Below are positions 1-64,000 of a stretch of DNA of 64,000 bases, one piece after another. Position 1 is the stretch's first letter. Every line of letters starts with the position of its first letter. Location of the stretch: contig JAJEKV010000111.1 of NCBI GenBank assembly GCA_021234155.1, positions 812,968-876,967 of the forward strand, written 5' to 3'. The position numbers and the translations under genes were made by a program. The DNA comes from Isoetes taiwanensis. Lineage: Eukaryota > Streptophyta > Lycopodiopsida > Isoetales > Isoetaceae. The notes beneath the pieces were generated by a model. The model did no database searches and was not told the DNA's origin. It saw only the letters and a list, made by a program, of their open reading frames with translations.

Positions 1-287
1 TGATAGGAATAGTAAAGTGACAGAATCTTTTGGCCTGCTCGATCTATTGCCTCGGAGAATCCTTTTGCCTTTTCCATCCTTTTTTTAGCCGTTCTTGAGC
101 TCCAAAGTGAAATGGCTATTGCTAATGGCAGACTGGTTTGTTTTACTGGCTATTTTCGCCTTGTCTTTGGCTGGAATTTCCGCTATTTTGGCTGGAATTT
201 CTGTCATTTAGCAGTGTATTCAGCTTGTTTTTGCTCTCCCTGATGGGAATAGTGAAGTGTTTAACCTGTTTCCATGTGACAGAGTGA

Positions 288-740
288 GCAAATTCTCTTA
301 TTATCAGTTCTGCATCCTCTTCTCCACTTGAGAGGCTTTTCAGTGTCTTTAACCATGTGGCAAGCAAAAAAAGAATAAGGCTTCTTCCATCAAGGACATC
401 TAATTTGGTGTTTGTAAGTGCTAACTTAAAGTTGCTTCAGTGTCATAGACAGGTGCAAAGGGAGCCTTACATTGGCTTTGCAAAGAAGGAAAGTGTTCCA
501 GAACCACAGGATTGGGAGGATGATGTGGAATAGCAAGGGGATATGGTTGACCATGATGTTAATGTTGCCGCTCACAATGTCATAGATGAGGATGAGACTT
601 GTTATGTTTCACCAGATTACATTCCTTCATCTGCTCCAGGTGTTGCTTACAGGGATTCTGGAACAAATCCATATATGGCGACTTGGAACAAATCCATATA
701 CGGCGACTTGAAGACTGATTTGAATTTTCATTTATGCTAG
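288..740 (+). pseudogene. hAT transposase, C-terminal dimerisation-domain remnant
   Basis: One frame (288-740) encodes the C-terminal signature of plant hAT transposases: a serine run, then PLERLFSVF, a basic KKRIRLLPS stretch, and LVFVSANLKLLQ. In intact hAT proteins this region forms the dimerisation domain after the catalytic core. The frame is interrupted by a TAG at 531-533 and continues in phase to 740 with an acidic tail. An in-frame TGA at 285-287 closes it upstream. No catalytic domain is visible in the preceding 285 bases, so this is a truncated, decayed copy. Family assignment rests on motif recognition only. Confidence 0.6.
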
Positions 741-2093
741 TTTGTTAATGTAATGTTCAATCTTGAAGTATTGTTGGTTTTTGAACTATTGTTGGTCTTT
801 GAGTATAAGATATCGACTATCATATATAAACACTTTCAATTATGTTAGTTCTTATTATGACTACACGAGTTCTTATTATGTTGTTTTTGAGTAAATTAAT
901 AGCATTTTCTAGTAAAATGATCCTATTCTGTATCTTTTGAGTACTTTGCCATTTTTTTGCCGTTTTCGTTTTCCGTTTTCAAAAAATGACTCGCCGTTTT
1001 CATTTCGTTTTCGTTTTCCGTAACTATGGTTTCTATTCCTCTATCAATTATGGTTAAGAGTGGTCCTCTTTCCTTCAAGTACAAATTACATCTGCTGAAT
1101 GGACCAGAGCTTGCCAAGATGTTTCCCAATGTTGAGTCTCTCGTTGTTTATAGATCTGGGAGGACTTTTGTCTCTGTCTCCCCAATTGCTTCTATTCCAT
1201 ATCATATACCGTCTATCTCAGTTGCATGTCTTGTTGTATCATCACGTCGTCTGTCGTCTGTCTACTTCGGCACCAGCTATTGTGCCTTCTTCTCAAGTTC
1301 TTTCTACACCACCACCTCCTTCTAGTTCATTTGCCTCTCGGCTTATGTCACTAGACACTCTTAGTGAGGAGCAATGTTCTCGCCTTCAAGACATTGCTCG
1401 TAAACAAGAATTATGCGAAGAAGGATAGTCTTCTCCACGCATGAAGGATGCTGCACGTCACAAGAACTATTCCATTCCTCAAGCTGCTCCATTCAATCAA
1501 CCTGGTTAACTTTAGTTATATCGAAGATTTGCATATTATTCTTCTCCTTTGAGAAGAAAGTAGTTTGATTTATATTATGTTGACATGCTTAGATGGGTGT
1601 CACTGCTCAGTTGGATCAGTTTGTCTACTGAGTTTTTTATTCCTCTCTCTGCATTGTATCATGTATTGTTCTTGAGAGTTATTAATAAAGTCTGACGTCC
1701 TCCAAAAAAATGGAAAAAAAAGGGTCTTGCATTCATGCCCATCTAAAATGACTGAGATTTTATCCTCCAGAGTATCATTTAATACTGCCTGCACAGATAC
1801 AGATTCATATTACCTGTTGACTTCTGGTTCGTTCCTCAAATTCTGAATTTCTCCTTTCAATTCTACACGAATCTTCTCCATCGCTTTTTCCATTTCTAGT
1901 GCCATTAATTTCCTCATCTCATTCATCAACTCCTCTCTTACATTGCTCAACAATTCTTTCATAGATGTGATCTTGAATTCCATTAATATATCTTTGAAGG
2001 CCTGCAACATAAGATCCCATTATTCGAATTCAGAGGCATCGAATTTGGTTGCATCATACATTGTTGCCTCACTGTTGGATGCTTATAGGAATG
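741..2093. other. Unassigned stretch, low-complexity patches
   Basis: AT-rich sequence follows the hAT remnant. At about 951-1,020 there is a run of repeated CGTTTTC/CCGTTTTC units. Short open frames (for example 1,026-1,325 plus, and a 66-codon Glu/Lys/Met-rich coiled-coil-like frame at 1,810-2,010 minus) have no recognised domain. I see nothing else I can support. Confidence 0.4.
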
Positions 2094-2803
2094 TAATAAC
2101 CGTTTGCTTAAAATTACTGTCTTTTTTCATCAATTTTATAGGGCGTAAAACTTTTGCCACTATTTGCGGAGCGGCGCCGCTAATCCCCTGCTCTGTTTCT
2201 TGCTACCGCTAATCCCTTGCTCTGTTTCTTGCTGTTCCTTCTGCCACACGATCCTGCAACCGGAATGCTTCTGCAATCGGACTGCAATCGGACTTCATCG
2301 AAATAGCTTTAAAATCCAGCAACCGGAATGCTTCTGCAATCCTGCAACTGGAATGCTTCTGCAATCGGACTGCATCGAAATAGCTTTAGAATGAAATCGA
2401 CTCTGGTAAATGGCTGCATAATAGCTTTAATCCCTCAGATTGAGGCTTCTGAAACAGCCGTATGCTCAATATTTACAATCCGTTTTTGGAGAGATCTATT
2501 TACAATCCCTATTTGCTGTAAAATAAGCGGATCTACCTCCTTTTTACCAAACCCCTTGCCATATTTTTTTCCCATATTTTCTGGGAATGGCGGATCTTCC
2601 CATATTTTCTGGGAATGGCGACAAGAACATCTCCATTTGATCTTGAAGGTCGTCGAAGAGCTGTCATAGCGTCTCAGCCATAGCCACTGTCTGCCATGCT
2701 CATCCGTCTGCCATCGCTTCTCCGCCATAGCCGCCCAAAGATATTTCTTAGATGCCACGTGGCAAATTTTTACTGGACGTAATTTTAGCAAACGGTTATT
2801 ACG
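2094..2803. mobile_element. TIR element, about 710 bp, non-autonomous
   Basis: Near-perfect terminal inverted repeats of about 25 bases: GTAATAACCGTTTGCTTAAA at 2,094 and its reverse complement (one base different) ending at 2,803. No transposase frame lies inside. The interior has C-rich low-complexity sequence and a short tandem repeat. A target-site duplication is not evident, so the superfamily is unknown. Confidence 0.55.
2249..2393 (+). repeat. Imperfect short tandem repeat
   Basis: Repeated phrase CAACCGGAATGCTTCTGCAA followed by ATCGGACTGCATCGAAATAG, present about three times with partial units. It lies inside the TIR element at 2,094-2,803. Confidence 0.7.
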
Positions 2804-2807
2804 TCCT

Positions 2808-2964
2808 GTAATTGCCACGAGTCGGGCATTCTGCCTGTAAAGGGCACCGGCGGCGCCGCCAAACTCAGCGGAGCACTCGCGGCTCCGCCGCTCGTGCACC
2901 GCCTCGTTTGACGGGGCCGCCGGAGCCCTTTACAGGGCGGAATGCTCCTCCTCCTGGCAATTAC
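2808..2964. mobile_element. Foldback MITE, about 157 bp
   Basis: Starts GTAATTGCCA and ends TGGCAATTAC. The inverted repeat extends inward about 40 bases on each side through a GGGCATTCTGCCTGTAAAGGGC-like block, with mismatches. The centre is very GC-rich (GGCGGCGCCGCC). It abuts the previous TIR element by 4 bases, so one may have inserted next to the other. No coding capacity. Confidence 0.6.
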
Positions 2965-5267
2965 CTAGTACTTAATCCCTTTTCAGATCAAAGGTGCCCT
3001 TGAACTTTTCTACATAAAATCCAGCAGCTTTAGCGAGACGTTTCATCAGAATGGTAGACTGCCGTAACTTGGATGGGTAACTAGACAACAATTGCAGAAG
3101 AAAACAGATCACTACAATGAAAAGATGAAGGCAACTTCATAGCAAATTTTGTCCTCAAGAACGATGCACACGAAAGAACCACGGGCCATCAATTTAAAGA
3201 CCAAGCTTACCTTCGACTGCCAGACAACACAACGGCATGAAGAACTCCATCACCATGACAAAATCCTCCTCCTCTGCTCCATCGCATCCACGCGCCCCCA
3301 ACCCCAGTGCCACATCCTTTCTAAAAAGGAAAATGGCTCGACCATTAGACTCATACGGTTCAGGGATACGAATATTCCCTAACCATTGAAAACCTTATGT
3401 AATAGCTTAATAAGTACTATATGGAAAAAATAGACGGTTTATTCAAAATTCGACCATGGCCGTTCTGGACCGTCGCCTCTATTGGTAATCAGAAATATGG
3501 CACGGATAGCTCCTCAGGAACGCAGTTCCGCAAAGGTAAAGAGCTTCTCAAACTTGCCGCAGGTCTATCCCAGTCGGTTTATGTCAGGAAGCTTGCAACC
3601 GAAGATTTTGTTCTTTGTAGTGATGCCGCCCTAGAAATAAGACAAGACAAAATTTTTGGAACCCAAAAACCTAGGGCCATAGCAGAGGCTAGGCAGAGCT
3701 GGTTGAGCACACAGCTAATCACAGGCCACTGACGATTTTGCATCTTATAAGGCTTATTCTGCATGGGGTGTGCAAAAAGTTGTATGTGTCAATCTTATGC
3801 TTGTTTCGTTTATGCAGATGCTTGGGAACATGCTCCGGTATAATGCAGTGGAGTGCTTTCTTCTCTATGTTGGTTATGATCTCAACTCAGTAATAGGTAA
3901 GTATGTTATACATTTACTTAAAGCATGATACGTAGGCAGATATATTATTTGTTGTGCTACTGTACAATGTGCTCTAATAATTAAAACTTGCCATCAAACC
4001 TGCGTGCTCTTTTCTAGTGCCATTAAGATTCCTGAAACTAGTGAACAAACTCATTTTTACAATCCCTGAAGCATGGCCAAAATGGATGTTTGTTCTTTGT
4101 TGGTATCTTCTTGGTAAAACAGTATGTCTGCATACATATGCAGCTGCAGAGAAGACTGCTAACATCGATTGTACCTCTTAGAGAAGCCAAAATACTTATA
4201 GCCACAAGCCAATGCCTCGTCCGTGGATGCCTGATCTGACTACTGCAAAGAAGATGGCAGGATAATATTAGGGACCTCACCAACTTTTTAAATAAGTAGC
4301 ATCACTTGTTTTGGCATTTGCTTTAACTAACTACCTTGCTCATAAGGAATAGCACCCACTTTGCATATAAAATTTATCCAACAATTCCTTAATCTATCCA
4401 TGTTTATTGCGTTCCTTTTATCGTTTTCTATAGCCTTTAGATCATGTGGAATCTTCCATTTTAGCAGCGAGGATGCCATTTTTAATGAAAGCACCCTTCA
4501 AAATCAATCAATGGTGTTGCACGAACTTTTTTTTCATTGAAAAACAGAAGACATATACATTGCATTCTGCCTCAAAGGGCCTGATACAACTGCAAACTGC
4601 CAGAATCAGTTACCCTGTTCAAGGTTGACTGCGACCAATTTCCACTAGGGGCTTCCTTCCTTCCACATGCCATACCTCAATAACTTATTGTTAAAGTAGT
4701 TGTCGTTTCAGTATTTGAATTCTCTAGTTCGTCCACCAAAAGCGTGAGAGAAGTATAAGATTATTTGCAATATAAGAATTTATTCAACTCCGTAAATTCC
4801 ACCATTGGGGCCATAATCTTGAAATGTCACAGCTCCAACAAGGCGGGAATTTTAAATGCTTTTGGAAAGAAGGAAGCAACAAAATGGTGCTCGCGAACTT
4901 CCTTATAATTTTTACTCTAACCAGGATCCCAGAAAACACATTGGTTTTATTTGCACATTAACCGTTGTAAAACGATGCTTACACCTTTGGAACATAAAAT
5001 ATATTTTCAGTTTTAAGCACACGGTTAACAAAGAACCATTATCTGTTTCCTAGCATATGTTCTCTCCAACTTCTATGCAAGTGTACGATATGGAAGAGTT
5101 TGTAAGGTATTAGGGACTAAGTGCAAGAATAACACTTGAACTTGCAGAGCAAGCAAGTCTATCTGGATCAACATGTGGTGCAAGATGCAATAATCCATGA
5201 AGTTAAGCACTGCCATAGTTCACAAAATTCACTAGAATACACAGATCATTCTTTCTGCACTTCCAGG
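2965..5267. other. Unassigned, no supported gene
   Basis: Several open frames of 60-103 codons occur (for example 3,421-3,732 plus), but none has a recognisable domain or clear splice partners. A possible exon-like piece at about 3,816-3,898 ends in a good donor (AG|GTAAGT), but no continuation can be assigned. Confidence 0.4.
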
Positions 5268-5440
5268 AGACATTAATACTTTTAACACCCTTAAAGAACC
5301 AATCCTATAATCTATGAGGAGACATTGACACCTTTAGAGGGCCAATCCCCAGGAGATATTAACACTTTTTAACACCCTTAAAGGACCAATCCTATAATCC
5401 ATGAGACATTGACACTTTTAGAGGGCCAATCCGATAATCT
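5268..5440 (+). repeat. Imperfect tandem repeat, units of about 60-100 bp
   Basis: Alternating phrases of the type GACATTAATACTTTTAACAC, CCTTAAAGAACCAATCCTAT and GACACCTTTAGAGGGCCAAT recur at least twice each. No coding role is evident. Confidence 0.65.
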
Positions 5441-6594
5441 TTGAGATCCCTTACAGATAGGATACGCATGGAATCATCATAAGCAACCACAATTTTATTG
5501 ACAAAAATAATGCAAGCCATCCAAACTGCACCCTGGCCAGCATGTCTTGGCTTGAGGTGCCAACCTTCATAAGCTCCTCTATGCCTTTCCTCCTTTCCTT
5601 CTGAAAGAAAGGCAACAAAATGGTGCATGTGGACTTCAAATGGACTACTACTTACCTGATGGACCAAAGCATATCTCGTCAATAAGATCAAAGAAATCAT
5701 CAATCTCAAACCTGAATAGTTCCTAGTTTTTATTTTTCGTTTATGAGCGCCAACTCATCTTCTGCATGTAAGCAACAAAGCATCAAATAAACACGCTGTT
5801 AATTTTCTGCTTCCCTTTGCAGTGATTCCTGCAATGTTTTGATGGTCGACGTCGGCTATGCCCGTACAAGGCAGAAAGTTTTTGAGCCTTGCCTTTAGCA
5901 TATCGAGTACGTGCTTTTGCTTTTAGTATAATATCTTACATAATTACTAGGCGAAATAACGCCGTCTTGAATGTTTGGCCACATTTTTGTGTCTTTTTCC
6001 AACTACTTCAGGGTATAGAATCTTCTTTCGAAGTTAGTCACATAAAATGTGTACCTAGTTTTGCTTAGTTTGGTGGATCGAGAACGGGAAGTCTAGAATG
6101 ATACCATTAAGCTCCTTCCACACTTTTGAACTAAACTGAGATACAGAATTTTGCTGCTCGGGGAAGACGGTCGTGATTCTTGCTTCATGATTCTTGCTTT
6201 TGGAATGTTCAAAACAAGGTTGCATTGGCCATCAGTGCTGAATTTCCAGACAAATTTTTTCGTTTTCTTTCTGTTAAGCGATCACCGAAAGAAGTTGTTA
6301 TGCACCCTTTTCTTCTTTTGCTCAAAGTATGAAATTCCTTTTATATGACAAAGAAAATTCTCAAAGGTTAGAAAAACGGAGTTCCTGTAACACGTAGTAC
6401 CCTTCTATTATCTCTGTGGTTTTTTTGTGTTTACGCATCGTCTTTGTCAAAAACACTTCAAATATTCTTTGGAGTAATTTTCTTCTTCATTTTTTAAGTC
6501 AGCGTCTCTCTATATTAGCATAAGAAAATGACACCCTGACATGCAGTTTTAGTTGTACCAAAGCTACAAATAATTCCACCATATCTGAGTAGGT
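5441..6594. other. Unassigned stretch
   Basis: The minus strand holds a 105-codon open frame (5,392-5,709) that overlaps the tandem repeat and has no known domain. The rest is AT-rich with no supported gene, RNA or transposon signature. Confidence 0.35.
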
Positions 6595-6770
6595 ATAGCA
6601 GTTTGGCAACATTTGTGACATTTAAAAGAGTGTTGCAGAACCAGAGCTTCATTGATACATTCCTTGAGCTTAAATGGGATTTATTATAGCTGTTTGGCAA
6701 CATTTGTGACGTTTAAAAGAGTGTTGCAGAACCATAGCTTCATTGATACATTCCTTTAGCTTAATTTGGA
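6595..6770 (+). repeat. Two-copy direct repeat, period 91 bp
   Basis: Phrase GTTTGGCAACATTTGTGAC starts at 6,601 and again at 6,692. It is followed in both by a TTTAAAAGAGTGTTGCAGAA block and GCTTCATTGATACATTCCTT, with a few substitutions. Confidence 0.8.
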
Positions 6771-7140
6771 TTTTTTTCCCCGATCTATTCGAATGTAGAG
6801 TAGTTCTCTATCTCCCCCTTCATAAATCTGAAGATTACAAGCTATAAGCCATTCATTACGTTACCAAATCCTTAAGTTTGCGATTGTATCAAAGCAGTAA
6901 CCATGGGCTTTTTTGTGCTCGGGTACAAAACACCATGTTATGTCTAAACAATTGCCTCTAGAACATGACCAATCTTATAAAAATAAAATGACATCATCAA
7001 GACCCTTAAACTTAACGTCTTGAATTTGTTTGTTATTTCATTCTAAAGAGAATGTTGATGAGCATAAGAAATTGCTAATCAAGAATTTATTACTATAGAA
7101 ACCACAAGATACCAAGTTTGAAGATAGACATATAAGCAAC
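6771..7140. other. AT-rich 5' flank of the Cys-rich ORF
   Basis: No element recognised. It is the candidate promoter and leader of the following intronless frame, but I cannot point to a specific TATA or start site. Confidence 0.3.
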
Positions 7141-7719
7141 ATGAGCAAGGACAAAACTCATGTTCCAATTTGTGAACAACAAGCAAAAGGAGGGGCTGCT
7201 GGCAAGCCAAAGTTAGACACAGAGCCTGTTTGCAACTGCAGGCCCTATTGCTCTTGCCACTGCAAGTCTCACGGATGTGGATGTCCATGTGGTTGCAATT
7301 GCTTTTGCATATGCCATTGTAGATGTCCAACATGCCATTGTCAAGGATGTGTTTGCCAATCTCAAATTGGCCATCCTTGCCATTGCAAGTGCCATTGTCG
7401 ATGCATGTGCTTTTGTAGTGGAATGGAGCGGAGTATGAAGGTTGAGCTAAAAAGAAAATGTCGGATTTGTCGTTGTGAACCTGTTCCAAAGTATGCTTCA
7501 ACATCACCAGCCCCTCTACTAAATAATGCTGTTATTACCAGTGCTCCTGCTTCTACCAACAGCGGTAACACTGCTACTAGTACGCCACATACTTACCAGA
7601 TTCCTGTAGCACCATCAATGCCATCTCAACCACCTAGTACTACTAGCAACACTCCATCTGAGGCTGGAAAGGAAAATAGCAACACTCCATCTGAGGTTGG
7701 AAAGGAAGAAGAAGGATGA
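7141..7719 (+). CDS. Extremely cysteine-rich CxC-repeat protein, metallothionein-like
   Basis: A 192-codon frame opening with ATG at 7,141. Residues 1-29 are a short polar leader. Residues about 31-95 contain some 25 cysteines, mostly in alternating C-x-C steps (such as CHCKCHCRCMCFC) with interspersed histidine. Three more cysteines lie in a basic KRKCRICRC motif near residue 115. The last 75 residues are Ser/Thr/Pro/Asn-rich and hold a direct repeat, NTPSEAGKE and NTPSEVGKE. No signal peptide is evident. The composition suggests binding of soft metals (Cu, Zn, Cd) as in metallothioneins, but the length and tail do not match plant metallothionein types I know. It has no introns and no recognisable neighbours. 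It could also be low-complexity sequence expanded by repeat slippage. Confidence 0.55.
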   Translation: MSKDKTHVPICEQQAKGGAAGKPKLDTEPVCNCRPYCSCHCKSHGCGCPCGCNCFCICHCRCPTCHCQGCVCQSQIGHPCHCKCHCRCMCFCSGMERSMKVELKRKCRICRCEPVPKYASTSPAPLLNNAVITSAPASTNSGNTATSTPHTYQIPVAPSMPSQPPSTTSNTPSEAGKENSNTPSEVGKEEEG

Positions 7720-8144
7720 GATCGGTCACTCTGTTTTAATGTAAATGCAAAGATATTTTCCTTTTTTTGCACATGTGGTTATATTTTTGTATTATGACAT
7801 AATAATAATAATTTACATGGATATCCTAGATGATATTTCGCACAAAAGAAATATATATTGAATATAAAAGCTTTTAAAAGCTCAGAACTAAAGCTAGATA
7901 GGGTCTGCAGGTCACGATTTTATAATGCAAAAAATTATAACAGAAGATAGAAGACATGTTGTATACATGTATGCAAAGATGGTTTCTATAGACCAAGAAT
8001 TTTGTAATATTCCCTTGCAAATCAATTCTTCATGGACGAAAAAATTCTTATGATATGAATGAAATTTGTTTGAAAGTGTCTATTTCTATTATGCAATGAA
8101 ATTAAAGAGTTCATACCTTTTTCAAACGAGTGCATCTTGGACTA

Positions 8145-8272
8145 CCATAGTCGTGGGATCCGTCGAACCTACGGCCCAGACCGTATATTGGGGCCTCTGG
8201 GCACCTCTCTAGTCGTCGGATCTGTCGATCCTACGGCTTAGACCGTATAGTGGGGCCTCTAGGCACCTCTCT
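8145..8272 (+). repeat. Two-copy tandem repeat, about 62 bp
   Basis: Two units share a GTCG(T)GG/ATC start, a CCTACGGC(C/T)(C/T)AGACCGTATA phrase and a GGGGCCTCT(G/A)GGCACCTCTC end. They are slightly diverged. Confidence 0.75.
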
Positions 8273-8394
8273 TTTTGCTTATGGTCATTTATGATTGGGG
8301 GCACATATGATTTTGAAATATTAAATACGAGTTCGTCTAAGATTTTGATAGAATATGGAATTTCTATACGACTTCACCTAAAATTTTAGAATAT

Positions 8395-8480
8395 GAAGTA
8401 GGAGGGCTCGAACCTCTACCAAAATAACTCAGTATCCTAATAAGACTACTTTGACCAATCTAATCAATGAGATGACATGA
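8395..8480 (-). repeat. tRNA-derived (SINE-like) promoter head
   Basis: On the minus strand GGTTCGAGCC (complement of 8,405-8,414) matches a pol III B box. It sits in a T-arm-like context with four of five stem pairs, and a plausible A-box-like GATTGGTCAAAGT lies about 45 bases upstream. This is the arrangement of tRNA-derived SINE heads. Acceptor and anticodon stems do not fold convincingly, so it is not a functional tRNA. The SINE tail is not delimited. Confidence 0.35.
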
Positions 8481-10263
8481 TTATTATTTTATTTTTTTTA
8501 TCTTAAATCTATATTTTTTATTTATAACAATCCATTCAATTGTTTAAGGGTATGGTCTATAGTTTTAGAAATTGTCATTCTTACATCCATATCAAATCCC
8601 CTTGGAACCCCTTGTCATTGTGCTACATATTCAAACGAATAAAGCCAACCGTGCTTAGCAAAGTTCAAAGAATATAATAGAATAAATTTTTTAACATCCA
8701 CGAAGACCAAGAGGCTACGGAGGCAAGTATTTTCTATCTTTAGTGGAAGGGATTTCTTGCCAAAAGCAAGAGTCTTTGGTTTGCAAAAGGGGCATGTCCT
8801 TTGAATTTATATGTCCCATTTAGATCATATGTGGCTACCATTTAAGTCCTTAGGCACATTGAAATAAGTCTGCCAAGATCAAAGACTGCAAAGATGCAGG
8901 CATGTGCATCATATCTCTAATCTTCTACAAGCTCACTGGAAAGTTGATGTGCTCACATAGTGTCTAGGGAAGACTATGAGGCTTTAATCTCAGCTGGAGC
9001 ATCACTCCAGGCAAAGGAAGCAAAAGTTTTAATATGGAAACTTAGAAACCTCTGTCCATTTGGGCATCCACCATCATTTTGCTCAAAGCTACTTATACCT
9101 CACAATCATCATAATCGTTGGCATTCTATGGGTTGATGCTTCTTTATGTTGCTTGTACAGATCTCTTAAAGCCATTTAAACCAGTTCTAAAAGTTTGTAA
9201 TCAAGCATTGGTCAACCTGCAAGCCATTCCTTTGATGTTCTCTACAGTGAACACGAAATGTATAATCTTAGGCCAGCTTACATGACAACAGATTATCACC
9301 TTACCCCATCTCTGCAATCAAATAGAAAGCGATATGTCAAGATTTATTTAAAACAACAATTTGCACTGCAAAAAAAACAATTGTAAATATTAATCCAAAT
9401 GCCATGCATTTATATAACAAAGAGACTAACCCTGGCTATGGGAACAAGTGAAGAACCTTTATTGAACACAGCTATAGAATCAAGTGAGGAGCCTTTTTGG
9501 ACATAAGCTTATGCGTCTTTCGTAAGTGTAGCATAAGTTGAATGGGAGATTGTTACACAATCTCTATCAGGTATGAGAAACTGAATTCCTTGTGTGAAAT
9601 CTATCTAAGGAACTACCTTCGGCATCTGTGACAATAAATAAGCGGTCTTGCTATACCAAGGAGCTGTATATACACAAAGTTGAGAGTAAGGATTAGAATA
9701 AGGAAAATTATTCAGTGATAATCACCTGCCATTTTCCATGGGATTTGAAATCATAAGTAAGTCGACGTGCAGCATGCATGGAGTGAGATAATAGAAAGCC
9801 TGTGAATATTATCAACGAGCATTTTTACAATATCATCATCTACGTCATGCCAATCTCGGAATTGATAAAAAAAAATCTGTAATTGGATAGCAGCAACATA
9901 CCAATTTCAGATCCTGGCCTGTATGTAGATTCATGCCTGTATATTGCCATGATAGCTGCAAATCTTATCTCATGTTCTGCTTGACATAGCATCTGCACCA
10001 CCAAGCTGAGAAGACTTCTACAAAATGCTCATGTAATTCAGGGGGTCCATCTGAGCCGTGTCTTTGGCTCTACGGCTCTCCTGGAACGTTTGAGGATACA
10101 GGAACGTGGTCTAATTGAGGCCAAGGTGCAGATCCCTATGTGCTAAACGTTTTCACCTGGTACATGGTAATCCACCCTAAGACATGATGATACCTCAGTT
10201 CCACAAAGGGGCATCCTAGGAACTCTGCATGATGAAGCAAAAGCACTGGATTAGAGTGCTGAT

Positions 10264-10423
10264 GCATTACCTAATCGCTCTACCTATCCTGACCTAATCG
10301 CTCTACCTAATTTCACTCGAAAAAATTTCAGCCATCCATAATTCTACAACCTATCCTGACCTAATCGCTCTACCTATCCTGACCTAATCTCTACCTAATT
10401 TCACTCAAAAAAAATTCAGCCGT
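10264..10423. mobile_element. Left-end sequences of HUH transposon copy A, stacked
   Basis: Contains repeated CCTAATCGCTCTACCTA and CCTATCCTGACCTAATCGC phrases followed by TAATTTCACTC and A-rich runs. The whole phrase occurs twice (about 10,264-10,335 and 10,350-10,423). The same phrase forms the left end of copy B near 26,016-26,075. Copy A resumes at 23,167 after the LTR element, so this is its displaced left end, itself apparently duplicated. The last five bases (10,419-10,423, GCCGT) are the target duplication of the LTR element. Confidence 0.7.
10419..10423. repeat. Target-site duplication, left copy (GCCGT)
   Basis: Identical 5-mer at 23,167-23,171 on the other side of the element. Removing one copy and the element rejoins a sequence that matches the left interior of HUH transposon copy B (A-rich run, then CCGTCCATAT). 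Confidence 0.9.
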
Positions 10424-11918
10424 TGTGACGTCCCCTATTCGTATACGATGCCCGCACCGTATACAAACAGGAGTTCATCCCCCGCACCAGCTCCACACTG
10501 ATACAGGGCCCTCCACATATCACTGTGACCGTCTAGAGTCCACAGTGGGAAGAGTGAAGGGGTCATTTTACCCCGTCTTCCTCAAGGCCTACCTAGCTGC
10601 GGAAGCGTAAACATACACGTTAGTAACATAACATCATATATCCACCTCGAAGGGTGGCACATCAACATCTGCATAGACAAAGATCAGCACAATACAAAGG
10701 AAGTTCCTACCCAAGGCTCGGAACCACGGGGGATGGGTGACAAGCTTGAGCCTCTCGAGTTCATTGCGCATGAGGGAATCATGACAATGGATTGGGGGGC
10801 ATAAGAACATGGCATTGGGTTGTCCACTCCATCCGCCCCCTCCCATTGCACACTTTGCGAGTAGGTTGAAAAGTGTTGGGACTGGATAGCCAGCCAGGGT
10901 GCATAGCCAAAGGGGCTATTCCCGGGTTACATCTCCCCCCAATCCCAATGGGGGCGGGTAGAGATCACTCCCTCCGAGAGATCTACATCTTGACCCAAGG
11001 TGACTAGAGGGCCACCGCCCTTATTGACTTAACCCACTTGAAGGTGAACTCCACCCCACGGGTGTCGAGCCCATGCCTTACCCACACTCGGTGGCAAGCC
11101 ATTAGACCTAGTCACTCGATCCCCAGGTAGGCCTTACACACCCGGAGGGATCGGTCAAGGGTCGAACACACGAACCTCATTCTAAGCCGGTCGGCCCCTT
11201 CACCCACAACCGGTGGGGTTCTTGTACCACAGGCGAAATCTAGTAATGCACTAAGAGGGACTATCTAGGAGCATCATCTACTAAGCTTCAAGTCTCTACC
11301 CCCTTCCCAATACAATGAGTCCACGAGAATACATCCGTCCATCATATCAACATAAGTAATAAAGAACTAATCTATCTCATAGAGTTAGGTTCTTTAGTTA
11401 GAGTCAATCTTGGCTATTAAGGGTGACTTAATAGGCTAAACCCTCTTTGGTTCGAAGAAGGCTGGAATAAGGTTTATGCTATTCAATCGACCAAATACGA
11501 TCCACGGTTCACTCCTCTCGATCCAAAGCGTCCATGTCTCCGTTACGCTTGAAATGCGGTCGGGAGGACGATCGACAAGGCTGGGGTGCACCTGGACGGA
11601 TCGTGGGAGTTGGAATTGACTCCTCGGTAGCGAATCGGAGCTCGGAAGGTCTGTGGGCGAAAAAGGGGAATGTTAGGGTTTGGTGCCTTATGTAGGCTAT
11701 CAGTTAGGTTTAGGGTTTCCATGACCCTTGGTCTACCTTTAATGGGTTAAAGGTCTAAAAGTGCGCGCATTGCTAAGTGTGCGCACCATTGCAAGTTGCC
11801 CCCTAGGGCGTCCTTGCTTGGGTGTATGTCGGCAGACCGTCGATTTGGGCGGCGTAATCTGGCGTGGTAACAATCTGGTATATCGTCTTGAGACCGTATA
11901 TCGTATTGGAACGTCACA
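10424..11918 (-). repeat. 3' LTR of chromovirus 1
   Basis: Begins TGTGACGTCCCC on the plus strand and ends GGAACGTCACA. It aligns end to end with 21,686-23,166. Differences include small indels and substitutions, many at CG in one copy versus CAG/CTG/CA in the other. Because the element is minus strand, this copy is the 3' LTR. Confidence 0.95.
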
Positions 11919-11931
11919 TTCTCCCCACCTT
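11919..11931 (-). other. Polypurine tract of chromovirus 1
   Basis: Minus-strand reading AAGGTGGGGAGAA lies immediately upstream of the 3' LTR, the position of the plus-strand DNA primer in Ty3/gypsy elements. Confidence 0.8.
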
Positions 11932-12797
11932 GAATTGATGCTGTCCGCAGCATCATGGGTCTCCCCACCTTGGGATCTTCTTAACCTGCAATCAACCTCA
12001 TGCATACCATATACTTATTATTATAGTCATACATTTAATAGGATTACCTCAAGGTAATATTTATAGAACATTATTATACTATTATTCAATCCAATGGTTT
12101 ATCACTTATGTCATTATAACAATAACTCCTAATGTCTCGGTTATTTATTATCTATACAATTATTGCTCGAAGTACTCCTTATTCCTTGCAACACATTATA
12201 ACAAAATTGTGTTGCAAGTCCTCGTAGTTCGACCTCCTGGCCCTCCGGAGCGCTCTATTGGCCTGCAGGTCAACACTACGTTAGTACCATTAATATTAAA
12301 AAAAAATTTGGTTATATGGTGACCACCCCACCTATCTACATGGATGCATGGCTAATCTCCCGGCGTAGGAAGAGGGTGAATCTTCCATTATGGCCGTGGA
12401 GACAGCGCCTATATGCCTATATGCCGCTCATGCCTACACCCTAGTTGCCCAGCGTGGCGGATAGGTCCTTCCCGTATATGGGGCGTGAAGGCCAGATTCC
12501 TCCTATCAAAGCATATATGGGGCTAGAGGTGCTTTTCCTATCAATGCATTCCTCAATGACCTCCTTTCTCTCGAGTTCGTCTACTTCCGTGGAACAGAAG
12601 TAGACTTTCTAAGCGGAACCGCGGTCATGCCTACATTGACATCACACCACGTCCTAGAGATCACCGTAGTGATCTCATCATCGGTAACAACGCATGCAAC
12701 CCTTACCTCATAGGTTGCATGCGTAGATTATACTTAACTAGATAAGCTATTAATCTACTCAAATCGACATGCCTGAGCCGATTTCTTCGGAGATGAC
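11932..12797 (-). other. Untranslated spacer between pol and 3' LTR
   Basis: About 870 bases without a supported frame. A G/C-rich block near 12,230 and an AT-rich block near 12,060-12,180 are visible. No further function is assigned. Confidence 0.4.
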
Positions 12798-14531
12798 CTA
12801 GTCCCATTGCTCCATAAACTGTGGGTACTGTTTTTCCAGATCTCTTTTAAGTACCCATGTTGCGTCTTCCACCGGTAAGTGTTTCCACTTGACCAAGTAC
12901 TGGATGAATTCGGATCTCCTTGTTTTCTTGAATGCTTTATCAAGGATTAGCTCTGGAACTATTTCCAATTGCTCTTCTGTCATCTCCAACATCGTTGGGG
13001 TATCCAAAATTTCTTCTGGATTGGGAGTATGCTTCTTCAGCAAACTCACGTGGAAGACTTTGTGGATCTTTAAGTGTGCTGGCAAGTCTAACTTGTAGGA
13101 TTGGTTACCCACTCTTTTGACTATTTTAAAGGGTCCAGCCCACCTTGGAGCAAGCTTCTTGCAATTCCCGATGCGGAGCTTCGCCTGCTTCACCTTGATC
13201 TTGAGCCACACATTGTCTCCAACTTCGAACTCTCTGACTGTTCGATGCTTGTCGGCGATGCTCTTCTGTCGACTCCTTGCTGCTAGGAGATATCCTCGGA
13301 CTTCTTCCACGAGCTGTTGCATGTCGCCCAACATTTGTTGCGAGACTTCCACTTTTGACACGGGATTGTGCCAAGTGTCTGGAGTTAGGCATTGGTAGCC
13401 GTAGTTGATCATGAACGGCGACATTTGGGATGATTCCTGCTTGGTGCTATTGTATGCAAATTCAACCAAGTGAATAAATTCCTCCCACATACCTTGTTTG
13501 TTCCAGACATAGTTTCGGAGCATGTCTTCCAATATTCTGTTGACACGCTCTGTTTGCCCATCCGTCTGAGGATGATAGGCTGTGCTCATGGATAGCTTTG
13601 TTCTAATCGTTGTGAAGAGATCCTGCCAGAAGGCACTAATGAACTTTGGATCTCGGTCGGAGATGATTTCCCTTGGCATCCCATGGAGTCTGAAGATCTC
13701 TTTGGTGAAGAGCTTTGCCGTATCAATAGCTGTGTCCGTGGTCCTACATGGCACAAAATGGGCCATCTTCGATAACTTGTCAACCACGACCATCAAGGCA
13801 TCCTTGCCTCTTACCGTCCTTGGCAGTCCTGTTATAAAGTCCATGCTGACTACCTCCCACTTAGCGTTTGGGACTGCTAATGGTTCCAGTGCCCCTGGTA
13901 TTCGGAGTTGTTCTGCCTTTGTTTGCTGGCATAGCTGACACTCCTTGATGTAGCGAGCTATCTGCTTCTTCATTCCCGGCCAATAGTAGCTGCTACGCAC
14001 TTTAAAATATGTCTTCATAAATCCTGCGTGGCCAGCTATTGGGCTGTTGTGGGTGTCGTGGAGGATCAACCTTCTTACTCCAGATGATTCCGGCATGCAC
14101 AACTTGTTCTTATGGTATAGGAGGTTACCTTCCTTCCTAAAGTTTTTGAAGGCTTGCCTCTCCTTATCCGTTCTCGCTTCCTTGCACATGCTTGCCCATA
14201 CTTCCTTGAAGTCGACATCTGTTGGCAATGTTTCTTCTATCTTTTTTCCGAAATCACTGAAGAGCGTCGAGATTGCATTGCAGTGTACCCTGGTTGTCAG
14301 TGGATGTCTTGAAAGCGCATCTGCTACCACGTTAAGCTTCCCGGGTTTGTAGACTATCTCAAAGTCGTACTCCTCGAGAAATTCCATCCACCTTCTCTGT
14401 CTTAGATTGAGATGTGGTTGTGTGAATACGTACTGGAGGCTCTGGTGATCAGTGTCCAACTGGAACTTCCTCCCTAAGAGGTAATGCCTCCAGATTCTCA
14501 ATGCCACGACAAGCGCTAGCGGTTCGGTCAT
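12798..14531 (-). CDS. Pol C-terminal part: RNase H end, integrase, chromodomain
   Basis: A 577-codon open frame. Residues 1-75 are the end of RNase H (DTDHQSL near 26-32, then VVADALSR). The integrase zinc-binding region has H161, H168, C198 and C201. The catalytic triad is visible as D231 (in SMDFITGLP), D292 (in ISDRDPKF) and E328 (in QTDGQTERVN). A GPF-type element lies near 466, and a chromodomain spans about 524-572 (LILDKAFKKTRRSEF, then YLVKWKHLPVEDATW). Chromodomains of this group direct insertion to chromatin with methylated H3. The integrase part is intact. The N-terminal half of pol is in other frames upstream, so a frameshift separates it from RT. The first Met is internal to pol, not a true start. 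Confidence 0.92.
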   Translation of the reverse strand: MTEPLALVVALRIWRHYLLGRKFQLDTDHQSLQYVFTQPHLNLRQRRWMEFLEEYDFEIVYKPGKLNVVADALSRHPLTTRVHCNAISTLFSDFGKKIEETLPTDVDFKEVWASMCKEARTDKERQAFKNFRKEGNLLYHKNKLCMPESSGVRRLILHDTHNSPIAGHAGFMKTYFKVRSSYYWPGMKKQIARYIKECQLCQQTKAEQLRIPGALEPLAVPNAKWEVVSMDFITGLPRTVRGKDALMVVVDKLSKMAHFVPCRTTDTAIDTAKLFTKEIFRLHGMPREIISDRDPKFISAFWQDLFTTIRTKLSMSTAYHPQTDGQTERVNRILEDMLRNYVWNKQGMWEEFIHLVEFAYNSTKQESSQMSPFMINYGYQCLTPDTWHNPVSKVEVSQQMLGDMQQLVEEVRGYLLAARSRQKSIADKHRTVREFEVGDNVWLKIKVKQAKLRIGNCKKLAPRWAGPFKIVKRVGNQSYKLDLPAHLKIHKVFHVSLLKKHTPNPEEILDTPTMLEMTEEQLEIVPELILDKAFKKTRRSEFIQYLVKWKHLPVEDATWVLKRDLEKQYPQFMEQWD

Positions 14532-14931
14532 GTGTGTCGGGTGCCAACGTTTTGGCGTTCATTTTCCTTGAGTCGTCATGCGCTATTACCCGCTCTTCTT
14601 GCATTAGCACTTTTTGTGGGCTATCTTGCTTCGTCCCGTTGCCACCAATTTGTCCTTTTCCGGGTCTGGCAGGGTCAAGACGGGAGCGGTTGTCAAGGCT
14701 TCCTTCAACAACTCAAATCCTGCTTGGGCTTTCTTGAGCCAATGGTCGGCCCAGTTTTTTACTTTCTCCATTTTTGTCAAGTCCGTCAGTGGGGCTGCTA
14801 TCTTTCTTGAAGTTCTTCACGAACTTCTGTAATACCGCTAGGCCAAGGAAACTTCCGACCTCGTGGGCGTTCTTTGGTGCTGGCCATTGGATTCTTGCTT
14901 TAATCTTGGCGGGAGTGCAGCCGAGATTCAT
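14532..14931 (-). pseudogene. Pol middle part: RT thumb and RNase H, frameshifted
   Basis: Fragments in shifted frames contain the post-RT motif ([21 protein letters not shown]) and pieces expected before RNase H. At least three frame changes lie between the RT frame and the integrase frame (near 14,920, 14,730 and 14,540). This makes the polyprotein discontinuous as sequenced. The matching region in the second chromovirus is in one frame. Confidence 0.75.
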
Positions 14932-16198
14932 ACGCTGAAATCACATGACCGAGGTATTCCACCTTCTCTGTTGCGAAGTGACACTTCGACAACTTGGCAT
15001 ACAACTGATGTCTCCTTAATTTCTCGAGCACCTTTCTCACGTGCTGAGTATGCTCTTCAATGGATTTACTGTACACCAGAATGTCGTCGAAGAATACTAT
15101 CACAAAGGTGTCCAAGTATTCTCTGAAGATGTCGTTCATGAGTCTCATGAACGTAGCTGGGGCGTTGGATAGCCCAAATGGCATTACAGTGAACTCATAA
15201 TGCCCGTATCTGGTTCTGAAAGCCATTTTGTGGATGTCCTCTTCCTTTATTCTGATTTGGTGGTACCCTGATCTTAGGTCGATCTTGGAGAAGACCTTTG
15301 CCCCTTGGAGTTGGTCCATCAAATTAAATCGACTTTTGAGTGCGTACTTGTTCTTGATGGTGTGCTTGTTCAATTGTCTGTAGTCTATGCACATCCTCAA
15401 GCTTCCATCCTTCTTCTTGACAAAGAGGATGGGTGCCCCAAATGGTGAGACACTGGGCCTGATAAACCCTAGATCGAGCAATTCTTGTAGCTGCTTCTTT
15501 AGTTCAGTAAGTTCATGTGTGGTCATTCTATATGGGGCCTTGCTTGTCGGCTTGGTCCCTGGTTCGAGTGCTATCTCACACTCTACTCCCCTGTAAGGAG
15601 GAAGCTTCTCGATCTCATCTGGAAAGAGGTCGTGGAACTCCTTAATCAAGTTGGCGATTGGCTTGGGTAACTTGCTGAGCCCCTTGTCTTCCTTGCTTTC
15701 TTCCGACTCGGGTTCCTCAATCTCGAGTTTGAAGATGTATGCTACCTTCTCGCTCTTTATAGATTTGAGCAGCTTCTTAACGGACATACATTGCATGATG
15801 GGGGTAACTTCTTTACCTGTGATCTCAATGGCCTTGCCGTCGGGTGTTGGGAAGGTCACCTTCCGCTTTCCACAATCAATGATAGCCCCGGCTGGTCCGA
15901 GGTACTCCATTCCAACAATCAGGTCGTATTTGCCAATGCCCATTACTTCTGCCCCCATCTGGATATTAATTCCTGGCAAGTCAATGTCGAAGTTGATTCT
16001 CTTCCCCGCTGTATGTCTTACTGCCCCGCTTGCCAAGACTACGGGCCTTGGTTTGGACTTTAGGGGTTTCAATTTCAACATTTCAACCATCCTCGGGGAT
16101 GCGAAGTTATGGCTACTTCCAGAGTCTATCAAGACTATGAAGGACTTGGCCTTTGCCTTCCCTACTGTGGTGATTACCTTATCTTTGGGTCTCTGCAC
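14900..16198 (-). CDS. Pol N-terminal part: aspartic protease and reverse transcriptase
   Basis: A 432-codon frame. The retropepsin-type protease has its active site at D25 in [13 protein letters not shown] linker of about 100 residues follows, then RT with [20 protein letters not shown] (about 243-262), [35 protein letters not shown] and the catalytic box FFDD (369-372, F in place of the more common Y). The frame runs out just after YLGHVISA, where a frameshift separates it from the rest of pol. All diagnostic RT residues I can check are present. It is closely related to the RT of the element at 54-64 kb. Confidence 0.92.
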
Positions 16199-16199
16199 A

Positions 16200-17160
16200 T
16201 TACGTATCTATAGCGGCGAAGATGTGGCACTCACCACCCTGAATGTAATCGCGTGCCTCCTCGCCCGTCCTCGTCGATGGAGTGTCCCATCCGCCCAACT
16301 CTGCTAGCGGGCTCATAACAAATGGGCGGTTCATTTGTTCGGTGGCCCGGTGGAAACATCTAAAAGCGGTAGCTTCTTCTCTATGCATTCTGCCTTTTCT
16401 CCTTGGGCATCGCGCAAGAAGGACCGTACCACTTTGGAGTAGTTGGAACCTTCTGTTTGTCCTTGAAGGACACCTGCTTTCTTTCCTGCTGTTTCCACTG
16501 GTTGCTATTATATGGGGACTTTGCTGGGCTTGGGCTGGCTGCCCTAGGGCTGTAGCTCCCTGTTGCTTTCCCTCTATCCTCGATAGTGAGGGTGCCTCTA
16601 CATGCCTTGTTCTGCGGCCCGATCCTTGCAAACTAATTGCCTTGGACTCAAGCTTGGACATTGTTTTGGGGTCTATTGCCCTTACGAGTTTCACGAGTTC
16701 CTCGTTCGACCCTTCTATGTAGCTTTCCACTGCGTGTTTCTCTTTCGGTTTAGGCACATCTGTCTTAGCCTCATGAACTCTTGGTTGTACTTACGCGCCG
16801 AGTCTTGTACCCTGCTGCAATCGTAAAAGCTGGCGCATCATGTTCGACTTGTGTTCACGGGAACATAGTGTTTCTTAAAGCTTTTGAGAACTTCTTAAAT
16901 CGGCATGCGTCCTGCTCAACCCATGGGCTTTGGCATAGCCCTTCCACCATATCGTCGCGGCCCCTTTCGGGTTGGCCGCCGCCACCACCGCCTTTGTCTT
17001 TGTCCTTCATACCATAGGCATTGCCGTGCTCGCTCATTTAGATCCAGCCATGCCTCCGCCTCTAGGCGGATCTGTTCTCGCCCAGAAAGCTGTTCAAGTT
17101 CAGGGCTTTCCACACATTGCCCGTCTTTGAGTCCACCTTTTTACGGTAATCTAAGGCCTT
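16200..17160 (-). pseudogene. gag of chromovirus 1, frameshifted
   Basis: Pieces in different frames match the gag of the second chromovirus. Near 16,740 a phrase KPKEKHAVESYIEGSNEELV with VRAIDPKTMSKLESKAISL corresponds to the EKRAVEGYIEG and VKAIDPKSVAEAEAKALSL phrases there. Near 17,030-16,860 are KDKDKGG and a CRFKKFSKAL phrase. No single frame covers gag and no CCHC zinc knuckle can be read. The gene is the structural nucleocapsid precursor of the element. Confidence 0.7.
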
Positions 17161-17685
17161 AGTGTCCTTGTGCTGCCGTCTCTCTGGTCCGGCTTGCTCA
17201 ACCCTTTTTTTTCAGACTTCGAGTCGGGAAGTTGAGCTTGATTCGGAGGTCTACGTGCTGGGGACCTCCTTCTCTTACTCCTTCTCTTGTCCTTCCCGAC
17301 TTTGGGGCGTCGTTTAATGGCCGGATGATGCTTGGGCTGCTAGTAGGGCCTTTATCTGGTCCAGTGCTGTTTCAAGATCTGCGACAACTCTTCTTCAGTG
17401 TCATGGGGCCATATCCTTGAAGAGGTTCCTTTGAAGTGGTTGGTGTCGGGGAGTTTCTTCATCTCTTGGGCCTCTGTTTTGCTCGATTTGTTCGTTGTTC
17501 CCTTTCTGCATACACAATTGGTCATGGTTGTACGGTTAGTTTTGTTTGCTCTTTTGCATTATATGTGTTGTTGGTATAGTTGCGGAGCAAAATATATCAA
17601 CAAAATGTTTAAAAATGCACAAGAAGTTATATTTATTTTATATAATATGTTTACTACAAAGGACTCCTGGTATCAAGATTCCTAA
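17161..17685 (-). other. Spacer between unknown gene and gag
   Basis: About 520 bases of AT-rich then basic-coding sequence. Short minus-strand pieces are Arg/Lys/Pro-rich and could be the decayed N-terminus of gag. Nothing firmer can be said. Confidence 0.35.
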
Positions 17686-19221
17686 CTATTCTTGATAACG
17701 CCGGTAGGATGGATTGTCCTCTAGGAACTTCTTCACTTGGGCTGTTCCCACTGAATGACCCAAGTTCCTAAGGACGTTGACTGAAGATCCACCCTGCAAA
17801 GCTCTCGCCAAGTCTTCGACTCTGCGGTCGGACGTATAAGCTGCGGTCACCGCCAGTCTTCCCTGCCGCCTGTAAGGTATGGCGAAGTCGAAAACATCGA
17901 GTGCTACCGCTCTCTTCACCAGGATGGCATACTCGGTGTTGAGGGGTAACCGCGCATGCCGGCCAAATCCTGAGAGCGCAATTAGCATCGATACTCCTTC
18001 CTCGCCTCTGGGGGTGAATTTGCGGTGAATTACCGCTATTCTTCCATCCATCAGCAGGGGAAGGTAATAACGCAATGATCTGTCGTTGCGAGACGGGTCC
18101 TCGGCCACTCGGTATCCAGCTCTGTGTCTGCCTGCAAAGTCATCAACCTCCACCGTGGTGAGCTCCCTGTAGTCTCTGACTGTTGCTGAAGCCCTCCTGA
18201 GGTCGAATTCGCCTCTTCTCTCCGGGGGAGGTGTTGCTGAAGAGCTTGCCGTTAGGATGTTCGAGGCATAGCGGATCCCCATCACATTCTGTAGGGCAAG
18301 GAACTCTTCCTCGTCGGTAGTTGATTTTTACTGCAGTCGCCTCCATAATCACGCACTCTTTTTGTAGGCTTGGATGTGGAGGTCGACTCTCCGTGTAAGT
18401 GTCGGCTTCCCTTACTTGGGTGGGAAGTCGGATGCTCCTCGGGCGATAAAGTCGTCCAGTCCGTTCTTCCGGAGTTAGTGCGGCAACTCTTGGTCTGTAC
18501 TCCCTTTCCCTGCACTCGGGAGGTTTTGGATGTCGCTTAGAAGCGAAAACTCCTGCGCCGACCATAATGGGGGCTAGGCTTGTAATGCCTAGCCCAAGGG
18601 GTGCAGCGACTCTAAGAGTTTGCGGCTTCTCTCGAAGTCTTGCCACTCTGCTCTGCGCTTGTCGCCGCTCCTCCCATTTGGTCGAGCTTCGACATAGTCT
18701 TCCTCCTCCTCTCGATTCTGTTAAATCCGAGTCCTCCTCTTGTTTTCCTTCCTGCTCCTGTTCATACTGCGTAAGGAGCCGTTGTTTTGCTGCTATGGCT
18801 AATGGGTCTACGTCCATGGGGGAATGGAGGTTTCCCCCATGGTGTTCTCGGCACGGTGGGTGAGAAAGATTGCCAAGGCAGTATTGAAGGAGAAGTACTT
18901 GGTCCTATTGACAGTTAGGACCATTGGCTCAGGTGTGCGTTGCGCCTTATTTGTCAGGTATTTGGCGATGTTTGGAACATCGCCTAATGCTGCTTGCAGG
19001 GATTGTCTAGGGACAAAGTAGCCTATGCAAGGGGGGAGTTGCACTAGCGCTGGTTCTACCCTAGCTTGGAACCCAGACAAGACTCTACTGTAAGCTAGGG
19101 TTGCGTGCAAGGTTGCTTGGACATCTACCTCCTTCCTGAAGATATGGAAGATTTGGTCGACGTCGGCCTCGGCAGCATGAGCGCTGGCGCTGTACCATCT
19201 GCGAAAATCAGAGGTTGCCAT
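17686..19221 (-). CDS. Unknown protein between H3-like gene and gag (three overlapping frames)
   Basis: Three successive open frames, 19,221-18,808, 18,817-18,143 and 18,285-17,686, probably were one gene of about 510 codons. The relative near 52.2-52.5 kb reads in one frame across the first junction: GESSIQSFNLEPL there matches GETSIPP followed by MDVDPL here. Recognisable blocks are ALAIFLTHRAENTMGETS, then an acidic Gln/Glu stretch, VAAPLGLGITSL, LPTQVREADTYTESRPP, and a C-terminal part with RYYLPLLMDGRIAVIHRKF. The second chromovirus has matching blocks in the same place (FALAILMDQHVEDEI near 63.07 kb). I do not recognise a domain or catalytic motif. It is not an envelope-like protein as far as I can see, since no strong membrane segment is present. 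Confidence 0.6.
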
Positions 19222-19448
19222 TGATTAAATGCGGAAGAAGGTATCAAACGGTTGCAAGAAAAGGGAAAAACCCTAATTTTTGGATGACTTGGAAAATTCC
19301 TGGGGTTGGGTAATTCTAGTCTATCTGAGGTCAAAAATGGAAATTTGAAGACTAGATGAGATGTTTAAACAAGGCTAGATTACCTAAAAGATGCTATACA
19401 ATAGGTTGAAGATGATTTGGACAAGTCCTGGTGAAGAAATGGTAGGAG

Positions 19449-19515
19449 GTCTCACAGCTTGCGCCTCGCTTCAAAACTAACATTTAGTTCTTCGACCAGG
19501 CGCGAGCTGTGAGAC
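19449..19515. repeat. Conserved hairpin 1 (67 bp)
   Basis: GTCTCACAGCTTGCGCC at the left pairs with GGCGCGAGCTGTGAGAC at the right (one mismatch). The centre holds AAACTAA/TTAGTT. It is one of four related hairpins in the element and lies downstream of the H3-like gene. Confidence 0.9.
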
Positions 19516-19648
19516 ATCAGTCTCATTTCGATCAAAAGGTGTCCAGTTTGGATAAACTAAGGCTGTAAGGGTGATGGGCTCATCAAATCAGACAGAGTTG
19601 ACCCCTTATTTGGTCGATTTGGAGCTGTTTTGGTCAAGTTTGGGCGAG

Positions 19649-19715
19649 GTCTCACAGCTTGCGCCTCGCTTCAAAACTAAATTTTAGTTTTGCGACCAGG
19701 CGCGAGCTGTGAGAC
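19649..19715. repeat. Conserved hairpin 2 (67 bp)
   Basis: Nearly identical to hairpin 1, exactly 200 bases away. The central palindrome AAACTAAATTTTAGTTT is perfect here. Confidence 0.9.
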
Positions 19716-19861
19716 ATCACGTTTTTCGGTCTGCAAATGTCCTATTTCACTGCAATAAAAGCTAAGACTTACTAACTTGCCCTAATTAATCCAGCTCATG
19801 CAGTTAAGGTACACAAAATTGCTTTATATTACAAAATTTTCAATTATTTACAAAAAAGGTT

Positions 19862-21014
19862 CTAAGGGCGTTCTCCCTTTATACGGCTCGCAAGATACAT
19901 GTCTTGTCGCATTAGGGTTACTCGCTTGGCGTGAATAGTGCAAGCTGTTGAATCTTCAAAATGTTGCACTATCTTTGCTTCAGCCGCCTCTTGCATTGCC
20001 AGCAGCGCCTCATCCGTGACTCTGAAGTCTGTCCTGTAGGCCTGCATCACTTCTCGCACTAACCGAGCAAAGGGGGCTCGGGGAATTAGAAGACCGTAGC
20101 TGCATTGGAAGTGCCTAATCTCCCGCAGCGCTCTCCTCTCCACCTCCTTCCTGTCAATCTTCTTCTTGGGTGGTGGCTTGGGAACCTTGGGCTTTGGGGG
20201 TGGCGGCTTTAAGGTCTGTTGCTTCGTTGGTCGCCCTCCCTCGATGATCCTAACTCTGTTTTCTTCATAGTACTTGCTGTAGGCTTCCCATTTCTTCATA
20301 TAAGCTTCGTGCTCCCTCATCTTTCTTTCGTATATCTTTACTCTGTCGGTGACGTAAGCTTCACGTGCAGGTCGTGGCTGTTTCTTCTTCCTATCCCAAA
20401 GCCGGTACTCGGGGTTTTACGCACTTGATCCTGTTTGGAGTGCGATTACGGCGTTGGCTGTTGGGTTATCACTATCTTGGGATTGGGCGTCTTTTAGCTT
20501 CCTTTTGGGCTGCTCCACGGCTTTGCCCTTCTTCTTCTTCTTCTCCTCGGCCGCCTTCTGTTCCTCCTCTTCCCTTTTCCTCTTCTTCTGTTCCCTCTTC
20601 TTCTCCCGGCGTTCATACTTCCTAATAAACCTTGCGAGATCTGCTTCCTCTGCTGGTTCGAGTCTCGGCTCGCTCTGCTCCTGCTGCTCCTCCGCTTCTT
20701 TTTCTCGAATCCAGGCTTCGACTTGTTCCTCAATGGTCGGCTCTGGCGTCGGCATCCTCTGTTCCTCTCGGGCCTTGGTTCTCTTTTCCCTTTGCGCTCC
20801 CTCGTCCTCTTCCTCAATCACTTCCGTCCCTGCCTCCGAATGTACTTCCTCCTCTTGATCTTGCTCATTCGAAGGTTCTCCCTCGCTCGAAGAAGATTGA
20901 CCGTTAGTGTTGAGGAGACGGCTCTGAGCATCTTGCCCGAATCGTGACGGCATCAGCGGCGCTGGTTGCTTCGCCTGGGCGGGCTTTCCTCGCGGTCTGC
21001 TTGGTCCGTGCCAT
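19862..21014 (-). CDS. Histone H3-like protein with long acidic insert, retrotransposon-borne
   Basis: The minus strand opens at 21,014 with ATG then ARTKQTARK, identical to the H3 N-terminus through K9 (S10 replaced by Ala). One base extra just after K9 shifts the frame. The next frame, from about 20,980, runs through a Ser/Glu/Asp-rich acidic segment and a Lys/Glu coiled-coil-like segment to a TAA at 20,417-20,419. It then continues in the same frame to 19,862. The final 90 residues are an H3 core: [59 protein letters not shown] and the KRVTLM phrase recall CENH3, but loop 1 has canonical H3 length. Total span is about 384 codons, so the insert between tail and core is roughly 270 residues. 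As sequenced it needs one frame correction and stop readthrough. It lies between two pairs of hairpins, upstream of gag. Confidence 0.85.
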
Positions 21015-21225
21015 GTTTGACGGATCGTTAATCGGATGTCAGCCCCAAAGATCGCCTTAGTGTGGGGGGAGTTTTCTTTCTAGGCTAGAGCGGGAAAAAT
21101 GAGGGGGTCTACATTTATTTATAGCTTGAGAAATTTTAGGTCAAAATTCAAGTTGCTTAGTTTATCATGCCAAGGCACCTATTTAATTGAAATCTACACT
21201 TATTTCAGACTTTTTCTACCTAATG
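21015..21225 (-). other. 5' leader of H3-like gene
   Basis: About 210 bases between the first H3-like ATG and the nearest hairpin. No upstream frame in phase was found. It is AT-rich. Confidence 0.35.
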
Positions 21226-21290
21226 GTCTCACAGCTTGCGCCTCGCTCCAAAACTAAAGTTTAGTTTTTAGACCAAAGCGAAATGTGAAT
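21226..21290. repeat. Conserved hairpin 3, degenerate right arm
   Basis: The left arm GTCTCACAGCTTGCGCC and centre AAACTAAAGTTTAGTTT are intact. The right arm is eroded (GACCAAAGCGAAATGTGAAT), so the stem no longer closes fully. Confidence 0.8.
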
Positions 21291-21413
21291 CTCGTTCTTT
21301 TCTAGGTTATTTAGGTAGTTAAAACATGCTATTCTAATTAATTCCTACCTTAGAATTAGCTTTACCACATTACTTTTCTCAAATTCATCATATTTTGGTG
21401 ATCTTGGCTCGAT

Positions 21414-21480
21414 GTCTCACAGCTTGCGCCTCGCTCCAAAACTAAAATTTAGTTCTGCGACCAGGCGCGAGCTGTGAGAC
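21414..21480. repeat. Conserved hairpin 4 (67 bp)
   Basis: Both arms as in hairpins 1 and 2. It lies between the primer-binding site and the H3-like gene. Confidence 0.9.
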
Positions 21481-21672
21481 CACCTCACTTGGAAAATTTT
21501 TGGCTTATTCTTTTTAATCTTATTAAATTCCAACTCGCTTAATTGTTACTAGCTTAGCATAACTACAAAAATGAGAAAAAAAAATTTCCCACTTTTCGAG
21601 GCTTGAGGACCCTATCAAGTTAGTACTACTGGGAGCATGGCCAGTGCTTTGCTCTTGGTCTCCAAGAACATA

Positions 21673-21684
21673 GCTCTGATACCA
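21673..21684 (-). other. Primer-binding site, tRNA-iMet
   Basis: The minus strand reads TGGTATCAGAGC, the standard plant retrotransposon site complementary to the 3' end of initiator methionine tRNA. It lies one base inside the 5' LTR. Confidence 0.95.
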
Positions 21685-21685
21685 C

Positions 21686-23166
21686 TGTGACGTCCCCTAT
21701 TCGTATACGATGCCCGCACCGTATACAAACGAGTTCATCCCCGCACCAGCTCCACACCGATCTGGGGCCCTCCACATATCAATCGTGGACCGCCTAGAGT
21801 CCACGATGGGAAGAGTGAAGGGGTCATTTTTTACCCCGCCTTCCTCGGGGCCTACCTAGGCTGCTTGAGGCGTAAACATACACGTTAGTAACATAACATC
21901 ATATATCCACCTCGAAGGGTGGCACATCAACATCTGCATAGACAAAGATCAGCACAATACAAAGGAAGTTCCTACCCAAGGCTCAGACACAGGGATGGAC
22001 TGACAAGCTTGGGCCTCCAGAGTTCATTGCGCATGAGAATCATGACAATGGATTGGGCTGGCATAAGAACATGGCATTGGGTTGTCCACTCCATCCGCCC
22101 CTCCTGTGCACACTTTGCAGAGTAGGTTGAAAAGTGTTGGGACCTGACTGTAGCCCGCCGGGTGCATAGCCAAAGGGGCTATTCCTGGGTTACATCTCCC
22201 CAGTCCCGATGGGGCAGGTAGAGATCACTCCCTCCAGAGATCTACATGCTGACCCAAGGTGACTAGAGGGCCACTGCCCTTATTCGACTTAACCCACTGG
22301 AAGGTGAACTCCACCCCACGGGTGTCGAGCCCATGCCTTACCCACACTCAGTGGCAAGCCATTAGACCTAGTCACTCTGATCCCCGGTAGGCCTTACACA
22401 CCAGAGGGATCGGTCAAGGGTCAGAACACGAACCTCATTCTAAGCCAGTCTGGCCCCTTCACCCACAACCAGGTGGGGTTCTTGTACACAGGCCGAAATC
22501 TAGTAATGCACTAAGAGGGACTATCTAGGAGCATCATCTACTAAGCTTCAAGTCTCTACCCCCCTTCCCAATACAATGAGTCCACAGAATACATCCGTCC
22601 ATCATATCAACATAAGTAATAAAGAACTAATCTATCTCATAGAGTTAGGTTCTTTAGTTAGAGTCAATCTTGGCTATTAAGGGTGACTTAATAGGCTGGA
22701 ATAAGGCTGGAATAAGGTTTATGCTATTCAATCGACCAAATACCTGATCCCTGGTTCACTCCTCTCGATCCGAAGGCGTCCATGTCTCTGTTCTGCTTCG
22801 AAATGCGGTCGGGAGGACGATCTGACAAGCTGGGGTGCACGGACAGATCGTGGGAGTTGGAATTGACTCCTCAGGCGCGCGAATCGGAGCTCGGAAGGTC
22901 TGTGGGCGAAAAAGGGGAATGTTAGGGTTTGGTGCCTTATGTAGGCTATCAGTTAGGTTTAGGGTTTCCATGACCCTTGGTCTACCTTTAATGGGTTAAA
23001 GGTCTAAAAGTGCGCGCATTGCTAAGTGTGCGCACCATTGCAAGTTGCCCCCTAGGGCGTCCTTGCTTGGGTGTATGTCGGCGTACACGTCGACTGGGCG
23101 GCGTGTACGCGTGACGGTGCAATACGGTATACGTCTTGAGACCGTATATCGTATTGGAACGTCACA
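21686..23166 (-). repeat. 5' LTR of chromovirus 1
   Basis: Begins TGTGACGTCCCC and ends AACGTCACA on the plus strand. It is the partner of 10,424-11,918. It neighbours the PBS, so it is the 5' LTR of this minus-strand element and would hold its promoter. Confidence 0.95.
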
Positions 23167-23607
23167 GCCGTCCATATCTAACCACCGTCAACACAATGAA
23201 CCACATCTTACATCTGTCGTCCGTGACAGAATCGAACAACAACAAGGAGAACAGATCCTGCCGTTTGTCACAGAATCAACAAGGAGAACAGATCGAAAAT
23301 TGCCTGCCGTTTGTGACAGAATCCAACAACAAAAACAGAACTATCACAGAATCGAACTACAGAAACAGATCTGAAATTGCAATACAGAATGAAAGTAAAG
23401 TAACATCCAAACATAAGATTGAAAATAAAACAGGGTTTATGATAACACAGCATTCATGAAAATCCCATGTACAAAGCTTGCTCTTCAAGTCACCCAAAGC
23501 AACACAACTCCACATCCTGCTGAAACATGGCTTCACACACAAGCAACCAAAGCAAGAAAACTGTACAAACAATAAGAGGTTCCATCACGACAGAAGACAA
23601 AGTCTGC

Positions 23608-23922
23608 TCATGCTCTCATAGTGCCAGGATGAGCAGCTGTAAGTTCATGAAGCTGCCGCAGCTTAGACAACAGCATGGCTCTGACATGATTTACCTCGCC
23701 TCTGAACACTCTTCTGTCCCGCACTGAAACCTCAATGTCTGGATCATCTACTGCAACCAAATCCTCCTCAAGGATCTCTACAGCATTAGTTAAAGCAACA
23801 GACAACGCATGCACAATTCGCCAAGTCTGCGATTTCATCCACTCGACATCAAAAAACGAAGCAACAAACACAGGAGCCACTGCTTCTACGACACGCCTCT
23901 CCACTGGTTCAACGTCCAACAC
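23608..23922 (-). CDS. Second ORF of HUH transposon copy A
   Basis: A 104-codon frame downstream of the nuclease gene. Its C-terminal two-thirds (HALSVALTNAVEILEEDLVA, then FRGEVNHVRAMLLSKLRQLHEL) is conserved in copy B with mainly conservative changes, so it is probably real. It looks all-helical. It could be a 3' exon of the nuclease gene: a good acceptor (TTGTGTTGCAG) precedes it, but joining to the nuclease frame yields a stop. Function unknown. Confidence 0.5.
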   Translation of the reverse strand: MLDVEPVERRVVEAVAPVFVASFFDVEWMKSQTWRIVHALSVALTNAVEILEEDLVAVDDPDIEVSVRDRRVFRGEVNHVRAMLLSKLRQLHELTAAHPGTMRA

Positions 23923-24065
23923 AATGAACGTGGAGAACAGAGGAGGAGGAGTGGCATCCCTCTCTCCTCCGGCTGCTCCGCCATCAACATCCGCCCCTGC
24001 AACACAAGATTCAAGTGATTAGCAAGCTGCAATGTGAACATGAACAATCAATTCAAAAGCTCATA

Positions 24066-25805
24066 CTATCCAATATCAAACGCAGGATCCGGCATATCTA
24101 AAGGAATATAGTCCTGGAAAAAGGGCAGGCTGCCATCTACAGGTGGAATAAAAGCGGGAGTTTCGTCACGATACTTCTCATCTGGAGGATAATCGACTAT
24201 GTCTACTCCATCATCGTCATCACCACTCCAATTTTCATCCTCTTCCAGCATTGTGTCCAGCTTGTTTAGCTCCGCACATGCCAGAGCATCATCCCAAAAT
24301 CTATGGCGCCTTTTACCCACTTTCTCTATGGGTTCTTCCCCGGGGGGCAATCCATAAATGATAGAAGCATGCCTCGGATCCAGGGTAAGTCTCCACGCAG
24401 CCTCTACTCTATAGTAACTGATTCTGGCTGAATTCCAAGGGAGGACCCACGCGCTCGACAAAAAGAACTTCCCAGTTCGCAACATCCGTGCAACCGTGTA
24501 GCACAGACTGGGAGTTCTCTGACGTCTCCCATGATATAATACAAAGTGGCTGCCACGACTGAGCAAATTTCTGTTATTCAAAATCACGCAATGTTTGATC
24601 TCACCCACACCGTAAAGTGCATATAAGTTCTTACCACGCTCAAGCTGCTCAGCAGTCACCTCCTTCATATGATTCGTATAATGCAATTTCCCAACATCTT
24701 TCAGACAGTAGTCGAGCATTCCTTCAAAACAGTGTAAACGCGTGTCCTTCAACGCTTTACACATAATCACTCCTCCTGGCGGGCGATGACCAGTTTGTCC
24801 AATCTAGAGCCTGCCTCAGACGAATATTCACAGCTGCTGGTGAGGTTGCAGCAACTCGAAATACACACTGCAGGTGTAAATGATCAAGTTCAGAACCCCG
24901 TTCTACAGCCACCATGCCTGCAAGGCAATCTGAGTCCAAGAACCTGCACATTCTAACGTAATGCTCTTCTACGATATTAGACCCGCTGATAGTTACTGTC
25001 ACACTCACGTCCAGCACGCTAGTTCTAGCTTCCCTCACTTCCTTCTGCATGCTTTTCCTCATCTCCTTCTCCTTTCTCTCCATACATTTCTTGTCTTCTC
25101 TCTCCTTCTTGAGTCTCTCCCGCTCTTCCTTCCTTTCTCTCTGCTTCTTCTCTCTTTCCACCTGCTTGTTCTCTCTCTCCACTTGTTTAAATCTTTTCCT
25201 CTCCTCCCTCTCAAACTGCTTTCTCTTCTTCTGCGCATCCCTCTGTCATTCTGCTCTCTAATTACAATGCTACTGTCCTTCCTTGGCCTGCCTCTCTTCT
25301 TAGACGGCTCACACACATTGCAGGCATCAGCTAGAAGACGCAAATTATATTCACCTCTCTTGGGTGACAGATGGAGCTGCTCAGAAGGCACCTCAACAAA
25401 TTTACTACGATGGAATATGGGATGGGAATCAAGGCACATGGAGTTATGCTCAGGCACAAAATGTATGGGCACAGCAGAAGGCATGCAATTCAATTCATGA
25501 TAATCATGGTTATGCTCAGCCACATTATTCATCTGCCCAGCAGAAGACAAGTAATCTAACCTCCCTCTAGCAACTCCAGCGCTGCTGCTCTCAGGAGGCC
25601 TCCCCTCCTCATCCAGGCAACCATTCATGCCCTGCATGCCCTGTTCCGATCTAACACTCCTAGCAAATCTCTTCAACATAGAAAGACTGTGGAACATACC
25701 TGTGTTGCCCTCCACAGATCCTTGGCTGCTCGGCATGGTGCTCAGATAGAACAAGAAACATACAAGCAGTTGAAAGATCCCAGTCTCTTTTCGGCCCAGC
25801 ATCAT
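24066..25805 (-). pseudogene. HUH nuclease (Replitron-type transposase), copy A, frameshifted
   Basis: Same protein as in copy B but split into three frames: 25,805-25,059 (N-terminus through the AT-hook KKRGRPRK), 25,182-24,757 (Lys/Glu-rich region and HUH motif DHLHLQCVF), and 24,770-24,066 (catalytic tyrosine motif DYCLKD to the C-terminal FDIG). Two frame changes break it. Unlike copy B, it reads through the position where copy B has an inserted stop (HASIIYGLPPGEEPIEK), so it preserves the longer C-terminus ending in an acidic tail. Confidence 0.8.
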
Positions 25806-26684
25806 CGCCAGGCATCACCAAATCCTCCCAGCCCGGAGCTGGTCTTCCTGGCATCGCCCATTCCATGCCATCAGTTCACGCTCATGTTCTTGCTATTTCA
25901 GGTTCCTCGCATCCCGACGTCCATTATCGTCCACAGCCCAATCGCAGGGCCAACAAAATTTACAGCAAAAAAAATTTGCCCCCACCCGACTGCTATATTC
26001 ATTGGGAAACCTACTCGCTCTACCCATCCTTACCTAATCGCTCTACCTAATTTCATTCAAAAAAAATTCCACCGTCCATATTTAACCATCATCGACGCAA
26101 TCAAGCACATCTCAACCTTACATCTGCCATTCATCACAGAATCGAACAACAACCGTTTTATCAGAGAATCCAACAAGGAGAACAGATCGAAAACTGCCTG
26201 CCGTCTACCACAGAATCCAACAACAAAAATAGATCGATCATTGCCTGCCATCTATCACATAATCCAACAACAAAAACAGATCGAAAATTGCAACACGGAA
26301 TGAAAGTAAAGTTATCGATCCAAACATGAGATTGAAAATAAAACAGGATTTATGATAACACAGCATTCATGAAAATTCCATGCACAAAGCTTGTTCTTCA
26401 CATCCTGCTCAAACCTCGCTTCCCACACAAGCAACCAAACACCTGATCCAAACATTACACAGAAAATAAGACACGATTTCTAATAATTGCATTCATTGGA
26501 AATAAGACAAGATTTCTGATAACATAGCATTCATGAAAATCCCATATACAAAGCTTGTTCTCCAAGTCACCCAAAGCAACACAACTCCACATACTGCTGA
26601 AACTTGGCTTCCCACACAAGCAACCAAAGCAACAAAACTGTACAGACAACAAGGGGCTCCATCACGACAGAAGATAAAGTCTGA

Positions 26685-27075
26685 TCATGCTCGCGTAGTG
26701 CTAGGATGAGCGGCTGCAAGCTCATAAAGCTGCCGCAGCTTAGACAAGAGCATCGCTTGGACATGATTCACTTCCCCTCTAAACACTCTTCTGCCCCGCA
26801 CTGAAACCTCAAACTCTGGATCATCTACTGCAACCAAAGCTTCTTCTAGGATATCTACAGCATTAGTTAAAGCAACAGACAACGCATGCACAGTTCGCCC
26901 AAGTCTGCGATTTCATCCACACAACATCAAAAAACGGAGCACAAACGTAGGAACCACCCCTTCTACGGCACGCCTCTTCGCATGTTCAATATCCAACGCA
27001 ATGAACGTAGAGAACGGAGGAGGAGGAGTGGCATCCCTCTCTCCCCTGGCAGCCCCGACATCAACATCCGTCCCT
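26685..27075 (-). pseudogene. Second ORF of HUH transposon copy B
   Basis: The C-terminal 68 codons (26,891-26,685) match copy A closely, including FRGEVNHVQAMLLSKLRQLYEL. The N-terminal part (to about 27,075) is in another frame, so the copy is frameshifted near 26,900. The same acceptor-like TTGTGTTGCAG lies just upstream. Function unknown. Confidence 0.5.
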
Positions 27076-27142
27076 GCAACACAAGATTCAATTGATTAGG
27101 AAGCTGCAACGTGAATAACAACAAACAATTCAAAAGCTCATA

Positions 27143-28878
27143 CTATCCAATATCAAAGGCAGAATCCGGCATATCTAAAGGAATATAGTCCTGGAAAAAG
27201 GACAGGCTGCCATCTACAGGTGGAATGAAAGGGGGAGTCTCCTCATGATACTCCTCATCTGGAGGATAATCGACTATGTCTACTCCATCATCGTCAGCAC
27301 CACTCCCATTTTCATCCTCTTCCAGCATTGCGTCCAGCTTATCTAGCTCCGCACATGCCAGAGCATCATCCCAAAATCTATGGCGCCTTTTACACACTTT
27401 CTCTATGGGCTCTTCCCCAGGAGGCAATCCATAAATGACGCATCACACGTCCTTGATAGAAGCATGTCTCGGATCCAGGGTAAGCCTCCACGCAGCCTCT
27501 ACTCTATAGTAACTGATTCTGGCTGAATTCCAAAGGAGGACCCACGCGCTAGATAAAACGAACTTCCCAGTTCGCAACATCCGTGCAATCGTGTAGCATA
27601 GACTGGGAGTTCTCTGCCTTCTCCCGTGATATAACACAAAGTGGCTCCCACGAATGAGCAAGTTTCTGTTATCCAGAACCACGCAGTGTTTTATCTTACC
27701 CGCACCGTACAGTGCATATAAGTTCTTACCACGCTCAAGCTGCTCAACAGTCACCTCCTTCATGTGATTCCTATAATGCAATTTCCCAACATCTTTCAGA
27801 CAGTAGCCGAGCATTCCTTTAAAACAGTGTAAACGCGTGTCCTTCAGCGCTTTACACATAATCACTCCACCTGGTGGACGATGGTTTGTCCAATCTAGAG
27901 CCTGCCTCAGACAAATTTTCACAGCTGCTGGCGAGGTTGCAGCAACTCGAAATACACACTGCAGATGTAAATGATCAAGTTCAGAACCCTGCTCTACAGC
28001 CACCATGCCTGCAAGGCAATCTGAGTCCAAGAACTTGCACACTCTGACGTAATGATCTTCTACTATATCAGACCCGCTGATAGTTACTGTCACACTCACG
28101 TCCAACACGCTCCTTCTAGCTTCCCAATGCATGCTTTTCCTCATCTCCTTTTCCTTTCTCTCCATATGTTTCTTGTCTCCTCTTTCCTTCTTCAGTCTCT
28201 CCCGCTCTTCCTTCCTTTCTCTCTGCTTTTTCTCTCTTTCCACCTGCTTGTTCTCTCTCTCCACCTGTTTAAATCTTTTCCTCTCCTCCCTCTCAAACTG
28301 CTTTCTCTTCTTCTGTGCATCCCTATCATTCTGCTCTCTAATTACAATGTCACTGTCCTTCCTTGGCCTGCCTCTCTTCTTAGACGGCTCACACGCATTG
28401 CATGCATCAGCTAGAAGACCCAAATTATATTCACCTCTCTTTGGTGACAGATGGAGCTGCTCAGAAGGCACTTCAACAAAATTACTACGATGGAAATTGG
28501 GATGGGAATCAAGGCACAAGGAGTTATGTTCAGGCACAAAATTCATGGGCACAGCAGAAGCATGCAATTCAATTCATGGGAAACATGGTTATGCTCAGCC
28601 ACAACATTCTTCAGCCCAGCAGCTCCCTCTAGCCTCCCTCTAGCAGCTCCAGCGCTACTGCTCTCAGGAGGCCTCCCCTCCTCATCCAAACAACCGTGCA
28701 TGCCCTGCATGCCCTGCCCTGATCTAACACTCCTAGCAATTCTCTTCAATATAGAAAGACTGTGGAACATACCTGTGTTGGCCTCCACAGATCCTTGGCT
28801 GCTCGGCATGGCGCTCAGACAAAATAACAAACGTACAAGCAGTTGAAAGATGCCACTCTCTTTTCGGCCCAGCAGCAT
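27143..28878 (-). CDS. HUH nuclease (Replitron-type transposase), copy B
   Basis: The main frame is 28,567-27,443 (374 codons). Residues 63-70 form an AT-hook (KKRGRPRK). About 80-150 is a Lys/Glu/Arg-rich coiled coil. The nuclease domain follows: SVTVTISG strand (158-165), H199-L-H201 metal-binding pair, and Y255-x-x-K258 catalytic motif (GYCLKD). These are the three Rep/HUH motifs with a single tyrosine. No Walker A follows, so no SF3 helicase. A further domain of about 110 residues is conserved with copy A. An 18-base in-frame insertion near 27,438 brings a TGA; the rest of the C-terminus lies at 27,427-27,143. An N-terminal piece (28,878-28,543) is in another frame. The enzyme would nick and join single DNA strands in the nucleus. 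Confidence 0.8.
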
Positions 28879-29089
28879 CGCCAGGCGTCACCCAATCCTC
28901 CCAGCCTGGAGCTGGTCTTCCTGGCATCGCCCATTCCATGCCATCAGTTCAGGCTCATGTTCTTGCTATTTCAGGCCCCTCTCATCCCGACGTCCAGGTT
29001 TGTCGACAGCCCAATCGCAGGGCCAACAAAATTAACACCAAAAAAATTTCCCCCCCCACCCGACCACTAGATTCATTGGGAAACCTACT

Positions 29090-29658
29090 CAAACAAAAGT
29101 CCAAACGCCCTAAAACGAAACCTATCCTTATACATGCCTAAAACGTTGCACACGCCACAGCTGACGTGGGTATTGAAGGCAAGTAAGTTTGAGTGACGCG
29201 GTTGTCCAAATGATAGCTTAGAATTGCACGAAATCGTGCATCTCAAAGTTAGGATGAGATTCCACTGCCGCGGACGGCAGTTCTCTGTTCCTGCCTTAAA
29301 AAAAATGAAACTGCCCCTGCTCGATTCCACTACAAAAAACTTCTCCGGCTGAATTGAAGTCGTGGAGCAAATCCGTCGGTGTTGAGGAGCACGTGTCAAA
29401 GATCTAGATCTGGTAATATCTTCCCACCGAATTGTCAAGGTCCATCCCCTGATAGTTATCCAGCAGTTCGTGGCTTCCCCAGCCTCTCCCCAACGCTCCA
29501 CATCATCTCCCCAAACCTAAACGCCTCTCCCCAATGCTCCACATCAACTTCCCAAACCTAAACTACCGCTGTTTGTAGAATCAGAGAGCAACTCTAGAAG
29601 TTTGTGATCATTCGATAACTCCAAAAGTTTGTAATCATTCGATTTGATTGGCTTACTA
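29090..29658. other. 3' flank of the small gene, unassigned
   Basis: No supported gene. A repeated CCCCAA(C/T)GCTCCACATCA phrase occurs at about 29,498 and 29,532, with another small repeat at 29,597-29,640. Confidence 0.4.
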
Positions 29659-30219
29659 CTAAAAGCCGGGCACTAACAGGTGCTCGTGGAATCTGGGCCT
29701 TGCATAAGATCTTTCTGCATCAGTAGAATTTTCCAGTAGAGAATCAGTAGATTCAGCAAGAACTTCAGAAGGATCTTCCGTGGCATCGTTTTTAGCCCCA
29801 TCATCCACTCCAGATAGCAAAACTACAAAAAAAAAAGTGAAAACTTAGTATCAGAAACAAAAAAAACATGAAAGATTTATGTTCTGGAAAAATGCAGAAC
29901 CTTCTTGCTTGAAAAAGTTGTCAGGATCAGGCTTCTTGCATTCCATTACAGCATCTTGCATAAAAAAAAAAAAAAAAAGTGAAAACTTAGCATCAGAAAC
30001 AAAAAAACATGAAAGAAATATGTTTTGGAAAAATCCAGAACCTTCTTGCTTGAAAAAGTCGCCAAGAACAGGCTTCTTGCTTTCCATTACAGCATCTTGC
30101 ATCAATCGATTACCATTACCCTCAGATGTCGGATTTGTAGCTCTAAAACCTGTTCTTGGAGAAGATCTTGCCTTTGGACGACAAAAATCAAGTTTGCCAC
30201 GACGCCCTGCGACAGCCAT
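29659..30219 (-). CDS. Small 3-exon gene with duplicated exon and PIP-box-like motif
   Basis: Three exons join cleanly: 30,219-30,042, 29,954-29,901 and 29,822-29,659, all with GT donors, AG acceptors and matching phases. They give 131 residues with an in-frame stop. The N-terminus is basic (VAGRRGKL, RPKARSSPRTG). Exon 1 ends with DAVMESKKPVLGDFFKQE, and exon 2 is a duplicate of that segment (DAVMECKKPDPDNFFKQE). The DNA of the two exons and the intron between them form a tandem repeat. KPVLGDFF fits the PCNA-interacting pattern (x-x-x-L-x-x-F-F) except for Lys in place of Gln; exon 2 lost the Leu. The C-terminal part is acidic and ends RPRFHEHLLVPGF. I do not recognise the family. Its neighbour is a DNA-damage checkpoint-like gene on the same strand. 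Confidence 0.65.
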
Positions 30220-30305
30220 AGTCTGCCGAGAATGCTTTGCGCCGGTAAAAAAAACGCATAGCGAGGAAAATGAACTAAAAAATTTTCCCCAACTATTATA
30301 TTGTT

Positions 30306-30388
30306 AGGGTAACATTTTTGGTCCAAAATTCCCCCTTTATCCAGTAAACCGCGATAAAGGGGGAATTTTGGACCAAAAATGTTACCCT
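30306..30388. mobile_element. Perfect foldback MITE, Stowaway-like
   Basis: Two 36-base arms, AGGGTAACATTTTTGGTCCA onward, are perfect reverse complements around an 11-base loop. Flanking TA on both sides fits a Tc1/mariner-type TA target duplication. The perfect arms suggest recent activity, or a hairpin RNA source. Confidence 0.8.
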
Positions 30389-30754
30389 AGTACGTCAACT
30401 TGCTATTGGTGCATATTGGTGCACAAGTTGATGAGAACAGTATAATTGCTAGGGGGGTGCACCATGCTAAAAAATCTATTCTATTCTATAATCAATTGGA
30501 TCATGGTCCACTATTGGTGACCATCCCGTAGCACCATTACCACCATTCGTAACGAGGAAAGCATGAACAAAACTGATTGTAAGTTTGAAATTTCGCTTCT
30601 CGTATCATCTTCAGTTCTTTTAAAGATTAGCAGAACGGCGAAAGTGGTTGAGTTGTCAAACGCTTGTTCATTGACGGAGAACGAAAAGAAGCTCCTGCAG
30701 TCCTCTGCTTTTGGCGTTTGGATAGTCCTCTGCTTTTGGTGTTTGAATAACACT
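30389..30754. other. Intergenic between two MITEs
   Basis: A 69-codon plus-strand frame at 30,563-30,772 has no recognised domain. A small duplication TCCTCTGCTTTTGGCGTTTG and TCCTCTGCTTTTGGTGTTTG occurs near 30,700-30,750. Confidence 0.35.
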
Positions 30755-30997
30755 AGGCACGGCCACATGTGACATTTTATTACCCCCCTCCATATACGTT
30801 TCCCTATACGGTAGAGGAGGGGGCCTCCAAAAAGAGGAGAACTCCTCTAAAAATGTCAAGGAAATGGTAAGGGAGGGGGCAAAAGAAGGGGTATGAAAAT
30901 GTGACCTCCACATTAAAGTGGGGCCCTCCACCCCCTAAATTTGAAAAAGGGGACAGAGACAGAGTGTACCTCAAAAAAGGGTCATGTGGCCGTGCCT
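30755..30997. mobile_element. MITE, 243 bp, 3-bp target duplication
   Basis: Ends AGGCACGGCCACATG and CATGTGGCCGTGCCT are inverted repeats. ACT flanks both sides (30,752-30,754 and 30,998-31,000). A 3-base duplication and short TIRs suggest a PIF/Harbinger-related MITE. No coding capacity. Confidence 0.7.
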
Positions 30998-31209
30998 ACT
31001 CGACCTTAATTTATGTGCTCACTTGGCCACTATTTCATATTTGGCTACAATAGAATGAAAAAGACTAGCAATTTATTATTCATAGGTTCATGATACATAA
31101 ATTGGATGTCCAGAACGCGTCCAATGAATCAAAGAAAAGCTTCCGAAATATGACTCCTGGAACTCGCATGGATAATCCTTAGATAGCCTTGGCTCTCTCA
31201 AAGTGATGC

Positions 31210-34200
31210 CTAGTTATTTGGCATGGTTCTAAGAAATGTCAGTATCCTGTTCTTCAATGTCCTTGACAAATCTGTAAGATTTGTTGGCTGTCTGGCACAT
31301 TGCCTAGACACCCGGAGATGGGGCCCCATGCTTATTAATTTCGTAATAGCATTCAACGTTAGCCTCACTGTTTCCCTATCCTTGGTAAGTGACAACAAAG
31401 CATTTGTGCAATAACTTGGATACAACACAAGTCGGCAAAGTAGAGTCAGGGCTTCATATATAAGAAGAGTCCTGTTATGCAAAAAAATACGTTATTAGAA
31501 GTTTACCGAATGGAGAACATATATGCACTAAATGAAATAACAACCTTTCGTCTGCTACATCATCTGTCCTTGAACCTGAGTTCCTCTGATCTTCTTCAAC
31601 ATTTCTCAACTCAGTATGAATCATGGTTATGAGCCTCCATACAAGACTCCCGGATTTCCCTTGCTCTGCCATAGGTTTTGTATTATTCACAGCATCTTTA
31701 TTCACTCCCTTACCATCAACCCCCTGCCCACCATTATTTGCAATGACATGCTCAAGTTCCTTTCCACGGTCCCTGATTAGTTTCTTAGTACCTATTCCAT
31801 CAAATAAGATAGAAATACCACTTTCTCTTGATCCAAGAAACATGAAGGTCCGTAGTACACTTCTTCGAAGGGCATAATCCTGCTAAACACAAAAGATGTT
31901 ATGTTAATGGAGTGCCTTCAATACTTTGAAGTCAGGCGTGATTACCTTAGTACTGATGCCATCCTGCATCAGGCAATCAGCTAAAGATTCTAGCACCTCA
32001 TTTGAAGTGCTGGTAGGTGCATTTGACATCTCTAGATTTAATCTTTCTTCCACATTAGAGTCTCTAGGATCATCAATATCCATTGGACATTTTTCCACCA
32101 AATCACACAGCTTGCAAAAAACGTCATCACCTGCATGAAATGTTAAAATAAATTATGCACAGATTATAATCTGGAAAAATTTCAAGTTACAATGTAATCA
32201 AGGACAAAAGAAGAATGCTGACCTACAATGTAAAAGAAGACGCAATGCTCTGACAGTTTCAATTTGCACATCTAATCCAGCGCTCCGCTTAAGAAGCGAT
32301 GAAATCTCTTTACTAAATAGGAGTCCACTATACCTGACTTAAGATGAATGTATTGATCAGTACATGAAGTACTGTATAACATAAGAATAGAATGTAAAAA
32401 CTACTCACTGTGCTCTTTGTACAACAGGTTCTGTCTGTAAGATAATAAGACTAATAAGCGCCATGGCTTCAAATTTTACCCCCACATCTAAAGACCTGAA
32501 AGCAAGCTTGAGCAACCACGTCAAGAATATGCTGCGCGCGCTTTCAGCATCTGCAGATTTTTGCTTTGAGTCAAACCTCTGAACTTTTTCGAGCATTTCC
32601 TCTCCTCTAATTTCACCTGCCTCACTATGTAGTCTAGTCAGTCCTAACTTTCTGCTAGTTCCATCTGCATTTCGCTGCATCATGGGAGAGTGATAAATGA
32701 TCCTTGGGGACTCAAAGTGAAGAGATGCACCCTTCTGTGCCTCTACACTGCTGCTGGCACAAGGAAGATCGTTGGAAGAAACAAGGGACCATTTTTCCCC
32801 TTGAGTAACCACCTTGCTCTTTTGCAAATCATTACATTGACCTCCTGGTGGAAGACACGCTCCTAAGTCACCTACTTGATCCCTAGAAAATAATCCAAAG
32901 ACGTCAATACTTTTCTTAATCAACAGCTGCCATTGGTTGAGAACATGTACCTTCTGGTCGAATCCTCCAAGCAGGTAGGATCATGCTGTAATATGCATCT
33001 AATGATATACAATGCATTGTGTGTGATTTGATGCTGCAGTAAACAACCAGAATATATTAATTGCTGTGCCTGTGTCTAAAAAGCTAGAGAGCAAATGGCA
33101 TTGAATTGTTTGTCTTTTGACATCAGAACCTCTCTAGTCTCTAAATCTTTGCATATTTTCTGTCTTTTGAAAGGGGAAAGTTACAAAAGTAAGCTCTCTC
33201 ATGCAAGCAATACTTGGTACACTTTTTTATTGCTTACATCTTCAAAGCTGCATAGCTCAATCAGAGGTTCTATCAAGTCTGAAGAAACTGCATTTCCACC
33301 CGCAACCTTCATGAGAAAAAGCAGCCAATTAGGAAGATAGACTTTCTCCGATGAGAAAAATAAATTGTTTGAAATAATAGCCATAATATCATCAGCATGC
33401 TACTTAATTTAGAATCTCTCTTACCAGTGTCAAAGCATGGTGCAGCTTAAACGCAGCACTGTCCTCGTTTATCCCCACTTTAATGTCAGCAAAAGAATGT
33501 GAAGGCCTTTCTCGGCATCTATGTAAATCATCCATCCTTAAAAGCATATAAAGTTCTGCTTCACAGGCTGCAAAAATAGTTTTCATTAGATTGCTGCCAC
33601 AGGTCTTAGAGTCTGTTGAGCTCCAAGTATTCTGCATTCTTTGGACAAAATTGGCTCTTGATTGTTTCCCAAGCTCTTCGCTTGCTTTTATATATTGAGG
33701 CTGTTCTGCAGGCACGGATGCACTGGTGTCCCGTGGGGCTAATTGATGTGCCTGACAGAGACTGAATTGCTTTAATTGCATATATGTGCAATCAAGTATC
33801 AGACATTGAGCATATGACATACCTGAGCTACATCAGAAGAAGCTCCCTTCAAAATTGGTGATGACCCTAGAATTTTAGAACCAAATCTAAGCCAAAAAAT
33901 GAACCATAAAGGATATGAGGTGCCACAGCAGACAAACAATTACCAGTGTGATCAAATGCCCTTGCTTTTGGTACTACAGAAGATCCATTGGAACAAGACA
34001 TAATCTGGCCTGCGTTTATTCATTATAGACAACATATGAAGTTTTGGTTTATGTAAGGAAAATTTGAACAGACGCTTCTGTTGCTTACCTTTTTCTAGTT
34101 TTACTTCCTGGCGTGGCCTCTTGCCCCCGGCAGGCATGATTTGTCTACCATAAAATTAAGACATTATGAGAAAAAAAAATCTGGACAGCAGTTGGCAACT

Positions 34201-36838
34201 CTATTTCAAAATTTCTAATTTTCTCCATTAAGCTTTTACAGGTGTAATAAGATGAATTCGCCGACTTCAAATGTTATGCTCTTCAAAATTCAAATACATT
34301 ATAGGTAGACATGATAATTAGAATAATCACCTCTCCTCCTTTAGAGCTTGAACTTCTTCCTGCCACTTTGATGCATTTTTCAATGCAGTTTTTAATTTCT
34401 CCTCTTTCTCCATACATGCCCGTTTAAATTCCAAAATTTCTTGCTCCTGCACATAATAGCAATCGCAAATGACTCCTGGAATCAAGCAGGCACGGAAAAG
34501 GAAGGAGGATTCTATAAACAACAGCTAATCTTATGATCTCCATATCTTAGAATCGCTTCCATTCAAGCTCTGGAAGGAGGCATAAAAAAGAAATAGTATT
34601 ACTCAACTCCTTAATATCTTGAATACCAACATTTCTGGGACTTATCTCAGACTGACTGATATACAAGAATTTTATCTCAGACTGACTGATATATAAGAAT
34701 GTTGGGCCATAAAATGTCTGGAAAATGATCAGGTGGGTTATAGCAAAGCCGGCCTCCCTATTCAGGCTTTACACTGATCAGTCAGAAAACCTCGTCCGCA
34801 AAGAAGGGCTTTTGCTGGTACAGGGATGCATCTTCCTGCTTTATGGTGGGTGATGTCCAGATACCCTCTTCCCTTCAAAAGCACTTATTGGTGTTGGCAG
34901 TCTTTTGCAAAGAGACCAAAATGATGGCCTTGAAAATTTCCTGACCAACCAGGCATCATATTGCATTTTCAATAGTGGAAACTGACGCAGCCTACGTATA
35001 TCTTGGTGTCGAATTGTCAGGTCTTCTGTCCAGTTTAAAAGCAGAATCCAGACAAAATTGCTAAGACTTCCCATAGAGGAGGCATGAATGGTTTGGTTAA
35101 AACCTCCTCTTCTTATGGTGTACAGTTTAGATCCATACAGTTTATGGATGCAACTAGTGAAGCTCCAAATCCTGATGCTGTCTACAGAAATAGACCTTCA
35201 GTGCCTCGTGACATAATGCTAACTCAATTTACTACCAAAGCTCTGCAACCTAAGGCTATTTTCCTTGAAGCAATTGAAAGCCTTTGCTGACATGTGGGAC
35301 AGGAAGCAGGTTCTCCTACTTACCATATATCTTTTAGAGCTTTTGGCTGTATCAGATATGAGTGGCTGGTTGTCTTGGATTAAGCTGATATAGGATGGAC
35401 TATCTATAGATTGGCTTCTGCTATTTCAATACCATAATATGGCGACATGATGATATAAAGCACGTGTATGAGGGAGACAAATAGACCACCGTAGGAGCTG
35501 TCCACAAAAAAGACATTTCTTATCCATTACAGCTTCCTTATACAACCAACCTTTCGCATAACTAAGAATTGTTCTGGGTAGCTTTTACAAAGGCATGGGA
35601 TGAGAGCAAAAGCTCTGAAGGATTGGTGGAATCTGAAGGGCAACTTCTCTTGTTCTGATACTTACAAAAGATGGGAAATTCTCCTGTGTTTGCAGCTTAT
35701 GGACATTCGCCACAGATGTCTTTGTTTTATGTGTCAAAATGACAACCAACTCAAAAAGAGTATTACCAAGCAGAGAGGATCAGCTACATTACCATTGGTG
35801 TTGACATCTTTTTACACTCATTGGTCATCACCAGTGGAGAATACTACTAGCACAAAACAAAAATCAGATTTATCCAAAGGGTTGAAACGGGTAAGAAAGA
35901 GGCAAGACGGACCACTTATGATTTGTGGTATTTTCAAAGCTATCGGGTTGCTCCTAAGGCAATAAAAAATTGAAGTACTTATTCAGTCTCATAGGCAAGG
36001 ATGCTCCCAATGATAATGAAATGATGTACTTATAGACTGTAAGAGTTTTTTGACTTGGAGAAACGAACCTTAAACATAAGCTGAGAAGAAAGCCGCTCTA
36101 GCTCCTGCTGCAGTTCAAACCGTTGAATAATGTAAGTCAATGTAAAGAATGTTCTCACCAATCATGATCTAGACTCTAGAGAGATAACCTGTTGTCTGGC
36201 CGGCTGAGTGGCACTTTGCACATTCATGTGATTGCGAAGCTCATAAAGTTCTTGATCAGCCTATCCAAACCAGTAACTCAAATGAGGAGCAGCTCAAGAG
36301 TAGCATTTTAACGACTCTCGTGTACATGTATCTTTATGAATCTCAACAATGCAGACTCTTGAAAATTAAAAACATTATGCAACTCTTCTAGCCCACCTGA
36401 ACGGAAATACTAAAATGGTACTCTATAACGTCTAATTACCCTAAAACTCTTCATTTGCAGAAACTTCACTACCTGATGCAGCCTAGAACGAAGAAGAGAA
36501 ATGGCACCATCCTTTTCAGCCATTGTCTTGCGCAAACGCTCACATTCAGCCACTGCCGCAGCTGCCTCTGCCTCTGCAGCCACGGCAGTGGCCAAAGGAT
36601 CCGCCTCATTCCCAAAATTTCCTGGATGAGATGGACGATGTTGGGTCTGATAAGTTAAGCATGTAGATTGCCATGGAGCAGAAGAAGAAGCAAGGGCATG
36701 ATTTGCAGTTGGAGCTGTGTAGCTGAAACACATGGAAGAATTGGATTGTGTAGCTTTCCTTGCAGCACAGGTCTGCTGAGCGAGTTTTTCTAGCTCATCG
36801 ATTGCTGCCAAGTCCCAACATTCGTCGTCGTCGTTCAT
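31210..36838 (-). CDS. ATRIP-like DNA-damage checkpoint protein (16 exons)
   Basis: Exons I can join: 36,838-36,473; 36,260-36,189; 36,107-36,069; 34,446-34,331; 34,144-34,089; 34,009-33,944; 33,866-33,823; 33,751-33,425; 33,399-33,238; 33,159-33,130; 33,033-32,951; 32,882-32,409; 32,333-32,227; 32,130-31,946; 31,880-31,545; 31,471-31,210. All use GT-AG and phases agree, except one extra base near 31,860 in exon 15. The product would be about 907 residues. The N-terminal acidic motif (DDDECWDLAAIDELEKLAQQ) resembles the RPA-binding segment of ATRIP. A coiled coil follows (ECERLRKTMAEKDGAISLLR onward, through exon 4), then helical repeats. ATRIP recruits ATR kinase to RPA-coated single-stranded DNA; the plant form is known as SUV2/HUS2. 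Start chosen at 36,838, directly before the acidic motif. The 30-base exon 10 is the least certain. Confidence 0.6.
34447..36068 (-). other. Long intron 3 of the ATRIP-like gene
   Basis: 1.6 kb between exons 3 and 4. It contains a 30-base tandem repeat near 34,645-34,705 (ATCTCAGACTGACTGATATA twice) and plus-strand open frames at 35,084-35,290 and 35,600-35,965 without recognised domains. It may include an old insertion, but no element ends are visible. Confidence 0.5.
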
Positions 36839-37285
36839 GCTTTCTACTCCGGCGGGAAATGGAAGTTCAACAATATCTAGACTACATTTAAGTGCTGATG
36901 TGGCAATGACGTGGCTAAAAGGCTGCAATGTCACCACGGTAGCCTATCTATTTTTTATTTAGCACGTTTGCACAAACGAGGGTGGAGACTTTGGAGCGAT
37001 TTGAAGGCATCCACGTTGCAGCCAGCTGGGATTATTGTGCACGTGGAAAGCCTTATAGTCGTTAGATTTGATCTAAGGTGGAGAAAAATGATGGAAATTC
37101 CAGCATGTCCACCGTTGGGAAGTTATTCCGGCGTGGGGAAGCTATGGCGGGGCAGAGTTTTTGAAGAAACAAAGTTTAGAAAATACCCAGGCTTTCCTTA
37201 GACTATCTCTCCCGTGTCTCTACAGTTTAATTCGGTGATGTTTTCTTCGTGCCATTTCCCTTTCTGTTGGTTTTCCTTGTGGCTG
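36839..37285. promoter_or_regulatory. 5' region of the ATRIP-like gene, possibly bidirectional
   Basis: Lies between the ATRIP-like start and the first array unit. A diverged copy of 36,955-37,095 occurs at 47,312-47,460, next to the other end of the array. A plus-strand frame starts at 37,214 and runs into the array, so this stretch could serve both directions. No TATA or motif is claimed. Confidence 0.35.
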
Positions 37286-37627
37286 CCACGAGAATCGACT
37301 GCACAGAGATGGTTTTTTGGCTCTACAGTTTGGGCTATCCAGAACCGGCTGCAAGTGACGGTCCTAGAGTTTATTTTTGTGCCACTGCAGATTCGGCCAC
37401 CAGAGACGGTTCCTGCACTTTTGGGTCTTGCTTTCGGATTTTGGCTCTTGCTCATCGGGATCCATGTGCATATTTTTAAACAGCAAACTTTAAGATTGGT
37501 AGAATGTGCTATGCTTGTTGCCACATGCTGTTTGGCTTATTTTTCTCAGCACCTTGCTCTGTTTGGAGAGGCTCCCCATCTCATGGAAGACTTCACCACA
37601 GGCAATGGGAAGAAGCAACCCAAGTAA
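37214..37627 (+). CDS. Hydrophobic ORF of array unit 1
   Basis: 137 codons. Residues about 55-115 hold two hydrophobic segments: PALLGLAFGFWLLLIGIHV, then RLVECAMLVATCCLAYFSQH after a KQQ turn. The C-terminal part is polar (HLMEDFTTGNGKKQPK). Spacing of the segments recalls the first two membrane spans of TMEM18-type proteins, but the identity is too weak to call. The same frame is kept in all three units. It may be one exon of a larger gene, a TE fragment, or non-coding. Confidence 0.3.
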   Translation: MSLQFNSVMFSSCHFPFCWFSLWLPRESTAQRWFFGSTVWAIQNRLQVTVLEFIFVPLQIRPPETVPALLGLAFGFWLLLIGIHVHIFKQQTLRLVECAMLVATCCLAYFSQHLALFGEAPHLMEDFTTGNGKKQPK

Positions 37628-38241
37628 GACTGAACGCAGGTTTACTTACACCATTTGTCATGGCAAGAGCTGGCAACATTTACTTTGCAACAGCATGGCA
37701 AGAATTTGTCTTTATGATCCTAAGTGTGGCTATGTCCTTCAAGTCTATATAATTGAAATGAAGTTAGTATATATTTGAAGAGCATGGCTTTCGTGTATGA
37801 AGAACATATGAGCCAGGATAGCTTCCATATTTAACCCGTGTTCAGGCTGCATAGTGGAGAGCAATTTTGGGACAGTTTTTGGAATACTTTCATTCATAAG
37901 TATGCCAAGGTGGTAGTTGAATGAAGCAGCAAGGTCTTTGTTCTGCTCCAGTTGCACTAGACGATTCAGACAGTTTGCAGATTTGTTGTACCTCAAGTTG
38001 TTGCGGATTTATGTTACCTCAAAATTATTGTTTTGTGTTCCCAGAATTTTTCGTCTGATACAAATCCGTCTGCCGGTGCCGTCTTGTTACATTCACATAG
38101 CAGTTTCAGCATTATTTGTGTTCATTAGCATGTCCAAGATTGGTTGCTTACGTTGGGAACCAGTTATTGGTGGAGTTGTTTGAGGAGATGGACATGTTTA
38201 GAATTTGTGATATCAAGTTGGGTACTGTTCATTGGTAGAGT

Positions 38242-38691
38242 GGTGCTAAGATCGATGGTGGATCAAATTTGTGGTTAATCAAGCATAACGATTCTATCTA
38301 AAGCCCTGGAACAAAGATTTGATGATTATTTCCAGATAAGCATTCTTACTTGCATTTCTTCTTTCCGCAGTAATAAGTGTTTTGGTTACTTTTATAGCTT
38401 TTCTTAACCTAGCTTTACCGCGACCATGGCTTCTTAAGACATATATCTCTTGGTTATTTTGGTGCTAAGATCGATGGTGGATCAAATTTGTGGTTAATCA
38501 AGCATAACGATTCTATCTAAAGCCCTGGAACAAAGATTTGATGACTATTTCCAGATAAGCATTCTTACCTGCATTTCTTCTTTCCGCAGTAATAAGTGTT
38601 TTGGTTACTTTTATAGCTGTGCATTTTCTTAACCTAGCTTTACCGCGACCATGGCTTCTTAAGACATATATCTCTTGGTTATTTGCAAGCG
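38242..38691 (+). repeat. 219-base tandem duplication in array unit 1 only
   Basis: GGTGCTAAGATCGATGGTGG begins at 38,242 and again at 38,461. The second copy continues with GTGCATTTTCTTAACC as in units 2 and 3. Absent from those units, so it arose after or independently of the array. Confidence 0.85.
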
Positions 38692-39145
38692 TATCTTACT
38701 ATGAGTTATTTTCTCCAATTTCCTCTACTTTCTATAGCTTTTGCAACATGGTGGAGGTGAAGGAGGAGATTGCACTTGCTCAAGTTAGTAATATTTGTGC
38801 AGGTTTTTATTTTGGAAAGACCATATAGAACAATATGTACTGTTGGAAGGTTTTCACGATATTTGATAATTCCTTTTATGATGACCTGGTTTTGGACTCC
38901 TCTTTGAAGAAGAGATGGAATTATTGGTATTTTAGTTGATAGATAGCAAGAGAGTCTGTCATATGTGCCAATGATTTCATATTTGATCCTATGCCTAACT
39001 TCTAGATAATTTCTTCAACCTATTTTAAGCTATGGATAGTTTGTTTTGGCTAGCATGCAAGAAATTGATCAACAATAGAGCTCTGTGTTAGAATTGTCTA
39101 GGCCTTCTTATGGTGTTTCAGAGAAGTTCCTTCCTCCTCGGATGG

Positions 39146-39690
39146 ATGGCTACAAGACTGTGTATTGGGCATGTTGATGTGATGGAGATTTATCCTCAGA
39201 TGGCGCTGTATGGTTCTAGATTTTTACAACTTAGGTGGTATTATCCTTTGTTTTTCCTTGCTTGATTTCCTTTTACAAAACAGAAAATCTTGATTGGGAC
39301 AATTGCCATATTTGAACAGAGATTGCATTTGCCATGTGGAGTTTCTTGTATCCTCTGGTCATTCCAGTATTTTGTACAACTATAAACCTGGGTTGATACC
39401 CTTTTGGAGATGGCTACAAGACTGTGTATTGAGCATGTTGATGTGATGGAGATTTATCCTCAGATGGCGCTGTAGAGTTCTAGAATTTACAACCTTAGGT
39501 GGTATTATCCTTTGTTTTTCCTTCCTTGATTTCTTTACAAAACAAAAAATCTTGATTGGGACAAATTGCCATATTTGAACAGAGATTGCATTTGCCATGT
39601 GGAGTTTCTTGTATCCTCTGGTCATTCCAGTATTTTGTACAACTATAAACCTGGGTTGATACCCTTTTTGGATGAAGGCCTCTGGTTGCA
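39146..39690 (+). repeat. 265-base direct repeat inside each array unit (unit 1 shown)
   Basis: GATGGCTACAAGACTGTGTA begins at about 39,146 and 39,411. The following CATTTGCCATGTGGAGTTTC and CTATAAACCTGGGTTGATAC phrases repeat too. The same pair is found in unit 2 (42,396/42,661) and in unit 3, where the first member has lost a short internal piece near 45,701. Confidence 0.85.
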
Positions 39691-40773
39691 TTGCCTCCGA
39701 TACTCGACAACAAAATGGTCATTTGAATGTTCACTGCCTAGTTGGGCAATGTAATACAAAAGGTCTTCCCTTTTTCTTTCAGTTAGTAGTGACCCAAATT
39801 ATATGCTAGGTATTTTGAGTGAAAAGACGATGCTATTATTTGTTTGTATTTCCATTAAGATGTTTTCTTAAAAAAAAAAACAAATTGCTTGGGCCTACAA
39901 CGCTCACTAGAGAGAGAGCAACTTCTATACATAACAGGTTTAACAAACTTCCCATAAAAATTGATGCTATTGGGAAACAAATACGCAAGTATTGGGAATA
40001 GAAAAACTAAAACAAATATATTAAAGGCATGAGATAAGGCACAAAAATTAACTTTAGATATTCAAAAGTGAGGGAGTTGCGCCATCATTCTTTGAGGAGG
40101 TATAACCAGGCATTGAAAAACAGGGGGTTAGTCTCCTAAATATCCGGTCACAATCGTTATTTTTCGGTTTGAGTTTTTATTTAACGACAAAAAAAAAATT
40201 TGTGGGGTTTCTATCAAAATTAGACGAAATAATCATTAGCTTATATTCAAAATCTGGTAGGGGATATTTACTGCCAAATTATCTAGTTAGGGTTGGGTAT
40301 AACCCTCCCAAATTATGATTTGTCAGACCTTAATCAACAATATTGTCTTCTTAAAGGGCTCTTTGTTGGCCAACAAATGAACTGATTCATGGTACAAGTA
40401 GCAAAAAAATGACTTGTTATTGTTGTGCTACTTACTTTGATCATCCAAATCTATAGTGGGAGATTATTACCCAATGTGATTGGATTTCTGCCAATGGTTG
40501 TATCTTGTTATTTCCGTCATTTGAAGACATACCATGCTTGTTATAATATCTAGAAAGAACTTTCTTTAGCATATTCTTGTGAAGTTTTACATCAACACAT
40601 AGTTTACATGGTTAACATTATTCTATAACTCCTATATAGAGGCCTAACATCATTTTCAACTCCTATATAGAGGCCTAAAAGAACTCTTATGTGACGACTA
40701 AGTGTACATGGACATATGTCAAACCATTACCAACGTTCCTTATGGAGCACACATTTAAGTTGACAACACATAA

Positions 40774-41127
40774 ATGGAAGGCTTTCCACGAGAATCGACT
40801 GCACAGAGATGGTTTTTTGGCTCTACAGTTTGGGCTATCCAGAACCGGCTGCAAGTGACGGTCCTAGAGTTTATTTTTGTGCCACTGCAGATTCGGCCAC
40901 CAGAGACGGTTCCTGCATTTTTGGGTCTTGCTTTCGGATTTTGGCTCTTGCTCATCGGGATCCATGTGCATATTTTTAAACAGCAAACTTTAAGATTGGT
41001 AGAATGTGCTATGCTTGCTGCCACATGTTGTTTGGCTTATTTTTCTCAGCACCTTGCTCTGTTTGGAGAGGCTCCCCATCTCATGGAAGATTTCACCACA
41101 GGCAATGGGAAGAAGCAACCCAAGTAA
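40774..41127 (+). CDS. Hydrophobic ORF of array unit 2
   Basis: Same frame as 37,214-37,627 but started within the preceding unit boundary, giving 117 codons. Differences from unit 1 are few (for example Leu to Phe in PALLG, Val to Ala in MLVAT). Function unknown. Confidence 0.3.
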   Translation: MEGFPRESTAQRWFFGSTVWAIQNRLQVTVLEFIFVPLQIRPPETVPAFLGLAFGFWLLLIGIHVHIFKQQTLRLVECAMLAATCCLAYFSQHLALFGEAPHLMEDFTTGNGKKQPK

Positions 41128-43941
41128 AACTGAACGCAAGTTTGCTTACACCATTTGTCATGGCAAGAGCTGGCAACATTTACTTTGCAACAACATGGCA
41201 AGAATTTGTCTTTATGATCCTAAGTGTGGCTATGTCCTTCAAGTCTATATAATTGAAATGAAGTTAGTAGATATTTGAAGAGCATGGCTTTCGTGTATGA
41301 AGAACATATGAGCCAGGATAGCTTCCATATTTAACCCGCGTTCAGGCTGCATAGTGGAGAGCAATTTTGGGACAGTTTGTGGAATACTTTCATTCATAAG
41401 TATGCCAAGGTGGTAGTTGAATGAAGCAGCAAGGTCTTTGTTCTGCTCCAGTTGCACTAGACGATTCAGACAGTTTGCAGATTTGTTGTACCTCAAGTTG
41501 TTGCGGATTTATGTTACCTCAAAATTACTGTTTTGTGTTCCCAGAATTTTTCGTCTGATACAAATCCGTCTGCCGGTGCCGTCTTGTTACATTCATTAGC
41601 CTGTCCAAGATTGGTTGTTTACGTTGGGAACCAGTTATTGGTGGAGTTGTTTGAGGAGATGGACATGTTTAGAATTTGCGATATCAAGTTGGGTACTGTT
41701 CATTGGTAGAGTGGTGCTAAGATCGATGGTGGATCAAATTTGTGGTTAATCAAGCATAACGATTCTATCTAAAGCCCTGGAACAAAGATTTGATGACTAT
41801 TTCCAGATAAGCATTCTTACCTGCATTTCTTCTTTCCGCAGTAATAAGTGTTTTGGTTACTTTCATAGCTGTGCATTTTCTTAACCTAGCTTTACCGCGA
41901 CCATGGCTTCTTAAGACATATATCTCTTGATTATTTGCAAGCGTATCTTACTATGAGTTATTTTCTCCAATTTCCTCTACTTTCTATAGCTTTTGCAACA
42001 TGGTTGAGGTGAAGGAGGAGATTGCACTTGCTCAAGTTGGTAATATTTGTGCAGGTTTTTATTTTGGAAAGACCATATAGAACAATATGTAATGTTGGAA
42101 GGTTTCCTGATATTTGATAATTCCTTTTATGATGACCTGGTTTTGGACTCCTCTTTGAAGAAGAGATGGAATTATTGGTATTTTAGTTGATAGATAGCAA
42201 GAGAGTCTGTCAGATGTGCCAATGATTTCATATTTGATCCTATGCCTAACTTCTAGATACTTTCTTCAACCTATTTTAAGCTATGGATAGTTTGTTTTGG
42301 CTAGCATGCAAGAAATTGATCAACAATAGAGCTCTGTGTTAGAATTGTCTAGGCCTTCTTATGGTGTTTCAGAGAAGTTCCTTCCTCCTCGGATGGATGG
42401 CTACAAGACTGTGTATTGGGCATGTTGATGTGATGGAGATTTATCCTCAGATGGCGCTGTATGGTTCTAGATTTTTACAACCTTAGGTGGTATTATCCTT
42501 TGTTTTTCCTTGCTTGATTTCCTTTTACAAAACAGAAAATCTTGATTGGGACAATTGCCATATTTGAACAGAGATTGCATTTGCCATGTGGAGTTTCTTG
42601 TATCCTCTGGTCATTCCAGTATTTTGTACAACTATAAACCTGGGTTGATACCCTTTTGGAGATGGCTACAAGACTGTGTATTGAGCATGTTGATGTGATG
42701 GAGATTTATCCTCAGATGGCGCTGTAGAGTTCTAGAATTTACAACCTTAGGTGGTATTATCCTTTGTTTTTCCTTCCTTGATTTCTTTACAAAACAAAAA
42801 ATCTTGATTGGGACAAATTGCCATATTTGAACAGAGATTGCATTTGCCATGTGGAGTTTCTTGTATCCTCTGGTCATTCCAGTATTTTGTACAACTATAA
42901 ACCTGGGTTGATACCCTTTTTGGATGAAGGCCTCTGGTTGCATTGCCTCCGATACTCAACAACAAAATGGTCATTTGAATGTTCACTGCCTAGTTGGGCA
43001 ATGTAATACAAAAGGTCTTCCCTTTTTCTTTCAGTTAGTAGTGACCCAAATTATATGCTAGGTATTTTGAGTGAAAAGACGGTGCTATTATTTGTTTGTA
43101 TTTCCATTAAGATGTTTTCTTAAAAAAAAAAACAAATTGCTTGGGCCTACAACGCTCACTAGAGAGAGAGCAACTTCTATACATAACAGGTTTAACAAAC
43201 TTCCCATAAAAATTGATGCTATTGGGAAACAAATACGCAAGTATTGGGAATAGAAAAACTAAAACAAATATATTAAAGGCATGAGATAAGGCACAAAAAT
43301 TAACTTTAGATATTCAAAAGTGAGGGAGTTGCGCCATCATTCTTTGAGGAGGTATAACCAGGCATTGAAAAACAGGGGGTTAGTCTCCTAAATATCCAGT
43401 CACAATCGTTATTTTTCGGTTTGAGTTTTTATTTAACGACAAAAAAAAAATTTGTGGGGTTTCTATCAAAATTCGACAAATAATCATTAGCTTATATTCA
43501 AAATCTGGTAGGGGATATTTACTGCCAAATTATCTAGTTAGGGTTGGGTATAACCCTCCCAAATTATGATTTGTCAGACCTTAATCAACAATATTGTCTT
43601 CTTAAAGGGCTCTTTGTTGGCCAACAAATGAACTGATTCATGGTACAAGTAGCAAAAAAATGACTTGTTATTGTTGTGCTACTTACTTTGATCATCCAAA
43701 TCTATAGTGGGAGATTATTACCCAATGTGATTGGATTTCTGCCAATGGTTGTATCTTGTTATTTCCGTCATTTGAAGACATACCATGCTTGTTATAATAT
43801 CTAGAAAGAACTTTCTTTAGCATATTCTTGTGAAGTTTTACATCAACACATAGTTTACATGGTTAACATTATTCTATAACTCCTATATAGAGGCCTAACA
43901 TCATTTTCAACTCCTATATAGAGGCCTAAAAGAACTCTTAT

Positions 43942-44379
43942 GTGACGACTAAGTGTACATGGACATATGTCAAACCATTACCAACGTTCCTTATGGAGCA
44001 CACATTTAAGTTGACAACACATAAATGGAAGGCTTTCCACGAGAATCGACTGCACAGAGATGGTTTTTTGGCTCTACAGTTTGGGCTATCCAGAACCGGC
44101 TGCAAAGTGACGGTCCTAGAGTTTATTTTTGTGCCACTGCAGATTCGGCCACCAGAGACGGTTCCTGCATTTTTGGGTCTTGCTTTCGGATTTTGGCTCT
44201 TGCTCATCGGGATCCATGTGCATATTTTTAAACAGCAAACTTTAAGATTGGTAGAATGTGCTATGATTGCTGCCACATGTTGTTTGGCTTATTTTTCTCA
44301 GCACCTTGCTCTGTTTGGAGAGGCTCCCCATCTCATGGAAGATTTCACCACAGGCAATGGGAAGAAGCAACCCAAGTAA
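43942..44379 (+). CDS. Hydrophobic ORF of array unit 3, altered N-terminus
   Basis: 145 codons. One extra A at about 44,105 (TGCAAAGTGACG instead of TGCAAGTGACG) shifts the upstream frame. The hydrophobic part is therefore joined to a different N-terminus derived from the end of unit 2. The hydrophobic region itself is unchanged except Leu to Ile in the AML phrase. Confidence 0.25.
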   Translation: MTTKCTWTYVKPLPTFLMEHTFKLTTHKWKAFHENRLHRDGFLALQFGLSRTGCKVTVLEFIFVPLQIRPPETVPAFLGLAFGFWLLLIGIHVHIFKQQTLRLVECAMIAATCCLAYFSQHLALFGEAPHLMEDFTTGNGKKQPK

Positions 44380-47253
44380 AACTGAACGCAAAGTTTGCTT
44401 ACACCATTTGTCATGGCAAGAGTCGGCAACATTTACTTTGCAACAACATGGCAAGAATTTGTCTTTATGATCCTAAGTGTGGCTATGTCCTTCAAGTCTA
44501 TATAATTGAAATGAAGTTAGTAGATATTTGAAGAGCATGGCTTTCGTGTATGAAGAACATATGAGCCAGGATAGCTTCCATATTTAACCCGCGTTCAGGC
44601 TGCATAGTGGAGAGCAATTTTGGGACAGTTTGTGGAATACTTTCATTCATAAGTATGCCAAGGTGGTAGTTGAATGAAGCAGCAAGGTCTTTGTTCTGCT
44701 CCAGTTGCACTAGACGATTGCATAGGTTTCTTGATTTGTTGTACCTCAAGTTGTTGCGGATTTATGTTACCTCAAAATTACTGTTTTGTGTTCCCAGAAT
44801 TTTTCGTCTGATACAAATCCGTCTGCCGGTGCCGTCTTGTTACATTCATTAGCCTGTCCAAGATTGGTTGCTTACGTTGGGAACCAGTTATTGGTGGAGT
44901 TGTTTGAGGAGATGGACATGTTTAGAATTTGTGATATCAAGTTGGGTACTGTTCATTGGTAGAGTGGTGCTAAGATCGATGGTGGATCAAATTTGTGGTT
45001 AATCAAGCATAACGATTCTATCTAAAGCCCTGGAACAAAGATTTGATGACTATTTCCAGATAAGCATTCTTACCTGCATTTCTTCTTTCCGCAGTAATAA
45101 GTGTTTTGGTTACTTTTATAGCTGTGCATTTTCTTAACCTAGCTTTACCGCGACCATGGCTTCTTAAGACATATATCTCTTGGTTATTTGCAAGCGTATC
45201 TTACTATGAGTTATTTTCTCCAATTTCCTCTACTTTCTATAGCTTTTGCAACATGGTGGAGGTGAAGGAGGAGATTGCACTTGCTCAAGTTGGTAATATT
45301 TGTGCAGGTTTTTATTTTGGAAAGACCATATAGAACAATATGTACTGTTGGAAGGTTTCCTGATATTTGATAATTCCTTTTATGATGACCTGGTTTTGGA
45401 CTCCTCTTTGAAGAAGAGATGGAATTATTGGTATTTTAGTTGATAGATAGCAAGAGAGTCTGTCAGATGTGCCAATGATTTCATATTTGATCCTATGCCT
45501 AACTTCTAGATACTTTCTTCAACCTATTTTAAGCTATGGATAGTTTGTTTTGGCTAGCATGCAAGAAATTGATCAACAATAGAGCTCTGTGTTAGAATTG
45601 TCTAGGCCTTCTTATGGTGTTTCAGAGAAGTTCCTTCCTCCTCGGATGGATGGCTACAAGACTGTGTATTGGGCATGTTGATGTGATGGAGATTTATCCT
45701 CACCTTAGGTGGTATTATCCTTTGTTTTTCCTTGCTTGATTTCCTTTTACAAAACAGAAAATCTTGATTGGGACAATTGCCATATTTGAACAGAGATTGC
45801 ATTTGCCATGTGGAGTTTCTTGTATCCTCCGGGTCATTCCAAATTTTTGTACAACTATAAACCCGGGTTGATACCCTTTTGGAGATGGCTACAAGACTGT
45901 GTATTGAGCATGTTGATGTGATGGAGATTTATCCTCAGATGGCGTTGTAGAGTTCTAGAATTTACAACCTTAGGTGGTATTATCCTTTGTTTTTCCTTCC
46001 TTGATTTCTTTACAAAACAAAAAATCTTGATTGGGACAAATTGCCATATTTGAACAGAGATTGCATTTGCCATGTGGAGTTTCTTATATCCTCTGGTCAT
46101 TCCAGTATTTTGTACAACTATAAACCTGGGTTGATACCCTTTGGATGAAGGCCTCTGGTTGCATTGCCTCCGATACTCGACAACAAAATGGTCATTTGAA
46201 TGTTCACTGCCTAGTTGGGCAATGTAATACAAAAGGTCTTCCCTTTTTCTTTCAGTTAGTAGTGACCCAAATTATATGCTAGGTATTTTGAGTGAAAAGA
46301 CGGTGCTATTATTTGTTTGTATTTCCATTAAGATGTTTTCTTAAAAAAAAAACAAATTGCTTGGGCCTATAACGCTCACTAGAGAGAGAGCAACTTCTAT
46401 ACATAAGAGGTTTAACAAACTTCCCATAAAAATTGATGCTATTGGGAAACAAAAACGCAAGTATTGGGAATAGAAAAACTAAAACAAATATATTAAAGGC
46501 ATGAGATAAGGCACAAAAATTAACTTTAGATATTCAAAAGTGAGGGAGTTGCAACATCATTCTTTGAGGAGGTATAACCAGGCATTGAAAAACAGAGGGT
46601 TAGTCTCCTAAATATCCGGTCACAATCGTTATTTTTCGGTTCGAGTTTTTATTTAACGACAAAAAAAAAATTGTGGGTTTTCTATCAAAATTTGACAAAT
46701 AATCATTAGCTTATATTCAAAATCTGGTAGGGGATATTTACTGCCAAATTATCTAGTTATTGTTGGGTATTATAACCCTCCCAAATTATGATTTGTCAGA
46801 CCTTAATCAACAATATTGTCTTCTTAAAGGGCTCTTTGCTGGCCAACAAATGAACTGATTCATGGTACAAGTAGCAAAAAAATGACTTGTTATTGTTGTG
46901 CTACTTACTTTGATCATCCAAATCTATAGTGGGAGATTATTACCCAATGTGATTGGATTTCTGCCAATGGTTGTATCTTGTTATTTCCGTCATTTGAAGA
47001 CATACCATGCTTGTTATAATATCTAGAAAGAACTTTCTTTAGCATATTCTTGTGAAGTTTTTACATCAACATATAGTTTACATGGTTAACATTATTCTAT
47101 AACTCCTATATAGAGGCCTAACATCATTTTCAACTCCTATATAGAGGCCTAAAAGAACTCTTATGTGACGACTAAGTGTACATGGGCATATGTCAAACCA
47201 TTACCAACGTTCCTTATGGAGCACACATTTAAGTTGACAACACATAAATGGAG

Positions 47254-47460
47254 GCCGCGGCTAAATACAAATTACATTAAGCAAGTTTGTCCTCGTCCTT
47301 GTAGAATATGTATATATATTTTATTTTGTGGCACGTCTGCACAAACAAGAGTTGAGGCTTTGAAGCAAATTTAAGCTATCCAAATTGCAACCAAATAAGA
47401 TTTCTGTGCATGTGGAGGGCGCTCGAATCGTTGAATTTGGTCTATGGTATCTGAGATGTG
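47254..47460. repeat. Diverged copy of the ATRIP-like 5' flank
   Basis: GCACGTCTGCACAAACAAGAGTTGAGGCTTTGAAGC-type sequence at about 47,330 matches 36,960-37,000, and CATGTGGAGGGCGCTCGAATCGTTGAATTTGGTCT-type sequence matches 37,040-37,075. Same orientation. It lies directly after the last array unit, as the original lies directly before the first. Confidence 0.7.
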
Positions 47461-47630
47461 AAGTGACAATTCAATCTTAGGACCAACATGTGGAGGTTAC
47501 ATTACACGTGGAGGCTAGTATATAGTTGGTTGTATTTTTAGACCAAAATAATTATACTTTTCCGCTTGCATTGCTGAAACACTCAAATTATTATATTCCT
47601 AAGCGAAGTAACCAAACGTGCTTTTGACTA

Positions 47631-48720
47631 GTTGCTATTTGCATGTTTGAGGCCCCTCTCAAACTTGATTCTTCGTGCCTTCTATTTTATTCTATTCCTT
47701 GGAGTGCCAATCAATATTTTGCATGATTCTATTGCCATGAGGAGTTCAACTCTTGCTATCGACCTATAAGCCATCTTATGCACTCTCTGCTCGCTTGAAC
47801 TGCACATTGATGGGTTTTAATCCTCGTAATAATGGTTGAATTAACTCAATTCCAAAATTCAGGTCTCCTCTTCTCTCCCTTTCTCTCCTCTCATATCCTC
47901 TCCATTCTTGTCCACACCCTTTACTATGCAGCCTTGGAGATGATATCTTTTTTCTTTCTAAATATTGATAAATCATTCTTCATCTAGATGACACCTTATA
48001 AAACCTTCTATGGTTGTTCATTTTGAGATGCCATTCAAAAATAATTGTGTGAAACATATCAACCATGCCCTCTCCTTACCTTGTTGTCGAATATAAGTTT
48101 TTCATCCACTAAGCTTACCTTAATCATCTTATTTTTGAATTATGTAAGGATCATATGCCATGTAATATTCTAGAGGGATGGCTTCGATGGCATGGGCTTA
48201 GTGTGACAGATAGACGGTGCAGACATAGGGGATGATGTTCGGTCTGATAAGTTACGCATTTAAATTGCCATGGAGCAGAAGAAGAAGCAAGGGCATGATT
48301 TGCAGTTGGAGTTGTGTAGCTGAAACACGTGGAAGAAATGGATTGTGCAGCTTTCCTTGCAGTACAGACCTGTTGGACAAGTTTTTCTAGCTCATCGATT
48401 GCTGCCAAGTCCCAACATTCGTCATCGTCGTCATGCTTTCTACTCTAGTGGGAAGTGGGAGTTCAACAAAAGCTAGACTCCAAGACTGCTAATGTGGCAA
48501 TGACGTGCTAAAAGGCATCAATGTTCACCATGGCATCCCTAAAGTCTCTCTTTTGCTATTTGCATGTTTGAGGACTCTCTTGTTCATATGGCATCCTTCT
48601 TGCACAATGAAGTAATCAATATTTTGTGGAGTCCTATTGCCATGATGAGTATTCAGCTCTTACTACCAACCTGCCATTTTGTACCCCCAAAAGGTCTTAC
48701 ACATTATCATTTGGAGATCG
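47631..48720. repeat. Pair of related segments, 47,631-47,800 and 48,551-48,720
   Basis: Both begin TTGCTATTTGCATGTTTGAG and continue with similar AATCAATATTTTG and CCTATTGCCATGA(T/G)GAG phrases. They flank the ATRIP exon-1 copy. Confidence 0.65.
48220..48500 (-). pseudogene. Duplicated exon 1 of the ATRIP-like gene
   Basis: The minus strand encodes LAAIDELEKLVQQVCTARKA and CFSYTTPTANHALASSSAPW, close to exon 1 of the gene at 36.8 kb (LAAIDELEKLAQQTCAARKA, CFSYTAPTANHALASSSAPW). The start codon is out of phase with this frame because of an indel in the GAC run near 48,425. The homology ends before the coiled-coil half of the exon, and no other exon is present. It is a truncated duplicate. 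Confidence 0.85.
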
Positions 48721-49212
48721 AATGGCTTATGGGACCCAAACAAACAAACACAGAACAGTCGGGCTATTATTGTCCAAAATTGAAAAGCTTCCCAAGGGAC
48801 ACCACATATGCCAGAGAACGCCGCAAGTAACACCACATGCGGCATTCCCTTTTCTCAAGCGAGAATGTTTTGGACATCTGGGTTTCCTCTCCTAACTCCT
48901 CCACTATATATATGTGCAACATGGCACTCGTTGTTGGACTTGGCTACGTGCACTTTGGTTTTTTCTTGCTTTCTGTGCTTTCGTTCCACTTGCTTCTAAA
49001 ATAAAGATCTAAAGGGTTTAAAAAGGAGTATGGTTGTTTGTCGTGGATTGAAGAGAGATCTCCCTTGAGCACAATTACTGCTCGAATTTATACCCATGTC
49101 TCTAGAAAGTAGTGTTCTAGGATAAAAAGGTTCTGGCTTCAAGAGTATCTCATCGAATCAGATGGCGAACAATATGAGATTTTAGTAATTGGCAGTTTCT
49201 AGCTGCTTTATG
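48721..49212. other. Unassigned
   Basis: A short TATATATATG stretch near 48,907 is present. No supported gene. Confidence 0.35.
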
Positions 49213-50735
49213 GGGCCATAGCTGGGGCTAGAGCATTCGTGCAAGGTCAAGGTAACATTACCTACTTTAGTATTTTCAAAAATATAGGCAAATATACCAA
49301 TGTATTAAACATGTAAATAATGATTTAGACTAGCATTCTCTGGTTACAAGGAGCTCTAACTCGAATGTAAAAAGATAAGTTTATTTCTTCATATATTGTT
49401 TCTTTCTCCACAGTTGTCAATCTCTACATCATCTCTATTGAAAGGGTTCAAGTTGAAAGGCATTTGGATGAAAAGACTATTTTGGAACCCTTTTGGTAGC
49501 AAGTTCTTAGCACTTACAAATCATGAAGCTTATGAGGTGATTCTGTTTAGATAGTAACGTGCTTGCAGTACCACTTGCGCATTAGAATTAGAAGAGATAA
49601 AATTATAATATCAGTCCCACTTTTTCTCTATTTCGGCACAACGGCTAGCCTAACACTTTGTTTGCTTGAATAGCATGTTTAAAGACTCACATTTTAGGTT
49701 TCATCAATTTCAAATTATTGTCTGACTAATAATATAGTAGCGCAGGAAGTTAATGATAGTTGTTGTTTTGAACATTGAAGTTTCAGATGATATTTGCATC
49801 TAACTATAGCTATTATATCGTCGCATTGTTGAGGAGTTTGATTTGGACTTTATGTCATCACCTGTTGGATTTTGAAATACACGTCAGGTAAGGTTTAGAA
49901 TGGAATAAGGAATCAACTTGATTTATCTTTCTTCATGATTTGGACCTGTATTCACCTAATACTTTGAAGATTGTAGTTTGTTTTGTTCTAAGAACATTGC
50001 ATTTATCCATCCATTAGCTTGGCTTTATGTCCATCACTACATGAAAAAGGTATAATGTCTAGTACAACAACAAATTGTCTGACATAGTTAAACTCCAATT
50101 ATCGGTGCAATCTTAGCACTTTATTTGTCGTGATCATCGTTCATAAACATGCAAAATTGTGGCTCCAGTTATGTCATAAAAATTGATCCAAAGTCATCTT
50201 CGAACTGTATAAAAATGTATAGAATATCAAGTTGTGACTATATTGTGTTTAACATTGTGGCAAGTTATTAACAATATGAAGGGAATCGATTAAGGGAAGT
50301 ATCGGGAGCATCAATCTCAAAAAAGGAATTGACGTTAGGTTTGTATCCTGCTTCATGGTCGTTAAAAATAAGTTTTGATGGCACTAGGTACTTTTCCCAC
50401 AATCCTACTTTAGCTATCTTCCTGACCTATAGGGGCCCGAATGTGATAGGTGAGCCGTCTATTTAACCATTCAATGTTGAGCCCTTATACTCTAGAAGAG
50501 ATGAACATATGCTCTTGGAGTATGAACGTTCAGTGACAAAGGAGCAGAAGCTGCATGGGAGAGGTTTGAAGGCATCAAAGACTTAGTCAATGTACTTTAT
50601 GAAGAAGAGCATGAGGAAGCTGATGAGAAGATACAATGCTTCGATGCAGACCAACCAGCATTTTGGGTAGCTGCTTCAATAGGGATGGGCATGACTAACC
50701 TATCCATAGTCATCATTGAAGGCCAGGAATATTTT
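49213..50735 (+). repeat. Direct repeat R1 carrying decayed unknown gene
   Basis: Starts GGGGCCATAGCTGGGGCTAG and matches R2 (51,085-52,632) over most of 1.5 kb with moderate divergence and indels. The coding-like parts lie near its end; the first kilobase is AT-rich and non-coding. Confidence 0.75.
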
Positions 50736-51085
50736 CTTCTAACCGACATTAAGAACCTTCTAGAATGCAGAGCCCGATGTTATTAGACGAGCTTCTTGGC
50801 ACTTCTTGGATAGTAGAAAGATTTGGATAGTTTTATCAACCATCAAACACATGAGTTCCCAAGGGTAGTTCGAGAACCCTATGTCAGAACTAAAAGCTTA
50901 TAACAGGATCAGAGGCCAGATGACAGAAAAATATCTTCCTTTCGAGGAAGAATCTTTGGCACTTTACGAGCAAATGGGACTGAAGGCAAGACCACGGGTG
51001 TGTTTCAGCACCACCATCTAGCTACCAGAGGGCAATAGAGCTGACAACTTTCGGATCCCTCTGAAAGGACCGCATAGAGCTTGGG
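50300..51085 (+). pseudogene. Decayed relative of the unknown retroelement gene, copy 1
   Basis: Plus-strand pieces give TRYFSHNPTLAIFLTYRGPN with VIGEPSI (about 50,390-50,460), then WVAASIGMGMTNLSIVIIEG (about 50,665-50,725), then a frame at 50,881 (MSELKAYNRIRGQMTEKYLP) ending with LPEGNRADNFRIPLKGP. These correspond in order to ALAIFLTHRAEN, VAAPLGLGITSL and LPTQVREADTYTESRPP of 19,221-17,686. Stops and frame changes break it. The long non-coding stretch before it could be intron, in which case it may derive from a host gene rather than the element. Confidence 0.55.
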
Positions 51086-52632
51086 GCCATAGTTGGGGCT
51101 GGAGCATTCGTGCAAGGTTAAGGTAACACTATCTACTTTTGTATTTTCAAAAATATTTTGCAAATGTATAGGCAATTATACCAATGTATTAAACATGTAA
51201 ATAATGGTTTAGACCAGCATTCTTTGGTTTCAAGGAGCTCTAACTCAAATGTAACAAATAAGTTTAGTTTTTCATATTTTATTGCTTTTTCCACGAGTTG
51301 TCAATTTTTGCATCATCTGTGTTGAAAGGGTTCAAGTTGATAGGCATTTGAATGAAGAGATTATACTTAATGGAATCCTTTTGGTAGCAAGTTCTTAGCA
51401 CTTACAAATCATGAAGCTTATGAGGTGATTCTGTTTAGATGGTAACATGCTTGCAATACTACTTGTACATTAGATTTAGAATTAAAATTATAATGTCACC
51501 ACGTTTTGCTCACTTTTTCTCTATTTTGCCGCAACAGCTAGCCTAACATTTTATTTGCTTAAATAGCATGTTTAAAGACTCATATTTCAGGTTTCAATCA
51601 TTTCAAGCTCTTGGCTGACTAATGATATATTAGCTCAATAAGTTAATGATAAATGTTGTTTTGAACATTGAAGTTTTAGATGATAGTTGCATTTATATCG
51701 TCACATTTTCCAGGATTTTGATTGAAACTTTATCTCATCACTTGTTGGATTTCGAAATACACGCCAAGTAAGGTTTAGAATGGAATAAGAGGTAAACTTG
51801 AATTATCTTTTTTCATGATTTGAATCTATATTCACCTAATACTTTGAAGGTTGTAGTTTGTCTTCTTCTAAGAACATTATTTACCCATCCGTCGGCTTTG
51901 CCTTATGTCCGTCACTACAAGAAAAAGGTATCTATAGTGTCTAGTACAACTTCAAATTTTATGATATAAGGAAAATTTGTTAAACTCCAATTATCGTTGC
52001 AATCTTGGCACTATACTTGTCGTGATCATTGTTCATAAACATGCAATAATGGTGGCAAAAGTTGTGTCAAGATTGTGGCTTCAGTTCTGTCACAAAAATT
52101 GGTCCAAAGTCATTTTGGAACTGTATAAAAATGTAGAGAATATCAAGTTGTAATTATTTTGTGTTCAACATTATGGCAAGTTATTAACAAAATGATAGCT
52201 AGAATTCATCCATTATGGAATCGATTAATGGAAGTGTCAAAAGCATCAAATTTAAAAAAGGAATTGCTGTTAGGTTTGTATCTTACTTCATGGTCGTCGG
52301 CAATAAGTTTTGACAGCACTAGGTACTTTCCCCACAATGCTGCTTTAGCTATCTTCCTGACTTGTAGGGGCTCCAATGTGATAGGTGAGTCGTCTATCCA
52401 ATCCTTCAACCTCGAGCCCTTATACTTTAGAACAAGTATGAGCATTTAGTGACAAAGGAGCAGGAAGCTACATGAGAGAGGCTTGAAGACGTTAAAGACT
52501 TGGTCGATGTAGATTCCAAAGAAGAGCAGGAGAAAGCTGATGAGGAGGAGATACAATGCTTCGATTCAATGCAAACCAACCAGCATTTTAGATAGCTGGT
52601 CCAATAGGGATGGCCATCACTAGCCTATCTCC
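51085..52632 (+). repeat. Direct repeat R2, ended by an LTR insertion
   Basis: Second copy of R1. The match stops at 52,632, where an LTR begins (TGTGATACTCCC), while R1 continues into the MSELKAY part. The LTR therefore truncates or interrupts R2. Confidence 0.75.
52159..52632 (+). pseudogene. Decayed relative of the unknown retroelement gene, copy 2
   Basis: The 52,159-52,449 frame encodes FDSTRYFPHNAALAIFLTCR and GSNVIGESSIQSFNLEPLYF. This matches the end of the first frame and start of the second frame of the gene at 17.7-19.2 kb, in a single reading frame. A following acidic piece is in another frame (DSKEEQEKADEEEIQCFD). It ends at the LTR at 52,633. Confidence 0.6.
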
Positions 52633-53885
52633 TGTGATACTCCCTATTAAATATACGACGCCCGGTCGTACATCTCGTAGGAAATCCCCCATCCAGCCCT
52701 CTAGCTGGATGAGCCCTCCATCTATCCCACACCCAAGATATCTCCAGTGCGGGAAGGGGACATGGAGGTGCCTTGACGCCCTTCCCCTATGGGCTCCTAT
52801 AACAGCGGAAGCATAACATAATGTCAGCACTAACAACAATAATGCATCTAAATACCTCGAAGGGTAGCCCATCCATACATCCATAGATCCAACAAAGATA
52901 TCAACATGTCATAAAACATGAGAACTCCTACCAAGCTCAGACTCGTAAGGAAGTAGAATGACGGCTAGGCCACAAGATAGAGCAAACCGAGATATAACAA
53001 TGGCAGGGCTGGCTATAGACAATGGCTAGGGTTGGCCACTCCATTCGCCCCTCCTGTGCATACTTTGCAGACTAGCTAGATCGGGCTCTGGCGTGACTAT
53101 AACCTGCCGGATACGTAGTCTCATGGTATCACCCATCGATGCTACTCCGGGTTGCATCTCCCCGATCCGATGAGGTAGGAAGGGTTCTATCTTCCCTTCC
53201 AGAGGCATACTGGTTCCATGGGCGGCTAGAGAATCGTGACGGCACACGATTTATACCCGACTGAACTTTTCAAAACAAGAGCCAGGCCAAAACCTGCAAC
53301 TCCTGAGGGTCAGGGCGACACCATTGACCCAAGAAGTGTCAGACCCATACCCGACCCACACGAAGACTATAGACCTAGCCTACTATGGGTCCCCAGTAGC
53401 CACATTCAGCAGGGACCCCCATCCATTTTGCCACTAGCCTCGTTGTATAGTGCTAAGTCATTCCATAGCCCCCGTAGCCGGGTGGGTTCCTATGCACAGG
53501 CCGCATAATAGTAGGAACTAAGGGTCTAAACTAGAAGCATCATTTAGATAATAGCCACTAGGTCTCTACCCCCCTTCCCAATACACAAAGGTGCAAGCAC
53601 GCGATCAACCAACATCGTACATCAACATAACATGATCAATAATGAAGATACGTCTAATCCTAATCACATGCATCTAGCTTACAGTTAGGGTTCATTGATT
53701 AGGGTTCCAAACCTAGACTGAGGGTTCTAAGAAGGCTCTACTAACAAGATAAGATACTAGCTCATCTGGAATCCTAGGTTCCAGATGATCTACCTATGAA
53801 GCTACTATGAATACCTGCTCCGGACGAACTTCCTCCAACTCCTGAGGTCCGTTTGATTTGATGATGAGTCGAGTGACATTAAAAT

Positions 53886-53917
<32 letters not shown>

Positions 53918-53921
53918 ATGA
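53886..53921 (+). repeat. Microsatellite (CTAT)n, about 8-9 units
   Basis: Uninterrupted tetranucleotide run inside the third-family LTR. Confidence 0.95.
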
Positions 53922-54001
53922 TGAGCGTATTGCCTTGAGGCTATCGATCTGAGCTGCGCCGCAATGAACGGTGTTTGAAACGGAATTCCGAAAAAGTGGC
54001 C

Positions 54002-54024
54002 TAGGGTTAGGGTTAGGGTTAGGG
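54002..54024 (+). repeat. Short TTAGGG-type run
   Basis: Four TAGGGT units in the third-family LTR, 6-base period rather than the 7-base period of most plant telomeres. Too short to be telomeric. Confidence 0.8.
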
Positions 54025-54037
54025 TACTTATAGGTTA

Positions 54038-55647
54038 TGTGACGCTCCCAGAATATATACGACCCTCGGACGTATACATACGGGGACTTTCCCCTCCCAT
54101 GGCAATCATTTCACCATGAGCAGGGCCCTCCGTCTATTTCAGGCCATCTATGAAATGAGGCCCGAAAGAAGGACACGAAGGGGTCATTCGGCCCACGCCT
54201 TCAGTGGGACTCCTACGTCGCGGAAGCATGAATACAAGGGTTAGCACACAGCATGAATATACATAAATAACCACCACGAAGGGTGGTGCATCCATCTAAT
54301 ATACCAACGGCGTAGAATATGCATCTAATCCCTCTGAAAACACCCGAGAACCCGGGTTCTACCCGGCTCGAGACTCTCGTGAGGATCGGTGGCGGGGGCC
54401 TCAAGGAATCGCCAGGCCAGGAGTCTTGGCATGGCGTTGGGCGGCATAGAACATTGGCTAGGGTTGTCCACTCCATCCGCCCCTCACATTGCACACTTTG
54501 CGGATGGGTCGATTCATGCTATGGCTTTGCTATAGCCTTCCTGGAGACGCATAAACTTCGGGGGCATCACCCTCACGAGTCTACTCGAGGTTCATGGCCT
54601 TTGGTCCGATGAGGCAGGCCAGGGGGGCGTCCCCTTCGAATCCGCAGTGGTTCCATGGGTGAGCTAGAGAATACGTGCGCATCGGCGACCCCCGCATCCG
54701 TGCAGACTTACTCACCTAAATCTACTCAAAGTGCATGGTGCTCCATACGGATCACACCTCTACACCCAGGGAGTGTCAGACCCATACCCGGCCCTCAACG
54801 TGACCGGCTATCAGGCCTAGCCCACTGTAGGAGTCTCATGAGCCTTGTATGCTCATGCAAGACCCCACCCCTCATGTCACCACTGTGTTCCTTGTCTGGT
54901 GCTAAGCCAGACCATAGCATCTAGGACCCGGTGGGTTCTTGTGCACAGGCCGCATATAATGGGACTGTACAGGGCGCTATCTAGGAGCATACTACAATAC
55001 ACGGTTCAGAGGCCTCTACCCCCCGTAATCCCCCCGTTTCAAAATCAGATTAAGCGAAGAACTAACAATCCATCCTTTCAGAGCAAGAACCAGAATTGAA
55101 TATAAAGAGAACTTGTTTGTACAATCAAGGGTTAGTTTTTATGATTGATTCACAAAGAGAACAGAGAGAGACGGACACAACCAAGTGTTATCTAGAATTC
55201 ACATAGCCACCTACCACGAATTAAGGCTGGACTCGTTTTCCATGAGGCCCTCCATCTTACGGGAGTTGAGAATTCAGTTTGCACTTCCACGAGGGACGGC
55301 TGTTATGGTGATCTTACGCAAGTGTATGATGGCCCCCAGCTCCCGGCCTTCCTTGGTCGATCTTGAGAGTCCATCCCGGGGATAGGGGTCAAGTTGGCAT
55401 CCAAACTTGGCAATCCCCATCTTTGCCCAATCGATTGGGCGGTGTGGCCCCCAAATGGTAATTAGTCTAATTTCCTAGGTTATAGGTTATTATTATTAAT
55501 GTGTTAAATTAGCATAGCTAATTTAATCCTTTTAAGGTAACTCCCTAGGTTGCAATTAAATTCCCATTGCAAATACATGGCGTGAGACCGTATTTTCCAT
55601 TACAAATACATGGCGTGAGGCCAGGTATAACTACACGGAACGTCACA
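54038..55647 (-). repeat. 3' LTR of chromovirus 2
   Basis: 1,610 bp, begins TGTGACGCTCCC and ends GGAACGTCACA. Contains the same block order as the other two LTRs. The pairing LTR is outside the window. Confidence 0.85.
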
Positions 55648-55665
55648 TTCTCCCCTCCTTTAAAA
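55648..55665 (-). other. Polypurine tract of chromovirus 2
   Basis: Minus-strand TTTTAAAGGAGGGGAGAA directly upstream of the 3' LTR. Confidence 0.8.
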
Positions 55666-56393
55666 TTAATCTTTGTCCTCGGCGTTGAGGTTAACTAATT
55701 GAGGACATAAGTAAAGCGAATTATAAAATAAAATTAAAATATAACATCAATATTTTGAAATTATAGTATTTCGAGGCGATAATACATCGAAGTTGAAAAT
55801 ATCAAAACTTATCATCAAGAGAGTTTAGGACCCAAGAAGTCCGATTTAAAACATTCTCGACGGACAAAATTCATACATGTAGACAAAACCAATACGGAAA
55901 AAAGTTGGGTCATCGGCAACCCTCTATACAAGGCGGTGGCGACTTGTTCATTGGCTGCACCCAACCATATACCCGTGGGTTAATAATATGATTAAGTTGT
56001 GGTTGAAGGGACCACCCCTACAAATAAAAGAAAAATATCTAGAAGGGAATCTATCATGTGTACGGCTTGCAATTCATTGTGGCATAAGGAATGGTGGAGT
56101 TCCCGTTATAGCGGAATGAATGCGGTCTATTTATTAGATGCCTTTCTAGCAATTAGCGGTCATGTCAACATCAACAATACACCACGTCCTAGAGAACGAA
56201 GGTGATCTCATCATCGGTTATTATTATCATATACGATCGTCTACCCCTCTAGAACATGATTCTCGGTCAATCAAGCCTTCAAGCTTACGTAGGGAGCGGG
56301 GTTGATAGCATCATTGATGGTGCGGCCTTGAGATTCCCGCATGAAGTCCGGATAGTGCTTCTCAAGGTCTATCTTCATCACCCGGTAGCATCT
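55666..56393 (-). other. Spacer between pol and 3' LTR, chromovirus 2
   Basis: AT-rich, no supported frame. It corresponds to 11,932-12,797 of chromovirus 1; both contain a TCAACATCAACAATACACCA/GACATCACACC-like phrase followed by ACGTCCTAGAGA. Confidence 0.5.
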
Positions 56394-57552
56394 TCAACCG
56401 GTAAGTGCTTCCACTTGACCAAGTATTGCAACATTTGAGTCCTTCTCGTCCGTTTTGTAAGCTTCGATCAAGAAGAGTTTGGGCACTATTTCCAGCTGCT
56501 CTTCAGTCATTTCTAGGAGGGTAGGGGGTATCCAAAACCTCCTCCGGATCGAGGGTGTGTTGCTTGAAGACTCACGTGAAAGACCTTGTGGATCTTCAAG
56601 CGGGGTGGCAAGTCCAGGCGATATGCTGTTCTCCCCATCGTTGATAATCACGAACGGCCCAGCCCATCATCCGGGTGCCAACTTCTTCTGATTACCAATT
56701 TTAAGCTTGGCTTGTTTTACTTTGATCTTAAGCCAAACCGATTAAGCCCACTGGAAGATTCGTGGGGTTCGGTGCTTATCCGCTAGACTCTTCGGCGATT
56801 GCGTCGCGACCAATAAGTAACCCCCGAACTTCTTCCACCAAGGCACTGCATTTCTAAAAGGAGTTGTTGAGAGACCTCCACTTTAGAAACGAGGATTATG
56901 CCACGATGTCGGAGTAAGACATTGATAGCCATAATTTATCATGAAGGGGAGACATTTTAGAAGACTCTGCTTTTTGTCTTGTTATAGGCGAATTCTACCA
57001 AGTAAATATAATCCGCCCATTGTATTTGTTTACTCCATGCATAGCTTCTTAGCATATCTTCGATAATACGATTGACCGTTACGTTTGACCATCCGTCTGC
57101 GAGGATGGTAGAGGCTGTACTCATGGCAAGCTTGGTGCGGATGGTGGCGAAGAAATCCTTCGAATGCATGCGACAAACTTAGGATCCCTATCCGATACAA
57201 TTACTCTCGGCATCCGTGCAACCTGAAAATTTCCTTTGCAAAGACAAAGGCGGTGTCGAAGGCGGTGTCCGTGGTGCGACATGGCGGGAAGTGAGCCATC
57301 TTTGATAATTTGTCGACCCGCGACCATTAAGGCATCATACCCGCGGAGAGTGCGTGGAAGCCCCACAATGAAATCCATGGTTATGACTTCCCACTTGGCG
57401 TTGGGCACATCCAAAGGTTGCAACTCCCCGGGAACTCTTAATTGCTCAGCCTTGGTTTGTTGACAAACCTGACACTGTTTGATGTACCTAGCAATATCCT
57501 TCTTCATGGAAGGCCAAAAATAGCTGGGCCGGATCTTAAAGTAAGTTTTCAT
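56394..57552 (-). pseudogene. Integrase and chromodomain of chromovirus 2, frameshifted
   Basis: 57,552-57,121 encodes the zinc-binding end (CQVCQQTKAEQLR), DFIVGLPRTLRG and VIVSDRDPKF. 57,169-56,957 encodes the part near the catalytic Glu (changed: DGWSNVTVNRIIEDML). 56,651-56,394 holds the start of the chromodomain region ([15 protein letters not shown]). Several single-base frame changes break the gene. Confidence 0.8.
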
Positions 57553-57865
57553 AAAACCCGCATGTCACGCTATAGGGCTTTGTGTGTATCATGGAGAATC
57601 GGCTTTTCCCACCCACGAAGTCATTTGGAACACACAACTTATCTTTGTAATATAATAAATTGCCCTCCTTCTTATATGAACGGAATGCTTCACGTTCTCT
57701 ATCGGTACGGGCTTCCTTACCCAAACTTTCCCAAATATTACAGAATTCGGGATCTGTGGCCAAGGTCTGTTCTATTTGCTTCCCAAACTCGCTGGTGAGT
57801 GTGGAAATGGCATTACAATGGGTGCGGGTTATGAAGGGATGACGTGACAAAGCATCCGCAACCAC
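57536..57865 (-). pseudogene. RNase H to integrase connection of chromovirus 2
   Basis: A frame with VADALSRHPFITRTHCNAIS, matching the segment after RNase H in chromovirus 1, then a Lys/Arg-rich linker. Frame differs from both neighbours. Confidence 0.7.
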
Positions 57866-57948
57866 ATTGTGCTTGCCCGGTTTATATACAATCTCAAGTC
57901 ATATTCCTCGAGGAATTCCATCCATCTGCTTTTGGCGTAGATTCAGGT

Positions 57949-59358
57949 TTATTGGGTGGATAAATAGCGGAGACTCTGATGATCCGTATCCAGCTGAAAT
58001 CTTCTACCAAGAAGGTAGTGTCTCCAAATACGGAGAGCACGAACAACTGCCAGCAACTCCTGGTCATGGGTAGGATATCGCTGCTCTGCATCATTCATCT
58101 TCTTTGAATCGTAAGCAACAACTCTCCCCTCCTGCATTAGAACTCCACCAGTAGCTATCTTACTAGCATCGGTGGCTACCGATTTATCCTTTTCAGGATC
58201 AGGCAAGGTAAGGACCGGTGCAGATGTTAAGGCATCCTTGAGCTTCTGAAAGCCGACTTGGACTTTTGTTTTCCAATGTTCCATCCAATCCTTTACTTTC
58301 TCATGCCTTGTGAGATTAGTAAGAGGTGCGGCAATTGTTGCAAAATCCTTAACAAATTTCCGATAATATCCTGCGAGTCCCAAGAAACTCCGGACCTCTG
58401 AAACATTAGCTGGAATGGGCCAATCCTTTACTGCATCTATCTTGGCTGGGTCTGTAGCAATTCCTTCTGCTGAGATAATATGCCCCAAATAGTCTACCCT
58501 CGGAGTGGCGAACCTGCATTTAGAGAACTTGGCAAAGAGCTGATGGCGCCTTAGCTTTTGCAAAGCTAATCGAAGATGTTGTTCATGCTGCTGCAAGGTT
58601 TTACTATAGATGAGAATGTCATCAAAGAAAATGACAACAAAGTCATCCAAGTATTGGCGGAAGATGTCATTCATCAACCGCATAAACGTTGCAGGGGCAT
58701 TGGTCAATCCAAAAGGCATGACGGTGAATTCATAATGCCCATATCTGGTACGAAAAGCAGACTTATGGATGTCCTCTTCCTTTATCCTTATCTGATGGTA
58801 CCCGGAGCGCAAATCAACCTTTGAGAAATATTTTGCCCCTTGTAACTGGTCCATAAGATCATCTGCCCTAGGCAAAGCATAGCGATTCTTGATGGTATGC
58901 TTATTGAGTTGCCTATAATCAATACACATCCTTAAGGAGCCATCTTTCTTCTTGACAAAAAGAATAGGAGCGCCAAATGGTGAAACACTGGGCCGAATAA
59001 ACCCCAGATTCAGTAACTCTTGTAGCTGTTTCTTAAGCTCTGCTAACTCCGGAGGACTCATTCGATGCAGGGGGCTTTCTTTGGTAGGCTTAGTACCCGG
59101 TTCAAGAGTTATCTCACATTCCACCCCTCTGAAAGGAGGAAGCTTGTGGATCTCATCTGGAAAAAGATCGCTAAATTCTCGAAGAAGGGTAGCAATGTCG
59201 GAGGGTAAGGCGTTGATTACTTGCTGCTGTTTGGAGTCCGACTCAATGGAAGCAAGTTTAATGAGGCAAAGGAGTTCATTCCTGCGTATAGCTTTTCCTA
59301 GCTGCTTTATTGACATTGACTGCATAGCGGAGTGTAATGAATCACCTTTTATCGTCAC
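57949..59358 (-). CDS. Reverse transcriptase and RNase H of chromovirus 2
   Basis: A 469-codon frame. RT motifs: [20 protein letters not shown] (about 121-140), [40 protein letters not shown], and the catalytic FFDD at 244-247. The RNase H part has D397 (VATDASK), E434 (HDQELLAVV) and D459 (LDTDHQSL). The frame ends before the integrase because of a frame change near 57,950. The protease lies in another frame upstream. The best preserved part of this element. Confidence 0.92.
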
Positions 59359-59399
59359 ACGTGCTCCATTAGCGGCGTTGAAGGTGACCTCCGTTTCTC

Positions 59400-61038
59400 C
59401 ACGATCTATGTGGGCCTGGCGCGCACGCTAAAAACTCCATTCCCACAATAAGATCATATTTGCCAATGTCCATTAACTTTCGGCACCCAAGGCAACCGGT
59501 GCACTTTTGCAACCGTGATTTTAAGGTTAATCTGGCGGCCATGAGTGTGTAATGCGATCTTCTGGCTAGCTAATGTGACCGGCTTAGGTCGGGGATCTCA
59601 ACGTTTCCAAATGCGGTGCACAGGCCATTCTAGGAGAAGCAAAATTATGCGTTACTACCCGTGTCCATCAAAATTATGAAGGGCTTCTTGTCTACTTGGC
59701 CTATTGTAGAAATAACGTAGGCTGACTTCCAGCGTTACTTTGTTTCTATAGCGGCAAGAATATGAGACGCACCATGAATGTACTTTCGGGAGCCTCGTCC
59801 TCCGCGGCAAGGTTGGACTCCAAATCTTCCCGATCCAGTCGGCCATGGCGGTTGAAGCGTCTGGCGTGGCGTCACGGACAATTACGCATGAAGTGTCCAG
59901 GCCTCATGCACCCGGTAGCATGCCTTATCCCGTGAGCTGTTCCCCGGCCTCTTTAGGAATGGGCCTGTAGAGGCCCCGAACTTCCTTACCAGCATTGTTC
60001 TGCTTATCCGGCGTGCTAAAGGCGACTTTCTTCTCCTGGCGGCCATAAGAATTGTGCTGAGAGGGCCCCGGACTTGGCGAACGGGGTTTGTAAGGTGTGG
60101 ACGGCCGTGGCTGCGAGTAAGGAGCAGGTCGCGGATACTGGTTCTTTGGCGTGTCTTCCTCAAGGCTTAATGCCTTAGCTTCCGCCTCTGCTACTGATTT
60201 TGGGTCTATGGCCTTGACCATACGTTTAATGGATGGGGCCAACCCTTCAATGTAGCCCTCTACTGCCCTTTTCTCATTCATTCCTGGTACATACAACCTC
60301 AAACGCATGAATTCGTCAGTGTAGGCCTGCACTGACATGCCCTTCTGTTCCAACCTGTAGAAGGTCTGAATCTGTTGGCATTTGTGCGCACGAGGCACGT
60401 AATCACGATTTAAAAGCCTTAGCGAACTTCTTGAACTTGCATCTGCTCCTGTCCAGGTGCTTAGCTCTGGCGTAACCCTTCCACCAAATACGGGCAGCTC
60501 CGGTAAGGTTCGTGGTGGCGACCTTCCCTGTATCTTTCTCTGTCATTCCATAGGACTTCCCGAATTCCTTCATTTCGTCCAACCAAGATTCCGCATTCAA
60601 GCCTCCTCTGGATTTCCCATCAAACTGAGCCAACTTCCGGTTCTTCCATATACTAGTGATGGCTGTATCAGCGGTTTTTCTGGTATTCCTTATCCTTACG
60701 CCTTGAATGGTCAGCGTGTCGATAGCGAGGACCCCAAGAACCCGAAGTGGTTGAATGTGAGGAAGCGGGCGCTATCCTTAGAGGAACCGATGACGCTTAG
60801 CATGAGTCCTCCTGCATGCAGTGCAGGGGCTAGCTCTCGGGAGGAGATGGGCGTTGTGCAGTGGACTCAATGGTCGCGGAGGTAATTCCGGTCCGTCCTC
60901 CTGAGTATGTGGCAGTGGATTGGTATGCAACACATAAGCCTGTAACTCGCCGAGTTGCCTTTTCATTAACATCAATTCCTGTTCAGGGGTGAGCCTACTT
61001 GGCGTTGGAGGGTGTTTGCCAAGCGGCGTTACGTACAC
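59400..61038 (-). pseudogene. gag and protease region of chromovirus 2, frameshifted
   Basis: 61,038-60,778 is a helical N-terminal piece (LTPEQELMLMKRQLGELQAY). 60,633-60,403 has the gag core (WLDEMKEFGKSYGMTEKD, then GAARIWWKGYA). 60,398-59,925 has MNEKRAVEGYIEGLAPSIKR with VKAIDPKSVAEAEAKALSL and a Pro/Ser/Arg-rich linker. A CCHC zinc-knuckle-like sequence near 59,885-59,930 is split by one extra G between its first two cysteines. The protease region at 59,400-59,850 is broken. Confidence 0.75.
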
Positions 61039-61359
61039 CGTCTATAGGAATCATTCATGAATATATAAGCGATTTACATTAATGTACAATCCCTTTTAAG
61101 TTAATCGAAACAAAAGTATATACAAACGAGAAAGACAATATTTGGATTTCATTCAAGTTGAGTACAACAACGGGTTGATTGATACATGGATTGAGACAAA
61201 AGTAGGTATGATACAATGGGAACTTTTAAAGTTCTACTTGCACACAGCGTAACCACAACAACGAAAACATAACGGAAGAGACCAAGCCTAGGGGTTGGCG
61301 AAGGGGTCTGAGGATCGCCGTGGCGGTACTCTCCGCATTTCGGACGAAGTTTATAAGCG

Positions 61360-61774
61360 TGCCCGGGCTTGGACAATGATTGCACGGTACTCCCATGTTG
61401 GGCTGATAATCGAAAGGTTAAAGAGCCTTCGCATCGCATAAAAGAGTTGCCAAAGGTGGTCGTTGGCGTCCTCGAAGGCTTCGTGCTGGTCATATTCCAA
61501 GAGTCCTGTGTGCGACCGCGGGGTCATCTTCGGATCCTCGGCTTCGATCCACGAGGATGTTAACTATCTCCAGCCCTTTGTCAGGGTCGTAGAGTTCCCC
61601 TGGTGGCGGTGGTTCGGTTTCATAGCCTTCCTCCCACTCTGGATATTCACCATATCTCTGGCCATAGTCCTGGTCTGGCGGCCCGGGATCGTCCCTCCTA
61701 ACCATATCGGTGATTCTCTCCTCATATTCCCAAATGGTTTCCTCTGCAACATAGTTGGAATAAATAGAGAACAT
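61360..61774 (-). pseudogene. Extra ORF of chromovirus 2, unknown
   Basis: 61,774-61,490 encodes an acidic, Tyr/Glu/Pro-rich piece (EETIWEYEERITDMVRRDD). After a frame change the sequence continues as a helical segment (EAFEDANDHLWQLFYAMRRL onward). Not found in chromovirus 1 at this position. Function unknown. Confidence 0.4.
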
Positions 61775-62012
61775 TTTGTAATTCCATTATATTCTAAAGT
61801 TTTAATACTTTTGAAGAGGATGTCATAAAAAAAACACACAATTCAATAATACTCCTCGAGAGAACTTTGTATTTAATAAGTAAAAAAGGTACACCATTTA
61901 TCAATATGGTCCATTCAATTGCCAATCGAAAATCCCAGAACACACATATATAAATATATAAGAAAAACTAGCAAAACATATATATATATACATTTTTCAT
62001 AGCAAGATTATA
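61775..62012 (-). other. AT-rich spacer in chromovirus 2
   Basis: Contains a TATATATATATA run near 61,980. No gene. Confidence 0.5.
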
Positions 62013-63432
62013 CTAGGAACTAGGCCCTGCCTCTCGATCCTTAGCCCTAGGAGGTGGTGGAGGCGGTTGTGTCGCGACCAGAGTAACCCCGGGGTCTCTT
62101 GTGGCGGCAGCCGCAATGCAACAACCTCGGTGGATAGGCAACGGGCCAATGGGGCTGCCGTGAGGGAGCTTCATGCCCATCCAAGGCGCAATGTCCCGAC
62201 CCAAGGCCGTCGGGGCAAGATCCCGTCGTGCAGTACATACGTAAACGTCACGATAGGGAAAACTTCTTGTGGCCGGCGGTGTAGAGATTGCCGCGGAGGG
62301 CCCACCATGAAGCTTCACCTCGGCCCTAGATCTCGGGCTATGAAGAGGACTTGTCCGTATTTGAAGGCCGACAAGAAGAAACGGGTAAGGTGGTTACCCA
62401 GCACTTTCCCTTGCGAAGTCTCGGATCTTTGCCACTTCTTTATCCAAGTCCATGGGGACTTCTTCCTCCTTGAGCTCCTGTTGCTCCTCCTTCTTGTCTT
62501 GAGGGTTATGGTATAAATTTTCACCCTCATCATCCGAGTCGGAGGAACCTCAACCATATTAATGTTTGGGGCGTGAGGTCCCATAGCCGTGAAGGCATCA
62601 TCAGTGCGGTACGCGGGCTGGTTCCTCGCATCACGAAGTCGCCAAGACGTAATAGAGTCTCCGCCCGGCTCTAGGGTCTCCCCGGACGGGCCTGAAGCGG
62701 TGGTGCACCTCGGGAAGCTTCGGTAGAAGTGAAGTCTATGAAATCATCCATACAATACTCGCAAAGCTCGTAAAAGTACATGGTCTTTGCGCTTGCGTCG
62801 AAATCCGCCACCACGTGATACGTCCGGATAATATCATCCAAGAGAAGGTATTCCCTGCCCACGGTGATAAATAAGCTGGAAGGCCGTCTAACCTCGACAA
62901 GCCTATAGATTGGTCACGGCGGTGGTAGCTCCTCGCTAGCTCTTTCCAACGGGCAAAATTAAGCCCATTCCTATATGCTCGTCATCCCCCCTCCTCGGAG
63001 GATTACGGTAGCTTTGCCCTTCTCTGCCGGGCAAGATCTCATCCTCAACGTGTTGGTCCATGAGGATGGCTAGAGCGAAAGTAGCTTCCAGATACTGCTG
63101 CCCCTGATGCTCTTTGGACCACTGGTAGGTGTTTACCCCATCGGAGTTTCCCCTTCAAGACGTCATAAGCATGTGTGTCCCCGCCTAGCATCTGCCGAAC
63201 TATCTCCCGCTCCAAATACAAGTGGGGAGGATCCCCGTAGGAATACCACGGAGGAAGCATTTCCTCCATGTAAAGTCAAGGAATCCGGGCGTAGTCCGGA
63301 TGCCGCTACATATTGGCAAGGAGATCTATCGTTGGCATAGGAAAGGTCTGCAGCAGGTCGAAGGGAACACAATGGATCCCATTTCTCTCCATCAAGGTAC
63401 CGGGCAAAGAAGGTTCGGCAAAGCGGCGCCAT
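62013..63432 (-). pseudogene. Unknown gene of chromovirus 2, relative of 17,686-19,221
   Basis: Fragments in several frames, in the order of chromovirus 1. The start is at 63,432 (MAPLCRTFFARYLDGEKWDP). Then LPPWYSYGDPPHLYLEREIV, EATFALAILMDQHVEDEILP near 63,070 (compare TALAIFLTHRAENTMGETS), a Tyr-rich piece (62,862-62,671), and RFFLSAFKYGQVLFIARDLG near 62,350, which parallels RYYLPLLMDGRIAVIHRKF. The match is weak residue by residue but consistent in order and position. No known domain. Confidence 0.5.
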
Positions 63433-63636
63433 GGCGCTAGAAGGGAGGAGAGAGGAAAAGAAGCGTTAAAATGACCTTACAGTCCCCTTTTAAACCCTTT
63501 TATTAAAGCTGACGTCAGCATTTTATTTTAAATTTAACATAAAAAAAAAACATTAAACTTTTAATTCAAAATAAAAGCCTCTTTATTAATTATCACAAAA
63601 AAAAAATATGTACAAATGCGGATCCCCGCAAGTAGG
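63433..63636 (-). other. AT-rich spacer between H3-like and unknown gene
   Basis: Contains A-runs. The hairpin family of chromovirus 1 is not found here. Confidence 0.5.
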
Positions 63637-64000
63637 CTAAGGTTGCTCCCCGGTATCCTCACGGGCGAGGGCTAAATCCTTAGGCATTATGGTGACCCTC
63701 TTTGCGTGGATAGCGCAAAGGTTGGCATCACCAAAAAGTGCTACCAAGTAGGCTTCAGCAGCCTCTTGGAGCGCCAAAATTGCAAAGGTCTGGAAACGGA
63801 GATTGGTCTTAAATTGCTGTGCGATCTCCCGTACCAGCCTCTGAAAAGGTAGCTTCCTGATCAGAAGGTCCGTGGACTTCTGAAATTTGCGGATCTCCCG
63901 CAATGCCCGCGATGCACCGGTCGGAACCGATGAGGCTTCCGCCTGTGCCCCGGGCCCCGACGATGTTGGCACCGTCTTAGCCCCATAACCGGCGGGGAGT
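63637..64000 (-). CDS. Histone H3-like protein of chromovirus 2, partial
   Basis: The frame is open to the window edge, so the N-terminus is outside. The visible part has a Gly/Ser/Pro-rich linker, then a nearly complete H3 core: [59 protein letters not shown] and [20 protein letters not shown], ending EDTGEQP. It differs from canonical H3 at modest numbers of sites (for example AQQ for [12 protein letters not shown] in loop 1/helix 2, GDAN for EDTN) and at the very C-terminus. It sits upstream of the unknown gene and gag, as in chromovirus 1. More canonical than the H3 of chromovirus 1. Confidence 0.9.

Follow-up and report, generated by a model that had tools for sequence, protein, structure and literature searches.

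In a stretch of the Isoetes taiwanensis genome, a bounded chromovirus on the minus strand (element A, 10424–23166) carries the coding sequence of a genuine histone H3 core, located after the 5′ LTR and ahead of gag. All positions refer to the window, the whole 64,000-nucleotide stretch of DNA analysed here. Comparisons of sequence establish that the gene is an H3 gene, place such a core inside two diverged elements (A and B) and reveal that A has retained the residues of the H3–H3 interface together with most of those that contact DNA. Among the matches listed in a literature search that covered titles and the openings of abstracts, with preprints outside its scope, none described a plant LTR element with a histone gene. 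The nearest precedent is the H3 captured by hAT transposons of Dothideomycetes, which are likewise mobile elements that carry and multiply an H3 gene, as set out in the excerpted text of PMC6710886; those are fungal DNA transposons, whereas here the carrier is an LTR retrotransposon, of which two diverged members have an H3 that has been remodelled.

The bounded chromovirus and its H3 gene

The first-pass annotation had described a fully bounded LTR element, and the boundaries hold. The 5′ LTR (21686–23166, minus strand) and the 3′ LTR (10424–11918, minus strand) are 91% identical over 1523 columns including gaps, they have TG...CA ends, and a 5-bp target-site duplication, GCCGT, flanks the element on both sides. 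Just inside the 5′ LTR lies the primer binding site TGGTATCAGAGC (21673–21684, minus strand), the sole exact match among hits allowing up to two mismatches, which we take to be that of the initiator tRNA-Met. Reading 5′ to 3′, the H3 gene (21014–19862) is followed by a second extra reading region, ORF2 (19221–17686), and then by gag, the protease and reverse transcriptase, and the RNase H, integrase and chromodomain. The gag region (about 16200–17402) has broken frames, and two of its pieces match element B (9.8e-07 and 6.3e-10). The protease and reverse transcriptase (14900–16198; Pfam RVP_2 3.2e-08, RVT_1 1.3e-38) and the RNase H, integrase and chromodomain (12798–14531; Pfam RT_RNaseH, Integrase_H2C2, rve and Chromo, the last at 8.3e-10), all on the minus strand, stand in the order typical of chromoviruses (Ty3/Gypsy), and the chromodomain is C-terminal in the integrase. 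Element A is likened, at the level of the group, to the plant chromoviruses whose chromodomains are of group II (Reina, Tekay, Galadriel). It shares with them the LTRs, a tRNA-Met-type primer site, gag, protease, reverse transcriptase, RNase H and an integrase whose C-terminal chromodomain retains the second cage residue alone; it differs from them in having an H3 gene and a second reading region before gag.

ORF2 (minus strand) consists of three pieces in differing frames and gave no match of weight in Pfam or NCBIfam. Related remnants occur on the plus strand at 50368–50472, 50604–50783 and 52249–52398, within a unit that is both duplicated and decayed, so that ORF2 is distributed more widely than element A. 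A scan of viral contigs returned no relative, and scans with Rfam (at gathering scores) and for tRNAs were empty.

The surroundings of the H3 gene are marked by a strong 67-base hairpin (−42 to −47 kcal/mol), of which there are three copies, one upstream of the gene (21414–21480) and two downstream of it (19649–19715 and 19449–19515), as well as a partial copy near 21226, where one arm matches at 21226–21246; no further match was found in the window with up to three mismatches. The hairpins were dropped as a candidate family feature, none having been found in element B's part of the window. Directly beside element A, at 23418–29090, there are two copies, about 90% identical, of a unit with a Replitron-type HUH endonuclease (Pfam Replitron_HUH 5.3e-19 and 2.2e-06), a clue that points to a seedless plant as host and, with less likelihood, to a green alga. 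Further along, 37286–47252 is a tandem array of three units, each about 3.25 kb long, which are roughly 95–98% identical and contain inner 263-base repeats.

The histone core of element A was identified on the minus strand by the histone-family search that the first-pass annotation had proposed. The linker and core occupy 19862–20413 (core 19862–20140), in the same frame as the insert that precedes them, and match Pfam PF00125 at 2.2e-28; the best PDB match is Histone H3.3, chain 7ux9_E (E 2.2e-27), with 52 of 90 residues identical. We take this H3.3 chain to be from a plant. The linker–core frame runs for 183 codons without a stop, which none of 2000 first-order Markov sequences reproduced; for the insert, which is purine-rich, 19 of 2000 did, a weaker result. 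Predicted structures were too weak for a fold search (AlphaFold mean pLDDT 53.6 for the linker and core of A with B, and 45.9 for the cores alone), and the H3 assignment consequently rests on sequence.

Upstream of the core, the tail frame (20904–21014, minus strand) opens with a 10-residue H3 tail motif that starts at 21014, continues with ARPGEATS... and meets a stop after 36 codons. A six-frame search found the full motif nowhere else, and the shorter patterns ARTRQ and TARKA at two other places. The insert, first acidic and then rich in Lys and Glu (20417–20953, minus strand), closes with a stop. An intact K4/K9 tail, the charged insert and the H3 core had all been read from the sequence at the outset, and all are present in that order; but the match to H3 is limited to the nine residues A1–K9, the rest of a normal tail (K14, K18, K23, K27, K36) being gone, and the arrangement is not one open frame. 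The tail lies in frame 0 and the insert and core in frame 1, with a single stop at 20417 between the latter two, so that as assembled the tail is out of frame with the core.

Element B and the origin of the histone cores

A tblastn search of the window with the H3 of element A found one other place, at 63909–63640 on the minus strand (55.6% identity over 90 residues, E 1.2e-26). This is the H3 core of element B (63640–63999, minus strand; Pfam PF00125 1.7e-35; PDB H3.3 8.1e-42), which is identical to the H3.3 of 7ux9 at 72 of 90 residues and whose gene runs past the window end, placing its tail outside view. The core frame of B is open, while its pol (56334–59652, minus strand), located by tblastn with the pol of A, is diverged and broken as assembled. 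A 3′ LTR (TGTGACG...CGTCACA; 54038–55647, minus strand) is preceded by the purine run AAAGGAGGGGAGAA. No copy similar to 54038–55647 was found between 60 and 64 kb, for which reason the 5′ LTR of B is taken to lie beyond 64000 and the H3 gene to lie inside the element. Adjoining the 3′ LTR of B, the stretch 52700–54037 has short LTR-like matches to the LTRs of both elements and is possibly a further LTR of the family.

Both places in the window that match the pol of A thus have an H3 core. The two elements are well separated: their protease–reverse transcriptase proteins share 59% identity over 398 residues, with a best reverse transcriptase block of 81.5%, and their integrase segments 40–43%. 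In A the H3 stop and the WWKGYA motif of gag lie 2.91 kb apart (19862 to 16949); the corresponding interval in B measures 3.15 kb (63640 to 60486). Both cores are without the HR(Y/F)(R/K)PGTV block that precedes ALREIR in all six cellular H3 genes fetched for comparison; these six come from contigs of bacterial genomes, all of them MAG records, and are taken to be eukaryotic contaminants, and six other protein pieces of element A had no match in the same contigs. The two cores have V46R and Y54F in common, and P is the last residue of both; one of the fetched cellular H3 genes (L004) likewise has F54. At 13 sites A and B both differ from H3.3, and they have a residue in common at two of these, which is close to chance.

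Phylogeny left the cores ungrouped. Forcing A and B together cost 6.46 lnL (p-AU 0.10) in a tree with provisional CENH3 rows and 0.62 lnL (p-AU 0.30) in a tree with the fetched H3 genes, and neither tree rejects the pairing. The region between H3 and gag has no detectable relation between A and B, and a match of ORF2 of A to B made by eye failed a shuffle test. The dN between A and B is 0.47 in the H3 core and 0.16 to 0.38 in four reverse transcriptase and protease blocks. Taken together, the sequence comparisons favour one origin of the two cores over two by about two to one; because F54 occurs in a cellular H3 and the H3 differs more than the reverse transcriptase, we do not set this at about three to one.

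Two independent captures would account for the same cores if that of A came from CENH3, leaving it CENH3-like, and that of B from ordinary H3, a history we consider unlikely but worth serious weight. Over 16 sites at which plant CENH3 mostly differ from H3 (the CENH3 sequences throughout being provisional reference rows), A has the majority CENH3 residue at six (F54, P63, A65, T85, L89, S107) and, with R121, a minority residue at one more, and B has the majority residue only at F54. Identity to the provisional rice CENH3 is 55/91 for both, against identities to H3.3 of 52/90 for A and 72/90 for B, and A sits with CENH3 in the tree with support of 90/87, unstarred, again with provisional rows. 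The interaction of chromovirus integrases with CENH3 is reported in a 2025 review (PMC12477314). Against this, neither A nor B has the longer loop 1 of the provisional CENH3 sequences, A ends in KGERP as H3 does and not in the GG(R) end, and the grouping of A with H3 is not rejected (p-AU 0.081), A being a long branch; the matching place and the same loss of the RPGTV block in A and B favour one origin over separate captures. The reading of A's core as a CENH3 was kept solely as a rival. Relative to cellular H3.3 and CENH3, with which they share the H3 core and, for A, several residues of plant CENH3 (provisional rows), the element-borne genes differ in lying inside LTR elements without RPGTV and, in A, in the long charged stalk between tail and core.

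The presence of H3 in a second, diverged chromovirus speaks against a one-time passenger, though separate captures keep some probability, and the element may have retained its histone for a long time instead of carrying it by chance. The first-pass annotation had proposed an element gene that other copies of the family should also have, and element B does have an H3 core at the matching place; this conclusion at the family level rests on two elements within one 64-kb window.

Retained residues, frame breaks and possible decay

The differences between the cores of A and B fall at codon positions one, two and three in the numbers 40, 26 and 60 over 89 codons, with synonymous sites saturated; if the captures were separate, this pattern includes constraint on the host H3. 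On a list of bundle and contact residues that was drawn up after the sequence had been seen, element A keeps all eight H3–H3 bundle residues and seven of nine DNA-contact residues, plus one K to R exchange; the 15 of 17 kept on that list compare with 52 of 90 overall (P 0.004). The nine of nine residues kept in the tail of A would have a chance of 0.007 if the tail had changed at the rate of the core. In element B two of the bundle residues have changed (E129 and D130).

How far the core of A could have come by drift was gauged by neutral simulation, in which 38 amino-acid changes took about 72 substitutions; 10.75% of the simulated sequences were stop-free and 9% had exchanges as mild as those of A, so that the core of A, taken alone, is compatible with drift. 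The retained contact residues (15/17) and tail residues (9/9) of A, as read from its sequence, stand against it.

These figures bear on the proposal that both genes are passengers, host H3 that was captured and now decays as a functionless hitchhiker. Plant LTR elements commonly capture genes, according to the excerpted text of PMC6696364. The amplified hAT copies of H3 are all inactivated in one fungus, another having putatively functional ones, and in P. fijiensis 90% of H3-like sequences are truncated and the amplified copies inactivated by RIP, as given in the part of PMC6710886 that was available. Both A and B are broken as assembled, and neutral drift of the core without a stop is possible at the simulated frequency. 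The proposal has to contend with an H3 gene at a matching place in two diverged elements, with core frames that are open in both although the gag and pol frames are broken, and with the contact residues kept in A; we judge it improbable, if by no means negligible.

The breaks themselves may in part be errors of the assembly. The LTR pair of element A differs by 53 substitutions and 49 indel events, compared with indel-to-substitution counts of 8 to 21, 8 to 26, 11 to 215 and 24 to 178 in four other repeat pairs of the window, and its LTRs have identical stretches of up to 204 bases. Of the 41 clusters of differences between these LTRs, 36 are close to a CG or CHG site, the background figure being 47%. 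The same bias is seen in the other pairs (11/19 vs 22%, 16/27 vs 18%, 70/103 vs 53% and 39/68 vs 28%), and it would also result if methylated cytosines had decayed. From the excess of indels we infer that many indels of element A are base-calling errors at methylated sites, and the H3 frame break may likewise be a base-calling or assembly error, a suggestion that draws on the indel excess.

The chromodomain and possible roles of an element-encoded H3

The cage positions of the element A chromodomain are I, W and L, in place of the Y, W and Y of HP1, and of the three aromatics that characterise a group I, H3K9me-reading chromodomain just the second is present; the broken chromodomain copy of element B has the same I, W and L. 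This is the pattern of group II. Chromodomains of that group, at the C terminus of the integrase, keep only the second aromatic of the cage and fail to bind H3K9me, and their partner in heterochromatin is described as unknown, as reported in the excerpted text of PMC2832683. The earlier proposal that the chromodomain reads methylated H3 tails accordingly fares unevenly: it agrees with the general statement, in the portion of the 2025 review at hand (PMC12477314), that integrase chromodomains recognise H3K9 methylation, and it conflicts with the I, W, L cage and with the group II report. With a group II cage, it becomes less likely that the integrase uses a methyl cage to read the tail of the element's own H3; the H3 may yet act as a partner through another contact.

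The same cage weighs on a further reading, in which the free tail and stalk, and not a nucleosome, do the work, the K4/K9 tail diverting writers or readers of histone marks or docking the integrase. What makes such a decoy or mimic conceivable is that A1–K9 alone, and exactly, is kept of the tail, and that a stop splits the tail and insert from the core in A, so that two products are possible. The reported failure of group II chromodomains to bind H3K9me (PMC2832683, as excerpted) speaks against docking through the cage, and the core keeps H3–H3 residues that a decoy would not need; the tail of B lies outside the window. We regard this reading as rather improbable. That the H3 does not belong to the elements at all, being an assembly artefact or a neighbouring host gene, is very improbable, and for A close to refuted: the LTR indel excess does suggest assembly errors, but A is bounded by LTRs and a matching 5-bp duplication and B, on one side, by its own 3′ LTR, and both cores are far from cellular H3 (52/90 and 72/90).

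The explanation that we prefer, tentatively and with somewhat less than even confidence, is a kept H3 cistron of single uptake that yields an element-specific H3 variant able to enter nucleosomes. A chromodomain LTR lineage would have taken up a cellular H3 gene, perhaps of the H3.3 type, before A and B split, and would have retained it as a cistron that follows the 5′ LTR and precedes gag; its product, if expressed, would be an H3 variant specific to the element. A's version would present nine K4/K9 tail residues at the end of a long charged stalk, the stalk having taken the place of the remaining tail and of the RPGTV block. The element H3 would pair with host H4 and enter nucleosomes, and the chromatin so marked would most likely steer integration or soften the silencing of new copies. 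The more specific proposition that a chromovirus of a seedless plant builds its own H3 variant, with the K4/K9 tail on its charged stalk, into chromatin in order to address its group II integrase or to influence how its copies are silenced is one that we hold to be unlikely.

Chromatin-targeted retrotransposons are known to read the chromatin of their hosts; here the element brings a histone of its own. If the H3 has been kept, nature would here have set up a test of the way in which group II chromodomains locate heterochromatin and of the ability of an element to mark its own chromatin. The elements would also show a histone evolving outside the constraint that acts on the host's own H3. Were the proposition of the preceding paragraph true, a retroelement would be writing the chromatin that it then uses.
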